From Bradyrhizobium sp. LLZ17 (GTDB lineage Bacteria; Pseudomonadota; Alphaproteobacteria; Rhizobiales; Xanthobacteraceae), in contig NZ_CP165734.1 of the NCBI RefSeq assembly GCF_041200145.1, positions 1,612,001 to 1,676,000 on the forward strand: DNA of 64,000 nt, in the 5' to 3' direction. Below, in pieces: positions 1 to 64,000 of the stretch (position 1 is its first letter; every line of letters begins with the position of its first letter). Under the pieces are notes generated by a model. It did not search any database. It worked only from the letters and a program-made list of their open reading frames with translations, and was not told the origin of the DNA. Position numbers and translations under genes: made by a program.

Positions 1-386
1 TTCACGCCGGTGCCGATCATGTCGTGCTCGCGCTGACCTCGCGCCAGGCGCTCGCACGCATGAATTACGATTTCGAACGCGGCCGCGCCCTGATGACAAA
101 AGCAGGTCTGGTCACCGTCGCGCTGGTGAGCACGGAAACGCCGCAGCTGTTCCACGTCCGCAATGCCTTTGCCGCCGGCGGTCTCGTCGAAGATCCCGCG
201 ACGGGTGCCGCCGCCGCCGCGTTCGCCGGATATCTGCGCGACCTCGGCTGGCCGCACGGCGGCGCCATCGATATCGTCCAGGGCGAAGACATGGGGTTCA
301 AGTCGCTGATCCGCGCAGAGATCGGCGAGCCCGCCGGCAGCTCGATCCGCGTCTCGGGAACGGCACGCTTCATGGACGAAGCGTGA
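1..386 (+). CDS. PhzF-family protein, C-terminal part
   Basis: The frame is open from the left edge (first full codon at base 3) to TGA at 384-386, so only the last ~127 residues are here and the true start lies outside. The segment holds the PhzF/YddE signature EDPATGAAAAAFAGYL (bases 190-237), the loop lining the active site in this diaminopimelate-epimerase-like fold. Family members are isomerases or epimerases; only PhzF of phenazine producers has a well known substrate, and no phenazine gene is visible here, so the substrate is unknown. The GTG at base 24 is internal. Confidence 0.85.
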   Translation, partial: HAGADHVVLALTSRQALARMNYDFERGRALMTKAGLVTVALVSTETPQLFHVRNAFAAGGLVEDPATGAAAAAFAGYLRDLGWPHGGAIDIVQGEDMGFKSLIRAEIGEPAGSSIRVSGTARFMDEA

Positions 387-432
387 CGTCGATTGGGAGA
401 TTGACGCGGACGCTCTAGGCATCGGAGGTGCC

Positions 433-517
433 GTAGCCCGGATGGAGCGCAGCGAAATCCGGGGCCAGTGCGCCTCGCGGCAACATCCCGGATTGCGCTT
501 CGCTCCATCCGGGCTAC
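433..517. repeat. Palindromic repeat, family A
   Basis: Inverted element that opens with GTAGCCCGGATGGAGCGCAG and closes with the complement CTCCATCCGGGCTAC. A second copy of the same family lies at 37488-37589. It sits just after a gene end and can fold into a long stem, as REP/BIME-type elements do. No coding potential. Confidence 0.8.
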
Positions 518-523
518 AGGTCC

Positions 524-609
524 GTAGGATGGGTAGAGCGGAGCGAAGCCCATCGTGCTTTGCCTACGCGGAAACATGATGGGTTTCGCAAAGGCTCAAC
601 CCATCCTAC
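524..609. repeat. Palindromic repeat, family B
   Basis: Inverted element bounded by GTAGGATGGGT and its complement ACCCATCCTAC, with internal GAAGCCCATC / GATGGGTTTCG. Further copies lie at 1562-1656 and 3104-3185. It directly follows a family A element, giving a composite palindromic block of about 180 bases. Confidence 0.8.
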
Positions 610-621
610 GAGCTGTGCCCG

Positions 622-918
622 TCAGTACTTTGGCGTTGTGCTCGTGCCCGTGGTTTGAGACTTTGTGCTCGTGCCGGTGGTTTGGCCAGGCGCGAAGTTG
701 GACGCGCCGGCGCTGGTCTTTTTCGAAGCCGTCGCGTGGTGCGTCGCATGGTGCTTCTTGTGTCCAGGAGCGTAGCTGGAAGCGCCCGGCTCGCCCGTTT
801 TAGAGCCCATTTGCTGCATCTCGTGGCCCGGCGTCTTGCCCGATACGCCCTGAGCAAACACGGCTGGTGCTGTTGCCATCAGAATAGCAGCAGAGAGCGC
901 GATGATCTTCGATTTCAT
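622..918 (-). CDS. Small secreted protein of unknown function
   Basis: A 98-residue protein with a clear signal peptide (positive N-terminus, hydrophobic stretch IIALSAAILMATAPAVF, cleavage expected after AQ near residue 23). The mature part is Ser/Thr/Gly/His-rich with repeated PGH/PGQ units (TPGHEMQQ, APGHKKHH, APGQTTGT) and no cysteine or enzymatic motif. A strong Shine-Dalgarno GGGAGGAGG lies 6 bases before the ATG at 918, which fixes the start over a longer upstream frame. Function unknown; probably periplasmic. Confidence 0.75.
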   Translation of the reverse strand: MKSKIIALSAAILMATAPAVFAQGVSGKTPGHEMQQMGSKTGEPGASSYAPGHKKHHATHHATASKKTSAGASNFAPGQTTGTSTKSQTTGTSTTPKY

Positions 919-1095
919 GTCGTCCTCCTCCCGATAAAGCCCCCTTAGAGCAACGAAATGAGCCCAGCCCCCGTTCCCTGAATGAATGTCCATAATGGAC
1001 TGGCCGACGGATGGGGCGAAGCAGGATGCAAGCAGAAGTAAACCCCAAATCGCCTGACCTCCTCTTCGATCACCTGACGCCGATACACAAGAGCC

Positions 1096-1536
1096 ATGCC
1101 CAGGAATAGCGAGAGTCTGCTTGCTCGCCTTCGCAGCGTCCGGCGGGGCGCCTGGCGGCTGCGAAAGAAATTCGCGCGAGCACCGCGGATGGTTCGGATC
1201 GCCGGCAGCGTGGCGATCTTGTTTGCGGCCCTCGCGCTTCTCAACATCGTCTATCAAATGATCCGCAAGCCGACCGAGTTGTTCGTCCTTGTCGGCAACG
1301 CCCTCGACAAGGATCCATCGGAGAACTGGCGGCAATACGGGCCGCTGTTCCGCAAGCGAGAGGCAGGATCTGGGCGCCTTCATCCATCTGTGCGGCGCCG
1401 GTCCCGCCACAGCCTACGCGCGCCGCCGCTTTCGCATGATGCGCGGTGAGCGCTGCGGCGATCACCTCGTTGCAAGCTATTTCGCCAAGGTCAAAAGCGA
1501 TGAAGCGGCAGTTTCGGCGCCTTGCCGCGGATGACA
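1096..1536 (+). pseudogene. Degenerate lytic transglycosylase (SLT family)
   Basis: Bases 1096-1357 encode a normal start: basic N-terminus, one membrane segment (MVRIAGSVAILFAALALLNI) and the stretch TELFVLVGNALDKDPSENW. At 1357 the frame changes and bases 1358-1490 encode the C-terminal part of the same protein type (ERQDLGAFIHLCGAGPATAY, GERCGDHLVASYFAKV); a second shift near 1492 restores MKRQFRRLAADD. The catalytic SLT domain that should lie between is absent. From memory of related rhizobial proteins of ~250-270 residues I infer an internal deletion plus two frameshifts. No functional enzyme can be made. Confidence 0.7.
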
Positions 1537-1561
1537 GCAGTAGACGAGGGGTTTCGAAATC

Positions 1562-1656
1562 GTAGGATGGGTGGAGCGACTTGTCCGCCGTAGCTCGACG
1601 GAAGCGATATCCATCGATGCTGCGCGCGACGATCGCAAGAGCTCAACCCATCCTAC
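1562..1656. repeat. Palindromic repeat, family B
   Basis: Starts GTAGGATGGGTGGAGCG and ends CTCAACCCATCCTAC; the centre has diverged from the copies at 524-609 and 3104-3185 (it carries CTTGTCCGCCGTAGCTC). It lies between the transglycosylase remnant and the end of the next gene. Confidence 0.75.
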
Positions 1657-1677
1657 GAGTTACGATCTACGTCCGCC

Positions 1678-2184
1678 TCACCGTATCTCGCTCATCGACA
1701 CCTTGGCGGCGATCCCGCTCAGCTCGGGCTCTTTCGACGCAAACTCCTCTTCGGACGATGAGCCTATCGAGACTTCGACCATCCTGCGCTTGACCTGTTC
1801 GCACGTCTTGCGGACGTCTTCGGTGAACAGCGCGCATTCTTCGATGCGCTTGAAAATCTTCCGTCCCTCTTCACGATACCCCGCCGCCGTTTCTCGCATG
1901 AAGGCAATCGCATCATGGACCTGGACTGTCAGCGCCTCGCATTTTTGCGCGGCGTCGATCAACTCGGTGCCCATCGCCTCGATCTCTTTTGCGGCGGACT
2001 CATAGTCGCGAACGACCGCCTCTGCACTGAGTGCACCGACGCGCGTCACGCCCGCGGTGTGCTCGACATAATCAGGCAGAGCAATGGAAGTAATGGAGCT
2101 TCCCGACCGTACCGATGCAATATCAGCCTCGAGTTGGACCAAGTTCACTCCTTCCCGCCTGCGCAATTGTTCAACACTTGCCAT
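1678..2184 (-). CDS. Conserved hypothetical protein, helical
   Basis: A 168-residue soluble protein starting MASVEQLRRREGVNL. It has no signal peptide or membrane segment. The centre (about residues 60-140) is rich in Ala/Glu/Lys with heptad-like spacing and probably forms helices or coiled coil; the C-terminus is acidic. I do not recognise a named family. The ATG at 2184 is preceded by GGGAGGATCAATC, better than the in-frame TTG at 2199, which would sit upstream of that ribosome site. It stands alone between repeats and the second transglycosylase remnant. Confidence 0.7.
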   Translation of the reverse strand: MASVEQLRRREGVNLVQLEADIASVRSGSSITSIALPDYVEHTAGVTRVGALSAEAVVRDYESAAKEIEAMGTELIDAAQKCEALTVQVHDAIAFMRETAAGYREEGRKIFKRIEECALFTEDVRKTCEQVKRRMVEVSIGSSSEEEFASKEPELSGIAAKVSMSEIR

Positions 2185-2654
2185 GATTGATCCTCCCAAT
2201 ACGCACCCAGAACCCCAAACAGCATTGGGTTTATTACGGGGATAAGCTCGGTTCTACACTGATGTATCCTTGACAGCCCCAGCTTTGCCATTTTTTCCCG
2301 GTCTGCGATGACGCACGCAGCGATGGCCTTGCCGCCGTTCAACCTCTCCTGGTGGTGATTGGCGAAAATGGCAGGTTTCGCAAGAAACTCGACGAGCGCC
2401 TACCTGGGACGCCACTTTCAGATGCCGGCTGCGAGCGCTGCGGCGATCGTCTCGGCGCAAGGTATCTCGCCAGGGTCAACGCGATGAAGCGGCAGTTTCA
2501 GCGGCTTGCGCTGGACGACGGCGATGAGAGAGGGATGGGTTTGAGTTGAATCGATGCGAGCCCCGGAACTCGGATCACCTCTCCCGGCAGGAAAGGTGAT
2601 CCGCGCCGGCCCATTGTGCTCAGGCCGCTGCGCCAAGATCGGCCCCAAGACGGG
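2185..2654. other. Gene-free stretch with a gene remnant
   Basis: About 470 bases without an intact gene. The left part is the upstream region of the 1678-2184 gene; the middle and right hold a second fragment of a lytic transglycosylase 3' end (listed separately). Nothing else recognisable. Confidence 0.6.
2430..2525 (+). pseudogene. Second fragment of lytic transglycosylase 3' end
   Basis: Bases 2430-2525 read CERCGDRLGARYLARVNAMK followed by RQFQRLALDDG, the same C-terminal segment as in the remnant at 1448-1534 (GERCGDHLVASYFAKV, then MKRQFRRLAADD after a frameshift). The two stretches are also clearly similar at DNA level, about 90 bases long and 980 bases apart in direct orientation. 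No upstream part of the gene is recognisable here, so this is a truncated duplicate. Confidence 0.6.
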
Positions 2655-2942
2655 CTAGTAGCAGGGCGGGTAAGGCTCGTAGCCGCAACGGCGAGAGCCG
2701 TAGGCTCCGTAAGCGCCGTAGGCAGCAGCACCAACCGCGGCAGCTCCAACCCCCACCGCAACCCCGCGGCGCACGGCAGCACCACGATAGACGCCACCAC
2801 GATAGACGCCGCCGTGATGAACACCCGCGCGACCAACCCCAACGCCTCTTCGATACGCGAAGGCGTCAGTCGAAACAGTCGCGATGCAGGCGATGGCAAT
2901 GATGGCGGATGCGGTCAGTGAAACGATGGTTCGGCGCGGCAT
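2655..2942 (-). CDS. Small exported Gly/Ala/Tyr-rich protein
   Basis: A 95-residue protein with a signal peptide (MPRRTIVSLTASAIIAIACI, cleavage expected after DAFA). The mature chain is a low-complexity Gly/Val/Ala/Tyr region with repeats such as GGVYRGGVYRG and AYGAYGAYG, then a Cys-Pro-rich end (RRCGYEPYPPCY) that may form one disulfide. AAGGAG lies 7 bases before the ATG at 2942; the GTG six bases upstream is too close to it. Similar small glycine-rich exported proteins are common in Bradyrhizobium; the function is unknown. Confidence 0.75.
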   Translation of the reverse strand: MPRRTIVSLTASAIIAIACIATVSTDAFAYRRGVGVGRAGVHHGGVYRGGVYRGAAVRRGVAVGVGAAAVGAAAYGAYGAYGSRRCGYEPYPPCY

Positions 2943-3103
2943 GTCCACTCTCCTTGCTGGATTGGAACGGTGCGTCAGCGTAATTCGCCGATGAGCGGGT
3001 TTGTTGATTTAGAACAATGCAGGCGCCTGCGATCTGGCCGCCGGGTTCATGGCGGGACAGTGAGACTGCCCCGCTTGCCCGCATGGACATCAGCGGAAGT
3101 CCC

Positions 3104-3185
3104 GTAGGATGGGTGGAGCGAAGCGATACCCATCACGTCCTTCTCAACACAGTGATGGGTTTCGCAAGGGCTCAACCCATCCTAC
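3104..3185. repeat. Palindromic repeat, family B
   Basis: The best conserved copy of family B: GTAGGATGGGTGGAGCGAAG on the left and its near complement with GATGGGTTTCGC and CAACCCATCCTAC on the right. Compare 524-609 and 1562-1656. Confidence 0.8.
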
Positions 3186-3240
3186 GCGCTCCGCTCTGCC
3201 GATCATGCGCGCCTGATCAAGTCCGCGTTCGCCGCTGACC

Positions 3241-3522
3241 TCACCACCAATACGGCCAGCGCCACGCCTCATAGCGGACCCACGACGGCTCCAGCGGCGG
3301 GCCGTACGGATCGACCCGGTCGTCTTCGGGGCGATAACGATAGCGTGGAACGATGTTGTAATCCCACGGCGTGGGCCTGAGCACGGGCGCCGTGACGATG
3401 AGTCTCTCCTGCGGTTCACGAACCACGTACGCCCTGCGCGTCCGGGCTTCAGCGCCTGAGATCCCGAGCTGACACAGCACCACGGCCGTTCCGAGAGCAC
3501 AGGCGATTGTTGTTTTCTGCAT
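3241..3522 (-). CDS. Small secreted protein of unknown function
   Basis: A 93-residue protein. Residues 1-26 form a signal peptide (MQKTTIACALGTAVVLCQLG..., cleavage after EA). The mature part is rich in Arg, Pro, Tyr and Trp (YNIVPRYRYRPEDDR, EAWRWPYWW) with no known motif. AAGGAG lies 8 bases before the ATG at 3522, so the long open frame continuing upstream to 4218 is not part of the gene. Probably periplasmic or envelope-associated. Confidence 0.75.
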   Translation of the reverse strand: MQKTTIACALGTAVVLCQLGISGAEARTRRAYVVREPQERLIVTAPVLRPTPWDYNIVPRYRYRPEDDRVDPYGPPLEPSWVRYEAWRWPYWW

Positions 3523-3630
3523 GCGTTGATCTCCTTCCCACCAAGAGTGCAAAAGGACGTCACGCAAGGCAAGCCCAAATTCGCACTCGGCTTGCTTGAA
3601 TGACAGTCGGCGCCGGCAACTCTCTCCCCC

Positions 3631-3746
3631 GTCATTGCGAGGAGCCCGCGACAAAATGCGAAGCAATTTTGCGCGGATGCGACGAGGCAATCCAGACTGT
3701 CTCCGCGGAGGCATTCTGGATTGCTTCGCTTCGCTCGCAATGACGG
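3631..3746. repeat. Palindromic repeat, family C
   Basis: Begins GTCATTGCGAGGAGCCCGCG and ends with the complement TCGCTCGCAATGAC, with internal GAAGCAAT.. / ..ATTGCTTCGC arms. A second copy is at 23347-23425. It fills most of the 313-base gap between the genes ending at 3522 and 3836; I see nothing else there. Confidence 0.8.
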
Positions 3747-3835
3747 GGACTGTGACGGCGCATCGCGCATTGCTTTGGCGCTTGTGCGCCGAAGTGATTG
3801 GGGCGCAAACACCGCAGCCGCTCCCAGCGCGAGCC

Positions 3836-4501
3836 CTACTCCCGCGCCCGGCGCACCGCCTCGGCGAGCTTGGCTCTCTGCTTGTCCCACCGGCTCTGCT
3901 CGGCCTCGGCGCGTTGATCGAGCGCGGCGCGCGCGGCTTCGATCTCCTCCGCCCGGGCCTCGTGCTCCCGCATCGCCTTGTCCAGCGCGGCTTGCGCAGT
4001 GGCGACGGCTTTCTCCCGATGCGCGCGCTCCCTGGCACGAGCGGTCTCTTGCTTGCGGCGCTCGGCTTCACGGCGCCGCTCTTCCTTCTCGAACGCCGCG
4101 GCGGCTTTGCGGGCTTGCTCGCGGTCGATCTCGCGGGGTTGCTCACGCGCGCTCTTGGCCGCGCGCTTGCCCGGTTTGGACCTGGACTTGGCCCTGGACT
4201 TGCGTTTGGGCTTCGCATCGTCGTCGGCGAGATCGGTCGGCAGCGCGGCGTGCTCGGTGAACGGGCCGTCCGATCCGACCGGGCGCCGGAGCACGACGCC
4301 CGGGCTTGCCATGGTCGCGGCGACGATGTCGGGATCGTCGGTCTCTTTCGCCGCGCCCTGATGGAACAAATTGGAGCTGGCGCCCCAGGCCTCCAGCGCC
4401 GCCTTCATCGAGGGCGCGGCGACCGCTTGGTCGTAGAAGCCGAGCGAGGTCTGGTAGGTCTTGAGCTTTCGCGTCGGTTTTCGTGTCGGTTTTTTCGGCA
4501 T
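3836..4501 (-). CDS. Coiled-coil charged protein of unknown function
   Basis: A 221-residue protein starting MPKKPTRKPTRKLKTYQTSL. Residues 13-90 are a folded-looking part (SLGFYDQAVAAPSMKAALEA, GASSNLFHQGAAKETDDPDI). Residues 95-221 are extremely Lys/Arg/Glu/Ala-rich and should form a long coiled coil, which can make automated searches call it TolA-like; there is no membrane anchor, so TolA function is not supported. The upstream extension to 4579 lacks a ribosome site and has poor codon use. Confidence 0.7.
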   Translation of the reverse strand: MPKKPTRKPTRKLKTYQTSLGFYDQAVAAPSMKAALEAWGASSNLFHQGAAKETDDPDIVAATMASPGVVLRRPVGSDGPFTEHAALPTDLADDDAKPKRKSRAKSRSKPGKRAAKSAREQPREIDREQARKAAAAFEKEERRREAERRKQETARARERAHREKAVATAQAALDKAMREHEARAEEIEAARAALDQRAEAEQSRWDKQRAKLAEAVRRARE

Positions 4502-4550
4502 GTCGCCCCGCGGCCTGGCGACGCACAAGCCCTCAGCCGCCACGATGCCA

Positions 4551-4700
4551 TCATGCCCCTGTTTTGCCCGACGAGTCAAATTCTATTCGGGATAGCCGAA
4601 GTCGGCCCGACACATGCGCAGCGGCCCCGCTCGACACTTTTTCGGTATCCCAGAAGCCAGAAATCATTGGATGTTTCTACTGTGCATGGGGTTGTTTTCG
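4551..4700. repeat. Dispersed repeat, copy 1
   Basis: Two conserved blocks, at 4551-4579 (around CCTGTTTTGCCCGACG) and 4677-4700 (around TGTGCATGGGGTTG), recur in the same order and orientation at 53168-53278. The 24-base block at 4677-4700 is identical in both. The region holds no gene and lies between a minus-strand gene start and the zinc-ribbon gene. Confidence 0.65.
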
Positions 4701-4827
4701 ATGTTTTGCATCTGATGGCAGCGTTTCCCGGGTACGCACGCACCACAAGCGACACACGCGCGCATTTCGCTTGCTTTAGCCGGATGCGAACCTAGGGTGC
4801 GCCTCGCCAGCATGGGGGATCAGGCTT

Positions 4828-5181
4828 TTGACCGACGACACCACGAAATGTCCGAACTGCAATTCGGAGCACGCCTACCAGGATCGCGATCTCTGGATCT
4901 GCCCGGAATGCGCCCATGAATGGAGCGCTGCCGACGGTGCGGCAGCGGCTGCGCCGCAAGAGACCGGCGTGCGCGATGCCCACGGCAATGCACTCGCCGA
5001 CGGCGACAGCGTCATCGTGATGAAGGACCTCAAGGTCAAGGGCTCGTCGTCCGTCGTGAAGGGCGGCACCAAGGTCCGCAACATCCGCCTGCAGGACGCC
5101 ACCGACGGCCACAACATCGCCTGCAAGATCGACGGCATCGGCGCGATGAACCTGAAGTCGGAGTTCGTGAAGAAGGCGTAG
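4828..5181 (+). CDS. yjdM: Zinc-ribbon protein of the YjdM/PhnA family
   Basis: A 117-residue cytosolic protein. Residues 8-31 form a zinc ribbon with two Cys pairs (CPNC and CPEC, spaced by [11 protein letters not shown]). The rest ([20 protein letters not shown] ... [10 protein letters not shown]) is the SH3-like PhnA domain. The name PhnA is historical; the protein is not the phosphonoacetate hydrolase and its role is unknown. The start is TTG at 4828 with GGGGGA nine bases upstream; no in-frame ATG is available. Confidence 0.85.
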
Positions 5182-5355
5182 CGGCAACGCCGCGTGTTCC
5201 TCCTGCGGAACACACAATCCCTCTTAACCAGCCGGGAAAACTGTGCAATCTCCCAAGTGCCGGGAAGGCGTTTGCAGCGCGTATCTATTTTTCTCAACCC
5301 GGGGCTGGCTTTTGACAAGACGTCTTTGATTGCATCACCGCATTCAGACTTGCAG

Positions 5356-5385
5356 GGCCGCCCGCTGGGCGGCCTTTCCGTTTTC
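5356..5385 (+). terminator. Rho-independent terminator
   Basis: Perfect 8-bp stem GGCCGCCC / GGGCGGCC with a 3-base loop (GCT), followed by TTTCCGTTTT. It lies 175 bases after the yjdM stop and before the end of the convergent small gene at 5418. Confidence 0.7.
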
Positions 5386-5417
5386 GGGTGAAGTGTGTGT
5401 TGCCGCTTGGGCGTGGA

Positions 5418-5621
5418 TCAGCCGCCGAGCACGTTGCCCCAGCCGTCGAAGACGTAGCCTTTCCAGGTGACGGCTCCATCCGCGCAGGGCCGGCTGGCGC
5501 GGCGATAGTCGTCGGCCTGGTCGGTGGTCCAGGTGATGATCTTGTCGGTGATGCGATCGTGCAGAATGGCGGGTTCAGCGGGATCGAAGGCGTCCATCGG
5601 ACGAAGCGAGCTATGCGTCAT
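5418..5621 (-). CDS. Conserved small hypothetical protein
   Basis: A 67-residue protein, MTHSSLRPMDAFDPAEPAIL at the N-terminus and FDGWGNVLGG at the C-terminus, with a Trp-rich centre (IITWTTDQADDY, AVTWKGYVFDGW). Third codon positions are strongly G/C, which supports a real gene, and the sequence looks folded rather than low-complexity. I do not recognise the family. No good ribosome site precedes the ATG at 5621; ATG at 5597 is an alternative. Confidence 0.6.
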   Translation of the reverse strand: MTHSSLRPMDAFDPAEPAILHDRITDKIITWTTDQADDYRRASRPCADGAVTWKGYVFDGWGNVLGG

Positions 5622-5843
5622 GCCCGACCAAACGCGCCGTGGGCGGCAAGGTTGCGCTGCGTGATGCATCCCAGCTGCTGGAACCCGGATGGAACCGCCG
5701 TTGCCCCCAGGCCACAGTCGCCTGAAAAGCCCTTTTTCGCCGATTTGCGTCATTGCACCGCCACATCGCCGCCCGAACAATTGAGACACCGCGTGCTTGG
5801 CTGTGCAACACTGGTTCGACCGAACCTTTCGGAGGCGGGGATC

Positions 5844-7172
5844 ATGAATGATCGGCGGTCTCTTATCGTAGCGGTCTCGTGCCCCTCGGCCGTGATGGTC
5901 GGCTGGCTGGCACTGTCCCTCTCCGCCTATGCGCCGGCCCTGATCGAGAACAGCGGCGCCGATGCGGCCGCCGTCTCACGCGCGAAAAATCTCACTCGCC
6001 TCGAGCTCGCCGATATCCCGCGCGCTGCGACCATCGAAGACGGCATCGCGCTGACCGCCGACATCGCGGCTGCGGTGGCCACGGTGCCTGGCCCGGCAAC
6101 TGCCGAAGTAGCAACGACCGAGGCACCCGCCCCCGTCATCAAGCTCGCCTCCGCTGATCCGACCGAGACGCTGCCGGCGGTCTCGCCCGCGCCGATAGCG
6201 CCGCCTGAGCCCCAAGTCTCGCCCGAACCTCAGGTCTCACTCGAGCCGGCTCCCGCCGCCAGCGAAGCTGCGCCCGCGGAGCCCACGACCAAGCTCGCAT
6301 CTGCCGATCCCGGCGACGTCGTGCCGACGGAGATGCTCTCGCCTGCAGCGATCGCGAGCGGGCCCGTTGCCGAAAGCAGGGCGTCGCCCTCGGCCGACAG
6401 CGTGGCCGTGCTCGACGAATGCTTCGCCATGGATGCCTGCATCGATCGCTTTCTCTGGGCGCTCTACCAGCGCACGCCGAAGGAAGACTCGATCAAGGTC
6501 GAGGACCGCCGCGCCGTCACCATCAAGCGCAGAGGCAAGACGGTCACGGTGATGCGCAGCTTCACCAAGCTCGTCGACGAGGATTTTGGCTGGAAGGATC
6601 CGAAAGCGGCCGTGCATGCCAACATGCCGCTGATGGACTACGTCATCGGCGGCATGGACAAGGGCTTCAAGCAAAAGCTGTTTCGCACGCTGCTGGCCGC
6701 CGAAGCGGCGGGTCTCTCGCCCGGCATCACCAGCGCGTTCCGCGACGACTATCGCCAATCGATTGCGAGCGGCCTGAAAGCGGCGTCCGACCGCTCCTAT
6801 CACGGCGGTAGCTCGCGCGGCGGCTACGGCCACGGGCTCGCGGCCGATATCGTCAGCACCAAGGGCGACAACCGCGCGCAGCGCTGGGTCTCGACGGAAG
6901 CGCTGTGGAAATGGGTCGACGCGAACGGGAAGGCGCTCGGCATCGGCAGGCCCTATCTCGGCCGCGACCCGCCGCATGTCGGCCCGATCGACGGCCAGGA
7001 GTACGTCTCGCGTCGTGGCGTCGCCAGCGACCGCAAGGAAGCCAGCACCGCGAAGTCGAAGAAGCTGCGGACCGCGAGTGCAAAGTCGCAGAAGGCACAA
7101 TCGGCACGCGAGCAGAAGAGCCCGGCAAAACCGCAGAAGTCGGCGCAGACCGCCGCGAAGCGGGCGACTTGA
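5844..7172 (+). CDS. Exported M15-like peptidase (extensin/VanY-type fold)
   Basis: A 442-residue protein. Residues 1-30 form a signal anchor. Residues 60-190 are Pro/Ala/Glu-rich with duplicated units (IKLASADPTETLPAV, TKLASADPGDVVPTE). The C-terminal half is the catalytic region, with an M15-like metal site: YGHGLAADIV gives the His and Asp, and DPPHVGPIDG the second His. A basic Lys/Ser/Ala-rich tail follows (residues 385-442). Family members cleave D-Ala-D-Ala or other peptidoglycan peptides in the periplasm. GGAGGCGGGG precedes the ATG at 5844. Confidence 0.75.
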   Translation: MNDRRSLIVAVSCPSAVMVGWLALSLSAYAPALIENSGADAAAVSRAKNLTRLELADIPRAATIEDGIALTADIAAAVATVPGPATAEVATTEAPAPVIKLASADPTETLPAVSPAPIAPPEPQVSPEPQVSLEPAPAASEAAPAEPTTKLASADPGDVVPTEMLSPAAIASGPVAESRASPSADSVAVLDECFAMDACIDRFLWALYQRTPKEDSIKVEDRRAVTIKRRGKTVTVMRSFTKLVDEDFGWKDPKAAVHANMPLMDYVIGGMDKGFKQKLFRTLLAAEAAGLSPGITSAFRDDYRQSIASGLKAASDRSYHGGSSRGGYGHGLAADIVSTKGDNRAQRWVSTEALWKWVDANGKALGIGRPYLGRDPPHVGPIDGQEYVSRRGVASDRKEASTAKSKKLRTASAKSQKAQSAREQKSPAKPQKSAQTAAKRAT

Positions 7173-7179
7173 TCTAGGT

Positions 7180-7992
7180 TTACGTCTTCGACGCCGGCAG
7201 CGGCACCAGACGCATCTCCGCAGATCCCGCCTCCTGCGTCCGGGTGAGCACGGCAAAAACCGTCTCGACCGCAAGCCGCACCGCCGCCTCGATCGCCGTG
7301 CCCTTGGCGAGATGCGCCGCGATCAGGCCGGTCAGGAGATCGCCGGTGCCATAGGGACGGATCGGCAGGCGCGGCGTCGCAAAGCGCGACAATTGCCCGT
7401 CGGCGCACAAGATCGTCTCCACCTGCCCTGCCGGCGTATCAATGAGCGTGCAGCCGGTGGCGACCACGTCGACCCGGCGCTGGCCTGCAATCGCAGCGGC
7501 TGCCGCGCGCAAGCCATCTTTATCCGCGACCGTGACGCCGGAGAGCAACTCGAGTTCGAACTGGTTCGGCGTGATCAGGTTGGCGGCCGGCAGCAGCCGG
7601 CGCCGCAGCACGTCCAGAATTCCGTCGGCGACATAGATGCGGCCGTCGTCTCCGATCACGGGATCGCAGAGATAGACAAGCCTTGGATTCCGCCTCAGCG
7701 CCCGTTCGACGAAATCGGCAATGACGGCGGCGTTGTCGGGCGAGCCGAGGTAGCCGGTGACCAGCAATGCGGCTTCGTCGACGAGGCCGCGCTCCTCGAC
7801 GCCCCTAAGGAGATCGGCGACCAGCTCGGCCTCCAGCACGCGTCCGCGCAAGGTCGGGTAGCGCGGATGGTTCGACAACAGCGTCGTCGGCACCGCCGCG
7901 ACGTTGACGCCCTCCGCCTGCATGGCAGGAGCGGCCGCGCTGTTGCCGACATGGCCGTGGACCACCTGGCTTTGAATGGAGATGACGAGCAT
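7180..7992 (-). CDS. pdxY: Pyridoxal kinase PdxY
   Basis: A 270-residue ribokinase-like enzyme that phosphorylates pyridoxal (vitamin B6 salvage) with ATP in the cytosol. Markers: N-terminal SIQSQVVHGHVGNSAA (family SxQSxVxxGxVG), DPVIGDDGRIYV in the middle, TPNQFELELLSG, and the anion-hole motif YGTGDLLTGLIAAHL near residue 220, whose Asp is the catalytic base. Length is close to the 287 of E. coli PdxY. The start at 7992 has only a weak ribosome site. The gene converges with the upstream peptidase gene (7 bases apart). Confidence 0.92.
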   Translation of the reverse strand: MLVISIQSQVVHGHVGNSAAAPAMQAEGVNVAAVPTTLLSNHPRYPTLRGRVLEAELVADLLRGVEERGLVDEAALLVTGYLGSPDNAAVIADFVERALRRNPRLVYLCDPVIGDDGRIYVADGILDVLRRRLLPAANLITPNQFELELLSGVTVADKDGLRAAAAAIAGQRRVDVVATGCTLIDTPAGQVETILCADGQLSRFATPRLPIRPYGTGDLLTGLIAAHLAKGTAIEAAVRLAVETVFAVLTRTQEAGSAEMRLVPLPASKT

Positions 7993-8102
7993 GCAAAGGT
8001 CCGTAGGATCAATCACCCTGCAAGGCAAGCGCGGCGGCGAGGCAGACCCATCGGCGCATGTAAGCCGCCTGAGACGGCAAACATCATCACCCGGAGCTGT
8101 CG

Positions 8103-8465
8103 CTAATGATCCTGCACCGATCGGGGCGGACGCGGTGATGATCGGGCGGATTTTGCGGCCGGCTTCGCCGCGGTACGCGCTGGCGGCGTGTCGACCGATT
8201 CCAGGTAAGCGGCGAGCGCCTTCGCCATGTCGGGGCTGGTGGCGTAATGGTCTTTCAGGAACCAGGACAGCGGGAGACTGAAACGCCCCTTGGCAAGGCC
8301 CCGGGGGCTGCGATGGCAGGTCGCGCAACCGTCCGCGAAGAGCTTTTCGACCGATTTGCCGGCGTCGAGGTTTTGCGCGGAAGCGACCGTCGCCGTCAGC
8401 GCGGCGGCCACAACAACCATCAGAGGCGCGATGACTTCGCGCCCCGGCCAAAATAACGATCTCAA
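8103..8465 (-). CDS. Exported c-type cytochrome, monoheme
   Basis: A 120-residue protein. A signal peptide (VIAPLMVVVAAALTATVASA) ends near residue 31; one heme motif CATCH follows at 47-51; the distal Met is probably in the SPDMAKAL segment (residue 80), as in small class I cytochromes; a Pro/Ala/Arg-rich tail ends the protein. A TTG start at 8465 is chosen because AGGGGACGACA precedes it; the frame continues upstream without a better site. It lies upstream of pdxY in the same direction, with a 110-base gap, so co-transcription is possible but not shown. Confidence 0.8.
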   Translation of the reverse strand: MRSLFWPGREVIAPLMVVVAAALTATVASAQNLDAGKSVEKLFADGCATCHRSPRGLAKGRFSLPLSWFLKDHYATSPDMAKALAAYLESVDTPPARTAAKPAAKSARSSPRPPRSVQDH

Positions 8466-8491
8466 TGTCGTCCCCTGGCCCCGTCCTGCGG

Positions 8492-8671
8492 TCACGCCGC
8501 GAGCAACTGATCGAACTCGGGCGGCGCGTAAGCCTTGCCGTCCTGATCGGTGATGACGACCCGCCAGCCCTCGCTCGCCCAAACCTTCGCCTTCGCCACG
8601 ATGAGCAAGCGGCTCTCGCGGGCAAAACTGTACTTCTCATTGTCGCGTTCTGCGATCATTTTATAGGCCAA
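8492..8671 (-). CDS. Conserved small hypothetical protein
   Basis: A 59-residue protein reading LAYKMIAERDNEKYSFARES from the start codon and EFDQLLAA at the end. The middle (LLIVAKAKVWASEGWRVVIT) looks like a beta-helix-beta unit. TTG at 8671 is chosen because AAGGGG lies 7 bases upstream; ATG at 8659 is the alternative. It lies 26 bases upstream of the cytochrome gene in the same direction. Family unknown. Confidence 0.6.
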   Translation of the reverse strand: MAYKMIAERDNEKYSFARESRLLIVAKAKVWASEGWRVVITDQDGKAYAPPEFDQLLAA

Positions 8672-8832
8672 TGCGCGTCCCCTTACGTTGCCCCGCACCC
8701 GCTCTCGTCGTGGCAGCGGGCTTTGGCGGCAATTCGCCGGGAGCGTGGCAATTTGGTGCCGTCCACGACAGCATTGCGCCATCATCCGGGCACGGTCCGC
8801 CGCAAGGATTGGACTGGGCGACGCGTGCGTTC

Positions 8833-9111
8833 CTAGTGAACGCGGATGACATGTGGACGGCCGAGGTTCATCAGCCCCTGTATCGCCGACAGGCGATCGT
8901 CGAGGGCAGCGATAGTGAGCAGCAGATTGTTGCGCCGCTCGTCGAGCAAACCCGTCTCGGCACCCGACAGCTTTGGATTCGCCCTCTCCTTGTGGATGCC
9001 GTCGAGCGATTTGCGCAAGCCGGCAATCAGGCCGCCCAGCTGCTTGGCCTCTCTTGTCATCGAACGCTTCGCGACATTCTGGCGACGCGTGTCCGTCTGG
9101 CTCTGTCTCAT
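8833..9111 (-). CDS. Small helical hypothetical protein
   Basis: A 92-residue charged protein. The start is the second of two near ATGs (9117 and 9111) because GGGAGG sits 6 bases before the latter. Residues 20-85 (SMTREAKQLGGLIAGLRKSL ... NLLLTIAALDDRLSAIQGLM) form a likely antiparallel helical hairpin. No signal peptide and no recognised family. It stands alone; the next minus-strand gene upstream ends at 9289 behind a terminator. Confidence 0.6.
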   Translation of the reverse strand: MRQSQTDTRRQNVAKRSMTREAKQLGGLIAGLRKSLDGIHKERANPKLSGAETGLLDERRNNLLLTIAALDDRLSAIQGLMNLGRPHVIRVH

Positions 9112-9251
9112 CGTCATCCTCCCGTGCCCCCGCTGCCCCGAGTGGATGCTTACAGCTTTGGGTAGAGATATTACGATCGATGAAATCTGCGTCCGAAGAA
9201 CTGGTTCAAACTTTAGGCGAGTTGCGCGCTCCAAACGAAGTTGCGGCCCGC

Positions 9252-9283
9252 AAAAAAAGAGCCCGGCGCGGAGGCCGGGCTCT
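9252..9283 (-). terminator. Rho-independent terminator
   Basis: On the minus strand a 9-bp perfect stem GAGCCCGGC / GCCGGGCTC with a 6-base loop is followed by TTTTTTT. It begins 6 bases after the stop of the SH3-domain gene at 9289 and clearly ends that transcript. Confidence 0.9.
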
Positions 9284-9288
9284 CTAGA

Positions 9289-10245
9289 CTAGTGCTTCTG
9301 ATGGCCGCCGGGGCCACCGGCCGGCGCGCCGCCGCCATGCGGGCCGGCACCCATATGCGGTGCACCGCCGCCCACCGGCCTGGCGGGAGGAGCTGCGCGC
9401 GGCGCTGCCATTTGGGCATGCGCATTCATCGGCGAACCATGGCTGACATTGGGCTGGGCCATGTGCTGCATCGCCGGCCGGGCAGCCGACATACGAGGCG
9501 CTTCATGTCCGTGCGCCATCGGTTGCACCCGGGCCACGGCGCGGTTGGCAGCATGGTCGTGCATCATGCGCGCCTGCGCATCGCGCACCCCGCGATTTTG
9601 AACCGTAGTCTGCTGGTGAGCAAACCGCTCGCTCCGTCCGGCACCGGAACGGTCATTCGCGACCGCGGCGTTACCCTTTACGACAGCGGCATCATGCCCT
9701 GCCCTCACGGCATCGCGCCCGGTGATCGCGGCGCCGCCCCTGGCGTTCTCACCGTTGCGGCCGAGCGCGATCGCGGCATCACGCGTCGCCGCGCGCCCGA
9801 TCCGGACGGCGTGCGGATCGATCGTCATCCGCGTCGCGAAGCGCTCATGCGAAGTCCAGTAGTTATTCCAGTACGCGTGCCGCCGATACCAGGGCCGCCC
9901 CGCGTAGTAGCTCGACCAGTACGAGCTCAGCACGAAGGGAACGACAGGCACGTCGATCCGGTCGGCATAGTCGGGCAGATAGACGTAGTGATTGCGGTAG
10001 AGATATTCGAGATATTGCGACGACACCCAGCCGCGATCGTCGGAGAAGCTCACGTCGCACCAGGCATCGCCACGCAGGCAGCCATGGATGTTGACGCGGG
10101 CGCCCTCCGGGATGCGATCGACCATCGGAAAGCCCGCGCCCGGCCCGGCGCGCAAGCCGGTCGAGACGGTCACGATGCCCGGAGCGGCCAATGCGGCCGT
10201 TGGGGCTAGCAGCAATGCGGCAACCAAAATGGTTCTGAGTCTCAT
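9289..10245 (-). CDS. Exported SH3b-domain protein with His/Ala/Met-rich tail
   Basis: A 318-residue protein. Signal peptide residues 1-20 (MRLRTILVAALLLAPTAALA). Residues 21-80 are a bacterial SH3 domain (VSTGLRAGPGAGFPMVDRIP, WVSSQYLEYLY), usually a binder of peptidoglycan or envelope partners. Residues 85-130 are Tyr/Trp-rich. The remaining ~190 residues are low-complexity, rich in Ala, Arg, His, Met and Gly with repeated HM/AQPN segments, which could bind metal but show no known motif. AAGGAGGAA precedes the ATG and a terminator follows, so it is monocistronic. Confidence 0.8.
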   Translation of the reverse strand: MRLRTILVAALLLAPTAALAAPGIVTVSTGLRAGPGAGFPMVDRIPEGARVNIHGCLRGDAWCDVSFSDDRGWVSSQYLEYLYRNHYVYLPDYADRIDVPVVPFVLSSYWSSYYAGRPWYRRHAYWNNYWTSHERFATRMTIDPHAVRIGRAATRDAAIALGRNGENARGGAAITGRDAVRAGHDAAVVKGNAAVANDRSGAGRSERFAHQQTTVQNRGVRDAQARMMHDHAANRAVARVQPMAHGHEAPRMSAARPAMQHMAQPNVSHGSPMNAHAQMAAPRAAPPARPVGGGAPHMGAGPHGGGAPAGGPGGHQKH

Positions 10246-10401
10246 GGCGTGTTCCTCCTTCTGAAAGTCGGAACGCCCGAGCGGAGACAGCGTTCCGCAC
10301 AGTGCCGTCGCATTCGTCAAAAGATCGAGACGCACGGCGTTGGCGGCTGTCTCGGGTTCGATATTCATCCGGCGTTCATCGCCGAGGCGAATGGGTCGTG
10401 G

Positions 10402-12324
10402 TCAGCTCGCCCGCAGCATGAACGCGTCGAAGTACGACGCAAGCTCCGCAAACCCATCGAGCGGCAGCACCTGCGCGACATACTGGTCCGGCCGCACCAC
10501 GACCATACAGCCCGCCTTCCGATCAATGCCGCGCATGGCGAAGATGTCGGCGCCGCTCTTCAGGTCGGGACAGTACATCTTCTCATAGTCGACCAGGCCG
10601 TAGCGCCCCTTGCGCGGCAGAAGCTGCGCGGGCATCGCCTCCACGGCGAGCTCGTGATGGTGCTGCTGGAACACCGCCCGCAGGTCGATCACGCTGTCGA
10701 TGTCGGCGCCATCAGGCGTATAGCGGCGCACCGGCGATTCCCCCGCCTCGCAGAGGAAGTTGCACAACGCGCGAATGGCCGAGCCCGCTGCTGCGGGATC
10801 TTCGGCGCGACCAAATGCGTAGATGCGGAAGCGACCGTCGGCACTCGCGGCGTGGCCGAGATGAACGGGCTTTGCGTCGGCGAGCCGGATCACGGGCGCG
10901 GAGTGAAAGCGCTTGCCGATGACAAGGCCTTCCGCGAGATGCTGATGCGACGTGCCGCCAGTGAGAATCGAGAAACGATAGTGCGTCGCCGTACCCGCGG
11001 TGTAGCGGCCGTGCCTCACAAAATAATCCTGCGTCTTGGCCGCACCGGCACCGCCGGCCTTGGCGGCGGAGGCCAGCATGCCCGCCCATTCGCGATCGAA
11101 GTCGATCAGTTCTTTCGCGACGGCCTGGCGTTCGGCCGAATAGGTATGAAGCAACCCGGGCGCACACTGCGTGCGAATGACAGAGGCAAGCTTCCAGCCG
11201 AGATTGAAGGCGTCCTGCATCGAGACATTCATACCCTGCCCGGCCTTCGGGCTGTGGGTATGGCAGGCATCGCCCGCGATGAAGATGCGCGGCAGCTGCG
11301 TCGCAATTTCGGCCTGCGGCACGTCGTCGAACTTGTCGGTGAGGCGCTGGCCGATCTCGTAGACCGACCACCAGGCGATCTCCTTCACCTCGAGCTTGTG
11401 CGGATTGAGGATCCGTCGCGCCTTTGCGATCACGTCGTCGGCGGTGATATTGCGGTTGGCGACGCGCTCCCCGACCTCGAGCTTGGCGAGTTCGACATAG
11501 AGGCGAACCATGTAGCCGCCCTCGCGCGGGATGATCAGAAGGCTGCCGTCTTGCGCCGACTGGATCAGGGCCTTGAAGCGGATGTCCGGAAAATCGGTCA
11601 CGGCGAGCACGTCCATCACGCCCCAGGCATGGTTGGCGGAATCGCCGTGCAGCTCGCGGCCGATCGATTTGCGGACCACGCTGCGCGCACCATCGCAGCC
11701 GACCACGTAGCGCGCCTTGATGGTCTCGAATTTGCGCTCGTTCGCCGCATCGACGCGTTCGAGGCGCGCGGTCACCGCATGATCGGCGGGACCAGCCGTC
11801 CGATCGACCTGAAGGTCGAGCAAGCGCCGCCCATAATAGGGCTCGAGCTTGGCCGGCGACTTGCGCATGACGTCGAGAAACCCGTCATGGATACGCGCCT
11901 GGTTGAGGATGACGTGCGGGAATTCCGACAGCCCGTCCTCGACGTCCTGCACCCGGCCGCTGCGCACGATCGTCTCCGGCGCCCGTTCGTCCGGCTTCCA
12001 GAACGTCGTCTCGTTGACCCAATAGGCCTCCTTCAGGACACGCTCGCTGAAGCCGTAAGCGTGAAACATTTCCATGGTGCGGCAGGCGATGCCGTCAGCC
12101 TGGCCGATAGTTAGCCTCCCCGGCTTCTGCTCGACGATGCAGGTCTTGATGTCGGAGAATTGCGCAAGCTGAGCCGCTAGCGTCAGGCCGGCGGGGCCGC
12201 AGCCGACGATGAGGACATCGACCTCCCGAGGCAGCGGACCGACCGCACCTGAACACTGAACGCGCTCGGCAGGATCCGCGATTTCGGGGTCGCCGGGCTG
12301 GAATCCATTCAGATGGAATTGCAT
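10402..12324 (-). CDS. FAD-dependent aromatic hydroxylase, MobA / phenol 2-monooxygenase type
   Basis: A 640-residue class A flavoprotein monooxygenase. Residues 35-65 form the FAD Rossmann motif (VDVLIVGCGPAGLTLAAQLA); CDGARS is the DG motif; FIAGDACHTHSPKAGQGMN is the GD motif; the last ~180 residues match the thioredoxin-like C-terminal domain of phenol hydroxylases (VVVRPDQYVAQVLPL). 3-Hydroxybenzoate 4-monooxygenase MobA is about this length and is controlled by the MarR-type MobR in Comamonas; here too a MarR gene is divergent. The substrate is therefore probably a hydroxylated aromatic acid, but this is inference. AGGAGAGG precedes the ATG. Confidence 0.85.
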   Translation of the reverse strand: MQFHLNGFQPGDPEIADPAERVQCSGAVGPLPREVDVLIVGCGPAGLTLAAQLAQFSDIKTCIVEQKPGRLTIGQADGIACRTMEMFHAYGFSERVLKEAYWVNETTFWKPDERAPETIVRSGRVQDVEDGLSEFPHVILNQARIHDGFLDVMRKSPAKLEPYYGRRLLDLQVDRTAGPADHAVTARLERVDAANERKFETIKARYVVGCDGARSVVRKSIGRELHGDSANHAWGVMDVLAVTDFPDIRFKALIQSAQDGSLLIIPREGGYMVRLYVELAKLEVGERVANRNITADDVIAKARRILNPHKLEVKEIAWWSVYEIGQRLTDKFDDVPQAEIATQLPRIFIAGDACHTHSPKAGQGMNVSMQDAFNLGWKLASVIRTQCAPGLLHTYSAERQAVAKELIDFDREWAGMLASAAKAGGAGAAKTQDYFVRHGRYTAGTATHYRFSILTGGTSHQHLAEGLVIGKRFHSAPVIRLADAKPVHLGHAASADGRFRIYAFGRAEDPAAAGSAIRALCNFLCEAGESPVRRYTPDGADIDSVIDLRAVFQQHHHELAVEAMPAQLLPRKGRYGLVDYEKMYCPDLKSGADIFAMRGIDRKAGCMVVVRPDQYVAQVLPLDGFAELASYFDAFMLRAS

Positions 12325-12362
12325 GCGCACCTCTCCTGCGGTGTTCAATTTGGATATTGCTC

Positions 12363-12391
12363 AGTATGCTGACTATCAGTATACTTGTCAA
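12363..12391 (-). promoter_or_regulatory. Promoter of the monooxygenase gene with embedded MarR operator
   Basis: On the minus strand TTGACA (12386-12391) is followed after exactly 17 bases by CATACT (12363-12368), a good sigma-70-type promoter. Inside it lies an inverted repeat, AGTATGCTGA-CTA-TCAGTATACT (12363-12385), with one mismatch in 10-base arms. It covers the spacer and the -10, where a bound MarR dimer would block transcription of the hydroxylase. The divergent MarR gene starts at 12422, so autoregulation is likely. Confidence 0.75.
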
Positions 12392-12421
12392 ACTGTCCTT
12401 CCTGCTGCCGAGGAGATTCCG

Positions 12422-12886
12422 GTGAAAGACAACAACGACATGCCCGGGCACCTGGCGCGCCGGTTCCAGCAGATCGCGGTGGCAGTGTTTCTGGCCGAAG
12501 TCAGCGACGCCGGCTTCGACCTCACGCCGGTGCAGTACGCGGCGCTCGCCACCATCAAGTCCAACCCGGGGCTCGACCAGGTGACACTCGCCGGATTGAT
12601 CGCCTATGACCGCACCACCATCACCGGCGTGATCGATCGGCTGGTGCAGAAGGGGCTCGCCGAGCGCCGCGCCTCCAGCCGGGACCGCCGCGCCCGCGAA
12701 CTTGAGCTTACCGACGAAGGCAAGCGCGTCCTTCGCAGAATCACGCCGGCGGTGGAATCCGCGCAACGCGTCATGCTGCGCGGGCTCAGCGCGAAGGAAG
12801 GCGAGGAATTGATGCGGCTGTTGCGCAAGGCAATTGCCGCAGGCAACGAGCTCAGCCGAGCCCCGCTCCGCGAGGCACAGGCGTAG
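12422..12886 (+). CDS. MarR-family regulator, probably of the divergent monooxygenase
   Basis: A 154-residue winged-helix repressor. The fold is visible as DLTPVQYAALATIKSNPGLD (helix 2), the recognition region VTLAGLIAYDRTTITGVIDR and the wing LVQKGLAERRASSRDRRARE. Start GTG at 12422 is preceded by GAGGAG six bases upstream; ATG at 12440 is an alternative. It is divergent from an aromatic hydroxylase gene with a shared 97-base region holding a palindromic operator, the usual arrangement for a substrate-responsive repressor such as MobR. Confidence 0.88.
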   Translation: MKDNNDMPGHLARRFQQIAVAVFLAEVSDAGFDLTPVQYAALATIKSNPGLDQVTLAGLIAYDRTTITGVIDRLVQKGLAERRASSRDRRARELELTDEGKRVLRRITPAVESAQRVMLRGLSAKEGEELMRLLRKAIAAGNELSRAPLREAQA

Positions 12887-12982
12887 CCGGTCTCCGCGCA
12901 GTGCCAGCCCTGTCCGTAACTATCGCAGTGCGGTGAAACCTGGAACTAACCTTCGGCTGCTACCGTCGGCTACGCTAGGCGC

Positions 12983-12998
12983 TTAACGCGCGATTAAC
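12983..12998 (+). promoter_or_regulatory. CtrA-type box upstream of COG4315 gene
   Basis: TTAA-CGCGCGA-TTAAC is a perfect match to the alphaproteobacterial CtrA consensus TTAA-N7-TTAAC. It ends 22 bases before the ATG of the secreted protein gene at 13021, close enough to suggest repression of that promoter or translation start region. Confidence 0.6.
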
Positions 12999-13020
12999 TT
13001 TGCCGTTTGGGGAGTTTCGG

Positions 13021-13452
13021 ATGTTCAGGTTCGCTCTTGTTGCCGCAGCGGTCGCGCTCTCGACCGTTCCTGCGCTTGCTAACGGACATGGCGGCGATGC
13101 CCCTCCGCCACCGAAGCCCGATGCCACGAACTCCCCGGCGAAGGTGGTCCTGACCAAGCAAGGCCCCACGCTCGTCGACCCCAAGGGCATGACGCTGTAT
13201 TATTACGAGCGCGACACCACCGGCAAGACGTCGAACTGCAACGGCAAGTGCGTCGAGAGCTGGCTGCCGCTACCCGCGCCGGCCGACGCCAAGGCCATCG
13301 GCGACTTCACCGTCATCAGCCGCAACGACGGCAGCAAAATGTGGGCCTACCGCTTTCGCCCGCTTTATACCTCACCGGCCGACAAGGCGCCGGGCGAAGC
13401 CAACGGCAACGCCACGACACTGCAATGGCGGATCGCACGGCCTGAGAATTAG
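13021..13452 (+). CDS. Secreted protein of the COG4315 family
   Basis: A 143-residue protein with a 20-residue signal peptide (MFRFALVAAAVALSTVPALA). The mature part carries the COG4315 'secreted repeat' signature: LVDPKGMTLYYYERDTTGKT, a Cys pair in SNCNGKCVESWLP, and MWAYRFRPLY. Members are small periplasmic or lipoprotein-like proteins of unknown function. GGGGAG lies 7 bases before the ATG. Its stop overlaps by 3 bases the stop of the convergent small membrane gene. Confidence 0.85.
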   Translation: MFRFALVAAAVALSTVPALANGHGGDAPPPPKPDATNSPAKVVLTKQGPTLVDPKGMTLYYYERDTTGKTSNCNGKCVESWLPLPAPADAKAIGDFTVISRNDGSKMWAYRFRPLYTSPADKAPGEANGNATTLQWRIARPEN

Positions 13453-13637
13453 GGCGACACCGGCGCCGGCGCGCTCGAGCGCGCCAAGCTGGACGGCACG
13501 GGCCTGAACGTCGGGACTTCTGCACTCGCCTGAAGCGGCCGGACCTCCATCACCACAAGCACGGGCCCGGTCATGAACCAGATCGCTGCCACGGCCGCAA
13601 TCACTATTGCCGCGCCCATCGCCGCAAACACTTTCAT
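13449..13637 (-). CDS. Small single-pass membrane protein
   Basis: A 62-residue protein with one membrane segment (residues 3-30, AAMGAAIVIAAVAAIWFMTG) and a short Pro/Ser/Ala tail. AAGGA is found upstream of the ATG at 13637. It lies 17 bases after the stop of the larger membrane protein gene at 13655, same direction, so the two are probably co-transcribed. Function unknown. Confidence 0.65.
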   Translation of the reverse strand: MKVFAAMGAAIVIAAVAAIWFMTGPVLVVMEVRPLQASAEVPTFRPVPSSLARSSAPAPVSP

Positions 13638-13654
13638 AGTTCCGTCCTTGGCGA

Positions 13655-14641
13655 TCAGTTGCTGAGAATGACGCCGTGCTGGTGTCGCGACGGATGATCG
13701 GCGCTGACCAGCGCGTTCGGATCGCTTGCAACCACGAGTTCAGGTAGCGGCAACGGTTCAAGCCCTGCGAAGCGGCGATAGAGCGCGCCCATCAGGGCCC
13801 CGCAAAATGCCGCCGGCACCAGGAGAGCAGAGAGGAGCGGCACAGCCAGCGCGAGCAGCAGCGCGCAGGCGAACGCCGCAACGCCTCCGATGGCCGCATA
13901 TTCCCACGCGCGGCGGCGGCTCATGGCCCGCGCGACGTGGTGCACACAGAGCATGAAAATGCTCGAAGGAATGACCGAGATCACCATCATGATCATGAAC
14001 GTCTGCGCCGGAATCACCGCGGCAAAGATGTGGGCGGTGCTCTTGTCCGCGAAGCCATGCATCAACAGCGGCAGCAACGTGTACGGCAGAAGTGTCGCGA
14101 GCACAGTCGGCATCAACGCGGCAATCGCAATCCCTGCTACCGACGTGCGGACCTGGACCGGTCCGTCGAATACAATTGCAGGCGGCGCTGCCGGTGCGTT
14201 GGCGTGGGGCGTCGTACCGGCTGCGCGCGCAACCGGCACGAGCCCGGCGAACTGGCCATAGAGGAAACCGCCGATCATTCCCGCGATCGTCGGCAACAGA
14301 CCGATCGTTAGCACCGTACCGTCGCCAGGCGCCCCCAGCTGGATGTGGTTGCGCATCGCAATGCCATAGCTCGCCGCGGCCATGACGCCGCCCATCAGCC
14401 CATAGGCGAACCGGCTGGACATCTTGCACTGCCGCAGCACGGTATGGCCGGCGAACAGAAAGGCCGCATTCATCGCCATGCGTCCCGCATAGAACATCAC
14501 GATCTGATCTGGGGCCGGCACACCTGCGGGATCGGTCACCTGCCCGCCCGCGATTGCGAAGACCAGCAGCACGGCCTCGACGATGGCCAGCGGAATCAGC
14601 GCAGCGAACAGCGCGCGCGGCGAATTCTTGACGAGATACAT
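13655..14641 (-). CDS. Multi-pass integral membrane protein of unknown function
   Basis: A 328-residue protein with about seven or eight hydrophobic segments (for example ALFAALIPLAIVEAVLLVFA near residue 10, MIMMVISVIPSSIFMLCVHH near 215, two more between 240 and 290). Loops are short, one Pro/Ala-rich loop lies near residue 150. I see no transporter signature, conserved charged pair or catalytic motif, so no function is assigned. AAGGGG precedes the ATG. It is followed by a 62-residue membrane protein gene. Confidence 0.7.
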   Translation of the reverse strand: MYLVKNSPRALFAALIPLAIVEAVLLVFAIAGGQVTDPAGVPAPDQIVMFYAGRMAMNAAFLFAGHTVLRQCKMSSRFAYGLMGGVMAAASYGIAMRNHIQLGAPGDGTVLTIGLLPTIAGMIGGFLYGQFAGLVPVARAAGTTPHANAPAAPPAIVFDGPVQVRTSVAGIAIAALMPTVLATLLPYTLLPLLMHGFADKSTAHIFAAVIPAQTFMIMMVISVIPSSIFMLCVHHVARAMSRRRAWEYAAIGGVAAFACALLLALAVPLLSALLVPAAFCGALMGALYRRFAGLEPLPLPELVVASDPNALVSADHPSRHQHGVILSN

Positions 14642-14753
14642 GCGAGCAACCCCTTGCTCGCTGCACGCTAGACGCGAAGCGTTACGGCCGGCGCAAGACA
14701 ATGGATAAAATTGTCGACAAGCGACGCGCCGGGCGCTTGCGGCCTGGAGCGCT

Positions 14754-15407
14754 TCAACCGTGCCAGCTCGTCCCGGTCTCAACCTGCGCGCTTTGCCCGG
14801 GCGGCAGCACCACGACCGTCGCGTTGAGCTTCACCCGATCGAACAGATCGATCACGTCCTCGTTGCGCATCCGGATGCAGCCCGACGAGATCGCCTGCCC
14901 GATATATTCCGGCTGGTTGGTACCGTGGATGCGATAGAGCGTGTCCTTGTTGCCGGCATAGAGATAGATGCCGCGCGCGCCCAGCGGGTTGGCGGGGCCG
15001 CCGGGGACACGCGCCGGATAGGGTCCGAGCCGCGCCTGTATCTCTGGTGTCGGAATCCAGTCGGGCCATTCCGCCATACGCCCGACCCGGGCCACACCGG
15101 AAAAGGCCATCGCTTCTTCGCCCACCGCGACGCCGTAGCGGATCGCCTTGCCCTCCGGCAGCACGTAGTAGAGATAGCGCGCATCGGTATCGACCAGGAT
15201 CGTGCCTGGCTGTTCCTTGCGCGGATAATCGACGACGTGGCGGAGATATTGCTCGGGCACGGTCGCCTGGGCGTAGGGCACATGCGCCAGCAATTGCCGG
15301 TCGCGCGGCGTCATGCTCGCGTCGCTCGATGGTGAAAGCGTTGCCTGCATGCATCCGCCGAGCGGAAGCAAGGCAATTGCGAAAACAGCGATTGAGAGTC
15401 TTGGCAC
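14754..15407 (-). CDS. L,D-transpeptidase, lipoprotein-like (YkuD family)
   Basis: A 217-residue cell-wall enzyme. The N-terminus is a lipoprotein signal (LSIAVFAIALLPLGGC, lipobox LGGC at about residue 19). The YkuD domain carries the catalytic signature IHGTNQPEYIGQ ... SSGCIRMRNEDV, with His and Cys of the HGT and SGCIRM motifs. It forms or attaches L,D-linked crosslinks in peptidoglycan. I place the start at GTG 15407, after CGGGGG, because this gives a proper lipobox N-terminus; longer upstream frames are unlikely. Confidence 0.88.
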   Translation of the reverse strand: MPRLSIAVFAIALLPLGGCMQATLSPSSDASMTPRDRQLLAHVPYAQATVPEQYLRHVVDYPRKEQPGTILVDTDARYLYYVLPEGKAIRYGVAVGEEAMAFSGVARVGRMAEWPDWIPTPEIQARLGPYPARVPGGPANPLGARGIYLYAGNKDTLYRIHGTNQPEYIGQAISSGCIRMRNEDVIDLFDRVKLNATVVVLPPGQSAQVETGTSWHG

Positions 15408-15676
15408 CGCCGGCCCCCGATAGCGGATAGCAGCGCCCCCAGCCTTGCCAGTTGGTGCCCAAATCGTGCTGAAAACAAGGCAGAGCGGAACAACTGGGCG
15501 TGTTCGCAAAACCTGGTTCCATCACCATAAACGGCGGAAGACCGTCGCAGTCTCTCCACCGCCTCGCCTTGCTTTGGTCAAACCCGGCTGGACTCGTGCG
15601 TTCAGGGCTTGGGATGGGCTCAGACAATAGATCGGCTCGCGCCAATGCGGACGACCAACGCTTCAAAGGAGTTGCG

Positions 15677-16618
15677 ATGCTCGCGACGCTGAACAGCAGG
15701 CAAATCGTCGATGAGATCGTGAAGGACACGATGAAGGACAACGATCCGCACGACGCCGTGCAGATTTCGCCGGACGTGGTGCTGGCCTCGCGCGCCAGCA
15801 GCGAGGCGCCAAATCTCGCGCCGGAAATCGCAGACCCCGCGAAACCGACGATCGATGTGGCTCCCGGGGTGCCGAGAATGGCGGCGCCGTCCGTCGACAC
15901 AGCGATCCGCGTGGCCGCCAATGACGTGCCCGGCCGAGAAAAGCCATCAGCCGTCGGCAAGTGGTTTCGGGCCGCGTTCATCACCATGCTGTTTGCCGGG
16001 GGCAGCGCTGCGGCCACCGTCGCGTGGGAGAGACACGGCGATACCGCACGGCAAATGCTCGCCGAATGGACACCGTCCTTGTTGTCGCTGGTGCCTTCGA
16101 CATCTCAGGCAACGCCGGCGACGACCGAACCGGCCGCTGCGCCAGTTGCGCAGGCCGCAGCGGAGCAGACCGACGATCAGTCCCAGGTTCAGCCCGCGAC
16201 GCAAGCAGTTCAAGCCCCCGCCCCTGACGCGACCGGATCGCTGCAGTCGATGACGCGCGATGTCGCCGCGATGTCGCAGCAGATCGAGCAACTCAAGGCC
16301 AACATCGCGGAGTTGAAGGCCGCGCAAGAGCAGATGGCGCGCGAGATGGTGAAGCCGGCTGCGCCGAAGCCGGTTGCTGAGACCAGGCCGATCGATCCGC
16401 GCGCTCGGATGTCCGCGCTACCGCCGCGACCGGTTGCGCCTGTTCGCAAGCCGAAGCCGATCACCACGCCGGCATACACCCAGACATATGCGCCCACATC
16501 GATTGCGCCGCCACCGCTGCCGTCGCAGGCTGTCGCCGTGCCGCCGCCAGCAGCCGCCACGCAAGCCGTTGCCGATGACGACGGACCTGTCGTGCGTCCG
16601 CCGATGCCGGTGCACTAA
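15677..16618 (+). CDS. Single-pass membrane protein with coiled coil and Pro-rich tail
   Basis: A 313-residue protein. Residues 1-90 are soluble and acidic; residues 95-117 form one membrane segment (FRAAFITMLFAGGSAAATVA); residues 195-235 are a coiled coil (MSQQIEQLKANIAELKAAQE); the C-terminal third is Pro/Ala-rich. Such architecture fits an envelope-spanning structural protein, but I recognise no family. AAAGGAG lies before the ATG at 15677; an in-frame ATG at 15614 lacks a ribosome site. Confidence 0.7.
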   Translation: MLATLNSRQIVDEIVKDTMKDNDPHDAVQISPDVVLASRASSEAPNLAPEIADPAKPTIDVAPGVPRMAAPSVDTAIRVAANDVPGREKPSAVGKWFRAAFITMLFAGGSAAATVAWERHGDTARQMLAEWTPSLLSLVPSTSQATPATTEPAAAPVAQAAAEQTDDQSQVQPATQAVQAPAPDATGSLQSMTRDVAAMSQQIEQLKANIAELKAAQEQMAREMVKPAAPKPVAETRPIDPRARMSALPPRPVAPVRKPKPITTPAYTQTYAPTSIAPPPLPSQAVAVPPPAAATQAVADDDGPVVRPPMPVH

Positions 16619-16720
16619 CGATCGTCGCAACAGCGCGATCACAATGGTGGCGCAACGCTGTCCGAGTCGGTGTGATGGGTTGAGTCCGTGCGACTACGGA
16701 GATGCGTGCCGTGAGCAAAG

Positions 16721-16760
16721 AGAAAAGGCCGTCGGGATCTATGCCGCCGGCCTTCTCTTG
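16721..16760 (+). terminator. Possible terminator hairpin
   Basis: Imperfect stem AGAAAAGGCCG / CGGCCTTCTCT with a 16-base loop, followed by a short pyrimidine stretch. It is about 100 bases after the stop at 16618. The large loop makes it uncertain. Confidence 0.35.
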
Positions 16761-16822
16761 CAACTGCCGGTTCCGGAGTCCGGTTCTGTTGCGATTCCAT
16801 GCCTCATGATCGCGCTGACGTA

Positions 16823-16838
16823 TTTAATAAAATCTTAA
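16823..16838 (+). promoter_or_regulatory. CtrA-type box upstream of DUF6894 gene
   Basis: TTAA-TAAAATC-TTAAC matches TTAA-N7-TTAAC perfectly and lies in an AT-rich patch 160 bases before the ATG at 16998, a plausible promoter distance. Confidence 0.5.
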
Positions 16839-16997
16839 CGCCCGCACGTGCTGCACATGATTTCTGCGCCATAAGCACAGAGTTTGCGCGACCGCTTCAT
16901 TCAGGAATAATCGACTCAGTGGTATCATCCGACATGTGTTGAGACTTGCACTCGCAACTTGCGTTGAAGACTTGGGTCATCACACCGGGGAATTCGG

Positions 16998-17234
16998 ATG
17001 CCTTACTACTATTTCGATCTTGTGGTTGGTGAAGAGTTCAAGAACCAGGGCGGCATTATCCTCGAGGACATCGAGGTCGCCTCCGATCGCGCTCAGCAAT
17101 TGGCGAACGAGCTGTCGCAGGTGAAGCCGGAGCTTCATGACAAGGGTTGCGCGGTGCGCGTCACCGATCGCGATCACAACGAGCTCTATCGCACGCCGCT
17201 CGATCCCGTGCCGGCCTGGCAACGATCAGGCTAG
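16998..17234 (+). CDS. DUF6894-type small protein
   Basis: A 78-residue cytosolic protein starting MPYYYFDLVVGEEFKNQGGI, the typical opening of DUF6894 proteins (M-P-x-Y-Y-F-D followed by an acidic 'ED-E' segment, here LEDIEVASDRAQQLANEL). These small proteins are numerous in rhizobia and of unknown function. GGGG lies 8 bases before the ATG. It is preceded by a CtrA-type box at 16823 and followed by two small secreted-protein genes in the same direction. Confidence 0.75.
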   Translation: MPYYYFDLVVGEEFKNQGGIILEDIEVASDRAQQLANELSQVKPELHDKGCAVRVTDRDHNELYRTPLDPVPAWQRSG

Positions 17235-17307
17235 GCCGTCGATCGTTCCCATTGCGGAGCAGCGCGCCGGGCGCTAGCCTTCCCAAAAATTCGGGGAGGT
17301 CCAAGGA

Positions 17308-17697
17308 ATGCGCTACGGTTTCCTGATTGCCGGACTGATGCTGATTGCCGCACCAGCCCGGGCCGACGACCATCCGCGCTCGACCTATGTGACCTTGGTC
17401 TTGCAGGCCTTCGCTGCCAAGGTCGAATGTCCGAACACGGACGTGGCCTATCAGGATCTGTTGCAAAAGGCGCAGCAGATGCAGCTGCCCGAGGGCACCA
17501 CCGAGAAAGTGCGCAAGGCGATCGCCTTCATGCATACCGGCGGCAAGATGGGCGAGAAGCAGGACGACGACCTGATGGCCGAGGTCGCGGTGGCGACGCA
17601 GGCGACCGATCTCGATCAGCGCCGTCTCGGCATGAGCAATTGGTGCGAAAAGCAGAAGACCAGCCTCGCCGGTCTGATCCGCAGCAAGGGCGGCTAG
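17308..17697 (+). CDS. Small secreted protein of unknown function
   Basis: A 129-residue protein with a signal peptide of about 20 residues (MRYGFLIAGLMLIAAPARA). The mature chain is mainly helical, with two cysteines (VECPNTD near residue 41, NWCEKQK near 112) that could pair. GGGGAGG and AAGGA precede the ATG. No family recognised. Confidence 0.75.
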   Translation: MRYGFLIAGLMLIAAPARADDHPRSTYVTLVLQAFAAKVECPNTDVAYQDLLQKAQQMQLPEGTTEKVRKAIAFMHTGGKMGEKQDDDLMAEVAVATQATDLDQRRLGMSNWCEKQKTSLAGLIRSKGG

Positions 17698-17811
17698 TCC
17701 GTCTCCGCGGCGTTAAGCAGGTCGCAAACAGGCTACGACGGAACCCGCGGGACGGCCAGAATCGTCACATTCCTCGCCAGCATGCGGACGTTTTTCAAAC
17801 CGGAGAACCCC

Positions 17812-18060
17812 ATGCGGATCACTCACCTCGTTTTCGCTGGCGCGCTTGCGGCCAGCACCATGCAAGCTGCACCGGCGCTCGCCAAAAACTCCGACGCCCA
17901 GAGGGGCGAGGACAGGTCGGCCGCGTCATCCTGTAGCGCCTATCAGCAGGCCCCGGACGGCTCCTGGGAGCAGCTCCCCTGCAAGGAGACCGGCGAGCGC
18001 GAGCAGCCGCAAACGCAGCATCGGACCCCGACACGGGGAACCGATCACGAGGAGCGCTGA
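17812..18060 (+). CDS. Small secreted protein of unknown function
   Basis: An 82-residue protein: signal peptide MRITHLVFAGALAASTMQAA (cleavage after ALA), then a short hydrophilic chain with two cysteines (SSCSAYQQAPDGSWEQLPCK) and an Arg/Glu/Gln-rich tail. GGAG lies 7 bases before the ATG at 17812; the ATG ten codons upstream would spoil the signal peptide. It converges with the next minus-strand gene. Confidence 0.65.
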   Translation: MRITHLVFAGALAASTMQAAPALAKNSDAQRGEDRSAASSCSAYQQAPDGSWEQLPCKETGEREQPQTQHRTPTRGTDHEER

Positions 18061-18078
18061 GCCTGCCCGTTCCGGCGA

Positions 18079-18264
18079 TCAGCTCTGATGCGGGCCGCGC
18101 ATGATCTTCATGGCGTCGGCAATGTGACGCCATTCCTTTGCCTCATCCGCCTCGCCGCGGCCCTCGCAGGCCTGCGCCTGTTCGGCCGCCTTCGCGATCG
18201 CGGCGAAACCATGCTGTTCCAGCATCTGCCGCGCGAGGGTATGGACCTGGACCTCGGACATCAT
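18079..18264 (-). CDS. Small conserved hypothetical protein
   Basis: A 61-residue protein, MMSEVQVHTLARQMLEQHGF at the start, Ala/Glu-rich helices in the middle and HIADAMKIMRGPHQS at the end. It resembles many short rhizobial proteins of this type that track with stress genes, but I cannot name a family. GGGAG lies 7 bases before the ATG at 18264. No membrane segment. Confidence 0.65.
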   Translation of the reverse strand: MMSEVQVHTLARQMLEQHGFAAIAKAAEQAQACEGRGEADEAKEWRHIADAMKIMRGPHQS

Positions 18265-18364
18265 GGGCGCTCTCCCGTTTGACGAGCCCGCGAGGCTGGC
18301 GTCCCGCGGGCTTCTCGACAACGATCGAGCCGCCCGTCCCGTTCCGGTTGCGCGCGCATACGGC

Positions 18365-18400
18365 AAGGCAGCCCGCCGATGCCCCGGCGGACTGCCTTTT
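18365..18400. terminator. Hairpin between minE and the small upstream gene
   Basis: AGGCAGCCCGCCG / CGGCGGACTGCCT with a short loop, followed by TTTT on the plus strand only. The flanking genes both run on the minus strand, so the T tract is on the wrong side for minE; it may still stall the min transcript or be a repeat. Confidence 0.35.
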
Positions 18401-18434
18401 CACCCACCCCAAAGTGGGGTCTTCGGTCGATCCC

Positions 18435-18716
18435 CTACCCGACCGCCGCGCGTTTGCGCTCGAAATCGTTGGGCACTTCGATATCGACCTCCAGGGTCGA
18501 CACCTCGTCGCCGCGATCGAGCCGGACGATGACCTTGGTCGGGTCGAGCGTGACGTGCCTGGACACGACGGCGAGAATTTCCTCGCGCAGCACGCCGAGC
18601 AGATCGGGCTGGCCGCGCAGTCCGCGTTCATGGGCAAGCAGGATCTGCAACCGTTCGCGTGCGACCGGTGCGGAGGCCTTGTTGCCACGGAGAAGCCGGA
18701 GCAGACCCATGCTCAT
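18435..18716 (-). CDS. minE: Cell division topological specificity factor MinE
   Basis: A 93-residue protein. Residues 1-30 are the MinD-activating region ([20 protein letters not shown], then [12 protein letters not shown]); the C-terminal half is the dimerisation domain ([34 protein letters not shown]). It displaces MinD from the membrane and drives Min oscillation so that division occurs at midcell. The ATG at 18716 overlaps the minD stop (ATGA), indicating translational coupling. Last gene of minCDE. Confidence 0.96.
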
Positions 18717-19528
18717 GCAGCCCTCCGTCGCAGCAGTCGATCCATGAACCCCTTGCGCTCGGCCGGCACCTGCATCGGCACGGTATCGCCGCACAGCCGC
18801 CGCGCCGCATCGATATAGGCCCGTGCGGGTGCGCCTTCGGCGTTCGACAGCGTCACCGGTGTGCCGACATTGGAGGCGCGCAGCACGTCCTGGCTTTCCG
18901 GGATAATGCCGAGCAAGGGCGTCGCGAGGATCTCGAGGATATCGTCGATGGACAGCATCTCGCCGCGCGCCGCGCGGGACGGATCGTAGCGGGTGATGAG
19001 GATGTGCTTCTCGACACGCTCGCCCTTTTCGGCTCGCACGGTCTTGGAATCGAGCATGCCGATGATGCGGTCGGAATCGCGCACCGACGAGACTTCCGGA
19101 TTGGTCACGATCACCGCCTCATCCGCAAAGCGCATCGCCATGGAGGCGCCGCGCTCGATGCCGGCCGGGCTGTCGCAGATCACCCAGTCGAAGCGGCTGC
19201 GCAAATCCTCGATGACCTTGCCGACGCCCTCTTCGGTCAGCGCATCCTTGTCGCGGGTTTGCGAGGCCGGCAGCAGCCAGAGGTTCTCCAGGCGCTTGTC
19301 CTTGATCAGCGCCTGCGGCAGCTTGGCGACGCCCTGCACCACGTTGATGAGGTCGAACACGACGCGGCGCTCGGCACCCATCACGAGGTCAAGATTGCGC
19401 AGGCCGACGTCGAAGTCGACGACCACGACCTTGTCGCCGCGTTGCGCGAGCGCGGCTCCCAGCGCGGCGGTCGTCGTCGTCTTGCCGACCCCGCCCTTGC
19501 CTGATGTGACGACCAGAACCTTGGCCAT
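18713..19528 (-). CDS. minD: Septum site-determining ATPase MinD
   Basis: A 271-residue P-loop ATPase of the ParA/MinD family. The deviant Walker [21 protein letters not shown] is at residues 10-29, the switch/Walker B region around [20 protein letters not shown], and the membrane-targeting amphipathic helix closes the protein ([11 protein letters not shown]). It recruits MinC to the membrane and is stimulated by MinE. It sits 22 bases after minC and overlaps minE by four bases. Confidence 0.97.
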
Positions 19529-19550
19529 TTGAAATTATCCTCCTTGACTG

Positions 19551-20240
19551 TCAGTTCAGCGCTGTAATTCGCATGGTGCTGCCCTGGAGCCAGGCTTGGG
19601 CAGGCCGGCCACGCAGGGCATCGTCGATATCGTCGGCAGTCTGGTAAAACCCATCGATTGCAAGCAGTTCGGCCTCGATCTTCTGACAATAGATCCGCGC
19701 GCTGGCATGACCGTTGACGCCCGCCATGGCCCGGCCGCGCAGCGCGCCGTAGACGTGGATGGAGCCGCCGGCGACGATTTCGGCACCGGAGCCGACCGAG
19801 CCGAGGATGGTAACGTCGCCTTCCGGGAAAATGATGGTCTGGCCCGAGCGCACCGGACTTTCGAGCAGCAGCGAAGTCGGCGGCTTGGTCTCGACCTTCT
19901 TCGGAGCGCTCGGCTCGATCACGCAGCTACGCCCGCCGGTGAGCAGCGGCGGCATCGACGGCGTCAGCCGTGCCTCCTCCACGCCCTCGATGCCGAGCAC
20001 GCGGATGTTGCGGTCCTGAAGGCTTGCGAGCAGGTGATTGATGCCGGATTGGCTGAGATCGACCGAAGCGAGGTCGACCACCACCGGACGGCCGGCGAAG
20101 AAGCCCGGCGAGCGCACGATCGTGGCGTCGATCTCCTGCAGCCAGTCCAGGATCGGGACCGTCGGCACGAACACGAAGGCCACATAGGAGCGCCCGCGCA
20201 GGCGCACCATTTGGCGTTGAATTTTTGCTACAGCCTCCAT
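19551..20240 (-). CDS. minC: Septum site-determining protein MinC
   Basis: A 229-residue inhibitor of FtsZ assembly. The N-terminal domain (residues 10-100, RLRGRSYVAFVFVPTVPILD, VVVDLASVDLSQSGINHLLA) contacts FtsZ; the C-terminal beta-helix (VRSGQTIIFPEGDVTILGSV, GGSIHVYGALRGRAMAGVNG) binds MinD and dimerises. The Gly/Val-rich C-terminal repeats are typical. First gene of minCDE; two CtrA-type boxes lie within 70 bases of its start. Confidence 0.96.
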   Translation of the reverse strand: MEAVAKIQRQMVRLRGRSYVAFVFVPTVPILDWLQEIDATIVRSPGFFAGRPVVVDLASVDLSQSGINHLLASLQDRNIRVLGIEGVEEARLTPSMPPLLTGGRSCVIEPSAPKKVETKPPTSLLLESPVRSGQTIIFPEGDVTILGSVGSGAEIVAGGSIHVYGALRGRAMAGVNGHASARIYCQKIEAELLAIDGFYQTADDIDDALRGRPAQAWLQGSTMRITALN

Positions 20241-20260
20241 AATGGCCGACTCGTTCCCCG

Positions 20261-20308
20261 TTATTGAATGGTTAACGATGCGGCCGACATGGTTAATGGG
20301 CGGTTAAC
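20261..20308 (-). promoter_or_regulatory. Two CtrA-type boxes upstream of minC
   Basis: TTAA-TGGGCGG-TTAAC (20293-20308) is a perfect CtrA consensus; TTAT-TGAATGG-TTAAC (20261-20276) is a second site with one mismatch. They are 20 to 70 bases upstream of the minC ATG (20240), over the expected promoter. CtrA control of the Min genes has been reported in Sinorhizobium, which supports the reading. Confidence 0.7.
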
Positions 20309-20370
20309 TTCCCCGTGGGGTTACGTGGGATGGCGGCCATGCGGCTTGTGCGCGGAAGCCCGGTGGCCGC

Positions 20371-20937
20371 TCAGGCCTCGTCGAGGAAAATCGATAGCGC
20401 CCGCTGCAATTCCTTGTAGGCGCGCGGTCCAATCCTGGCCGCGAGGGATTTCTCGCTCTCCGCGATCGCCGGCCGCAAGCGCCCCAGGAGCGCGACTCCG
20501 GAATTCGTTAGGTGCAACACGTAGTAACGGCGGTTGATGGCGGAGGCAGACCGCTGCACCAGGCCGCGCCGCTCCAGATGGTCCACCAGCCGCCCGAGCC
20601 CCGCCCGTTCGATCGACAGGGATTGCGCGATGGCAAGCTGGTTGACGCCTGGATTGGCCTCGATCACCGACAGAACCGAGAACTGCGCCGGACTGATGTC
20701 GAACGCGGCGAGCCGCCGGCTGACGTCCTTGAAAACCCAAAGCTGGGCCCGGCGGATGCGATAGCCGAGCGAACGAGACAGGTCGGCCGAAGCAAGCAAT
20801 TTTGCCCGGGCGGGCTTTGCGGCCGGTGCGGAGCGCGGCGTCGATCGCGACGGCTTGGCAACGGGCGCTCCGGGCGGCGGTACCTTGGCGGCTCCTTTGA
20901 CTGATCGCCTCCTGACGCCTGACTTTCCTGGCTCCAT
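20371..20937 (-). CDS. MarR-family transcriptional regulator
   Basis: A 188-residue regulator with a basic, Pro/Ala-rich N-terminal tail of about 50 residues before the winged-helix domain. The domain is seen in FDISPAQFSVLSVIEANPGV (helix 2), NQLAIAQSLSIERAGLGRLV (recognition helix) and LERRGLVQRSASAINRRYYV (wing). The tail (SVKGAAKVPPPGAPVAKPSR) is unusual for MarR proteins and may be disordered. It is divergent from the tannase/feruloyl-esterase gene at 21400, so the esterase is a candidate target. Weak ribosome site at 20937. Confidence 0.8.
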   Translation of the reverse strand: MEPGKSGVRRRSVKGAAKVPPPGAPVAKPSRSTPRSAPAAKPARAKLLASADLSRSLGYRIRRAQLWVFKDVSRRLAAFDISPAQFSVLSVIEANPGVNQLAIAQSLSIERAGLGRLVDHLERRGLVQRSASAINRRYYVLHLTNSGVALLGRLRPAIAESEKSLAARIGPRAYKELQRALSIFLDEA

Positions 20938-21399
20938 CGACGACCGTCTTTCGCGGGTTGGCGCAGCAGCGCGCAACCCGCTTGTTTGAGATTCGATCGC
21001 CGAGCCTATCGCAGCGAACCCAGAATCGAGAAGCGAAGCAGTGTCGCGCCTTCCACCACAGCTTCCACGAAAGGTTGCACCGCGGACTCGCGCGTTGCGC
21101 CATGTTGACACAGCAACATCGCTCGCATATTCATCGTGAAAAGCCCGCTGTTCACGTGCGGACCAAGGGGATGACGCCCGTGCTTCCATCAGAGATGGAC
21201 GCCGCTCTGCGCACTATGACGCGCTCGCGGCGGGATGGTTTTGCGCGCAGCCGATTGTGCGTTGCGCATCGCAATCGCGAGATCATTTCCCTCGGCAACA
21301 ACTTCGCAAATGACTCTGATGACGCGACGCCTCGCGGGGCGGGCGTCGCGTCGGGGCGCTTTCGTTCAACCGTCAACGATGAAACCGGGAGGGACTGAG
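20938..21399. other. Divergent intergenic region, MarR / tannase
   Basis: 462 bases without a convincing gene between the divergent MarR and esterase genes. It holds a palindrome and promoter-like sequence at 21102-21133 (listed separately). Open frames crossing it have no ribosome sites and poor codon use. Confidence 0.55.
21102..21133 (+). promoter_or_regulatory. Candidate operator and promoter for the esterase gene
   Basis: A perfect inverted repeat ATGTTG-ACACAG-CAACAT (21102-21119) overlaps a TTGACA (21105-21110) that is followed after 17 bases by TATTCA (21128-21133). This could be a MarR-controlled promoter pointing toward the esterase at 21400, leaving a long 5' leader of about 260 bases. 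Confidence 0.4.
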
Positions 21400-23256
21400 A
21401 TGAAACGACTGCTTCTTGCATCGACCATCGTCGCGGGCTGGGCGTCTATCGGCGCGCAGGCCACCGCGCACGGACTGCCGCCGAGCGGCGTGGCTCCGCG
21501 CTCATCCTGCACCGGCCTCACAGGGCTGACATTGCCGAATACACAGATTCTGAGCGCGACGCAGAAGTCGGGCTATTGCAACGTGATCGGCATCATCAAC
21601 AAGCGGGTCTCGACGCAGGATCCCGATCATTTCACCTACGGCATCGGATTCGCGCTGAACCTGCCCACCACCTGGCATGGCCGCTTCGAGATGATGGGCG
21701 GCGGCGGCACCGATGGCAGCCTGCAAAGCGATCCGCAGGGCGCGGCCGGCGTCGAGCTCGGCCAAGGCTGGGCGGTCGCCGTCGATGACGGCGGTCATGA
21801 GGACACCGCGCCCAACCCGCTCGGTGCATATCAGGACGATGACGCAAATGCCGGAGGGTCCGCGCATTTCGCGATCGACGCCCGCGCGCGCAGTGACTAC
21901 GGTTACGACGGCATCGAGAAGACCGCGACGATCTCGAAAAAGATCATCGCCTATTATTATGGTCTCGAGACCGTCTATTCCTACATCATGGGATGTTCGA
22001 ACGGCGGTCGCGATGCCATGGTCGCGTCGCAGCGATCGCCATGGCTGTTCGATGGCGTGATCTCGCAAAACCCTGGCTTCAACCTGCCGCAGGCGGCGCT
22101 CGCAGAAGCCTGGAACGAGCAGGTGCTCGGCCCGCTCGCCACCAGCAAGGATCTCAGCGGCCAGCCGTTCATTCCCGACACCTTTCCGCAACAGGACCTG
22201 CAGGTTGCCTCGGCGGCGATCCTGAGCGCCTGCGATGCACTCGATGGCCTCGTCGACGGGATCGTCGACAATTATCACGCCTGCACGGCCAGGAAAGTCT
22301 ACCCGGCACTCGCCAGCTACACCTGCGGCACCGGCTCGCACGGTAGCACGGCGCATGGCGGCAGCTGCCTGACCAGCGCGCAGGTCGATGCGTTGAAGAA
22401 GATCTATGCGGGACCGGTCAACTCGAAAGGCCAGCGGCTCTATTCGAACTGGTTCTGGGATGCCGGAATCTGGACGCCGCCCACCGCACAGGGCGCGGGC
22501 TGGGGAGCCTGGAACGTGGTCACCGCGCTGGTGCCGAAGGTCAACACCGCAATCAACCTGACGCTTGGTGCGGGAGCGATCCCGATGATCTTCCAGACGC
22601 CCCCCGTGGTCACGCCGGTCGCCGGACCGAACGGCCAGGAAGCCTTCGTGTTCCACTTCAACTTCGACACCGACGCGCCGAAGATCTTCACGAAAACCCA
22701 GGCCTATCCGGAAAGTTCGATGGACTTCATGGCTGCGGTCGCGACCGACCTCCGTCCGTTCAGGGCGCACGGCGGCAAGCTGATCATCTCCTCCTCGGTC
22801 AATGACGGCATCTTCTCCGGCGCCGCGATTGCCCGCTGGTACCGCAAGATGAATCAGCGCATGGACAACCATGCGACTGACTTTGCGCGGCTGTTCATGG
22901 TTCCGAACATGGCCCATTGCGGCGGCGGCGCGGCCACCACGAGCTTCGCGGGCAATGAACTCAAGGCGATCACCGATTGGGTCGAAAGCGGCATTGCACC
23001 GGAGCGCATCGTCGCGGCTAACACCAATACCGCTTCGCCCTACCCGACCGGCGGCGTCTTCGATCCGCGAATCGCGCAGAACTTCCCGACCGGAGGCACG
23101 CGGCCGTTATGCGTGTATCCCAAGATACCCGCCTACAAGGGCAGCGGCTTGACCAGCGATGCGGCGAACTTCACGTGCGTTGACCCCGGCTTCAGGCCGG
23201 GCGGTGACCACGACTTCAATGATGAGGACGACGGGCGCGGAGACGACAGGCACTGA
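21400..23256 (+). CDS. Tannase / feruloyl esterase family protein, secreted
   Basis: A 618-residue alpha/beta hydrolase with a signal peptide (MKRLLLASTIVAGWASIGAQ, cleavage after ATA). The nucleophile motif is GCSNGGRDAM (about residue 206), the calcium-loop region DALDGLVDGIVDN follows (about 280), and FMVPNMAHCGGG carries the catalytic His (about 507). The paired cysteines flanking Ser and His are typical of PF07519. Members hydrolyse galloyl or feruloyl esters of plant phenolics, or MHET-like esters; the substrate here is unknown. GGGAGG precedes the ATG. The C-terminus is Asp/Gly-rich. Confidence 0.88.
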   Translation: MKRLLLASTIVAGWASIGAQATAHGLPPSGVAPRSSCTGLTGLTLPNTQILSATQKSGYCNVIGIINKRVSTQDPDHFTYGIGFALNLPTTWHGRFEMMGGGGTDGSLQSDPQGAAGVELGQGWAVAVDDGGHEDTAPNPLGAYQDDDANAGGSAHFAIDARARSDYGYDGIEKTATISKKIIAYYYGLETVYSYIMGCSNGGRDAMVASQRSPWLFDGVISQNPGFNLPQAALAEAWNEQVLGPLATSKDLSGQPFIPDTFPQQDLQVASAAILSACDALDGLVDGIVDNYHACTARKVYPALASYTCGTGSHGSTAHGGSCLTSAQVDALKKIYAGPVNSKGQRLYSNWFWDAGIWTPPTAQGAGWGAWNVVTALVPKVNTAINLTLGAGAIPMIFQTPPVVTPVAGPNGQEAFVFHFNFDTDAPKIFTKTQAYPESSMDFMAAVATDLRPFRAHGGKLIISSSVNDGIFSGAAIARWYRKMNQRMDNHATDFARLFMVPNMAHCGGGAATTSFAGNELKAITDWVESGIAPERIVAANTNTASPYPTGGVFDPRIAQNFPTGGTRPLCVYPKIPAYKGSGLTSDAANFTCVDPGFRPGGDHDFNDEDDGRGDDRH

Positions 23257-23286
23257 ACGAGGCGTCGCGAACGACGCTGACAGGAT

Positions 23287-23313
23287 GCTGCGCGCGGTTC
23301 TGCCGCGCGCAGC
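23287..23313. terminator. GC-rich hairpin after the esterase gene
   Basis: Perfect 11-bp stem GCTGCGCGCGG / CCGCGCGCAGC with a TTCTG loop, 31 bases after the esterase stop. No T tract follows, so it may be a Rho-type or processing hairpin rather than an intrinsic terminator. Confidence 0.45.
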
Positions 23314-23346
23314 GCCGTCGAAGCGGTACGCGACTGCATCCACCTC

Positions 23347-23425
23347 GTCATTGCGAGCGCAGCGAAGCAATCCAGGCTGCCTCCGCGGAGAGATTCTGGA
23401 TTGCTTCGCTGTGCTCGCTATGACT
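23347..23425. repeat. Palindromic repeat, family C
   Basis: Opens GTCATTGCGAGCGCAGCGAA and closes with GCTTCGCTGTGCTCGCTATGAC, matching the element at 3631-3746. It follows the esterase gene. Confidence 0.8.
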
Positions 23426-23486
23426 GGTCACACCGCACGAATTCGGCTGTACTTTCACGGACACAGGACAGGCGTGTCCCCTCGCC

Positions 23487-23984
23487 TCACGCTGCCTCCT
23501 TGTACAGTCCAGCGATGAAGTCGCCGAAGCCAGGCGCGAGCTCCAGCACATAGCCCCATTTGTCCGACATCGCCTCGGCAAGCGTCCAGGGCTTGTCGTA
23601 TTCGGCGAGCTCGTGGTCGATGAACCAGATCTTGCCGAAATGCGCCTTGTCGATCGTCATGCAGATCGGGTTTCCGCCATGATCGCTCATGATCCACAAG
23701 AGCTCATCGACGGTCGGCCATTGCGGGGTCTGACGCGTTTGGATCAGCGAGCAGTCGCCGGCTTGCAATCCGAGCACCTCATTGACCGCACCGGCCCAAT
23801 GCCCTTGGGGCCAGTTGAACTCGGCCGAGCCATTGAAATAGCCGCCGGCGCAGGCCAGCAGGAATTGGCGATATTCATCCGGCAAGCGGCAACCGATGGA
23901 TTTTTCAAACTCCTCGAGCATTGCAAGCGTCGGTTGCTCGGTGCCGGCGCGATCGACGCCTGCAATGAATTCCGCGATATCCAT
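23487..23984 (-). CDS. SMI1/KNR4-family protein
   Basis: A 165-residue cytosolic protein with the SMI1/KNR4 fold: LAMLEEFEKSIGCRLPDEYR at residues 20-39 is the hallmark helix-turn, followed by FLLACAGGYFNGSAEF and a C-terminal LELAPGFGDFIAGLY. In bacteria this family is frequent as immunity proteins of contact-dependent toxin systems, but also occurs alone; no toxin gene is adjacent here. GGGATCGC precedes the ATG at 23984. Confidence 0.8.
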   Translation of the reverse strand: MDIAEFIAGVDRAGTEQPTLAMLEEFEKSIGCRLPDEYRQFLLACAGGYFNGSAEFNWPQGHWAGAVNEVLGLQAGDCSLIQTRQTPQWPTVDELLWIMSDHGGNPICMTIDKAHFGKIWFIDHELAEYDKPWTLAEAMSDKWGYVLELAPGFGDFIAGLYKEAA

Positions 23985-24084
23985 GCGATCCCAATTCCCT
24001 CGGCGCGCCAATGCGCCATGCCTTTGTCGCAGCCGCCGCGAGGCGGGTTCGAGCAAGAACGGGATAGGCAACGCACGCCGCCGC

Positions 24085-24342
24085 TCAGAGCAGCTTCGCG
24101 CTCACGAACAACGCGCGCACAGCGTTGGTCGCCTGCACCACGAGCATCGCGTCGCCGGCCGCACCTTCGAGCGCGTGGACAGCGTCCTCATGCAGCGAGC
24201 GGAATTCCATCCACTCGACCGATTTGAAGTTGGTGAGGAATTGATAGGCCTGGCCGACGCTCGCAATCGCCAGCGTGTCACCGTTCAGCTTGATCTTGAA
24301 CGTGGTGCGCAGCGGGGTCTGGGAGCTTGACGGATCAGTCAT
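24085..24342 (-). CDS. Small protein, possibly DUF982-like
   Basis: An 85-residue protein. The pattern 'ASVGQAYQFLTNF ... A-V-HALEG ... ATNAVRALFVSAKLL' resembles DUF982 proteins, short rhizobial proteins of unknown function that share an F-L and AL-G pattern. The match is by eye only. The ATG at 24342 has a weak ribosome site. It lies between the SMI1 gene and the L,D-transpeptidase-like gene, all on the minus strand. Confidence 0.6.
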   Translation of the reverse strand: MTDPSSSQTPLRTTFKIKLNGDTLAIASVGQAYQFLTNFKSVEWMEFRSLHEDAVHALEGAAGDAMLVVQATNAVRALFVSAKLL

Positions 24343-24409
24343 GGGCTGCTTCTGGACGACAACGGCTTAAGGAAGCGGAAACGGCAGCCCCGCCCGTGGC
24401 AGGCGAATA

Positions 24410-25429
24410 TCAGGAGTCGGTGCTGGCGCGCTGCGAGGCGGTCGCCGATCCACGCAGGCTCGGCACGACGACCAGGCGGTTGAACTCGCCGTTGTCGTAG
24501 GCCTTGAGAAAACGATCATAGTCCTTGATCGAGACGCAGCCGTTGGAATCGCCGCGCGGTCCGAGCATATAGGTGTGGGTGAGAAGGCCGACACGGCCGA
24601 GCGCGCTGGTGCCGTCCGCGGGGGTCATGCGCAGCGCCCGAACACCGTGGAACAGCTTTTCGCGCGGCTTGAGATCGTAGGTCGCGGGCGGGGTCGCACC
24701 GACCATGCGCTGGTCGACATGCTCGGGGTCGTCCATCAGCGCGCCCATGCCGGAATGGGCTTCGATCGTGACGCCGTTCGGCAAATAGAGCGCCTTGGCC
24801 GAGATGTCATAGACCGCCGTGCGCGAATCGTAGCCGAGAGCGGCGAGATCGGGCGCCTTGCCGAACAGTCCGCTATCGGGAGTCAGCGAGGCCAGCTTGA
24901 TCTTGTCGGTGAATTTTTCGAGGAAGTTGCGGTTGTCGATCCTGGGATTGGTGTCGGCATAGGCCTGGCTGGAGGCGATCTGGGAAGCGAGATCCGCCTG
25001 GATCGGCCGCGAGCGCGGCGTCGGCACGGCATCGGCCCGTTGCGAGGGCCTCCTCTCGTCGACCACGGACTTGTCGTCGTCAGTCAGGGTCGACCGCCAA
25101 TCGTCGCCCTGGAGCTTTTGCGCCAGCATCGCCTTGGCATCCCGCAGCTTGAGCTGAACCGCATTCAGGGCGGAGCGCTCCAGCATGCGAAGGCCGCTGT
25201 CACGAGCGGGCTGGGCGCCCGACAGCGAGGCGAAACGGTCGTCAAATGAAGGGGCACTGGCTGGCGGCAGTGCGGCCGAGACCAGCGGGGTTGAATCGTT
25301 CACGTCGGCGAGCCAGGCGGCAGCGCCCATCGACAGCGCAATCGCGGCGAGAGACAGCAAAATTGTCTCGGCCCGCCCAACACGGCGGCGCGACAACAGC
25401 CTCTCGGCTCCTGCGGTGTCGGAAACCAT
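24410..25429 (-). CDS. Membrane-anchored DUF2778 (Tlde1-like) L,D-transpeptidase domain protein
   Basis: A 339-residue protein. Residues 20-45 form a membrane anchor ([20 protein letters not shown]). The C-terminal domain (about 200-320) has [32 protein letters not shown]: the His and the Cys in SNGC are the catalytic residues of DUF2778. This domain includes Tlde1 effectors, which attack peptidoglycan, but many rhizobial members are resident envelope proteins with long N-terminal regions, as here. No secretion locus is nearby, so a housekeeping cell-wall role is more likely. Confidence 0.8.
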
Positions 25430-25551
25430 CAGATCCCCAAAATCGACCCCTGGGGGAGCCCACCCCCACCCAGAGACTCTATACCAGCTACCACATTGGG
25501 AGCCAAAAGTTAGGCATAATCGCGGCGGGCGAGGTACCCCAGAGGTAGCTA

Positions 25552-25992
25552 ATGACCGATCCTTTCGACCTAAATCGGTTCGTTCTGGCCCAAAACCCGG
25601 TCTATCGCCTCGTCCAGGGCGAGCTGTCGCGGGGCCGGAAGCAAAGCCATTGGATGTGGTTCATCTTCCCGCAGCTCGCCGGTCTCGGCTTCAGCGCCAT
25701 GTCCCGGCGCTACGCCATCGCCTCGCGGGCGGAGGCCAGCGCCTACCTCGCCCACCCCGTCCTCGGTCGCCGCCTCCTCGAATGTACGGGCCTGGTCCTC
25801 GCGGTCGAAGGCCGGACCATCGATGCGATCCTGGGTGCACCGGACGACGCAAAATTCCGCTCGTCGATGACGCTGTTCGGCGCCGTTTCAGACAATCCCA
25901 TTTTCGGCGAGGCGATCGCCCGATATTTCGCGGGCGAGCGCGACGGCGCGACCCTGGAGATCCTCGCCGCCCTCGATCGACAGGAGACGTGA
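25552..25992 (+). CDS. DUF1810-family protein
   Basis: A 146-residue cytosolic protein. The DUF1810 signature is plain: [40 protein letters not shown], then [14 protein letters not shown] and [18 protein letters not shown]. The family, sometimes mislabelled calpastatin, is of unknown biochemical function. It stands alone between the divergent transpeptidase-like gene and the chemoreceptor gene. Confidence 0.88.
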
Positions 25993-26016
25993 GCGCCACT
26001 GCCGCTGCATTCAACG

Positions 26017-26032
26017 TAAACCCGGGATTAAC
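26017..26032 (+). promoter_or_regulatory. CtrA-like box upstream of chemoreceptor
   Basis: TAAA-CCCGGGA-TTAAC matches TTAA-N7-TTAAC with one mismatch and lies 62 bases before the chemoreceptor ATG at 26094. CtrA commonly controls motility and chemotaxis genes in this class. Confidence 0.35.
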
Positions 26033-26093
26033 ACCGGCTGCCTATCGTCCGGGCAGAACTAATTTTCTGCCAGTGCCAGTTGCCGGACCAATC

Positions 26094-28175
26094 ATGAAAA
26101 TCGGTACGCTTCTCACCACCGCTATCGTCTCGCTCTCGACCGTCGGCGGCGGCCTCGCGGTCTACGTCGCGGTGACGAAATACCAGACGATGGGCAGGAT
26201 TGGGGAAGCACAGGGCCGGTTGGCGATCGTCCGGGCCGTGAGCGACATCCCGCGCTATCTCAACCCCGAGCGCGGCTTCGCCACCAACATCCTGTACGGA
26301 CCTGCGACCGTCGATCCCGCACAGCTCGCCGAGCATGACAAGCTGCGCAAGCAGACCGACGGCGCACGCGACAAGATGAATGCGCTGCGCAAGGACATGC
26401 CCGGCCCGTTCGATGACGGCAACACCATCGGCAGCAACATCGACAGCATCGACTCGAAGTTCACAGCGATACGCGCGGCCGTCGACAAGGCGATCGCGGG
26501 ACCGGCGGATGCGCGCAAGGAGGCGGCCAGGAAGATCGTCGCCGACAACGCCGTGCTCAACAGCGCTGTAACCGGGCTGCTCAACGAGCAGGTCCGCCGC
26601 ATGGCGATCCTGAATGGCGACGCCTACCGGCAGGCCAGCTACGCCAATATCGCCATGACACTGCGCGACATCGGCGGCCTCAACGCCAGCCTGCACAAGA
26701 ACCTGGTCGGCTCGAAGAAGGTGGCGAGTGAGAGCGAGAAGGCCGACATCGCCCGCTCGCAAGGCCGCAACGACCAGATCGTGATGTCGCTCCAGGAGCT
26801 GCGCGGCAATCCGGCGACACCCGCCAATGTCGCCGCCGCGCTCGAGACGCTGGAGTCCGCCTATGTCGAGGGGTTCGGCCGTGAACTGAAGCTCGTCAAG
26901 GACGGCGCGGCCAGCGGCAAATACGAGCACGACCTCGATATTTATTACCCGGCGTCGCAGCGCGGCCTCGGCGCCATCATCGGCGTGCGCGACGCCTTCT
27001 ACGACAATGCGGAGCAAATCCTGGCCGGCGCCTCGTCGGCCGCGCGCACGAGCTTCACGGTCGCACTCGCAGGCCTCATCGCCGTGCTGATCGCGAGCGT
27101 GGGTCTTGTGGTGACCGTGCGCCGCCGCGTCTGTGCGCCGATTGTCGGCCTGACGTCGCGGATGTCGCGGCTCGCCGAGGGCGAGGTTACCGAAGCTATC
27201 CCTGGCGCCGAGCGCTCCGACGAGATCGGGGCGATGGCCGCGGCCGTGCAGGTGTTCAAGGACAATATGATCCGGGCTGACCGGCTCGCAGCCGAGAAGC
27301 AGGCCGAGAACGATGGCAAGATGCGGCGTGCGCAGGCGCTCGACGAGCTCACCCGCGCGTTCGAGGCCAAGGTCACCGAGCTCGTCGGCGGCCTGTCACA
27401 GGCGTCCTCGACGATGGAGAGCACGGCGCAGTCGATGACCTCGACGGCGGCCCAGACCAATAACCAGGCTGCGGTGGTGGCGGCCGCTTCCGAGCAGACC
27501 TCGACCAACGTCCAGACGGTCGCGAGCGCGACCGAAGAGCTGACCTCCTCGATCGCCGAGATCGGCCGCCAGGTCGCACAAAGCACCGAGATCGCAGCCC
27601 GCGCGGTCGAGAATGCCCGCCGCACCGGGGACACTGCGCGTGCACTCGCGGAAGGCGCGCAGAAGATCGGCGACGTCGTGACGCTGATCCAGAGCATCGC
27701 CGAGCAGACCAATCTCCTGGCCTTGAACGCGACCATCGAGGCCGCGCGCGCCGGCGACGCCGGCCGCGGCTTTGCAGTCGTCGCCGCCGAAGTGAAGTCG
27801 CTGGCTGGCCAGACCGCCAAGGCCACCACCGAAATCTCCGAGCAGATTTCCGCGATCCAGAGCGCCAGCGACGAGACCGTGACCGCCATCCGCAACGTCG
27901 CCAACGTCATCGCCGAGATCGACCAGATCGGCACCGCGATTGCGGCTGCCATCGAGCAACAGGGCTCGGCGACGAAGGAGATTTCCCGCAGCGTGCAGGA
28001 AGCTGCGCGCGGCACCCAGGAGGTCAACACCAACATATCAGGCGTGCAGCGCGCTGCCGACGACACCGGCGGCGCCGCCTCGGACGTGCTGGGCGCCGCC
28101 GAACAGCTTTCGGTGCAGTCGCGCGACCTCGCTGGACAGTTCGACCGCTTCCTCAGCGAAGTCAGGGCGGCGTAG
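26094..28175 (+). CDS. Methyl-accepting chemotaxis protein
   Basis: A 693-residue receptor. Membrane segment 1 is at residues 5-28, followed by a ~290-residue helical periplasmic domain ([18 protein letters not shown] start, possibly NIT-like), membrane segment 2 near 320-340, HAMP (about 340-395, [20 protein letters not shown]) and the signalling domain with the conserved hairpin tip [24 protein letters not shown] sequence. No C-terminal CheR-binding pentapeptide. The ligand is unknown. The frame is open far upstream, but codon use and the signal anchor place the start at 26094. Confidence 0.93.
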
Positions 28176-28181
28176 CGCGGC

Positions 28182-28772
28182 TCAGTAAGGCGGCGACTTG
28201 CGCGTCCGCTGCGACTTGGCCGCCTCGATCCACCAGAGCAGGTCATCGGCAAAGCGCGGGAACGACCGTTCCAGCGCCTTGCCGCCCTCGCCGATCGGCT
28301 CACCCGCCTCCGACAATGTCTGCGCGATCGGGCCGACGCCGATCGTGCTCGACACCACCACCATGCCCATCTCCGACAGCGTGCCGTGCCAAGCGGTCGA
28401 GGCGCGCGCGCCGGACAGGCGGCCGGCGGAATAGCTCACGATCGCGGCCGGGCGCCAGAACCATTCCTCCAGGAAATGGTCGGTGAGATTCTTCAATCCA
28501 GGCTGAATGCCCCAATTGTATTCGCCGGTGACGAACACAAATCCGTCAGCGCTGCGGATCTGCCCGGCCAGCTTCTCGAGCGCCTCGGGTGCCGTGCCCT
28601 TCGGATGTTCCTTGTACATGCGGTCCAGCATCGGCAGGCCGATCGCCTTGGCGTCGATGAACTCGACCTCCTCGCCGCGGGCGCGCAGGCGATCGATGAC
28701 GAAATTGGCCAGCCGAATGCCCACGCGGTCGGAACGGTAGGAACCGTAGAGGACAAGGATGCGGTTGCTCAT
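28182..28772 (-). CDS. NADPH-dependent FMN reductase
   Basis: A 196-residue flavodoxin-like reductase. The flavin phosphate loop is LVLYGSYRSDRVGIRLANFV at residues 7-26; TGEYNWGIQPGLKNLTDHF is the second flavin-contact motif (residues 82-100, the family P-E-Y-N-x-G-x-P-G-x-L-K-N variant). Members reduce FMN, quinones, azo dyes or chromate in the cytosol. It converges with the chemoreceptor gene (6-base gap). Confidence 0.9.
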   Translation of the reverse strand: MSNRILVLYGSYRSDRVGIRLANFVIDRLRARGEEVEFIDAKAIGLPMLDRMYKEHPKGTAPEALEKLAGQIRSADGFVFVTGEYNWGIQPGLKNLTDHFLEEWFWRPAAIVSYSAGRLSGARASTAWHGTLSEMGMVVVSSTIGVGPIAQTLSEAGEPIGEGGKALERSFPRFADDLLWWIEAAKSQRTRKSPPY

Positions 28773-28817
28773 GGCTGCGAGGCTAGCACGGAGACCGCTC
28801 CGAATCCATTTGCGACA

Positions 28818-29828
28818 CTATCGCCTGCGTCCACGCTCCAGCGTAGCGGAGGGCGTCTCGCCGAACTGGTCGCGATAGCTTCGAGAGAAATCGCTCAGAT
28901 GCCAGAAGCCGAAGGCCAGCGCGACCGCCTTCACGCTCTCGGCGCCGGCCAGGAGCCGCTGGCGGACCAGCCACAACCGCCGCAGGCGCAAGTAACGGTG
29001 CAGGCTCATGCCGCGATAGCGGCGGACGACATCATGCAAGCTGCGGACGGAAAGGCCGAGCTTGCGCGCCAACTCCTCGCTGTAGATGGGCTGGGCGAGG
29101 TCATCGGCCAACAGCGCCCGGATGTCCCGAAAGATCTTGAACTGCCGCTCGTCGTTCGGCCGCAGCGTCCAGCGCGCGGGAGCGAGGTTGGCGAACGCCG
29201 CGTCGACCGCGCCGAACAGAGACTCCGTCATCGCTGCCGCTTTCAGCGGCACTTCGGCGGGATCGATCGGCTCGGATCCGGCGGCCACCACCTCCCAGAC
29301 GACCTTCCGCAGCGCGTACAGCGCCAACGGACTGGTCTCCAATATCTTGAAGCTCAAGCGCGTCTCGGGCCAGCCGCGATTTTTCACCTCGGGCCGGAAC
29401 ACGATGGAGGCGACCTGCCGCTGCACCTCCTCAATGGTGTTATAGGCCGCCCCGCTGCTGCCGATGACGATGACCGCACGGTCGCGCTGCGCACCGTTGA
29501 AGCGGATCGGGACTTCAAGGTCATCCATCGCAAAACCGACCGCCGTGCAATCCGCGACGAGCTGCGCGTCCACCACGCGCGGAAACGCCCGCGTCACGTT
29601 CACGTCGCAAGCGGGCAAGCGCAGAATGATCTGCTCTGCAGAAATCCTTCGCACAAACGGCGTGAACTCAATGTTCAGGCCACGGATCGAACTGCGAAAC
29701 TCATCGACGTCTGAAAAGCGAAATATCTTTGGCGCCAACGCAGGCGCATCATCAATGCTGGTCATGACAAATGAAAAGCAGCGTCGTGAGACGACGCGAT
29801 CTGATTTCCCCCTTTCCGGTTGTCCCAT
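28818..29828 (-). CDS. AraC-family transcriptional regulator
   Basis: A 336-residue protein. The first ~220 residues form a ligand or dimerisation domain of the AraC-binding type. The C-terminal ~100 residues are the paired helix-turn-helix: SEELARKLGLSVRSLHDVVR (first) and VKAVALAFGFWHLSDFSRSY followed by DQFGETPSATL (second). No ribosome site is good: the ATG at 29828 and the ATG at 29765 (MTSIDDAPAL) are both possible. Its target may be the downstream FMN reductase gene, 45 bases away in the same direction. Confidence 0.85.
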   Translation of the reverse strand: MGQPERGKSDRVVSRRCFSFVMTSIDDAPALAPKIFRFSDVDEFRSSIRGLNIEFTPFVRRISAEQIILRLPACDVNVTRAFPRVVDAQLVADCTAVGFAMDDLEVPIRFNGAQRDRAVIVIGSSGAAYNTIEEVQRQVASIVFRPEVKNRGWPETRLSFKILETSPLALYALRKVVWEVVAAGSEPIDPAEVPLKAAAMTESLFGAVDAAFANLAPARWTLRPNDERQFKIFRDIRALLADDLAQPIYSEELARKLGLSVRSLHDVVRRYRGMSLHRYLRLRRLWLVRQRLLAGAESVKAVALAFGFWHLSDFSRSYRDQFGETPSATLERGRRR

Positions 29829-30046
29829 GAGACCGGAAGAATCATCCTAACGTCTCTCGATCAGATGGCGAGAGTCGATCAAAGAACAACCCTCGGGGTA
29901 GCCTCTGCCAAATTTCGATACCGTTTCAGTGAAGTAGGCGGTGCGCAAATACCTGAAGGACCAAAATGTCAAGTTCAAATTAACAACTTTGAGGCGCAAT
30001 GGAGCACGTTGAATAGTTGAAGTTATTTCGAATTCAGGCTCCGGCC

Positions 30047-31159
30047 ATGCTGGCACATTCGCCTGCCGATATTCTTGTCGAGTTAGAGGAGGTGGTCGCA
30101 GCCGGGCCGCCCGAGCGCTGTGTCCGCATCCTGTCGGGCATCGTTCGTCTGCTCGCCGCGACCAGCGACCGCCAGCAGGAACTGCTCGTCAACGTCGTCG
30201 ACGGCATCCTCCTTCGCCTCACGCGAGGTGTGGGTGCCAGCGCGTTGATTCACCTGAGCAATGCGCTTGCCGAACTCAGTCCGGCGCCGCGGGCTACCTT
30301 GCGACAGCTGGCTTCCCACGAAGATCCGGATGTGGCGTATCCGATTTTGCTCAAATCGCAAGCACTCTCAATGGACGACCTCGAGGCGGTTGCTGCGTCC
30401 TGCAGCGAACGCCATCAGCTTGCGATCGCGGGCCGAGACCGGATCGAAGCGGCTGTGGTTGAGGCGTTGGTGAAACGCGGCGGCCGGGCCGTCTGCCTTG
30501 CGCTGATCGCGAACCCCGGCGCCAGGTTCTCGAATACCGCTTATGCGCTGCTCGTCGTCAGCTGCGCCGCGGATGACGCGATCACGAAGGCAGTGGCGCT
30601 CCGGCCAGGCACGCCCGACGTTGTCGTGCGCAAGCTGCTCTCCGCTTCCCCGGCCAAGGCTCCAGCCAGATCCGATGCCTTCGCAGCGCCGCCTGCGCCG
30701 AGCCCGGAGCCCGCTCCCGCTCCACTGAAGCGGCCTTGCTCGGCCGACTATGCGAGCGCAAGGCCGGAGATCGTCGCGCTCAATCGCCTCGGCAAGCTCA
30801 ACGACTCCTCGGTGAACCGCTTCGCGATCCGCGGCGAGACCGCCAATCTGTTCACCGCCTTGTCGGTGCTCTCGGGGGCGCCGATCGAGATCGTCGAGCA
30901 TGTCATGACCGATGACGATTGCGAAGGCCTGGTGATGGCGTGCCGGGCTTCGCGCCTGAACTGGCAGACCACGCTGGCGATCCTGAGCAACCGCAGCGGT
31001 GCACGTCTTTCCTTCACACAGCGCGAACGCGCGCAGCACATCTTCGAGAGTGTTCTTCTGTCGACCAGCCAGTGGACGGTGCGCTGGGGAGAAATAGCTG
31101 CAGGCGCCAGCACAAGCGATCAGGCACAGCGCCGCAGGAAAACGGGGTCCAACCGATGA
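30047..31159 (+). CDS. DUF2336 protein
   Basis: A 370-residue alpha-helical protein with the DUF2336 pattern (SPADILVELEEVVAAGPPER at the N-terminus, repeated LIANPGARFSNTAYALL and LSVLSGAPIEIVEHVMTDDD units). A Pro/Ala linker lies near residues 205-235. The family is confined mainly to alphaproteobacteria and has no known activity. The stop overlaps the PilZ gene start (ATGA), so the two are translationally coupled. ATG at 30047 is preferred over the TTG at 30017. Confidence 0.82.
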   Translation: MLAHSPADILVELEEVVAAGPPERCVRILSGIVRLLAATSDRQQELLVNVVDGILLRLTRGVGASALIHLSNALAELSPAPRATLRQLASHEDPDVAYPILLKSQALSMDDLEAVAASCSERHQLAIAGRDRIEAAVVEALVKRGGRAVCLALIANPGARFSNTAYALLVVSCAADDAITKAVALRPGTPDVVVRKLLSASPAKAPARSDAFAAPPAPSPEPAPAPLKRPCSADYASARPEIVALNRLGKLNDSSVNRFAIRGETANLFTALSVLSGAPIEIVEHVMTDDDCEGLVMACRASRLNWQTTLAILSNRSGARLSFTQRERAQHIFESVLLSTSQWTVRWGEIAAGASTSDQAQRRRKTGSNR

Positions 31160-31488
31160 AGCTCGACGGTCGAAAGGCGTTTCGCGTACGGATGGATCAC
31201 AAGCAGTCGGTCAATTTGATGGGGTCCGACGGCACGTGGCGGCGCAAGTGCGTCCTGCTCGACGTTTCGCAGAGCGGCGCCAAGATCGAGGTCGAAGGCA
31301 CGCTCGACGTGCTGCAAGCCAAGGAATTCTTCTTGCTGCTGTCGTCGACAGGGCTGGCGTACCGCCGCTGCGAACTGGTCTGGATCGATGGAACCACCGC
31401 CGGCGTCCACTTCATCACCGCGGACGGCAAGAGGCGACCGGTGAGCGCACCGGCGGCCGCCGCGCAGACCTCCGTTCAAAGCAAATAG
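31156..31488 (+). CDS. PilZ-domain protein (c-di-GMP receptor)
   Basis: A 110-residue single-domain PilZ protein. Both c-di-GMP motifs are intact: RKAFR (RxxxR) at residues 6-10 and DVSQSG (D/NxSxxG) near residue 36. Such proteins bind c-di-GMP and pass the signal to partner proteins. It overlaps the DUF2336 gene by four bases and is followed 42 bases later by an HD-GYP gene, which would degrade the same second messenger. Confidence 0.92.
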   Translation: MKLDGRKAFRVRMDHKQSVNLMGSDGTWRRKCVLLDVSQSGAKIEVEGTLDVLQAKEFFLLLSSTGLAYRRCELVWIDGTTAGVHFITADGKRRPVSAPAAAAQTSVQSK

Positions 31489-31530
31489 GCTCTCCGAATT
31501 CAGCAAGCCCTCCAACCGGTATAGGTACCC

Positions 31531-32652
31531 GTGCAGAACGCGCGAACCAGAGCCAGCCCCGTCAATGCCGATAGCGGTCCCCGAACCACGGTATCGGCAC
31601 GACCATTCGTGCATGTGCTCGCCGATTCCTCCGACAAATTGGCGGGGATCTGCTCGGCCCTCGAACGGAAATTTACCGTTGCGGGCGAACGGCTCGATGC
31701 GGAGGCGAAGCTGTCGCAAGTGCCCTACGCCATCGTGATACGTGCGGAGTTGCGTGATTTCGACAACATCGCGGCGATCAAGAAGAGAAGCGGCAAGCTG
31801 GCGAAGGTCACGAAGCGCATCTTCCTCGTCGAGCACTCCTCTCATATCAGTATCTCGCAGGCCTATGCGCTCGGTGCAACGCTCGTCCTTGCCGGCCCGA
31901 TCGACAAGGCCAAGCTGCTCGCGGCGCTGGCTGATCCTGCCGAGGCGACATCCGGTTCGGCAACCGGCGCGACGCAGCCGGACGATGCCGTCGAGACAGC
32001 CGCAACCGCCGTCGCGTCGATGTTCACCGCGGTGACACTCGGCGAGCCCCTCGACGTCGATGGCACCAAGGATGCCGGTCGCAAGATCGCAGAGCGCATC
32101 ACCGAGCACGGCCTCTCCGAATGGCTCACGACCGTCCGGCGCCACCACGAGGGAACCTACCAGCACTGTCTGCTCGTGACCGGCGTGGCGATCGACTTCG
32201 GACTAAGCCTCGGCGTCGGCAGGACGGATCTCGAGCGCCTCTACTCGGCCGCGATGTTCCACGACATCGGCAAGGCGCAGATCCCGCTTGCGATCCTGGA
32301 CAAGCCCGGCCGCCTCAGTGCCGACGAGCGCGCCATGATCGAGACGCATCCGGCCGCCGGCTATGACTTTCTGAAGGACCACGACAAGATCACGCCCGAG
32401 ATTCTCGACGCAGTCAGGCATCACCACGAATATCTCGACGGCAGCGGGTACCCGGACGCGCTGTCCGGGGAGAGCATTAAAGACGTCGTGCGCATTCTCA
32501 CGATCTCGGACATCTTCGCCGCGCTGATCGAGCACCGCCCCTACAAGCCGACGATGCCACGTACGGAGGCCTACAATATTCTCTGCGGGATGACCGGGAA
32601 GCTGGAGAAGGCGCTCGTCACGTCCTTCAAAGACATCGCACTCACCCGCTAA
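31531..32652 (+). CDS. HD-GYP domain phosphodiesterase with degenerate receiver
   Basis: A 373-residue protein. Residues 20-140 resemble a receiver domain without clear phospho-acceptor residues. The HD-GYP domain follows, with LYSAAMFHDIGKAQIPLAIL (HD and GK..P motifs) and AVRHHHEYLDGSGYPDAL (the HHExxDGxGYP motif), all metal ligands present, so hydrolysis of c-di-GMP to pGpG/GMP is expected. Start is GTG at 31531. Last gene of the DUF2336-PilZ-HD-GYP cluster. Confidence 0.9.
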   Translation: MQNARTRASPVNADSGPRTTVSARPFVHVLADSSDKLAGICSALERKFTVAGERLDAEAKLSQVPYAIVIRAELRDFDNIAAIKKRSGKLAKVTKRIFLVEHSSHISISQAYALGATLVLAGPIDKAKLLAALADPAEATSGSATGATQPDDAVETAATAVASMFTAVTLGEPLDVDGTKDAGRKIAERITEHGLSEWLTTVRRHHEGTYQHCLLVTGVAIDFGLSLGVGRTDLERLYSAAMFHDIGKAQIPLAILDKPGRLSADERAMIETHPAAGYDFLKDHDKITPEILDAVRHHHEYLDGSGYPDALSGESIKDVVRILTISDIFAALIEHRPYKPTMPRTEAYNILCGMTGKLEKALVTSFKDIALTR

Positions 32653-32685
32653 GCACCTGGCGCGGCATACCCGCGAGTCCTGGAC

Positions 32686-32889
32686 TCAATGCGTGGCGCG
32701 GAATTTGATGCGGCGCGGGATGGAGCGGGAGGCGAGCCCCTCCGCGAGCAGCTTCATGTCCTCGCGTCTGCCGCTGCGGATCAACCTGCTGAACTCTTCA
32801 GGTGAGAACGGAAGACTTGGATCATCATCGATCGGACGCCGCATTCGCGGGCCGAACAACCGTCGAACCAGGCTAGCCAGCCGCCGCAT
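32686..32889 (-). CDS. Small basic hypothetical protein
   Basis: A 67-residue, Arg-rich protein (MRRLASLVRRLFGPRMRRPI at the start; the middle SLPFSPEEFSRLIRSGRRED looks helical). No membrane segment. It converges with the HD-GYP gene. A 20-base perfect palindrome lies about 90 bases upstream of its start. Family unknown. Confidence 0.55.
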   Translation of the reverse strand: MRRLASLVRRLFGPRMRRPIDDDPSLPFSPEEFSRLIRSGRREDMKLLAEGLASRSIPRRIKFRATH

Positions 32890-32976
32890 GTCAATTCCCT
32901 CGCGCCAGCAACAAACCTTTCTGTCCGCATATTGTTCCTCCCGCGCGATGAAGATTGCAAGAGCCTGCAGGGAGCT

Positions 32977-32996
32977 CGCACCAAAAATTTGGTGCG
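32977..32996. promoter_or_regulatory. Perfect palindrome, possible operator
   Basis: CGCACCAAA-AA-TTTGGTGCG is a perfect inverted repeat with 9-base arms. It lies between the nitroreductase stop (33020) and the start of the small gene at 32889. No T tract follows on either strand, so an operator is more likely than a terminator. Confidence 0.45.
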
Positions 32997-33019
32997 GGAA
33001 TCATCTCCTCCCCGCAGCG

Positions 33020-33697
33020 TCAGTCAGCAAAGCCGACGTACCGGACGAACTCCTCGTTGCCCTCCCGATCCGAGCGAACCGCGTTCGCCGCGAAGCTATC
33101 GTCGGGATAGCCCAGCGCGACGCAGGTCATGATGACCTCGTCCTCGGGGATTCTGGCAACCTCGCGCACGATGTCGGATCGCATGATGCCCTGCCCGTTG
33201 ATCACGGAGCCGAGGCCACGGTCCCACGCCGCGAGCACGATGCCGTAGCAGAGCGCGCCGAGATCGAAATGACAGACCGCGCCGGGGTCGAGCACGCGGT
33301 CATAGCTGAGCACCAGCGACACCGGCGCGTCGAACTGGCGGAAGCCGCGCAGCACCCAATCCTGCCGCATCGGCTTGTCGTCGCGCGCGATCCCCATCGC
33401 ACCGAACAGTTTCTTGGCGACGTCGACCTGGCGCGTGCGGTGAACGCCCTGATACTCGCCGTGGCTGATGATGTCGCGCTTGACCTTGGCACCCGCGACC
33501 ATCTCCTGCATATTGCGGTGGCGCACCTGTTCCAGCGGTTGGCCGGTGAGCACATGGACGTGCCAGGGCTGCGTGTTCATCGACGACGGCGCGCGCTTGG
33601 CACTTTCGATGATCGCCTCGATCACCGCGCGCGGCACCGGCTCGTTCTTGAAACCGCGCACGCTGCGGCGCGACTGGACCAGCGTTTCGAATTCCAC
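33020..33697 (-). CDS. Nitroreductase-family oxidoreductase
   Basis: A 225-residue FMN enzyme. The family start ETLVQSRRSVRGFKNEPVPR is present, with SSMNTQPWHVHVLTG (FMN contacts) and the C-terminal ALGYPDDSFAANAVRSDRE. These enzymes use NAD(P)H to reduce nitro groups or quinones; the substrate cannot be told. I prefer GTG at 33697, with GGGAG eight bases upstream, over ATG at 33718, whose own codons contain that ribosome site. It is divergent from the hydrolase gene at 33804. Confidence 0.9.
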   Translation of the reverse strand: MEFETLVQSRRSVRGFKNEPVPRAVIEAIIESAKRAPSSMNTQPWHVHVLTGQPLEQVRHRNMQEMVAGAKVKRDIISHGEYQGVHRTRQVDVAKKLFGAMGIARDDKPMRQDWVLRGFRQFDAPVSLVLSYDRVLDPGAVCHFDLGALCYGIVLAAWDRGLGSVINGQGIMRSDIVREVARIPEDEVIMTCVALGYPDDSFAANAVRSDREGNEEFVRYVGFAD

Positions 33698-33803
33698 CTT
33701 TTGATCTCCCTGGCGCATAGCCGTCCGGCGGTTGCCGATGCGGCGCGCGAAATCTATGCTAACCCGCAAGCAAGACCAAGAGGACCGCACAAGGGGACCG
33801 CAA

Positions 33804-34766
33804 ATGGCCGCGCCGCTCGATCCCGTCATCGCCCAGATCATTCCGCTGCTACCGCTGCGCGATCCGACGACGATGACGCCACAGAGCGCCCGCGATTCCT
33901 TGCGCGCACTGGCTGCGGCGCGCGCGGCCGTGGCGCCGCCTCCGGTCGATGTCGTGCAGGACATCAAGGTGAAGGGCGGCGCCGGCGCGCGCGATGCGCG
34001 CGTTTATCGGATCGGCACCGGTCCCGCGCCGACGGTGGTGTTCTTCCACGGCGGCGGCTGGGTGGCGGGCGATCTCGATACCCACGACCGGCAGGCGCGA
34101 TGGCTTGCCATCGAGACCGGCGCGGTCGTCATCTCCGTCGACTACCGCCGGCCGCCTGAGACCCGCTTTCCCGGCGCATTCGAGGACGCCTTCGCGGCTG
34201 CCAGCGACGTCTTCAACCGCGTCGCGGAATTTGGCGACGACGTCAAGCGCCTCGGCGTTGCCGGCGACAGCGCCGGCGGCAATCTCGCGGCAGCAACCGC
34301 GATCGCCTGCCGCGATGCCGGCCTGAGGCTCGCCGCACAATTATTGGTCTATCCCGTGATCGACGTCGTGGGCCGCTACGTCGATCCGCAGGAGAACCTG
34401 CGCTATCCGTCACGCGCGGAGAATGCGGAAGGGTATTTCCTGTCGCGCGCCGTGATGGCGTGGTTTGCGGGTCATTATCTCGCCGAACTCGGCCACGCCG
34501 CGGACTGGCGGGTCTCGCCATTGCGTGCCGCCTCGCTCTCCGGAGTGGCGCCCGCGGTCGTGACCACCGCCTGGTTCGATCCGCTGCGCGACGAAGGCGC
34601 AGCCTATGCGCGGGCGCTGCAGGCGGCCGGCGTGTCGGTGAAGCATCATGAAGGCGCCGGCCTGATCCACGGCTATTTCGGCCTCGGCGACGCGTCCGAA
34701 GTTGCCCGGGTCGAGGCGCAACGCGCACGCGCCGATTTCAAGGCGTTGCTCGCGCGCGGGATATGA
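33804..34766 (+). CDS. Alpha/beta hydrolase, hormone-sensitive lipase (acetyl esterase) type
   Basis: A 320-residue esterase. HGGGW (oxyanion hole) is at about residue 79 and GDSAGGNLAAATA holds the nucleophile Ser near residue 155; WFDPLRDEG and HHEGAGLIHGYF supply Asp and His. This is the HSL family (acetyl-hydrolase Aes/NlhH-like) acting on short-chain esters. AAGGGG precedes the ATG. Its stop overlaps the next gene's first ATG. Confidence 0.92.
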   Translation: MAAPLDPVIAQIIPLLPLRDPTTMTPQSARDSLRALAAARAAVAPPPVDVVQDIKVKGGAGARDARVYRIGTGPAPTVVFFHGGGWVAGDLDTHDRQARWLAIETGAVVISVDYRRPPETRFPGAFEDAFAAASDVFNRVAEFGDDVKRLGVAGDSAGGNLAAATAIACRDAGLRLAAQLLVYPVIDVVGRYVDPQENLRYPSRAENAEGYFLSRAVMAWFAGHYLAELGHAADWRVSPLRAASLSGVAPAVVTTAWFDPLRDEGAAYARALQAAGVSVKHHEGAGLIHGYFGLGDASEVARVEAQRARADFKALLARGI

Positions 34767-35668
34767 TCGCGTTGCGGCCCGCTGGAATCGAATTGGCACG
34801 TCATCTCATGCGTATCCTCATCAGCTTGATCGCAATATTGCTGTCGATCGCGGCGGCCCCGGCCACGCCGCAGACCATCTACTTGCGAAGCGCTGACGGT
34901 CGCACGGAGATCGTCGGCTATCTTTTCCAGCCCACCACACCTCGCCCCTGGCCCGCCATTGTCATGCTGCACGGCCGCGGCGGGCCCTACTCCAGCAACG
35001 ACAATGCCGATTGCACGTATGTCGGCGCCAACATCGCCTCGCCCTGCGACGCCACCACCTTGTCCAAGCGCCATATGATGTGGGGGGAATACTGGTCGGC
35101 GCATGGCTATCTGGCCCTGCTGCCGGACAGTTTCGGCCCGCGCGGCAAGGCGCACGGCTTCGGCCGCTTCACCCATGACGATCCCGATCGCGCCGACGTC
35201 AACGAGACAGATGTGCGCCCGCTCGATGCCGAAGGCGCCCTTGCCTATCTGCGCGGCCGCGGCGACATCATGCCCGATCAGATTTTTCTTCAGGGCTGGT
35301 CCAATGGCGGCAGCACCGCGCTAAACGTGATGATCCGGCAAGGCAGCCAGGTAACGGGCTATCGCGGCACACTCGCGTTCTATCCGGGCTGCGGACAGGC
35401 CGCGCTGCTCGCGCCAACCATCTTCACCGCAGCCCCAATTGCCATGTTTCTCGGCGCCGATGACGAGGAGGTGTCGCCGTTGATCTGTCAGCACGTCGCC
35501 GACCGGTCGCGGCAGGCCGGCAGCCGCATCGAAATCACCGTCTACCCCGGCGCGACCCATGATTTCGACGAGCCATCGCCGCAGCGGCAGTCCGCGCCTG
35601 GCAATCAGGCCGCCATGGACGACGCGCTCGTCAAGGCCATCGCAATCCTCGACCGCTGGAAAAATTGA
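34763..35668 (+). CDS. Secreted dienelactone-hydrolase-like protein
   Basis: A 301-residue alpha/beta hydrolase with an N-terminal signal segment (LMRILISLIAILLSIAAAPA). HGRGGPY is the oxyanion region, GWSNGGSTAL the nucleophile motif and GATHDFDEPS the catalytic His. The family includes dienelactone hydrolases, but the nucleophile is Ser rather than Cys and the protein is exported, so the substrate is open. ATG 34763 overlaps the previous stop (ATGA coupling); ATG 34808 (MRILIS) would give a cleaner signal peptide and may be the true start. Confidence 0.85.
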   Translation: MIALRPAGIELARHLMRILISLIAILLSIAAAPATPQTIYLRSADGRTEIVGYLFQPTTPRPWPAIVMLHGRGGPYSSNDNADCTYVGANIASPCDATTLSKRHMMWGEYWSAHGYLALLPDSFGPRGKAHGFGRFTHDDPDRADVNETDVRPLDAEGALAYLRGRGDIMPDQIFLQGWSNGGSTALNVMIRQGSQVTGYRGTLAFYPGCGQAALLAPTIFTAAPIAMFLGADDEEVSPLICQHVADRSRQAGSRIEITVYPGATHDFDEPSPQRQSAPGNQAAMDDALVKAIAILDRWKN

Positions 35669-35758
35669 AACGAAGGCTGGTGCGCGCCGTTCCTGCTTGA
35701 TTGCGCCACGATTCCGGGTTCCAATTCGCCGGCCATCTTTCGGCTTAGGGAGACACCC

Positions 35759-36007
35759 ATGATGAAACGGATTTTCCTCGCGGCAATCCTTGCCGGCTTT
35801 GCAGCAGGCTCGGCCCTCGCGGACGACACTTGCGAGAGCAAGGCGGTCGGCAAGGACGGCAAGGCGCTCGCCGGCGCCGCCAAGACTTCGTTCATGAAGA
35901 AATGCAAGCTAGACGCCTGCACGCCTAAGGCGGTCAGCGCGGACGGCAAGCCGCTCGCCGGTGCCGCCAAGAACAGCTTCATGAAGAAGTGCGAAATGGG
36001 CGCATAG
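35759..36007 (+). CDS. PsiF-repeat protein, secreted
   Basis: An 82-residue protein with a 21-residue signal peptide (MMKRIFLAAILAGFAAGSAL) and two PsiF repeats: CESKAVGKDGKALAGAAKTS followed by FMKKC, and CTPKAVSADGKPLAGAAKNS followed by FMKKC. E. coli PsiF is a phosphate-starvation-inducible protein of unknown function. GGGAG lies before the ATG. No Pho box was identified by eye. Confidence 0.88.
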   Translation: MMKRIFLAAILAGFAAGSALADDTCESKAVGKDGKALAGAAKTSFMKKCKLDACTPKAVSADGKPLAGAAKNSFMKKCEMGA

Positions 36008-36064
36008 CGGCGCGCTTCGGCATCGCGACTTCCATGTCGCGAGCAATCAGCAAACGAACTTCGT

Positions 36065-36089
36065 GATGGCCGGGCTCGTCCCGGCCATC
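36065..36089. repeat. GC-rich perfect hairpin (REP-like)
   Basis: GATGGCCGGG / CCCGGCCATC, a perfect 10-bp stem with a CTCGT loop, 58 bases after the PsiF-like gene. The flanking sequence (GACAAGCCCGGGCA at 36130) looks like part of a longer dispersed repeat. No T tract. Confidence 0.5.
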
Positions 36090-36277
36090 GACGTTCTACG
36101 CAGTCGGAGCCAAGATCGTGGATGCAGGGACAAGCCCGGGCAAAGAGCGTTCCCGCACCCGCCGAGCGCGTAAACCAAAATCATCGCCACCCTAGACAGA
36201 ACGCCTTGGCTGGCGGATCATACACTGCTGAGCGAACAGGGGCGCATCGACGAGGCTTTCCAGGAAAGGTATGCGAG

Positions 36278-37369
36278 ATGTGGCAGTTTCGAGTGCGTGA
36301 TCAGATCATAGCGACCATGAGCCTGCTGTTCGCGCTGCTCATCAGTTTTGACGTCGCGAACGCAAGAGGTCCCGGTCTGCCCAACGTCATGGTTCTGGCA
36401 ACCGGTGGCACGATCGCCGGCACCGGCGCGAGCAGCACCACCGTGGTCGGCTACACCGCAGCCACGGTCGGCATCGAGACCCTGCTGAACGCCGTCCCCG
36501 AACTGAAAACGGTGGCCAACGTCAAGGGCGAGCAGGTCTTCCAGATCGCCAGCGAGAACATGAACAATGACTACTGGCTCAAGCTCGCAAAGCGCGTCAA
36601 CACGCTGCTCGCGCAGGACGACGTCGATGGGATCGTGATCACGCACGGGACCGACACGATCGAGGAAACCAGCTATTTCCTGGACCTCGTCGTCAAGAGC
36701 AAGAAGCCTGTCGTGATTGTCGGCGCGATGCGGCCCTCGACAGCGATCAGCGCGGATGGGCCGATCAACCTCTTCAACGCGGTGATCCTGGCCGGCAGTG
36801 AAGAGGCCGTCGGCAAGGGCGTGCTCGTCGCCCTCAACGATCAGATCAACGCCGCGCGCGAGGTCACCAAGAACAACACCTCGACGGCTGACACCTTCCG
36901 CACGCCGGAACTCGGCTTCCTCGGCTACATGCAGGGCAACAAGCCGTATTTCTATCGTCAATCGACGCGACGGCACACAGCGGACTCCGAATTCGACGTT
37001 TCCAACCTCGATGTCTTGCCGCAAGTCGACATCGTCTACGGCTATGCCAACATGAACCGCGTCGCGGTCGACGCGTTTGTCGCCGCCGGAGCCAAGGGGA
37101 TCGTGCATGCCGGCGTCGGTGACGGCAGCCTGGCTCGGCCCGCGGTCGAGCCGGCTCTCGACGAGGCCCGCAAGAAGGGTGTGGTGATCGTTCGCAGCAG
37201 CCGGGTCGGAAACGGCATCGTCGCACGCAACGGCGAGGCCAAGGACGACGAACACGACTTCGTCGTCTCGGATACGCTCAATCCGCAAAAGGCGCGCATT
37301 TTGCTGATGTTGGCACTGACCAAGACGACCGACACCAAGGAGATCCAACGGATGTTCTACACGTATTAG
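36278..37369 (+). CDS. L-asparaginase, type II, exported
   Basis: A 363-residue enzyme that hydrolyses Asn to Asp and ammonia in the periplasm. A signal peptide covers residues 1-29 (IIATMSLLFALLISFDVANA). Catalytic threonines lie in ATGGTIAGTG (residues 41-50) and ITHGTDTIEETSYF (about 123-136); the catalytic Lys is in the downstream GAMRPSTAISADGP region neighbourhood. C-terminus ends MFYTY as in type II enzymes. AGGAAAGG precedes the ATG at 36278. The role is probably nitrogen scavenging. Confidence 0.93.
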   Translation: MWQFRVRDQIIATMSLLFALLISFDVANARGPGLPNVMVLATGGTIAGTGASSTTVVGYTAATVGIETLLNAVPELKTVANVKGEQVFQIASENMNNDYWLKLAKRVNTLLAQDDVDGIVITHGTDTIEETSYFLDLVVKSKKPVVIVGAMRPSTAISADGPINLFNAVILAGSEEAVGKGVLVALNDQINAAREVTKNNTSTADTFRTPELGFLGYMQGNKPYFYRQSTRRHTADSEFDVSNLDVLPQVDIVYGYANMNRVAVDAFVAAGAKGIVHAGVGDGSLARPAVEPALDEARKKGVVIVRSSRVGNGIVARNGEAKDDEHDFVVSDTLNPQKARILLMLALTKTTDTKEIQRMFYTY

Positions 37370-37487
37370 AGCATCCGAAGCGCAACTTTCACCGCGACAC
37401 GCCGACTGTTTCGCATCCGTGAAGGTCGCAGGAGAATCTCGCTCGTTCAAGCGAGCGAGTTCGTTGCCAACGTCGCGAACTGCTTGC

Positions 37488-37589
37488 AGCCCGGATGGAG
37501 CGGAGCGCAATCCGGGGCCGGACCAACCGCGTTGCACCACTGCCCGCGTGGCTCGAATCCCGGATTACGCTTACGCTCCATCCGGGCTA
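37488..37589. repeat. Palindromic repeat, family A
   Basis: GCCCGGATGGAGCGGAGCGC on the left and its complement CGCTCCATCCGGGC on the right; same family as 433-517. It separates the asparaginase gene from the convergent ABC-F gene. Confidence 0.8.
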
Positions 37590-37599
37590 CCGGCCCCAA

Positions 37600-39222
37600 C
37601 TAGCTTCGCAACCCCGGCGCTTCCTGCCCCGTGCGCGCGACGTATTCCGTGTAGCCGCCGCCGAACTGGTGGATGCCGTCCGGGGTCAGCTCCAGCACGC
37701 GGTTCGAGAGCGTCGCCAGAAAATGCCGGTCATGCGAGACGAACAGCATGGTGCCTTCGAAATCCGACAGCGCGTTGATCAGCATCTCCTTGGTGGCGAG
37801 GTCGAGATGGTTGGTCGGCTCGTCCAGCACCAGGAAGTTCGGCGGATCGAACAGCATTTTCGCCATCACGAGCCGCGCCTTCTCGCCGCCCGAGAGCACG
37901 CGGCAGCGCTTCTCGACGTCGTCGCCGGAGAAGCCGAAGCAGCCGGCGAGCGCGCGCAAGCTACCCTGCCCCGCGGTCGGAAACGCGTATTCGAGCGATT
38001 CGAACACCGTCTGCTCGCCATCGAGCAGATCCATCGCGTGCTGGGCGAAATAGCCCATCTTGACGCTGCCGCCGACCGCCACGGTGCCCTCGTCCGGCTC
38101 GCTCGCGCCCGCGACGAGCTTGAGCAGCGTCGATTTGCCGGCGCCGTTGACACCCATCACGCACCAGCGCTCGCGACGCCGGATCATGAAATCCAGCCCG
38201 TCATAGATCCGCTTGCTGCCATAGCCCTTGAACACCTTCTTCAGGGCGACGACGTCCTCGCCGGAGCGAGGCGCCGGCGGAAAGTCGAAGGCAACAGTCT
38301 GGCGGCGGCGCGGCGGCTCGACCCGTTCGATCTTGTCGAGCTTCTTGACCCGGCTCTGCACTTGGGCTGCATGCGAGGCCCGCGCCTTGAAGCGCTCGAT
38401 GAACTTGATCTCCTTGGCGAGCATCGCCTGCTGGCGCTCGAACTGCGCCTGCTGCTGCTTCTCGTTGAGCGCGCGCTGCTGCTCGTAGAACTCATAATTG
38501 CCGGTATAGGTGGTGAGCGAGCCGGAATCGATTTCGACCACCTTGGAGATCACACGGTTGATGAACTCGCGGTCGTGCGACGTCATCAACAGCGTGCCTT
38601 CGTAGTCGTGCAAAAACTTCTCCAGCCAGATCAGGCTTTCCAGATCGAGATGGTTGCTCGGCTCGTCGAGCAGCATGACGTCGGGACGCATCAAGAGAAT
38701 CCGCGCGAGCGCCACGCGCATCTTCCAGCCGCCGGAGAGCTTGCCGACGTCGCCGTCCATCATCTCCTGACTGAAGCCGAGGCCAGAGAGCGCCTCGCGC
38801 GCCCGGCCGTCCAGCGCATAGCCGTCGAGCTCCTCGAAGGCGTGCTGCACCTCGCCGTAGCGCGCGATGATCTCGTCCATCTGATCGGCCTTGTCGGGAT
38901 CGGCCATGGCGGTCTCGAGCTCACGCAACTCGGCCGCCACCGCACTCACCGGCCCTGCCCCGTCCATGACCTCAGCCACGGCGCTGCGGCCGGCCATCTC
39001 GCCGACGTCCTGGTTGAAATAACCGATGGTGATGCCGCGATCGGTCGAGACCTGCCCTTCGTCGGGCAACTCCTCACCGGCGATCATCCGAAACAGGGTG
39101 GTTTTTCCGGCGCCGTTCGGCCCGACGAGGCCGATCTTCTCGCCCTTGTTGAGGGCGGCGGAGGCTTCGATGAACAGGATCTGGTGGCCGGCTTGCTTGC
39201 TGACGTTGTCGAGGCGGATCAT
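37600..39222 (-). CDS. ABC-F family ATPase (YbiT/EttA-like)
   Basis: A 540-residue soluble protein with two ABC domains. Walker A motifs: GPNGAGKTTL (residues 35-44) and GVNGAGKSTL (about 355); signatures LSGGWKMRVALAR and LSGGEKARLVMAK; Walker B MLLDEPSNHLDL and LVLDEPTNHLDL. The linker between domains is charged and helical (ALNEKQQQAQFERQQAMLAK), as in ABC-F translation factors that act on the ribosomal E site. No transmembrane part, so it is not a transporter. The exact paralogue (YbiT, Uup, EttA) cannot be settled by eye; YbiT looks closest. Confidence 0.92.
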   Translation of the reverse strand: MIRLDNVSKQAGHQILFIEASAALNKGEKIGLVGPNGAGKTTLFRMIAGEELPDEGQVSTDRGITIGYFNQDVGEMAGRSAVAEVMDGAGPVSAVAAELRELETAMADPDKADQMDEIIARYGEVQHAFEELDGYALDGRAREALSGLGFSQEMMDGDVGKLSGGWKMRVALARILLMRPDVMLLDEPSNHLDLESLIWLEKFLHDYEGTLLMTSHDREFINRVISKVVEIDSGSLTTYTGNYEFYEQQRALNEKQQQAQFERQQAMLAKEIKFIERFKARASHAAQVQSRVKKLDKIERVEPPRRRQTVAFDFPPAPRSGEDVVALKKVFKGYGSKRIYDGLDFMIRRRERWCVMGVNGAGKSTLLKLVAGASEPDEGTVAVGGSVKMGYFAQHAMDLLDGEQTVFESLEYAFPTAGQGSLRALAGCFGFSGDDVEKRCRVLSGGEKARLVMAKMLFDPPNFLVLDEPTNHLDLATKEMLINALSDFEGTMLFVSHDRHFLATLSNRVLELTPDGIHQFGGGYTEYVARTGQEAPGLRS

Positions 39223-39343
39223 GAGGTCTTCTGGGGGAATTTTTGCGTTGCAGCGTAATAGGCCATGCGGGTTGCCAAGGGAAGCCCGGCCGGACCCGGA
39301 TCAGCCCGGACTTTCGCTAAATTCCTGTAATTCGCCCAAAAGC

Positions 39344-40951
39344 TTACGGCTTATAGACCTCGACCGTCTGCATCATGCCCATCTCCTCATGGTTCATCAT
39401 GTGGCAGTGGAGCATGTAGACGCCGGTGAAATCGATGAAGCGCGAGCGGAACACGACCTGGCCGCCCTTGCGCTCCACGATCACGGAATCTCGCCATTCC
39501 GGCGTGGCGAGCGCCTTGCCATTGACCGAGACCACCTGGAACGGATTGGTATGAATGTGGAAGACGTGGTCGTCATGCTCATGGGTGTTGACGATGGTCC
39601 ATTCCTCGACCGCGCCGAGCTTGACCCGCTGGTCGATCCGTCCGGGATCGAACTTCTTGCCGTCGACGAAGAACTCGAATTCCTCCCAATGGCCGGCGGC
39701 ATCGGCTTCCGGCGCGGTCGCCGACAGCACCACCTTGCGGCGGTTGGTGATCTCGGACTCCTTGATGCTGGCGAGCGGCGCCGGCGGCAGGGCGCCCGGC
39801 AGCTTCATGTCCATCGCCGCGCCCGACACCACGACCCGTGCCAGCGGCCCCACCGGCGAAGGGTGCCCCTGGTCGTAAGGGGCCGCGTTAAAGGCGTAGG
39901 TGCCCGGCGCGCCTGCCTTCACCACGATATCGGCCCGCTGGCCCGGCGCGATCAGGATCTGCTTGAGCGGTTGCACAGCGCCGAGCTGGATGCCGTCATA
40001 GGCGATCGCATGCAGATCGTGCTTCTCGAGATCGAGCAGCATGTCGTCTTGATAGGCGGCGTTGAGGATACGCCAGCGCTGCACCTCGCCGGGACGCATC
40101 TCGATCACGGGCCGGCGCTGGCCGTTGATGGCGAGAAAACGCGTCGCGGTCTCCGGAAACAGCGTCTCGAAATTCTCGACCATGCCGCTGGAGTCGTAGA
40201 CCACCTGGGTCAGCACCATCAGGCGTTCGCGGGCTGTGGCGATTTCGGGCACGTTGGCGAAATCGCCCTCGATGACGACGGCGCCGACCATGCCGGAGGA
40301 CATCTGGATATCCGCGCTGCCGTGGTGGTGCGGGTGATACCAATAGGTGCCGCTGGTGTGATCCGCCGGAAGGGCGACTTCGATGTTGTAGCTGCGGCCG
40401 GGCGCCATCGAGCGCATGACGTTGTCGGAAATCCCGCTCGGGCTGGCGTGCGCGCCGTGAAAATGAACATTGGTGTTGTTGAACTGGTGCGGATGGCTGA
40501 TGTCCGCCGGCAATCCATCGCGATTGGGCGGCAGGTCGTTGATCAGCTTGATCCGCAGGGTATCGCCGGGCTTCATCCGCAAGGTCGGTCCGGGACTGCC
40601 GCCTTCATAGGACCTGACATAGAGCCTGACGCCGCCGATCTGGCGATAGGCATAGCCGACGCGCAAGGTGGTGCTCAGCACGCCGTCGACAGACCGCCGC
40701 ACCTCGGGCTCGACCAACAGTTGATCCATGGCGGGCACCGGCGCTTCAGCGACCATCCCCATTGTCGGCGACATGTCCGCGGCGTGGGACATGCCCGCAT
40801 GGTCGTGCACGGCTTGCTGGGCGTTCGCGGCACCTGCGAACAGCGACAACGCGCCGGCCTTGAGACCGCAATCGAGCAATTGGCGGCGCGACAGTGTCGT
40901 CGTGCCCGTCACGCTGGTGACCGAAGACGCACCGTTCGGATCATACTGCAT
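39344..40951 (-). CDS. Multicopper oxidase, Tat-exported
   Basis: A 535-residue periplasmic oxidase. The Tat signal is TTLSRRQLLDCGLKAGALSL (SRRQLL, residues 21-26). All copper ligand groups are present: HFHGAH, HPHHHG, HEHDDHVFHIHTNPF and the C-terminal HCHMMNHEEMGMM, which holds the type 1 Cys-His-Met set. This places it with laccase/CopA/CumA-like enzymes. It may oxidise Cu(I) or phenolics. It is divergent from a Tat-exported molybdenum enzyme operon. Confidence 0.93.
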   Translation of the reverse strand: MQYDPNGASSVTSVTGTTTLSRRQLLDCGLKAGALSLFAGAANAQQAVHDHAGMSHAADMSPTMGMVAEAPVPAMDQLLVEPEVRRSVDGVLSTTLRVGYAYRQIGGVRLYVRSYEGGSPGPTLRMKPGDTLRIKLINDLPPNRDGLPADISHPHQFNNTNVHFHGAHASPSGISDNVMRSMAPGRSYNIEVALPADHTSGTYWYHPHHHGSADIQMSSGMVGAVVIEGDFANVPEIATARERLMVLTQVVYDSSGMVENFETLFPETATRFLAINGQRRPVIEMRPGEVQRWRILNAAYQDDMLLDLEKHDLHAIAYDGIQLGAVQPLKQILIAPGQRADIVVKAGAPGTYAFNAAPYDQGHPSPVGPLARVVVSGAAMDMKLPGALPPAPLASIKESEITNRRKVVLSATAPEADAAGHWEEFEFFVDGKKFDPGRIDQRVKLGAVEEWTIVNTHEHDDHVFHIHTNPFQVVSVNGKALATPEWRDSVIVERKGGQVVFRSRFIDFTGVYMLHCHMMNHEEMGMMQTVEVYKP

Positions 40952-40997
40952 TTGAATGTCGCCCCCTGTTGCCGGACCGTCTTCCGTTCGATTCGAT

Positions 40998-41015
40998 TTT
41001 AAAGCAAGCTCTAAA
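40998..41015. promoter_or_regulatory. Inverted repeat in divergent region
   Basis: TTTAAAGC-AA-GCTCTAAA, 8-base arms with one mismatch, in the AT-richer 235-base region between the divergent oxidase and molybdenum-enzyme genes. A possible operator for one or both. Confidence 0.35.
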
Positions 41016-41186
41016 CCGGAATTCGAGATGCAAGCACACTACATTCACCGGTTGTAAAGGTTCTCACGCCTTCTATCGTCGCATGATGGATCGTCGCGGA
41101 TTCGCGCTGGCGCTCGCCCGTGTGCTCTGGACATCGAATGCTGCCAGCATCCCGATGTCCTCGAAACTCTGTACAAGGATATGATC

Positions 41187-43958
41187 ATGGGGCCTTCGCG
41201 ACGCGAGTTCGTGAAGTGGTTGTCGGCGGGAGGCATCTCGGTCAGCCTGTCTCATCTGGCTTCGGCAGCCGGCGTGCCCTTCGCAGAGCACGAGACGCTG
41301 CCTGGACGCGGCAAGTTCAACCCCGCGGCGAAAGGCGCCGGCCGTGTCGACGGCGTCGCCAAGGTCACCGGCGCGAAGCTTTACGCTTCCGACTTCCGCG
41401 CCAATGATCTGGCGGGCTGGCCACAGGCCACCTCGCACGCGATCCTGGTCCGCGCCAATGACGCCACGCATGTCTACACCGGACTGGACCTCGCGCGCCT
41501 CAAGGGCGCGCTGAAGCCGTCCGTCGTCGTGACCGCGGATGATCTCGGCCGCATCGGCACAGAGGTCCCGGAGTTCTATGCCGGCGACCTGTTCTGCCCG
41601 CCCGGCAAGACGCCGCTCTATCTCGGACAGCCGGTTGCGCTGCTGATCTTCGAGACCTTCGATGCCTTCGACCAGGCGCGCCTCGCGCTACGCGACGGCA
41701 CGTTCGTCCAATTCGGCGAGGAGACCGGGCCTGTCGTCATCCCGGATTACGGGGCGTTCCGCTTCACCCGCGTGGCAGGTCCCTCGCCTGACAAGCCGGA
41801 CGTCTATTCGCCGATCCAGGCCGGCTGGGTCTCGCCCAAGAAGGTGCAGAGCGCGGCGCTGCCGGTGTGGTCGCCTCTCGCGAAGGACATGCCGGCGGAT
41901 TACGCCAAGGCGGCGAAATATGGCGAGCAGATCCGCGCCGAGCTTGCAGCGGATGACGCTTCCATGCTGGTGCTCGACCACGAGTTCGAGACGCAATCGG
42001 TCGACCCGATGTTCCTCGAGCCGGAATGCGGCCTCGCCTGGTACAACGGCAAGGGCGGCACTCTCGAACTGCTGCTCGGCGTGCAGTCGCCCTACGAGGC
42101 GGCGGAGTCGATCGCGCATCTCTTCGCCAAGGCTCGGGCACCCTACAAGCCGGCGCACATCAACGCGCAGTTCGCCCATGTCGGCGGCGGCTTTGGCGGC
42201 CGCGATCACACACCTTTCATTCTTTATGTTGCGCTCGCCGCGGTGTGCTTTCCGGGCAAGCCCGTGCGGCTGGCGCACGACCGCTACCAGCAGTTTCAGG
42301 GCGGCATCAAGCGCCACGCGATCAAGATGCGCTCGCGTATCGGCATCGATCGCGCGACCGGCAAGATCAAGGCGTTCGCCGCCGATCACGTGCTCGACGG
42401 CGGCGGTACCGCCCATTTCTCGGCCAGCGTCGCCGTGGTCGCAGCCACCGGCGCGATCGGCATCTACGACATTCCCAAGGTCGACGTCACGACCGTCGCG
42501 GTGCACTCGCGCGGGGTGAGCGCGGGCTCGATGCGCGGCTACGGCATCCTGCAGGCCATGACGGCGCTGGAGGTCCTGATCGACGAGGCGGCGTCCGAGC
42601 TCAAGCGCGATCCGATCGAATTCCGGCGGCGTAACGCTCTGCCGCAGAACGGCCGGACCATGACCGGCAATCCCTACATCGTCTCGGTGCGCACGCCCGA
42701 AATCCTCGACAAGCTCGAGCAGCATCCGATCTGGCAGCAGCGGGCGCAGTTCAAGCAAACGTCGTCGGATCGGCTGGTCGGCACCGGCGTTGCCTGCGTC
42801 ACGAAAGACTATGGCTCCGGCGCGGACGGCTCGCTCGGGCGTGTGGAGCTTGGCCCCGACGGCAGGATTGTGATCTATTGCGATCACGTCGAGATGGGCA
42901 ACGGCATCGGCACGGCGCTGGCCAACCGCGTCGCGACCCATCTCGGCGCCATCGCCGACGACGTCTCGGTCGCCCGCGTCGACAGCTACGACGTGCTCGG
43001 GCTGGTCACATCAGGCGATCCCGCCACCATCGACCAGAAGACCCAGGATGCCGCGGAGAAAAATCCGCGCTGGGTGCCCGCGATCAGCTCGCCGACAAGC
43101 TCCTCGATCGGCGCGCATGTCGGCACCCATTCCGCCGGGGAAGCCGCCCACGTCATCTTCCGCTTCGGCCTGTGGCCTGCGGCGCTGGAACTGTGGCGCA
43201 TCGCAAAGACTGATCCACGCGCCCGGCAATGGGCCGCCGCAAGCTGGCAGAACGGGCAGCTCACCATGCCCGGTCTCGAACCGCTGGCGCTGCCGGTCCT
43301 GGCCGCGAAAGCTCATGCGCGCGGCTTCGTCACCGGTGCGGTTGCGCACAGCTTCTCCCGCTGGGCATGGTCGCGGGCCCGCTTTCCGCTGTTCGGCGAG
43401 CAATACCGCGCCGACATCGACGCGCTGGCGATCCGCAGGGGCAACGGCAAGTTCGAACGGATCAACCGCGCCAGCGTCAAGTTTCCGCCGACCGACAACA
43501 ACCGGATCGGCACCGCCTACACCTCGATGTGCGGCACGGTGGTCCGCGTCGAGATCGAGCGCGCGACCGGCGCCTTGCGCATCGCCAAGGCCTACAGCGT
43601 GTTCGAATGCGGCACCGCGCTCGTGCCTGATGTGGTGATGGGCCAGGCCCAGGGCGGCTTCGCCATGGGCGTCGGCTACGCCCTTCTGGAAACGCTGCCG
43701 CCGTTGGAGGGCGGCCCGGGCGGCGGCGACTGGAATCTCGGACGCTATCTGGTCGCACGTGGCTCGGATCTGCCTCTGCGCGATCTCGAGATCGAGATGC
43801 TGAAGCCGCAGACAGCGGACGAGGCGCCCAAGGGCATGGCCGAGGTCGTGATGATCCCGATCGTGCCGGCGCTAATCAACGCCATCCATGACGCTACCGG
43901 CCATCGCTTCCGCGCGCTGCCGGTCACCGCAAGCCTATTGAAGGGAGTGCTCGCGTGA
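41187..43958 (+). CDS. Molybdopterin-binding large subunit, isoquinoline 1-oxidoreductase beta type
   Basis: A 923-residue xanthine-oxidase-family subunit with a Tat signal (SRREFVKWLSAGGISVSLSH, residues 4-23), as in IorB-type enzymes. Molybdopterin motifs: GGGFGGRDH (about residue 334), SAGSMRGYG (about 448), GQAQGGFAMGVGYALLE and near the end KGMAEVVMIPIVPALINAIH, whose Glu aligns with the catalytic base. The twin arginine implies folding with cofactor before export. Start 41187 is chosen because AAGGAT lies six bases before it, not before 41181. The substrate is unknown (N-heterocycle or aldehyde). Confidence 0.9.
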   Translation: MGPSRREFVKWLSAGGISVSLSHLASAAGVPFAEHETLPGRGKFNPAAKGAGRVDGVAKVTGAKLYASDFRANDLAGWPQATSHAILVRANDATHVYTGLDLARLKGALKPSVVVTADDLGRIGTEVPEFYAGDLFCPPGKTPLYLGQPVALLIFETFDAFDQARLALRDGTFVQFGEETGPVVIPDYGAFRFTRVAGPSPDKPDVYSPIQAGWVSPKKVQSAALPVWSPLAKDMPADYAKAAKYGEQIRAELAADDASMLVLDHEFETQSVDPMFLEPECGLAWYNGKGGTLELLLGVQSPYEAAESIAHLFAKARAPYKPAHINAQFAHVGGGFGGRDHTPFILYVALAAVCFPGKPVRLAHDRYQQFQGGIKRHAIKMRSRIGIDRATGKIKAFAADHVLDGGGTAHFSASVAVVAATGAIGIYDIPKVDVTTVAVHSRGVSAGSMRGYGILQAMTALEVLIDEAASELKRDPIEFRRRNALPQNGRTMTGNPYIVSVRTPEILDKLEQHPIWQQRAQFKQTSSDRLVGTGVACVTKDYGSGADGSLGRVELGPDGRIVIYCDHVEMGNGIGTALANRVATHLGAIADDVSVARVDSYDVLGLVTSGDPATIDQKTQDAAEKNPRWVPAISSPTSSSIGAHVGTHSAGEAAHVIFRFGLWPAALELWRIAKTDPRARQWAAASWQNGQLTMPGLEPLALPVLAAKAHARGFVTGAVAHSFSRWAWSRARFPLFGEQYRADIDALAIRRGNGKFERINRASVKFPPTDNNRIGTAYTSMCGTVVRVEIERATGALRIAKAYSVFECGTALVPDVVMGQAQGGFAMGVGYALLETLPPLEGGPGGGDWNLGRYLVARGSDLPLRDLEIEMLKPQTADEAPKGMAEVVMIPIVPALINAIHDATGHRFRALPVTASLLKGVLA

Positions 43959-44479
43959 CGACCCTCAGCCTCACCATCAACGGCCGCAAGCACGGTCCGA
44001 TGGACGTCCGCGACGATCTCTCGATGAACGATTTTCTGCGCGAGATGCTGGGCATGACCGGCACCAAGTTCGGCTGCGGCGCCGCGCAATGCCTGAGCTG
44101 CGCCATCATCGTCGATGCGCCCGACGGCACCAGCGCCACCACCCCGACCTGCATCGCGCCCGCCGTGAATTTTGACGGCAAGTCGATCCGCACCGTCGAG
44201 GGACACGCTGGGAACGGCGAGCTCTCAGTGCTGCAAAAGGCCTTCATCGACCATTTCGCCTTCCAATGCGGTTACTGCACCGCCGGCTTCCTCAACGAGG
44301 GCCAGGTTTTGCTGGAACGTCTGTCGCGCACACCGGTGCCGCGCGAGACGCTGGAGCAGACCATCGCGGATGCGCTCGACGGGCATCTCTGCCGCTGCAC
44401 CGGGTATGTCAGATATCACGAGGCGGTGCGCGACGTGATCCTCGCCGATTCAAGCCGCTACCTTGTTGCCAACAAGTGA
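43955..44479 (+). CDS. 2Fe-2S subunit of the molybdenum oxidoreductase (IorA-like)
   Basis: A 174-residue protein with two 2Fe-2S clusters: the plant-ferredoxin type (GTKFGCGAAQCLSCAIIV plus TPTC) and the helical type (FQCGYCTAGF plus GHLCRCTGY). It has no signal peptide, so it is probably carried out with the Tat-bearing large subunit. GTG start at 43955 overlaps the large-subunit stop by four bases. Gene order large-small differs from the common iorA-iorB order. Confidence 0.93.
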   Translation: MTTLSLTINGRKHGPMDVRDDLSMNDFLREMLGMTGTKFGCGAAQCLSCAIIVDAPDGTSATTPTCIAPAVNFDGKSIRTVEGHAGNGELSVLQKAFIDHFAFQCGYCTAGFLNEGQVLLERLSRTPVPRETLEQTIADALDGHLCRCTGYVRYHEAVRDVILADSSRYLVANK

Positions 44480-44502
44480 GCGGGCCCCGGGGGACACGCG
44501 CC

Positions 44503-45119
44503 ATGATCTCCGACGCGCGATTGAAGACGATAGCCGTGATCGCGGCGCTCGCCGGCAGCCTGTGTGCAGCCTACGCGGCCTCGGAGACAGCGAACCACGC
44601 GCTGGCGTCGCCCGAGAGTTTCGCTAGCATCAACGACACCGAGAAGCGCTCCGCCGCGATCTTCACCGAGCTCGGAAGAGTGCTGACGCATCCGCGCTGC
44701 ACCAATTGCCATCCCGCCGGCGACAGGCCGCATCAGGGCGACAGCGCCCGCCTTCATCAGCCGCCGGTCACGCGCGGTGCCGACGGCCACGGCCTCGAGG
44801 CGATGCGCTGCAACGCCTGCCACCAGAACGCCAATTTCGAGCCGGGTCGCATGCCCGGCCATCCCGCCTGGCACCTTGCGCCACGCGAAATGGCCTGGGA
44901 GGGCAAAACCATCGGCGAGATCTGCGAACAGATCAAAGTCCCCGCGCGCAATGGCGGGCGCAAGGTCGAAGACCTGATCGACCATATCGGCAAGGACACC
45001 CTCGTCGGCTGGGCCTGGAAGCCCGGCTTCGGCCGCTCCCCGTGCCAGGCACGCAGGAGCAGGCCGGCGCGCTGGTCGAAGCCTGGGTGAAGACCGGGGC
45101 TGCGTGTCCGGCGCCGTGA
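44503..45119 (+). pseudogene. Exported diheme c-type cytochrome of the Ior-like operon, frameshifted at the 3' end
   Basis: The frame from ATG 44503 encodes a signal peptide (IAVIAALAGSLCAAYAASET) and two heme motifs, CTNCH and CNACH, then WKPGFGRSP. At the C run 45038-45041 the continuing homologous sequence moves to the next frame: VPGTQEQAGALVEAWVKTGA, ending at TGA 45117-45119. As given, the chain instead ends in a basic nonsense tail at 45090. One missing C explains it. Related proteins are often labelled 'isoquinoline 1-oxidoreductase subunit' and should accept electrons from the enzyme. Both heme sites survive, so partial function is possible. Confidence 0.75.
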
Positions 45120-45174
45120 GTGCGTGCTGATAGATTCGATTTGGAGACGACCCGCACGCAAGCCGCGTCGCCGA

Positions 45175-47127
45175 CTACACAAAGAAATCATGCGTCGGAT
45201 GGTGCACCACGCCTGTTGTGTGATCAACGGCGCCCTGCTCGGCGTGTGAAGGACCAATCAGGTCTGCATCCTGGATCTGCGCCGGTTCATGATGGCCGGC
45301 ATTGTGCAGACCATATCCAATCGTATTGTGTCCGTGGCTATCCCCGGAATGATCTGAAGCTTTGGCCTCTGCCATATCATTCTTGAAGTGAAAGGAATCT
45401 CCGGGCCCGGGCGCATGTACCGGAGCGGAGGCATCGGTCGAGTGGCCGTTGCCGCCAGCATGCTCGCTCGGCCCCCCCTGCACATTCTTGGAAGCATTTG
45501 AATGCCCCTCGTGGACGTCACGCTGCGATTGGCCGGAATTGGCGTGGCTTCCAGACACATCATCCTTGACATGCTTCTCGGCAGCTGAGGAACCGCCCTT
45601 TGAAGCATGCAGATCACGCTGCGATTGCGCGTGATCTGAATCGTGTCCCGGCGGGCCGTGCTCGGCATGCGGCTTGCCAGCTGCCTCGTCTTCTTCCGAA
45701 ACGGGCAAACCACGCGGCGATTGGTCACGATCGGCGCCGTGGACTGCGGTCAGCTGTATTGTATCGTGTTCGGCATTCGTCGACGCGTCCTTGGCGGCGG
45801 TTTGATCAAAGCCGCCATGATCGACGAGAGCATCGACGGCGCCAGATCCGACGTGAGAGTTGCCGTTGCCGCTGACGCGACCCTGACTCGCGGCTGCATC
45901 GATGATCTGAAAATCCTCGCTTCTACCGATGGTATCGCTTCGGGCAGCCTCGAAAACGAATGAGTCTTGGTGTATTTCGGGATTGAGCCAGGCCAAATTG
46001 TCAAGGCCGCCGAGATCTGCTTCGGCGCTGGCGGCATGATTGAGACCCATCAGCTCGCTGGTGCCGTTTGTGGCAACGGACGCAGAGAAATCGCTCAGGC
46101 TATCGCAAAAGTTGAATGCCTGCGCGGGGCTGTTAAGGAACTCGTACAGCAAGACGCCGACGGTCGTCATCAGGAACGTCCCACTGGTCAAGCCCGGCCT
46201 TGGAGGGTTGAGGGTCGGCAACGAGATCGTGCTGACGGCACTATCGGCACGGGATTCGATGGGCCTGCCGGCCTGCATCGGCATGTCGCCTATAGAATTC
46301 TCAATGCGGCCGGCTTTGCCCAGGGCTTTGGCCGTTTTGACAAGTGCGGCGGTCGTCTTTTGGCGGTCGATCTTGATGGTTACGACTGCTCCGGTGCCAT
46401 CCGCGGCCATGACCGTGACACTCACGGTATTCGCATGACCAAATGCGGTCGCGCTTGCGTCCTGAACGTCGTCCAGCGCTGCCCAAATCAGAGCTGCAAG
46501 CGCGCCGATCCCGCCGAAAAGGCGCGACAGGGCGAACGCTGCGAGCTCGGTCCGGCTTTTGATCTCGAGCTGCGCAGATATGTGATCGAGCCGTACCTTG
46601 ATGGTGCCTGGGGCGACCTTAAGTTGGCGCGCAATCTCCTTGTTCGACATGCCGCAGGCGACCAGACGCATGATCTTGCGCTCATGGTCCGTCAGCGCTG
46701 CCAATCCAGTTTTGCCAAACGCGCCATTGCCGGCCTTGCTCGCAGCCGCCCGGCCCGCGGGCGGCACCACCAGTCTCAGAGACTGCATCAAGGTCTCGGG
46801 CTCCTCGCGCATCGGAATCGCGCTACAGGCACCCGCTTCAATTGCGGCAGCGAGATCGCCATGCGCAACCGACGCAGTGTAGAAGACCAGTCGTGTGGGA
46901 AGCTTTTCGGCAGTGACGGCGGCGAGCATTTCAGAAGCCGTCACGTCGGAGAATCCGTCCTCTACAAGCACGACATCTGGCGTCAGCCGACGAACTGCTT
47001 CGAGGCAACCGGCTCCATCAACGCACGACGCAACGATCTCGAAGTCATGCTCCGCCGCAAATAGCGACGCAAAACCCTGCAGAACGATAGGACGGCGATC
47101 TGCTATCACGAGTCGGATACGAAGCAT
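45175..47127 (-). CDS. LuxR-type regulator with pseudo-receiver and long low-complexity C-terminal region
   Basis: A 650-residue protein. Residues 1-120 are a receiver-like domain in which Glu56 takes the place of the phospho-acceptor Asp (DVVLVEDGF) and the conserved Lys is missing. Residues 143-200 are a LuxR helix-turn-helix (LTDHERKIMRLVACGMSNKE, VAPGTIKVRLDHISAQLEIK). A hydrophobic stretch follows at 203-218 (LFGGIGALAALIWAAL) and another at 314-330. From 340 to 650 the chain is Asp/His/Ser/Gly-rich with degenerate repeats (QSQRDLH, QSQRDVH) and DSFVFEAA / DSFHFKND units like those of secreted RTX-type proteins. Start ATG 47127 follows GAGG. Function unknown. Confidence 0.8.
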   Translation of the reverse strand: MLRIRLVIADRRPIVLQGFASLFAAEHDFEIVASCVDGAGCLEAVRRLTPDVVLVEDGFSDVTASEMLAAVTAEKLPTRLVFYTASVAHGDLAAAIEAGACSAIPMREEPETLMQSLRLVVPPAGRAAASKAGNGAFGKTGLAALTDHERKIMRLVACGMSNKEIARQLKVAPGTIKVRLDHISAQLEIKSRTELAAFALSRLFGGIGALAALIWAALDDVQDASATAFGHANTVSVTVMAADGTGAVVTIKIDRQKTTAALVKTAKALGKAGRIENSIGDMPMQAGRPIESRADSAVSTISLPTLNPPRPGLTSGTFLMTTVGVLLYEFLNSPAQAFNFCDSLSDFSASVATNGTSELMGLNHAASAEADLGGLDNLAWLNPEIHQDSFVFEAARSDTIGRSEDFQIIDAAASQGRVSGNGNSHVGSGAVDALVDHGGFDQTAAKDASTNAEHDTIQLTAVHGADRDQSPRGLPVSEEDEAAGKPHAEHGPPGHDSDHAQSQRDLHASKGGSSAAEKHVKDDVSGSHANSGQSQRDVHEGHSNASKNVQGGPSEHAGGNGHSTDASAPVHAPGPGDSFHFKNDMAEAKASDHSGDSHGHNTIGYGLHNAGHHEPAQIQDADLIGPSHAEQGAVDHTTGVVHHPTHDFFV

Positions 47128-47318
47128 CTGCGTTACCTCGCCCCGGCGTTTCGTCCTAACTTGCCGGAGTGCGATCCAGCTTCAACGCCGTCATTTTCAA
47201 AGCAGCGCGGCAACGCACAACACCCGCCTTGGTTCCGATAAATTATTCGGCGATCGCAGCGCGGTCCGAGCTCCCGGCATTGCCGCAAAATCCTGGATAC
47301 TAGCGCAGCAAAACGCGT

Positions 47319-47599
47319 TTAGTCGATCACCTCATCGGCCACGGCCAGGAGGCGGTCCGGCGCCGCGATGCCGAGAGTTTTGGCCGTCTTGAGATTGAGG
47401 ACCAGCACAAACTTGCTGGACCGTTGGCTTTCCCGGCGGCCATCACCAGAGGCAAGACGCGCCCCATGTTGGTGTAGAGCAGCGGCTCGCCGGAAACGTA
47501 GAGGGCACCAACGCCGTCGCGGATGCTTGCCGTGGGCTCGACGTCATCGAGCCCACGAAGTTCATGGCGAACAATCTCAAAGCCGAGTTTGACCGGCAA
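47319..47599 (-). pseudogene. Remnant of an ABC transporter substrate-binding protein
   Basis: On the minus strand the segment HELRGLDDVEPTASIRDGVG ... ALYVSGEPLLYTNM and RVLPLVMAAGK resembles the PF04392 (TrpX-like) substrate-binding proteins abundant in Bradyrhizobium. After a gap and a change of frame the end reads SKFVLVLNLKTAKTLGIAAP, then DRLLAVADEVID, stopping at 47319-47321. The middle and the N-terminal two thirds are missing. Family match is from memory, not from a search. Confidence 0.65.
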
Positions 47600-47626
47600 C
47601 GCTTTGCAATGCGTTGGCGGGCCTCG

Positions 47627-49309
47627 CTACGGCGAGATCAGTGGATTCTCGACGAGATCGCCGACGCAGAAATTGGCCATGTGCGCGACGGCCTCGGTGC
47701 TATGATAGTCACCGAATTCGGCAGTGGCTTCCTTGCCAGCGTACATTCGTGCGATTCCAGCGCCGCCAGGGTGATGGGGAGCCCACTCGGTGATATCGTA
47801 AACTTTTCCTGAGACGATGATCCAGCAGTCGTTTTGCGTGTCGTGCAGGGCGACCTCGTCGCGCGTGACGCGGCGCGTACCCTTGGCGGGATTAGCGGGC
47901 ATCCAGAGCTTGGAGGTGGTCCCACCGTACTTGACCTTGGCGGCTCGGCGGAAGTCCCATGGTCCCAATCTCTTGGAAGGCAACTCGGTGCCGATCCTGC
48001 GGGCGTCGTAGGCGTAGATCCAGGAATCGTCCTCGCCGCCGCGCTTGTCGTGGGCAAAGGCGGGGCTCACGCGCTCGTCCAGTTTCTCGAGTAGCGCCTT
48101 CTGCTCAGCGGTGTCCTTCGCCCTCAGGTGATCGAAAGCGAATTTGGATCCCAATTGGAAGCGGGTGGCGCGGTAGTGCCGCACGCGTTCGTAATGCAAC
48201 AAGGCTGTAGGCACATCGCGCTTGTGAAGCGTAAAGGCGCTGGCAAGGGCAGCGGCGTCCTCGAAGGATTGAGCAGCTCCCTGACCAAAGGTGGGAAGCA
48301 TCGGGTGCGCCGCGTCCCCGAGCAGGCAGATGCGGCCCTGCACCCAGGTTTCGAGCGCATCGCGATCGTAGAGGCCCCACTTCGTAGGACGAACGATCGC
48401 CCCCGCCAGAGCGACGAGGTCGTCTCTGCTGGGGTGCCGCGTGAACGCCTCGCCAACCTCGCGAACGATCTCTTCCTGACTGACGGGAAACCAGTCGCCC
48501 TCCTCCTGCTCGAACGCGGCGGAGTCAGGCTCATAATGCGCGATCCACACGTTCAACAACTCACCGCCGCGCACCCAGTACGTCGTTGCCCCGCTCCTGT
48601 CGGCGCGATGGCGGTCCATGCTGAAGCAGTTGACGGGATTGTGGTCCAGCAGGCTACCGTCAGCCTTGCGGAGCGATGCAACCACTGTCCGCGGAATGAG
48701 TCCACGAAAGCACGTCACCTCGGTCCAGCGCTTGGGACGGGGATTCGGCCACGCCAGCTGCAAAGTGGCAGAGTTGATCCCGTCGGCACCCACGAGAACC
48801 TCTCCCGTGGCGGTTCGGCCATTCGAAAAGGTCGCTGTCACCTCGCCGGTGGTCTGACGCAACTCTGTCAGCCTGCAGTCCATGTGCACCGTGATCGGGC
48901 ACGGCGCCCCGCTGTCGGGATCGAATTCGAACACCCGCTTATACAGGCACATCAACAGATCCAGCCTGTGCATGTGGTGAAACCCGGCGCCATCGCCTGC
49001 GGCGGTGAGATGATCGAACGGCCTCTGTGTCACGCTCCCATCCGCGTTGAACTGCCGGGTCGATTCCAGAATTGCCGCCCGGCCACCGTCGATCACCCCA
49101 TGGCGGCCCTTGGGATCCCCGCCATCGAGATCGACGCCCAGCCAACGACATATCCGCGCCCCGTTGGGCGGGATATTCAACCCGGCACCTGCGGTGCTAG
49201 GCACCTTGGTTTGCTCGCAGACCTCGACCGATGCGAAGACGCCGGATTGTCGCAGCGCTAACGCCGTCATCAACCCGCCCATTCCCGCACCGACGATGAT
49301 TGCCCGCAT
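47627..49309 (-). CDS. FAD-dependent monooxygenase fused to a cytochrome b5 domain
   Basis: A 560-residue protein. Residues 1-400 are a class A flavin hydroxylase (salicylate/6-hydroxynicotinate type): IIVGAGMGG at 4-12, GADGINS (DG motif) at 174-180, LLGDAAHPMLPTFGQGAAQS (GD motif) at 329-348. Residues 479-552 form a cytochrome b5 domain: TRDEVALHDTQNDCWIIVSG, heme motif HPGG at 513-516, second heme ligand His536 in DYHSTEAV. Class A enzymes normally take electrons directly from NAD(P)H, so an appended heme domain is unusual. No transporter or dioxygenase partner is adjacent. ATG 49309. Confidence 0.88.
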   Translation of the reverse strand: MRAIIVGAGMGGLMTALALRQSGVFASVEVCEQTKVPSTAGAGLNIPPNGARICRWLGVDLDGGDPKGRHGVIDGGRAAILESTRQFNADGSVTQRPFDHLTAAGDGAGFHHMHRLDLLMCLYKRVFEFDPDSGAPCPITVHMDCRLTELRQTTGEVTATFSNGRTATGEVLVGADGINSATLQLAWPNPRPKRWTEVTCFRGLIPRTVVASLRKADGSLLDHNPVNCFSMDRHRADRSGATTYWVRGGELLNVWIAHYEPDSAAFEQEEGDWFPVSQEEIVREVGEAFTRHPSRDDLVALAGAIVRPTKWGLYDRDALETWVQGRICLLGDAAHPMLPTFGQGAAQSFEDAAALASAFTLHKRDVPTALLHYERVRHYRATRFQLGSKFAFDHLRAKDTAEQKALLEKLDERVSPAFAHDKRGGEDDSWIYAYDARRIGTELPSKRLGPWDFRRAAKVKYGGTTSKLWMPANPAKGTRRVTRDEVALHDTQNDCWIIVSGKVYDITEWAPHHPGGAGIARMYAGKEATAEFGDYHSTEAVAHMANFCVGDLVENPLISP

Positions 49310-49591
49310 CGGTCTTCCTTCCGAAGTAAGCGAACGCCTCTCAACTCACGGCCGGAGTAAGTGGATGTCGCCTGATCAGATGGCTCGATCCTAGCCCCGG
49401 GCGGATCGGCAATAAAGGAGCTCGTCGCATAGCCTATCGAATTCGCAGCAGCGCATCTGCCGGGAACAAGTTTCAGGTCGCCGAAATCAAGCGACCAGGA
49501 CGTCCGCGCTGGTCAAGACTTCGCGGCAGGCTCAGGCGCTTGTCGCCTACGGCTATTTTGTGCAACCTTGGCGGGTCACGGGAGAAGTTCG

Positions 49592-51324
49592 ATGTTGGCC
49601 AGGATTATGACGGCCGCTGTTGCCGTGCTTTGTCTCTTCGTGCCCTGCGCCAGCGGCGCCCAGACGGAGTCCACGCCTCCCGCTGCACCCGTCGAACGAG
49701 TTATGGCGCACGCTGTCGATCAGCTATTTGCTAAATGGGCTCGGCCAGACTCGCCCGGCGCTTCCATCGCCGTCATTCAGAACGGCAACGTTATCTATAG
49801 CCAAGGCTATGGCGCAGCCAATCTGGAGTATGGCGAGCCAAACACGCCGGAAACCGTGTTCCACCTTGCGTCGGTCTCAAAGCAGTTCACCGCCTGCGCG
49901 ATCTACCTGCTCGCTCAGGACGGAAAACTGACTCTGGATGATGACGTTCGCAAGTATGTTCCGAAGTTGCACGATTTTGGCAAGTTGATCACGATCCGCC
50001 AGCTGCTCCATCACACGAGCGGTGTCCGAGACCAGTGGAATCTGTTGGCACTGGCAGGGTGGCGGCTCGACGACGAGATCACGGACGATGACGTCGTGCG
50101 CCTGCTGTTTCAACAGACGGAGTTGAACTTCGCGCCTGGCGATCAATTCCTCTACAGCAACAGCGGCTACACGCTCCTCGCCATGGTCGTGCAGCAAGCG
50201 TCGGGCAAAACGTTGGCCGAGTTTGCCCAGGAGCGCATCTTCACCCTCTCGGCATGTCTCATACACATTTTCAGGATCAGTACGGCACGGTCGTCAAAGA
50301 CCGCGCCTATTCCTACGAGCGGCGGCCGGACGGCAAATACCAGTATGTGGCTCTAACCTATTCGACGGTCGGACCATCAAGCCTCTTTTCAACGGTCGGC
50401 GACCTCGCGCGCTGGGACGAGAATTTCTACACCGGCAAGGTCGGCGGCCTGACACTGCTCGCCGAGATGCAGCAGAAGGGCAAGCTCAACAACGGCAAGG
50501 ATATCGACTACGCCTCAGGGCTGTTCATTGGAAAGTATCGCGGACTCAGGACGGTTGCTCACGCTGGCGGCGACGCCGCATATCGGACGAATATTCTCAG
50601 GTTTCCAGAGCAACATTTCTCAGTCGTGGTCCTCGCAAACGCGGGGGATTTGAATCCAACAGCGCTCTCATTCAGGATCGCCGACCTCTATCTCAAGGAT
50701 CTGCTAAAACCAGCGTCTGACAAGCCAGCCTTTGACGAAAAGCCGGAAGTCGCGGTCGACCCGAGGATCCTCGACGCCTATGTTGGCGACTATGAGCTTA
50801 GACCTGGCTTCATCATTTCCTTCAGCAGGGACAATGACCACCTCGTCACGCGCGCGACCGGCCAGCCATCGTTTCCAATGTACGCAGTCTCGAACACCGC
50901 TTTCCGCCTGAGAGCAGTTCTCGCGGAAGTCGTATTCGAGGAAGTGCAGCAAGGCGGAACGGTCGAGAACGCAATTCTCCACCAGAACGGCGCAACTGTT
51001 CCGCTGAAGCGGATAGCCATTGCCAAGCCCGCGGCGGACCGGCTTAAAGCGTACGAGGGCTACTATTACAGCACAGAACTCGGCGTCATCTATGAAGTGT
51101 TCGCGCGTGAGAACGGGCTGAAACTTCACTATCCCCGGGGCGAACTCGACCTGCAGCCCGTAGGTACTGACGCTTTCGCGACAGGCTTTCCGGTCGGAAG
51201 TCTGAAGTTCGCGTGTGCTGACGACGGCAAGTGTAATGCGCTGTCCGTCGATATCGGCCGGGTCAAAGAGCTGCGGTTCACTAGGATCTCGCTCGATCCG
51301 ATCCGTCCGAAGCCATCCAAATGA
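49592..51324 (+). pseudogene. Serine hydrolase (class C beta-lactamase-like family), frameshifted
   Basis: The first frame (ATG 49592) encodes a signal peptide (MTAAVAVLCLFVPCASGAQT) and the catalytic HLASVSKQFTA (SxxK) and YSNSGY (YxN) motifs up to FAQERIFT near 50243. Then one C is missing from the run 50244-50246; the rest continues in the next frame as PLGMSHTHFQDQYGTVVKDR ... HAGGDAAYRT (third motif) to TGA at 51324. Restoring one base gives a 577-residue protein with a C-terminal beta-sheet domain. Family members are peptidases or esterases. All three motifs are intact, so the break is recent or artefactual. Confidence 0.8.
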
Positions 51325-51440
51325 TCAGGGGCGCTGCTCGGAACACGGGCAGGACGCCGCGCTTACCCGCGTGGCCGCGATGTGCGGACAATCACCGAGC
51401 CGGTGGGTAGGTCGCGAACGGGCCAACCGCGGAAACCCAG

Positions 51441-51752
51441 TCACGTTCGCTTTGGGCCACGAAATCTATGTTTCAGGTCAGACAAGGTGACGGCCCCGTT
51501 TGAACCGAGAAAACTATCGGCTTCGACAACCTGTTCTGTTGTCCACGGCGCGGTCATTTCAAGACAGTCGGCAACTGCCATCCTGAGACCCGCCTCAGCC
51601 TTCTTGGGAGACTTCATGTCCATTTGGCGCAGTATAGTTAGCGGATGAATGTCGGGTGATACAGGCTTGCCATCGGCCATATAGCGGTCGAAGAAAAGAC
51701 CGAGGAAGTCTGTAAGCTCCTCGAAGCCGATTCTGGTCGGACCGCTCGTCAT
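51441..51752 (-). CDS. Hypothetical protein
   Basis: A 103-residue soluble protein starting MTSGPTRIGFEELTDFLGLF. It looks helical with conserved-looking Trp/Glu-rich segments (MTAPWTTEQVVEADSFLG). No signal peptide, metal site or known motif. It lies between the serine hydrolase and the MFS transporter; no ribosome site is obvious before ATG 51752. Family unknown. Confidence 0.6.
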   Translation of the reverse strand: MTSGPTRIGFEELTDFLGLFFDRYMADGKPVSPDIHPLTILRQMDMKSPKKAEAGLRMAVADCLEMTAPWTTEQVVEADSFLGSNGAVTLSDLKHRFRGPKRT

Positions 51753-51921
51753 CGAAATAGGCTAGCTTGGGCTATAAACGCCTGCAGTGGTTCAGAACGC
51801 GAAGAACTCAACCGGAGCAAATCTCGTCCGCCATGTCTTGATGAGTGGATCTCGTGTGGGGATGCCGCCAGTTCGCCAATGGGAGGTCCGTTGCCAAGTC
51901 CGCGACAGCATTGCATCTCGA

Positions 51922-53088
51922 TCAGTGCGCGTGAGCTTTGCGAGGAGCCAGCCGGTTGAAAATCCAATAGGCCGGAAAGCAGAGCGCCAGCATGAAGGCG
52001 CCGAGGTCGAACGCTGCTCCCGCCGTTCCTACCCGCGAAGAAAACGCTCCGGCGATCACCGGTGCGGCGACAGCAAACGCGTAGAACAGCGTGAAATGGA
52101 TTCCAATTCCGACAGCGCGCACCGGCGGAGTAAGGACGCGCGCGGGCAGGCTCATGATGGGGCCGGCAGACAGACCGCCAACGAGACCCAATGCGACAAA
52201 CACGGGGATCACCGCATCGGTCCGAGTTGCTATGACGAGTGCGACCGCGAACAGCGCAAAGCCAACGAGCATGATCTCGATGTGCTTGCCTGTTCTGTCG
52301 GCCAAAACACCGCCAAAAGGGACCGACAGGCTCACGATCCACAATACCAGGCTGGTCGCAGATCCCGCCGCAGGAAGACTCCAGCCGCGTTCGACCAGCA
52401 AGATGGTGCCGAAGCCGAAAACCATGCCCAGCGCGGCATTGAACAAGCCCCAGATGGCTCCGGCGACAATCATCGCGCGCGTCGCGGCCTGAGATGGCCA
52501 GGCGGCAGGCGTGCGCACAGCGGTATCGTCCCGCAGTGGCGGTTGGTACAACGCGGCGAGCAGGAGAAAACCGAGCGCACAGAATGCAGCCGTCACCAAC
52601 AAGGCAGTGGTGATGCCGCTTGCGGCCGCGATCGTTGGCAACAGAAACAAGCACAAGGCAATACCCGCCGGCCAGGAATTGACAAAGATCGCCATGGCCG
52701 TGGCGATCTCCCTGCCCGCGAACCAATCCGTCACCATTTTCGACATCAGCGCATTGAGCACGACGCCGCCAATGCCGGCAACAACGCGCCCCGCAATTTG
52801 CAAACCCCAGCTGGGAGCGAACGCCATCAGCAAGCCGCCGGCCGTCATCAACGCCAGGCCGGCCAGCACGACTCGCTTGTCTCCGAAGCGGCGTCCGATT
52901 TCCCCTCCCGGCAATGCGAACGCGATTCCGGGAGCCAGATACAGGCTGATGAGGACTCCGATGTCGCCGAACCCGACGCCGTAGGTCTTGATCATAGCCG
53001 GTGACAACGAGGCGACCGATTGAAACTGGAAAGCCATGCTCAGCCGGACAACAAAAAGTACTGCAAGTATCTTCCAACGCTGCGCCAC
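51922..53088 (-). CDS. MFS transporter
   Basis: A 388-residue membrane protein with about 12 hydrophobic segments. The MFS loop 2-3 motif is GGEIGRRFGDKRVVLAG (residues 62-78); a related loop GGVLADRTGKHIEIML follows segment 8. The N-terminus resembles the CynX/NarK-like sub-group (QSVASLSPAMIKTYGVGFGD). Substrate unknown; drug, nitrate/cyanate-type anions and organic acids are all possible. Start GTG at 53088. No regulator or enzyme gene is adjacent to hint at the substrate. Confidence 0.9.
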   Translation of the reverse strand: MAQRWKILAVLFVVRLSMAFQFQSVASLSPAMIKTYGVGFGDIGVLISLYLAPGIAFALPGGEIGRRFGDKRVVLAGLALMTAGGLLMAFAPSWGLQIAGRVVAGIGGVVLNALMSKMVTDWFAGREIATAMAIFVNSWPAGIALCLFLLPTIAAASGITTALLVTAAFCALGFLLLAALYQPPLRDDTAVRTPAAWPSQAATRAMIVAGAIWGLFNAALGMVFGFGTILLVERGWSLPAAGSATSLVLWIVSLSVPFGGVLADRTGKHIEIMLVGFALFAVALVIATRTDAVIPVFVALGLVGGLSAGPIMSLPARVLTPPVRAVGIGIHFTLFYAFAVAAPVIAGAFSSRVGTAGAAFDLGAFMLALCFPAYWIFNRLAPRKAHAH

Positions 53089-53167
53089 GATGCAAAGACT
53101 CCAACGGTCAATTCTTCGAGCCTACGCAGCTTTCTCCTGTGGCTCCAACAACTCAGCCACCATGTCA

Positions 53168-53278
53168 TCATGCTCCTGTTTTGCCCGACGGAGCAACAAT
53201 TTCGTCTAATCCGTAAGCAGAAATTTTGACCGCTCAGCCATTTCAACGTCTTAGCTACTGTGCATGGGGTTGTTTTCG
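53168..53278. repeat. Dispersed repeat, copy 2
   Basis: Shares two blocks with 4551-4700: 53168-53196 (around CCTGTTTTGCCCGACG) and 53255-53278 (identical 24 bases around TGTGCATGGGGTTG). The spacing between blocks is shorter here (111 versus 150 bases overall). It lies upstream of the MFS gene. Confidence 0.65.
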
Positions 53279-53317
53279 CGCTTTCGTTTGCCGGTCCCGG
53301 ACCGCGTTCATCAGGCG

Positions 53318-53467
53318 CTAATGACGCTTGAAATACTGCACCTCGCGCTCGTGCTTCTCGGCCGCAGTACGGCTCTTGAAGGTGCCGAGGTTGCGGCGCT
53401 TGCCGGTCTTCGGGTTCACTTTGCGTGAGTAGAGGCGGTATTCGCCGGATGCCAATTTTCGGATCAT
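53318..53467 (-). CDS. Small basic protein, 49 residues
   Basis: MIRKLASGEYRLYSRKVNPK at the start, then TGKRRNLGTFKSRTAAEKHE and REVQYFKRH at the end. It is highly basic and has the look of a small nucleic-acid-binding or ribosome-associated protein; the same sequence type is widespread in Bradyrhizobium from memory. AGGAA lies upstream of the ATG at 53467. Too short for many gene finders. The 'GxYRLYSRKxNPKTGKRRNLG' pattern is strongly non-random and third positions are GC-rich, supporting a real gene. Confidence 0.75.
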   Translation of the reverse strand: MIRKLASGEYRLYSRKVNPKTGKRRNLGTFKSRTAAEKHEREVQYFKRH

Positions 53468-53541
53468 GGCTGCGTTCCTGTCGTGCTCTCGGAATCAACC
53501 CTCTTCACGCGAGGTCTGTTCCATCACGGCTTGGCGGCCGG

Positions 53542-54363
53542 CTAGAAGCACAGCGTCGTGACGAGCTTGCCTTGCTTGTCCTTGATTGCGTAAGGGCAAC
53601 GAAGCCGCTCCAGCGCCTTCTTCGCATCCTCGTCACCGAGCGCGGCGGCCCGCTCGTAATAGGCTTTTGCTGCGTCCTTGTCCTTCGGACCACCGCGGCC
53701 TTCCTGCGCGAAGGCGCCCATCCGCTCCAGCGCGCCGGGATGGTTTTGCGTTGCCGCCTTCTCGAACATCGCGCGTGCCGCAGCGTCGTCCTTCTCGCCG
53801 CCGTTGCCGCTCGCGAGCATCAGGCCGAGTTGGTACTGCGCTTCCGCATTGGTGTCGGCGGCCCTGCCCAGCAGCGCGCGCGCCTGCGCGGGATCGGCGG
53901 GCGCGGTACCGCCCGCGCTGCCGAGCGCGGCGAGGTTGGAGACGCCGCGGGGATTGCCCGCCTGCGCTGCCTTCTCGAACAGTTTTCGCGCCTGCGCCTC
54001 GTCCTTGGCAACGCCGGCGCCGGTGCCGTAGAGCACGCCGAGTTCGACCATGGCTGCGCTCGAGCCCTTCTCGGCCGCCTTGCGCCAGGCGGCGATCGCC
54101 TCCGCTGTCTGCCGGTTGGCTGCGTAGGCACGACCGAGCGCGAACATCGCGCGCCGCGATGACGGCGCGGCCTGCTTGCAGAACTTGATGGCGGTCCCGA
54201 GGTCGGAGGCTGCCACTTCCGGCACGCCCTTCACATCGGCCGGCTTGTCGGGATCGCTGGGATCGGCGGCGACGCGGTCGCACAGGACGAGATCGGCCGA
54301 TTGCGCATGCGCCGACAACGGCGCGGCAAGCGTGAAGAGGATGGCACAGAGATAAATCCGCAT
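53542..54363 (-). CDS. Exported Sel1-repeat (TPR-like) protein
   Basis: A 273-residue protein. Signal peptide residues 1-20 (MRIYLCAILFTLAAPLSAHA). From residue 70 to 255 there are about five Sel1-like repeats, for example ALGRAYAANRQTAEAIAAWR, ELGVLYGTGAGVAKDEAQAR, QLGLMLASGNGGEKDDAAAR and RMGAFAQEGRGGPKDKDAAK. Two cysteines flank the C-terminus (RCPYAI, TLCF). Such solenoids bind partner proteins in the periplasm. ATG 54363 has a weak ribosome site. Confidence 0.85.
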   Translation of the reverse strand: MRIYLCAILFTLAAPLSAHAQSADLVLCDRVAADPSDPDKPADVKGVPEVAASDLGTAIKFCKQAAPSSRRAMFALGRAYAANRQTAEAIAAWRKAAEKGSSAAMVELGVLYGTGAGVAKDEAQARKLFEKAAQAGNPRGVSNLAALGSAGGTAPADPAQARALLGRAADTNAEAQYQLGLMLASGNGGEKDDAAARAMFEKAATQNHPGALERMGAFAQEGRGGPKDKDAAKAYYERAAALGDEDAKKALERLRCPYAIKDKQGKLVTTLCF

Positions 54364-54454
54364 GGACGACAAGTTGCCGCGAGGTCCCGGCGAATTCAAG
54401 GCTCGAGTCCGGACTCGCGGAGGGGGCGTTCTCCATGTGCAATTCCCGAAACGA

Positions 54455-55156
54455 TCAGGCGCGGTGCATCAGCTTGAGCGCCGCGGTCAGGCGCAGGCTG
54501 CGCTTGCCCGCAAGCGCGGTTGCCTCCAGCACCGCCTGCTCCGAATCATAGCTGCCGGAGAAGCCGATGCCGACCTCGTGGCCGCCGAAGATCGGATCGT
54601 CCTTGGCGGGCGTATGTTCCTGGTTGAGGATCTGGCCCTTCCAGCGGCCGGCCGCGGCGGCGTAGCTGCCAAGATAGTAGAAGGACGCATCGCCACCGAG
54701 AATGCGCCCCCGGTTCAGCAGCATCACGCCGGTGAGACCGCCATCGACGCCATCGAGCATGCGCAGGTGAATCGAGTAGAGGCCATCAGCGATGCCGGCC
54801 TCGCCGACGGTACCCGCAATCGGCACCTCGTCCTCCGTGATCGGCGCCATGACCGACTGGAACGGCACGCCCGGCAGCTCCTTCAGCTCGCCCTTGAACC
54901 GGTAGAGATCGCCGTCGGCCCGGCCCTTTGCGATCAGCGTCGCATCATCGGTGCCGGCCATGGCGCGGTAGTTCGGATCGGGATTGTGGCGGACGGTCTT
55001 GATGACGATGTCGACGCCGTCGCCGGTCTTCTCGTAACGGCCAATATGGGCGAAGGCCGAATTGCCGCCGAGCATCTTGCCGCTGCCGGCATGCATCACG
55101 CTCCGGCCGACCGCGTCGCCGAGCTGGAATGTCACCTTGTAGAAGCCTTCAAACAC
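54455..55156 (-). CDS. GrlR-like protein with two tandem domains
   Basis: A 233-residue protein with two GrlR-type lipocalin-like domains. Domain 1: FEGFYKVTFQLGDAVGRSVM, MLGGNSAFAHIGRYEKTGDG. Domain 2: GIADGLYSIHLRMLDGVDGG, ILGGDASFYYLGSYAAAAGR, VGIGFSGSYDSEQ. GrlR of enteric pathogens is a negative regulator of the LEE genes; rhizobial members are of unknown role and no GrlA partner is seen. I choose GTG at 55156, with GGGGAC ahead of it. Domain 2 is clearly related to the single-domain protein at 59554-59901. Confidence 0.78.
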   Translation of the reverse strand: MFEGFYKVTFQLGDAVGRSVMHAGSGKMLGGNSAFAHIGRYEKTGDGVDIVIKTVRHNPDPNYRAMAGTDDATLIAKGRADGDLYRFKGELKELPGVPFQSVMAPITEDEVPIAGTVGEAGIADGLYSIHLRMLDGVDGGLTGVMLLNRGRILGGDASFYYLGSYAAAAGRWKGQILNQEHTPAKDDPIFGGHEVGIGFSGSYDSEQAVLEATALAGKRSLRLTAALKLMHRA

Positions 55157-55265
55157 CAGCCGTCCCCGGCCTTGCGCGCATCGCGGCATAGTCTATCCCG
55201 CTTTCAACCGCGATGGACAAATTTTGCACGGCCACAGCCGGCGGGCCACAGCAATCGCCGTCGTC

Positions 55266-55302
55266 AAAATGCAAAATCCGCCGGAGCTTTTCTGCTCCGG
55301 CG
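55266..55302 (-). terminator. Rho-independent terminator after glnII
   Basis: On the minus strand a perfect 12-bp stem ATCCGCCGGAGC / GCTCCGGCGGAT with a 6-base loop is followed by TTTGCATTTTG. It starts 48 bases after the glnII stop and ends its transcript. Confidence 0.88.
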
Positions 55303-55349
55303 GATTGAAAGCCAACCCGGGCCAGCCCCCAGCCCGGGTCGGGAGGATC

Positions 55350-56383
55350 TTAGGCGGCCGCCTTCTTGTCGGCCGGCACCGATGCGATCGTCTTCAGGAT
55401 CTGCGAAGCGATCTGGTATGGGTCGCCCTGCGAGTTCGGGCGGCGGTCTTCCAGATAGCCCTTGTAGCCGTTGTTGACGAAGGAGTGCGGAACGCGGATC
55501 GAAGCACCGCGGTCGGCCACGCCGTAGCTGAACTTGTTCCAGGGCGCAGTCTCGTGCTTGCCGGTCAGGCGCTTGTCGTTGTCCGGGCCGTAGACCGCGA
55601 TGTGGTCCATCAGGTTCTTGTCGAAGGCGGCCATCAGCGCCTCGAAATACTCCTTGCCGCCGACCGTGCGCATGTACTCGGTCGAGAAGTTCGCGTGCAT
55701 GCCGGAGCCGTTCCAATCGGTGTCGCCGAGCGGCTTGCAGTGGAATTCGATGTCGACGCCGTACTTTTCGGTCAGGCGCAGCATCAGGTAACGGGCCATC
55801 CACATTTCGTCAGCGGCCTTCTTGGAGCCCTTGCCGAAGATCTGGAATTCCCACTGGCCCTTCGCGACTTCCGCGTTGATGCCTTCGTGGTTGATGCCGG
55901 CCGCGAGGCGAGATCGAGATGCTCTTCCACCATCTTGCGGGCGATGTCGCCGACGTTCGAATAGCCGACGCCGGTGTAGTACGGGCCCTGCGGCGCCGGA
56001 TAGCCGGAGGCCGGGAAGCCGAGCGGACGGCCGTCCTTGTAGAAGAAATATTCCTGCTCGAAGCCGAACCACGCGCCCTCGTCGTCGAGGATGGTGGCAC
56101 GCTTGTTGGTCGAGTGCGGAGTCTTGCCGTCGGGCATCATGACTTCGCACATCACCAGCACGCCATTGGTGCGGGCACCGTCCGGGAACACCGCGACCGG
56201 CTTCAGCACGCAATCGGAGCTGTGGCCTTCGGCCTGCTGGGTGGAGGAGCCGTCGAAGCCCCAGAGCGGAAGCTGCTCAAGCGTCGGGAACGAGGCGAAT
56301 TCCTTGATCTGTGTTTTGCCGCGCAAGTTCGGAGTCGGCGTGTATCCGTCGAGCCAGATGTACTCGAGCTTATACTTGGTCAT
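55350..56383 (-). pseudogene. glnII: Glutamine synthetase II (GlnII), frameshifted as given
   Basis: A eukaryotic-type glutamine synthetase (Glu + ammonia + ATP to Gln). The first part, from MTKYKLEYIWLDGYTPTPNL through WGFDGSSTQQAEG and FGFEQEYFFYKDGRPLGFP, ends at EEHLDLA. The frame changes near 55909; the second part resumes GINHEGINAEVAKGQWEFQI, then DTDWNGSGMHANFSTEYM, to the stop at 55350-55352. One missing base (a Cys codon expected in 'HLDLC-LAAGINHEG') explains it. With it restored the protein is 344 residues, the known length in Bradyrhizobium. ATG 56383 follows AGAGAGG. All catalytic motifs remain. Confidence 0.9.
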
Positions 56384-56469
56384 TGAGCCTCTCTGTAGAT
56401 GATGCGAAAGGTGGGGACGGCTGGTCCCCGCACGTTTGTACCCGGCCACCATCGGCCAACCCGTCTCAA

Positions 56470-56484
56470 GCATTTAACGTGCCA
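56470..56484 (-). promoter_or_regulatory. Sigma-54 promoter of glnII
   Basis: On the minus strand TGGCAC-GTTAA-ATGC matches TGGCAC-N5-TTGC with one mismatch, GG and GC exactly 10 bases apart. It lies 87-101 bases upstream of the glnII ATG. glnII of Bradyrhizobium is known to depend on RpoN and NtrC. Confidence 0.75.
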
Positions 56485-56613
56485 AAAAGCCGCAGCGCGG
56501 GAGGTTTTCCCCCGCTGCCTGACCCCCGTGAATTCCAGCCGGATGGCCGGAACGGCGTGCGTCATAGCGGCGCACCTTTCCGTGAAGCTGCACTGCAAAA
56601 ATCCCGAGAAAAA

Positions 56614-56630
56614 CGCACGGTTCCGGTGCA
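56614..56630 (-). promoter_or_regulatory. NtrC-like enhancer site upstream of glnII
   Basis: On the minus strand TGCACCGGAACCGTGCG resembles the NtrC consensus TGCACC-N5-GGTGCA with two mismatches in the right arm, 130 bases upstream of the -24 element, a typical enhancer distance. Confidence 0.45.
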
Positions 56631-56918
56631 GCCGCCCCCTGCCCGAGGTTGCCGATTAAACGCGCATCAACGTCAAGCAATATTCGCGAACTCTTTGGGC
56701 GCCGCTCGCAACCTTCGCAATGGCCCACACGTTGGTCATCCGACCACTGCCTCAAGGCAGGCAGAATGGTCGCTGCCTACAAAATAGGCCCAAACTGATT
56801 TCCTTTTCAGCACTTTGCATTTTGGAATGCACGGCCGATATCGGGAGTCCAGTAACCACAAGCCAACGAGTCGGGCGCACCATGGAGGTCAACCGCTTCG
56901 ATCTCAGGAGATACCGCA

Positions 56919-57122
56919 ATGATGAATAATGGACTGAGTCACGGATCTGCAAAGATCTACCAATTCCCCCTCGGGGGCCGCGCGGCTCTCGACGGACGAC
57001 GCTACGGTGCGTCCCACCTTCCCGCCGACCACGCCTCTTTCCCCGTGAACGAGACGATCTGCAGCGAAAGCTGGTACCACCAGGAAGCCGTCGATGAAGC
57101 CAAGCCGAAATGGGATCGCTGA
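56919..57122 (+). CDS. DUF2735-type small protein
   Basis: A 67-residue protein: SAKIYQFPLGGRAALDGRRY and NETICSESWYHQEAVDE are characteristic of DUF2735 proteins, which from memory lie next to glnII in many rhizobia. The function is unknown; the location suggests a link with nitrogen control. AGGAG lies 8 bases before ATG 56919. A strong terminator follows at 57178. Confidence 0.78.
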   Translation: MMNNGLSHGSAKIYQFPLGGRAALDGRRYGASHLPADHASFPVNETICSESWYHQEAVDEAKPKWDR

Positions 57123-57177
57123 TGCCTGCGTTCGGTTCAGTACCGCCGCGCTCTCGCAAGCGGCCGGCGGCAGTTTG

Positions 57178-57213
57178 AAAAAGGGTCGAAACAACGATGT
57201 TTCGGCCCTTTTT
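57178..57213 (+). terminator. Rho-independent terminator after DUF2735 gene
   Basis: Long stem AAAAAGGG-CGAAACA / TGTTTCG-CCCTTTTT with one mismatch and an ACGA loop, ending in TTTTT. Because both ends are A/T tracts it may also act on the convergent gene at 57236. Confidence 0.9.
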
Positions 57214-57235
57214 GATTCCGGACCTGGTTACGGCA

Positions 57236-57547
57236 TCAGATCACCGCACAGGCCGTGACCGGCCGCTTGAGATGCTTCACCGTGATGAGGCCGGCCTTGC
57301 CGATTTTGAGCGTGATCCCTTCCCCCGAATAGCGTGCGCCTGAGACCGTCAGCCGCTTGGCCAGCGTGACGGGTTCGCCGTCGATCTGGAGGAAGGCGCG
57401 CTTGTCGTCGTCATAAAATCCAACGATGAACTGCGTACCATCGGCACAGCGGTAGGTTTGAAACGTCTGCGCGTCCGCCTGCCGTGTGCAGCAAATTCCG
57501 CCCGCCAGCATGGTCATAGCCAAAATGACGGCCTTGTGTCGGTCCAT
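57236..57547 (-). CDS. MliC-like (C-type lysozyme inhibitor) secreted protein
   Basis: A 103-residue protein with a signal peptide ending near residue 26 (MTMLAGGICCTRQADA). The mature part follows the MliC pattern: TYRCADGTQFIVGFYDDDKR, an ALxLDG-like AFLQIDGEPVTL, LTVSGARYSGEGITLKIGKA and a closing Cys (PVTACAVI) that pairs with the first. MliC/PliC proteins protect the envelope from host lysozyme; some members have other roles. AGGGGGG precedes the ATG. Confidence 0.75.
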   Translation of the reverse strand: MDRHKAVILAMTMLAGGICCTRQADAQTFQTYRCADGTQFIVGFYDDDKRAFLQIDGEPVTLAKRLTVSGARYSGEGITLKIGKAGLITVKHLKRPVTACAVI

Positions 57548-57595
57548 GATCGCCCCCCTGTAATAGCCGCCGCCAATCTAGCAAAAGCTGATCTC

Positions 57596-58339
57596 ATGTC
57601 AGACTCCCCTGTCCGCCACCTCCACCTGCAAGGCGCCAGCAATTTTCGCGATCTCGGCGGCTATCCGACCGCCGACGGCCGCACCACGCGCTGGCGGCAC
57701 ATCTTCCGCTCCAACCATCTCGGCCAGCTCACGGCTGCCGATATCGAGATCGTCCGCGCGCTCGGGGTCCGGAGCGCGTTCGATTTCCGGGGCGTCGAAG
57801 AGCGTACGGCCGGCGTCTGCGTGGTCGACGAGATCACCGTGCATTCGCTGCCGATCGAGCCGACGGTGGTGGCTTCATTACGCGCCGAACTCGCCAGAGG
57901 CACGCTGACCGCTCCGGTCGCGCTGGAGATCATGCGCGAGTCCTATCGCAACTATGTCCGCCACAACACGCATTCTTTTCGCAACCTGTTCGGCCATCTC
58001 CTCGAAGACCGTGCGCCGCTCGTCATCCATTGCACCGCCGGCAAGGACCGCACCGGCTTTGCCAGCGCACTGATCCTGCATGCGCTCGGCGTTCCCGATG
58101 ACGTCATTGCCGAGGACTACCTGCTGACCAACACGTATTACAAGCGCGACGCGTCGAGCGCCGCGGATCTGCCCGCCGACGTTCTCAACGCGATCGGTTC
58201 CGTCGAGGCCTCTTATCTGGCGGCCGCTTTCGAGGCCGTCGCCGGCGAATATGGCGATCTCGAAACCTACTTGCGCGAGGGGCTCAAGCTCGGCACAGCA
58301 GAGCAGACCGCGCTCAAGGCGCACTATCTGCAATCGTAG
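57596..58339 (+). CDS. Tyrosine-protein phosphatase, LipA-like family
   Basis: A 247-residue cytosolic enzyme. The active-site loop HCTAGKDRTGFASALI (HCxxGKxR) is at about residue 142; the N-terminal NFRDLGGYPTADGR is the hallmark of the PF13350 family (bacterial dual-specificity phosphatases such as Mycobacterium PtpB and Listeria LipA). It may act on phosphotyrosine or phosphoinositides. Weak ribosome site before ATG 57596. It is followed 22 bases later by an SDR gene. Confidence 0.9.
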   Translation: MSDSPVRHLHLQGASNFRDLGGYPTADGRTTRWRHIFRSNHLGQLTAADIEIVRALGVRSAFDFRGVEERTAGVCVVDEITVHSLPIEPTVVASLRAELARGTLTAPVALEIMRESYRNYVRHNTHSFRNLFGHLLEDRAPLVIHCTAGKDRTGFASALILHALGVPDDVIAEDYLLTNTYYKRDASSAADLPADVLNAIGSVEASYLAAAFEAVAGEYGDLETYLREGLKLGTAEQTALKAHYLQS

Positions 58340-58361
58340 AGCGGCCCCACCCGGAGAAACG

Positions 58362-59045
58362 ATGATGCAAGGCAAGGTTCTGATCGTAACCGGTGCGCTG
58401 GGCGCACTTGGAAAGGTGGTCGCGGACATCGCGCAGTCGCGTGGCGCGCGGATCGCCGGCATCGATCACGCGCCAACTCAAACACCCGCGACCGCCGAGC
58501 GTATCGAGATCGGCAGCGTCGATCTATCGGACGCGGCGCAGGCGAAGGCGGCGGTCGAGGCGGCGGCAAAGCACTTCGGTCAGCTCGATGCCCTGATCAA
58601 CATCGCCGGCGGCTTTGCCTTCGAGCCCGTCGGTGACGGCGACATCACGACGTGGCAGCGCATGTATGCGTTGAACGTGCTGACGGCGCTCAATACCGCG
58701 CGCGCGGCGCTGCCACATCTCGCTGCCGCGAAGGTAGGCCGCATCGTCAACATCGGCGCCATGGGCGCGCTCCAGGCGGGCGCAGGCATGGGGCCGTATG
58801 CGGCGTCGAAGGCAGGCGTGCACCGCCTCACCGAAGCGCTGGCCAATGAATGGAAAGGCAAGGTCACCGTGAACGCGGTGCTGCCTTCGACCATCGACAC
58901 CCAGGCCAACCGCACCAGCATGCCGAAAGCGGACTTCTCCAAGTGGGTGACGCCGCAGGAGCTTGCCGAGGTGATCCTGTTCCTAGCGAGCGATGCCGCG
59001 AGCGGCGTCACCGGCGCGCTGATCCCGGTAAGCGGACGGGTGTAG
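58362..59045 (+). CDS. Short-chain dehydrogenase/reductase
   Basis: A 227-residue NAD(P)-dependent oxidoreductase. The cofactor motif is VTGALGALGK (TGxxGxxG type, residues 9-18), NIAGG at about 84, the catalytic Ser in VNIGAMGAL is replaced or shifted and the YAASK (Tyr, Lys) motif is present at about 147-151. The missing clear Ser in the usual position is worth noting. Substrate unknown. Start ATG 58362 follows GGAG; 58365 is also an ATG. Likely operon with the phosphatase. Confidence 0.87.
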   Translation: MMQGKVLIVTGALGALGKVVADIAQSRGARIAGIDHAPTQTPATAERIEIGSVDLSDAAQAKAAVEAAAKHFGQLDALINIAGGFAFEPVGDGDITTWQRMYALNVLTALNTARAALPHLAAAKVGRIVNIGAMGALQAGAGMGPYAASKAGVHRLTEALANEWKGKVTVNAVLPSTIDTQANRTSMPKADFSKWVTPQELAEVILFLASDAASGVTGALIPVSGRV

Positions 59046-59098
59046 GTTTGGTGGCCAGGCATCTTTTCCCGGCCCCCCTGCGCTGCTATATTTGAACA

Positions 59099-59296
59099 AT
59101 GACAACCGAAGATATCGAACGAGCGATCGAACGACTTGCGCCTGACGAATTGGCACGGTTTCGTGCATGGTTCGAGCAGTTCGACGCAGAGCGCTTTGAT
59201 CAGGCTCTGGAGCAAAGCGCTCAAGCGGGCAAGCTCGATGCCTTCGCCGAGGAGGCGCTGAGCGCCTATCGCGCCGGCCAGACCCGCGAGTTGTAA
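59099..59296 (+). CDS. Antitoxin-like small protein
   Basis: A 65-residue acidic protein (MTTEDIERAIERLAPDELAR at the start, AEEALSAYRAGQTREL at the end), all helical. Its stop lies exactly where a RelE/ParE-type frame begins, the usual layout of a type II toxin-antitoxin pair. No DNA-binding domain is apparent by eye. Confidence 0.75.
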   Translation: MTTEDIERAIERLAPDELARFRAWFEQFDAERFDQALEQSAQAGKLDAFAEEALSAYRAGQTREL

Positions 59297-59337
59297 AACA
59301 CACGGCGTCGCCCAGATTCTGGAAGGCTTATGAGGCT

Positions 59338-59547
59338 TTGCCCGTCAATGTTCGACGGCCCGCCGATGCCAATTTCAACCTGTTGAAGAGCGATCACAGC
59401 CATCCCTCGCTTCAGTTCAAACGGGTCGGACGATACTGGTCCGCCAGAGTCGGATTGCGCTATCGCGCTCTCGCTGTCGAGGCCGACGGAGTCTACGTCT
59501 GGTTCTGGACCGGCTCGCATGCCGACTATGACCGTCTTGTGCAATGA
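59338..59547 (+). CDS. RelE/ParE-type toxin, start codon probably lost
   Basis: From TTG 59338 the frame encodes 69 residues: RRPADANFNLLKSDHSHPSL, QFKRVGRYWSARVGLRYRAL, VWFWTGSHADYDRLV, the pattern of a common RelE/ParE-like toxin family. Homologous sequence starts earlier, at 59296 (KHTASPRFWKAYEALP), but the codon before it is GTA, not GTG, and there is no in-frame ATG, GTG or TTG upstream. So either a shortened protein is made from 59338 or the toxin is silent. Confidence 0.7.
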   Translation: MPVNVRRPADANFNLLKSDHSHPSLQFKRVGRYWSARVGLRYRALAVEADGVYVWFWTGSHADYDRLVQ

Positions 59548-59553
59548 AAGAAG

Positions 59554-59901
59554 TCAATCCGGCACCAATAGCCGCAGATTGCCTCTGAAGCGGATACTCT
59601 GCTTGCCCGCAAGTGCGATGCCCTCGCCGTAGGCGGTCTCGTCTGTGTAGGTGCCGCTGAAGCCGATGGTCACGATCTTGCGGCCCCACACCGGACGCTC
59701 GTCGAACGAGGGCGAGTGCTCCTCGTTGGTCAGCTCGCCCTTCCATTTGCCGTCGGCAGAGCTGTAGGTGCCATACGCGTAAAAAAAGGAATCCCCACCC
59801 CGCATGGTGCCGTCACGGAGCACCATGACGCCCTGATTGCCGCCCTGGACAGCATCCAGCATCTCGATCCGGATGTGGTAGAGTCCGTTCCTGATTGTCA
59901 T
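59554..59901 (-). CDS. GrlR-like protein, single domain
   Basis: A 115-residue protein: TIRNGLYHIRIEMLDAVQGG, MRGGDSFFYAYGTYSSADGK, VTIGFSGTYTDETAYG, FRGNLRLL. It closely follows domain 2 of the two-domain protein at 54455-55156 (same GG-D-S-FYY and IGFSG-Y segments), so the two are paralogues five kilobases apart. Role unknown. It converges with the toxin gene. Confidence 0.75.
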   Translation of the reverse strand: MTIRNGLYHIRIEMLDAVQGGNQGVMVLRDGTMRGGDSFFYAYGTYSSADGKWKGELTNEEHSPSFDERPVWGRKIVTIGFSGTYTDETAYGEGIALAGKQSIRFRGNLRLLVPD

Positions 59902-60025
59902 TTCGCAAGCGCCCGCCTGTTCCCGCCCGCAAGATAACCGCACCGCGTGTTCCCATCAAATGGCCCCTCGGCCCGAGTCCGATCCGGGCTAGACTGCCGG
60001 CACTGATTCTCCGATCGGACCTGCT

Positions 60026-60712
60026 GTGGAAACCGCGCTCTATCTCCCCGTCAAACGCTTCCTCGAAGAGCTCGGCTTCACCGTGAAGGGCGAGATCGGC
60101 GGCTGCGATCTCGTTGGCCTGAGCGCCGGCGATCCGCCTGTGGTCGTGATTGGCGAGCTCAAGCTCGCGTTCAATCTCGAACTGATTTTGCAAGCGGTCG
60201 ACCGCGCGCCCGCCGGCGACGAGGTCTGGATCGCCGCAAAAATGTCGGTGCGCGGCAAGGGGCGCGAGAGCGATGCGCGCTATCGCAATCTCTGCCGACG
60301 CCTGGGCTTCGGCATGCTCGGCGTCACCGACGGTGGCCTTGTCGAGGTCTTGGTGAAGCCGCCGACGGCGGCACCGCGCCGCGAGCCGAAGACGCGCTCG
60401 CGCCTGGTCGCCGAACATCAGCGCCGCCAGGGCGATCCCGTGCTGGGCGGCAGCACGCGGACACCGATCATGACGGCCTACCGCCAGCAGGCGCTGGCCT
60501 GCGCCTCGGCGCTCGCCGAAGGGCCGAGACCGGTGCGCGTGTTGCGCGAGCGCTGCCCCGATGCAGGCAAGATTCTGCTGCACAATGTCTACGGCTGGTT
60601 CGAGCGCGCCGAGCGCGGCATCTATCGACTATCGGAAGCCGGCCACGCCGCGCTCAAGCGCTGGCCGCAGGCGCCGGTCCGCTCCACCGCACGCGAGGCA
60701 GCGATGCCCTAG
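60026..60712 (+). CDS. DUF2161 PD-(D/E)XK-type phosphodiesterase
   Basis: A 228-residue protein. The N-terminal half shows a nuclease-like core: LPVKRFLEELGFTVKGEIGG, CDLVGL (Asp) and VVVIGELKLAFNLELILQAV (E-x-K), matching the PD-(D/E)XK pattern of DUF2161. The C-terminal half (TPIMTAYRQQALACASALAE, ILLHNVYGWFERAERGIYRL) looks like a winged helix. Start GTG at 60026. No restriction or defence partner gene is adjacent, so a defence role is not supported. Confidence 0.85.
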   Translation: METALYLPVKRFLEELGFTVKGEIGGCDLVGLSAGDPPVVVIGELKLAFNLELILQAVDRAPAGDEVWIAAKMSVRGKGRESDARYRNLCRRLGFGMLGVTDGGLVEVLVKPPTAAPRREPKTRSRLVAEHQRRQGDPVLGGSTRTPIMTAYRQQALACASALAEGPRPVRVLRERCPDAGKILLHNVYGWFERAERGIYRLSEAGHAALKRWPQAPVRSTAREAAMP

Positions 60713-60822
60713 CGAGGGGCAAGCTGGCGGAGTCTGAGCGCATAGCTGAGATGCCACACCAAATTCATATTGCAATGCAACATAGACCGCACTAGGTATC
60801 CCGGGATCGAAACGAGGCACCT

Positions 60823-61128
60823 ATGAACGCAGACTGGAATACCAAGTACGGCACGCGGCGCGTCCGCCACGATCCGCCCACCCTGGACGAGGCGATCTTC
60901 GCCGCCGTCGGCATCACCGACGATCAGGAGCAGCAGGCCGAGATCGCCGCGGCCTTGATGGGAATGCCGCTCGATGTCGTTCAGGCTGAGGTCAAGAAAC
61001 AGGTCCGCACCAACAGCCGCATCAGCTCTACCCGCGTGATCGCCGGCGAACAGGGCGCGCAGCGCTCGGTGGTGGTCGAACGCCGCGTCGTCCGCCGCTT
61101 CGGCAATGACAAGCGCACCGGCACCTGA
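60823..61128 (+). CDS. Conserved hypothetical protein
   Basis: A 101-residue protein starting MNADWNTKYGTRRVRHDPPT. A helical middle (TDDQEQQAEIAAALMGMPLD) is followed by a basic C-terminus (SVVVERRVVRRFGNDKRTGT). No signal peptide. It seems common in rhizobia but I cannot name the family. ATG 60823 follows GAGG, and an intrinsic terminator lies 27 bases after the stop. Confidence 0.75.
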   Translation: MNADWNTKYGTRRVRHDPPTLDEAIFAAVGITDDQEQQAEIAAALMGMPLDVVQAEVKKQVRTNSRISSTRVIAGEQGAQRSVVVERRVVRRFGNDKRTGT

Positions 61129-61154
61129 CGCGTTATTTCGTTAATGTTGCTATC

Positions 61155-61185
61155 AAAGCGGACGGGCGTTGCCGGTCCGCTTTTT
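61155..61185 (+). terminator. Rho-independent terminator
   Basis: Perfect 9-bp stem AAAGCGGAC / GTCCGCTTT with an 11-base loop, ending in TTTTTG. It follows the stop at 61128 and lies 5 bases before the end of the convergent acetyltransferase gene. Confidence 0.88.
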
Positions 61186-61189
61186 GATT

Positions 61190-61819
61190 CTACGCGGCGC
61201 GGTTGGGGTACATGCTCGAGATGAGCTTCCACCAGGTAGAATTGAAGCTGAGTAAGGCGCGGCCCGCCGTGAATGGCGCTGCCGCGAGATCGGCGAGCTC
61301 GGCTTCGGGCGTCTTGCCAAGGTCGATCGTGCCGGTGGATTCGCCATGGCGGAATTGCAGATGCGCACCAAACTTTTTGGCAAGCGCGCGCATGGCGTGA
61401 TTCTCTGCGCCCGTCGTGATCCGCAGGCGCTTGAAACCTTTCCAGCGCGCTTCGGCGATCAGGCGGCTGAACAGCACGGTGCCCACGTTCTGACGGCGCG
61501 CGGAGGCTTCGACGCTGAAGGCGACTTCGGGCAGCGAATCGTCCTCCGGCGGATGCAGCTCGGCCGCGCCGCGGACCACGCCATCGACGATATAGGCGAC
61601 GATCACGGTGCCGTCGTCGGCGCAGCGGGCGGCGTAACGCTCGATGAAGCTGTCGTCGAGAAAACCGTTGAAGCGGTCATGCCGGCTTTCGGCATCGAGC
61701 CTGAGCAGGTGATCGCGCAGAAGCGGCAATTCTTCCTGCTGGCTCAAGGTCCGCACGTAGCCCGGAACGGGCATTGTGCGGGTGCTGGCTTCAGGTGCCA
61801 AAGTTAGTTCGAGTGACAA
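61190..61819 (-). CDS. GNAT-family N-acetyltransferase
   Basis: A 209-residue enzyme. Acetyl-CoA binding is indicated by EVAFSVEASARRQNVGTVLF (the V-x-x-x-x-R-x-x-G-x-G/V-x-L motif A, residues 98-117) and KRLRITTGAENHAMRALAKK (motif B). The substrate cannot be inferred. Start is TTG at 61819 with GAGGAG seven bases upstream. It converges with the 60823 gene. Confidence 0.88.
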   Translation of the reverse strand: MSLELTLAPEASTRTMPVPGYVRTLSQQEELPLLRDHLLRLDAESRHDRFNGFLDDSFIERYAARCADDGTVIVAYIVDGVVRGAAELHPPEDDSLPEVAFSVEASARRQNVGTVLFSRLIAEARWKGFKRLRITTGAENHAMRALAKKFGAHLQFRHGESTGTIDLGKTPEAELADLAAAPFTAGRALLSFNSTWWKLISSMYPNRAA

Positions 61820-61968
61820 GTCAAAACTCCTCTTGGTATCCTCGAGGAGGCGTTCGAATCCCCTAGCGCTCCAATATTGTGCGTCGCAACAAATCTTTCA
61901 AGACGGGAACCTGCTCAAGTTAGTGGCATTGGCGCGACCAATTCGTTAACGAAATCAAAGCCCCGTAT

Positions 61969-62370
61969 TCATACGAGGACAAGCTGGGTCTGGGTGACCA
62001 CGGCCACCAGCTTGCCATCCTCAGTTTCGAGCCGCGTGGTCCAGACTTGGGTCCGCCTCCCCCGGTGAACCGGGGTCGCGGTCGCGATGATCGTCGCTCC
62101 CTCCTTGGCCCCACCAATGAAATTGGTCTTGCTCTCCAGCGTGGTCGTGCCCTTGGCGTCCTCAGGCAGGTTGATCACGGTCGCGGCCGCCCCGACGGAA
62201 TCGGCCAGGGCCATCACTGCGCCGCCGTGAATCGTGTGATGAAGGGTGCAGAGATCGGGCCTGACCGTCATCCGCGCCACTACGCGATCCTTCTCGGCTT
62301 CGACGAACTCGACGCCCTTGAGCTCGGCGAACGGCATCTTCATCGCCTTAAGTTTCTCGAGCGCCGTCAT
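61969..62370 (-). CDS. PaaI-type hotdog thioesterase
   Basis: A 133-residue hotdog-fold thioesterase. The family motif HHTIHGGAVMALADSVGAAA (H-G-G-x2-x2-A-D-x2-x2) lies at residues 45-64 and TTTLESKTNFIGGAKEG contacts CoA. It likely hydrolyses aryl- or acyl-CoA thioesters; position after the kynurenine genes is suggestive but not proof of a shared pathway. GGGAGGAG precedes the ATG at 62370. It lies 115 bases after kynU, same strand. Confidence 0.9.
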   Translation of the reverse strand: MTALEKLKAMKMPFAELKGVEFVEAEKDRVVARMTVRPDLCTLHHTIHGGAVMALADSVGAAATVINLPEDAKGTTTLESKTNFIGGAKEGATIIATATPVHRGRRTQVWTTRLETEDGKLVAVVTQTQLVLV

Positions 62371-62485
62371 CGGATCTCCTCCCAAATGATTTTGTCTCAA
62401 CGTGAATGGCTTCGATCAGCAAAGCAATGACGCTGGAGGTAATGGCCTTGCCGTGCTGCACGAGGCCGATCGCGCCCAGCTCAGG

Positions 62486-63688
62486 CTACGTCACCGCGTT
62501 GACCACCTGATATTCCGGCCGGCGCCACATCTCACCGGCAATCACCTCTTCGATGATCTCCGCCGCCCGTACAATCTCGCCTTCGCCGATGTACAATGGC
62601 GTGATGCCAAATCGCATGATGTCGGGCGCGCGAAAATCGCCAATCACGCCACGGGCGATCAGGGCCTGCATGGCGGCGTAACCACCGCCGAAGACGAAGG
62701 AGACTTGCGAGCCGCGTTGCGCGTGCGCGCGCGGCGTCACCAGCTTCAGGGCCGGGCAGCGGCGCTCGACCTCGGTAATCAGGAGATCACCCAATGCGAG
62801 CGAACGCGCGCGTACGTCCGCGATATCAATTTGATCCCAGATATCGAGCGAGGCCTCCAGCGCCGCCATCGCCAGCACCGGCGGCGTACCGACGCGCATG
62901 CGCTCGACACCGCCGGCCGCGGCATAGGCCAGATCGAACGCAAACGGCTTCGCGTGCCCCATCCAGCCGGACAGCGCGGCGCGCGCGGAGCCAGCGTGGT
63001 GTGGCGCGACATACAGAAACGCCGGCGCGCCGGGACCGGCATTGAGATATTTGTAGGTGCAACCGGCGGCGAAATCGGCACCGCAGGCTGCAAGATCGAC
63101 CGGCAGCGCGCCGGCCGAATGGGCGAGGTCCCAGACGGTGACGATGCCGAGCGCATGAGCTTTTGCCGTCAGCTTCGCCATATCGTGGCGGCGGCCGGTG
63201 CGGTAATCGACCTCGGTGAGGTAGAGCACCGCGATCTCCTCCGACAGCGCGGCCTCGACCTCTTCTGGCGCCACCAGGCGCAATTGATGCCCGCGTCCGA
63301 GTGTCCCGATCAGGCCTTCGGCCATGTAGAGATCGGTCGGGAAATTGCCTGTGTCCGACAAGATGATCTTGCGTTCCGCCTTCATGTCGAGCGCAGCAGC
63401 GAGCGCCTGATAAACCTTCAGCGACAGCGTATCGCCGATCATCACCGAGCCGGCTTCCGCGCCGATCAGCCGTGCAATGCGGTCGCCGATTTGGCGCGGC
63501 TGCACGTACCAGCCCGCACTATTCCAGGCGCGGATCAGTTCATCGCCCCACTCCGCGGTGATGACGCGACTGACGCGCTCGGCAACCCCCAGCGGCAGCG
63601 CACCGAGCGAATTGCCGTCGAGATAGATCACGCCGTCCGGCAGATGAAACAGCGCCTTGGTGTCCTCGTAGACGCGAAGCTTGGTCAT
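62486..63688 (-). CDS. kynU: Kynureninase KynU
   Basis: A 400-residue PLP enzyme that cleaves kynurenine to anthranilate and alanine. Seen: YLDGNSLGALPLGV at residues 22-35, DSNFPTD-like DTGNFPTDLYMAEG at 111-124, WDLAHSAGALPVDL with the PLP-binding Asp, and the Schiff-base Lys in CTYKYLNAGPGAPAF. Length equals the family norm. It lies 22 bases after kynA, so the two form the kyn operon for tryptophan breakdown. Confidence 0.96.
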   Translation of the reverse strand: MTKLRVYEDTKALFHLPDGVIYLDGNSLGALPLGVAERVSRVITAEWGDELIRAWNSAGWYVQPRQIGDRIARLIGAEAGSVMIGDTLSLKVYQALAAALDMKAERKIILSDTGNFPTDLYMAEGLIGTLGRGHQLRLVAPEEVEAALSEEIAVLYLTEVDYRTGRRHDMAKLTAKAHALGIVTVWDLAHSAGALPVDLAACGADFAAGCTYKYLNAGPGAPAFLYVAPHHAGSARAALSGWMGHAKPFAFDLAYAAAGGVERMRVGTPPVLAMAALEASLDIWDQIDIADVRARSLALGDLLITEVERRCPALKLVTPRAHAQRGSQVSFVFGGGYAAMQALIARGVIGDFRAPDIMRFGITPLYIGEGEIVRAAEIIEEVIAGEMWRRPEYQVVNAVT

Positions 63689-63714
63689 TGGACATCTCTA
63701 TTGGACATCTCTAG
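63689..63714. repeat. 13-base tandem duplication between kynA and kynU
   Basis: TTGGACATCTCTA is present twice in direct tandem (plus-strand reading) between the kynA stop and the kynU ATG. On the coding strand it duplicates the AGAGATGTCC just before the kynU start, including its presumed ribosome-binding surroundings. Confidence 0.7.
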
Positions 63715-64000
63715 AGAATGGTGCGAACGCGCCAGAGTTCGGGGAACAGTTCGATCTCCAGCATGCGCTTGAGATAACTGACGCCGCCAGTGCCGCCAGT
63801 GCCGCGCTTGAAGCCGATGACCCGCTCGACCGTGGTCACGTGATTGAAGCGCCAGCGCCGGAAGTAATCCTCGAAATCGACCAGCTTCTCCGCGACCTCG
63901 TACAGCATCCAATGCGTCTCGGGTGCCTCGTAGACCTGGTGCCAGGCCTGGAGCACGCCCTCGTTGAAGCTGTGGGTCTCGCGGATGTCGCGTGCCAGCA
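63711..64000 (-). CDS. kynA: Tryptophan 2,3-dioxygenase KynA, C-terminal part
   Basis: The frame is open to the right edge; the last ~96 residues are visible. [20 protein letters not shown], then [20 protein letters not shown] and [20 protein letters not shown] match tryptophan 2,3-dioxygenase: the His in [12 protein letters not shown] is the heme ligand and [11 protein letters not shown] the conserved C-terminal substrate loop. It opens the indole ring of tryptophan to N-formylkynurenine, first step of the pathway continued by kynU. A formamidase gene is not in this window. Confidence 0.96.

Follow-up and report, generated by a model that had tools for sequence, protein, structure and literature searches.

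Single-component flavin hydroxylases take their electrons straight from NAD(P)H, and NicC and 3-hydroxybenzoate 6-hydroxylase are self-sufficient NADH enzymes. PqsL works with reduced flavin, supplied e.g. by a flavin reductase; to our knowledge, PqsL has no b5 domain and COQ6 has no heme domain. Desaturases, fatty-acid 2-hydroxylase, nitrate reductase and sulfite oxidase are known with a fused b5 domain, which relays electrons within the chain.

COQ6 has a fold of the class A type. It is reported to be inactive with NAD(P)H and to require ferredoxin reductase together with ferredoxin (PMC7615680), and in yeast Coq6, produced as an MBP fusion, FAD is reduced by neither NADH nor NADPH (PMC4726752). 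PqsL, a protein of the same fold, is described as not accepting NAD(P)H in the dark and needing reduced flavin (PMC7248105). The heme potential of flavocytochrome b2 is 202 mV (PMC6472588).

The fused gene and its product

The gene considered here lies in a window of 64,000 nucleotides, the whole stretch of DNA analysed, from Bradyrhizobium sp. LLZ17, whose genome is one contig of 7.8 Mb. It encodes a class A-type FAD monooxygenase fused to a cytochrome b5 domain (Table 1). The frame is on the minus strand, with the ATG at 49309 and the stop ending at 47627, and just 5' of the ATG a GGAAGG-like ribosome site can be read on that strand; the plus strand of the same interval has three stops in frame 1. 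The sequence-only reading had described one continuous 560-residue frame joining a flavin hydroxylase to a b5 domain, and this is borne out, the coordinates being exact and the strand, which it did not give, being minus. The motifs it had listed, GAGMGG, GADG, GDAAHPM, HPGG and the second heme His, are all present, and the interval between residues 450 and 480, where it proposed to look for a stop or frameshift that would break the fusion, contains neither. It was also right that this is a class A-type hydroxylase with a complete b5 domain, whereas its premise that such enzymes need no other donor was too strong, given that COQ6 and PqsL rely on other donors.

Table 1. Features of the fused gene, in window coordinates.
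Feature	Position	Strand	Basis or conservation
Fused gene, class A-type FAD monooxygenase + cytochrome b5, 560 aa	47627..49309	-	Pfam and ORF; conserved family
Flavin hydroxylase domain, residues 1-440	47990..49309	-	
GAGMGG dinucleotide-binding motif, residues 7-12	49274..49291	-	G7, G9 in 62/63; gap in the remaining row
DG motif D176-G177 (within GADG, 174-177)	48779..48784	-	63/63
GD motif G331-D332 (within GDAAHPM, 331-337; GDAAHP)	48314..48319	-	63/63
Linker, residues 441-478	47876..47989	-	least conserved part of the fused protein
Cytochrome b5 domain, residues 479-556	47642..47875	-	
His513 of HPGG (513-516), first axial heme ligand by homology	47771..47773	-	63/63
His536, second axial heme ligand by homology	47702..47704	-	63/63, spacing 23 in all

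Pfam recognises five families in the protein (E up to 0.01), all of them FAD/NAD-binding families apart from Cyt-b5. FAD_binding_3 (E 2.1e-17, best stretch 291–383) and Cyt-b5 (E 7.4e-23, residues 482–552) both exceed the gathering score, the latter (PF00173) with 80.8 bits against the cut-off of 23.7. The protein has the PHBH-type fold of the class A flavoprotein monooxygenases, and its flavin domain closely resembles the folds of NicC and 3-hydroxybenzoate 6-hydroxylase. In the structure model, pLDDT falls below 50 in the linker at residues 450–453 and 455–466, and in the full-length model also in the b5 part at residues 522–537. The 50 structural matches listed for the full-length model are all flavin enzymes, with no cytochrome b5 entry, and therefore the b5 domain was modelled alone; it has the b5 fold.

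Several other genes of the window may be noted. A beta-lactamase-family serine hydrolase (49592–51324, plus strand) is split between two overlapping frames, the first covering profile positions 9–174 and the second 178–315; since the split falls inside the Pfam domain, the gene looks frameshifted. The molybdenum hydroxylase large subunit and its [2Fe-2S] subunit (41181–44479, plus strand) are followed, by reading, by a cytochrome c-like gene. A LuxR-type response regulator (45175–47127, minus strand) is a single frame of 650 aa with a long C-terminal tail rich in His, Asp and Gly. The second flavin hydroxylase of the window (10402–12324, minus strand) is of the phenol hydroxylase type (FAD_binding_3 + Phe_hydrox_dim). 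At the window edge (62486–63998, minus strand), a kynureninase-like gene is preceded upstream by the C-terminal part of a tryptophan 2,3-dioxygenase gene.

Extent of the family

About 5.8 billion proteins were searched and 7995 candidates scored, which yielded 977 relatives at E up to 1e-3. Both Pfam domains are present in 115 of the 120 relatives listed. The listed full-length relatives are 62–93% identical. Among the five lacking b5, three (P0062, P0063, P0064) enter an alternate-frame peptide similar to the overlapping ORF at 47638–48057 of the window, P0065 ends just short of the linker, and P0078 is truncated. Loss of b5 in some members is thus rejected, all five cases being frameshifted or truncated, and no natural b5-less member is found among the 120 listed of the 977.

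Joining of two genes by an assembly or annotation error is refuted, and we leave it practically no probability. The fusion is in one frame in 63 aligned members, all chosen as full-length, which come from many assemblies and several phyla, and the stretch equivalent to residues 438–478 is 39–44 aa long in all 63. Two relatives with 91–92% identity, P0004 on a 160 kb contig and P0008 on an 8.28 Mb contig, have the same two domains over 99% of the query. Chance and misassembly are excluded by these close relatives from separate assemblies and by the presence of both heme His residues in 63/63 full-length members.

A scan of 84,980 species genomes produced 54 loci. The family accounts for 44 of them (L009–L052; 53–89% identity in the best segment), the other ten (L053–L062; 29–37% identity) being unfused hydroxylases. 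The record titles of the family loci include Bradyrhizobium, Ruegeria, Rhodospirillales, Gammaproteobacteria, Methylibium, Pseudomonas fluorescens C2, Streptomyces, other Actinomycetota and Candidatus Binatia; many of the records are metagenome bins and possibly misbinned, the Klebsiella and Acidimicrobiia records being of that sort. No b5 domain is seen in four of the 44 loci, three of which are cut by the contig end; the fourth, L050, matches over residues 1–197 only. In other genome sets, with the starting genome counted each time, members are found in 2/398, 1/295, 1/274, 4/36 and 5/248; among 72,556 plasmid records there is one match at E up to 1e-60. Hence the fused hydroxylase-b5 is a real conserved family, patchily distributed in several bacterial phyla. 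The sequence-only reading, made from one sequence, had no means to know that the fusion is a family rather than a one-off.

Database names of the members are "cytochrome b5 domain-containing protein" or "salicylate hydroxylase". The fusion is already recorded in annotation; as far as we found, the open-licence literature contains no study of it. Nor did the titles and abstract openings of that literature yield a characterised enzyme of this layout, of which the sequence-only reading, too, knew none. The words "cytochrome", "heme" and "ferredoxin" do not occur in the available part of the text of a paper on flavin monooxygenase evolution (PMC4981433), and "cytochrome b5" has no match in the accessible portion of a class A review (PMC3546652).

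Conservation and origin

Residues H513, P514, G515, G516 and H536 are invariant in the 63 members, as are D176, G177, G331 and D332, and the distance between the two His residues is 23 throughout. The flavin and b5 domains have mean pairwise identities of 0.704 and 0.714 in this set, the linker 0.515. The omega values, calculated against nine orthologues, are 0.07–0.12 for the flavin domain, 0.06–0.25 for b5 and 0.17–0.69 for the linker (undefined in one). Thus both domains are under purifying selection and are equally conserved. The distance matrices of the flavin and b5 domains correlate with r 0.80, the highest value in 1000 permutations being 0.157, as would be expected if both domains travelled together.

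In the tree of flavin domains, constructed from 54 rows (32 fused and 22 unfused, the latter set not being exhaustive) by a quick method that gave long-branch warnings, a single branch (SH-aLRT 100, stem 2.89) divides all 32 fused rows from the unfused ones. This is consistent with a single origin of the fusion but does not prove it, and a nearer unfused relative is possible outside the 22-row set. A search of 13 host genomes at E up to 1e-20 gave only family members or pieces thereof (at least 53%) and other hydroxylases (at most 36%). The nearest relatives of the window gene, judged by this gene, are from Bradyrhizobium.

Cytochrome b5 in Bradyrhizobium

Of the 265 genomes of the genus, 16 have the fused gene. 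A Cyt-b5 domain of any kind is found in 16 of 257 genomes, with 17 matches in total, and these are the same 16 genomes that carry the fusion. Sixteen matches are inside the fused gene, the G142 copy being split near residue 295; the seventeenth (G243; L120 4921–5202, G243:C60) is what remains of another copy, namely residues 467–560 with part of the linker and b5. No separate cytochrome b5 is found among the 257 genomes, and the genome of the window has exactly one Cyt-b5 domain. Since Cyt-b5 is found only in the fusion-bearing genomes, b5 came with this enzyme, and as no separate b5 is found in the hosts, the partner of the domain must be a general donor or its own flavin. The Bradyrhizobium genomes therefore pose a clean partner question. 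In the window's genome, five places matching FAD_binding_6 are candidate reductases.

In four loci (L118, L051, L034, L050) the fused gene is broken or incomplete, so it is being lost in some hosts. Stops are also counted inside some other genome matches, e.g. in G019, G686 and G1402.

Neighbouring genes and candidate redox partners

There is no conserved operon partner: besides the hydroxylase itself, no cluster occurs in more than 10 of 55 records (the window and L009–L062). Candidate reductases are seen near the fused gene in three hosts. In Bradyrhizobium altum (L037, 61% identical), an FAD ferredoxin reductase gene is situated about 70 bp downstream, with an overlapping [2Fe-2S] ferredoxin gene next to it. 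In P. fluorescens C2 (L035), a 320-aa Fer2/NAD-binding reductase is encoded about 190 bp downstream, and in a Streptomyces locus (L045) a reductase 37% identical to the latter lies about 5 kb further on, in the same ring-cleavage cluster. Five queries and two motifs detected no Rieske oxygenase or P450 in these three loci.

Counting over all 52 family loci, some of which are short, fragmentary or from one genome (L018 and L026 are near copies, and flanks differ in length), an electron-transfer or Rieske match within 2 kb is seen in seven and in none of the other 45, the window locus included. A reductase is present in only two of the seven, L035 and L037, the other five having Rieske proteins, which are ferredoxins at L031 and L051 and oxygenases at L018, L026 and L028. 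None of the 24 unfused control loci has such a match (to 6 kb or to the stretch end, often about 5 kb), but the contrast of 7/52 with 0/24 is biased, because the queries were drawn from the family's own loci; the excess of redox genes beside the fused genes is suggestive only. The Rieske proteins were not counted as donors, as they may work for another oxygenase; L051 contains a ring-hydroxylating oxygenase alpha subunit, and in L031 one is encoded 5.7 kb away. In L018 the Rieske oxygenase is directly upstream of the fused gene, and the catabolic cluster there (1–18318) comprises a molybdenum hydroxylase, an amidohydrolase, alpha and beta subunits of a ring-hydroxylating oxygenase, a UbiD decarboxylase and a TRAP transporter.

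Two loci feature possible electron acceptors. A gene of a plastocyanin/azurin-family cupredoxin adjoins the fused gene in L021 (11804–12154, minus strand), a genome assigned to Ruegeria, and a scan to 3 kb in the 42 family loci with a called gene shows a gene with two CxxCH motifs 1.4 kb from the fused gene in L047. Both could suit outward electron flow.

Likely chemistry and substrate

The P. fluorescens C2 locus encodes a catechol 1,2-dioxygenase, scoring above the curated cut-off, about 6 kb from the fused gene. The Streptomyces cluster contains two intradiol dioxygenases, a dienelactone hydrolase, an iron alcohol dehydrogenase (Fe-ADH) and an MR/MLE enzyme; by reading, with no curated model passed, the iron alcohol dehydrogenase may be a maleylacetate reductase. 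In L042, an intradiol dioxygenase is accompanied by an iron alcohol dehydrogenase similar to that of L045. These ring-cleavage neighbours point to a catechol-like or hydroxyquinol-like product. A LysR-type regulator adjoins the fused gene in L021 and, by reading, in other loci too. The neighbours in the window, the split serine hydrolase gene and, on the opposite strand, the molybdenum hydroxylase pair, do not point to a particular substrate.

Salicylate is a possible substrate; the score of the salicylate 1-monooxygenase model TIGR03219 is 109.7 bits, below the cut-off of 446.35. His47 of NicC is an active-site residue. Its column is occupied by Asn45 in 62 of the 63 members and by Thr in one, hence this NicC residue is missing and 6-hydroxynicotinate is weakly disfavoured. 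However, this column is not decisive, since the unfused L053 and L054, which are beside nicotinate-like genes, have Gln there. The latter two loci are from the Bacillaceae, their neighbours resemble nicotinate-pathway genes by reading, and one of these has no Pfam family.

Direction of electron flow

We give about an even chance to the following reading: the fused protein is a single-gene flavocytochrome monooxygenase of aromatic catabolism, in which the flavin is reduced inward, through the b5 heme. An NAD(P)H-dependent iron-sulfur reductase or a ferredoxin, sometimes encoded alongside and usually elsewhere, would deliver single electrons to the b5 heme, and the heme would hand two of them in turn to FAD. 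The reduced FAD would then bind O2, and the C4a-hydroperoxide would hydroxylate a phenolic or aromatic-acid substrate, the catechol- or hydroxyquinol-type product going to ring cleavage. The variable linker may let b5 move between the donor and the flavin, as in flavocytochrome b2 but with the electrons running inward. Inward flow is favoured because the heme ligands are invariant, no other b5 is found in the genus, and reductases are near in three hosts; a precedent within the same fold, COQ6 with its separate ferredoxin, would support it by analogy. On the other side, most loci, that of the window included, have no adjacent reductase or ferredoxin gene. Moreover, the potentials of b5-type hemes are usually above that of free flavin, and therefore electron transfer from heme to flavin may be uphill unless it is drawn forward by subsequent steps.

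The scarcity of nearby reductases in the family loci suits a scheme in which NAD(P)H reduces the flavin directly and b5 is structural or regulatory, serving to sense redox state or heme, to oligomerise the protein or as a docking tag. So does the flavin domain, whose fold is close to that of the self-sufficient NADH enzymes NicC and 3-hydroxybenzoate 6-hydroxylase. However, the heme ligands and the HPGG loop, invariant in 63/63, would be needless for a merely structural role, and the conservation of b5 is similar to that of the catalytic domain, so we consider this scheme doubtful. The alternative of the electrons leaving through b5 appears unlikely: the flavin would be reduced by NAD(P)H or the substrate, and the heme would drain to cytochrome c, a cupredoxin or another acceptor, as in flavocytochrome b2, which the cupredoxin gene beside L021 and the two-CxxCH gene near L047 could suit. 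The enzyme would then be partly or wholly a dehydrogenase, or b5 would rescue uncoupled turnover. According to the evolution paper, NAD(P)H is used by class A enzymes, but the positions of the NADPH-contact residues are shared by classes without NAD(P)H binding (PMC4981433); therefore the sequence cannot decide on direct reduction by NAD(P)H.

A conserved family with intact b5 asks whether the rule of direct NAD(P)H reduction has a bacterial exception in one chain. We propose tentatively, at somewhat less than even chances, that these proteins constitute a new class, single-chain flavin monooxygenases with a fused b5 heme, rather than NAD(P)H, as the electron entry of the flavin. If this is true, general ferredoxin-type reductases could drive a class A-type enzyme in hosts otherwise lacking cytochrome b5.

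Comparison with known systems

The fused protein shares the GxGxxG, DG and GD motifs with the class A flavoprotein monooxygenases. It differs from the group of NicC, TrlE and salicylate hydroxylase by the C-terminal b5 and by Asn45 in place of NicC His47, and scores far under the curated values of the salicylate, 3-hydroxybenzoate 6- and urate hydroxylase models. The HHMHR and PTFGQG-like stretches of the fused proteins are absent from the 22 unfused rows compared.

Flavocytochrome b2 (L-lactate dehydrogenase) also has a b5-type and a flavin domain in one chain, and its b5 matches by sequence and fold. However, it is an FMN enzyme with b5 at the N-terminus (chain residues 7–69), whose electrons exit to cytochrome c, and its FMN-dependent alpha-hydroxyacid dehydrogenase domain is not among the Pfam families of the fused protein. 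Where b5 is fused to a desaturase, fatty-acid 2-hydroxylase, nitrate reductase or sulfite oxidase, its catalytic partner is a di-iron or molybdenum enzyme instead of a flavin hydroxylase.

COQ6 resembles the fused protein in its class A-type fold, the score of its model, TIGR01989, being 39.6 bits against the cut-off of 489.3. Flavin reduction by a carrier protein has been shown for COQ6 and is only proposed for the fused protein; COQ6 relies on separate FDXR and FDX2, whereas here b5 is in the same chain. The fused enzyme would thus be a system for one-electron reduction of a class A-type fold, for which COQ6 needs two separate proteins.
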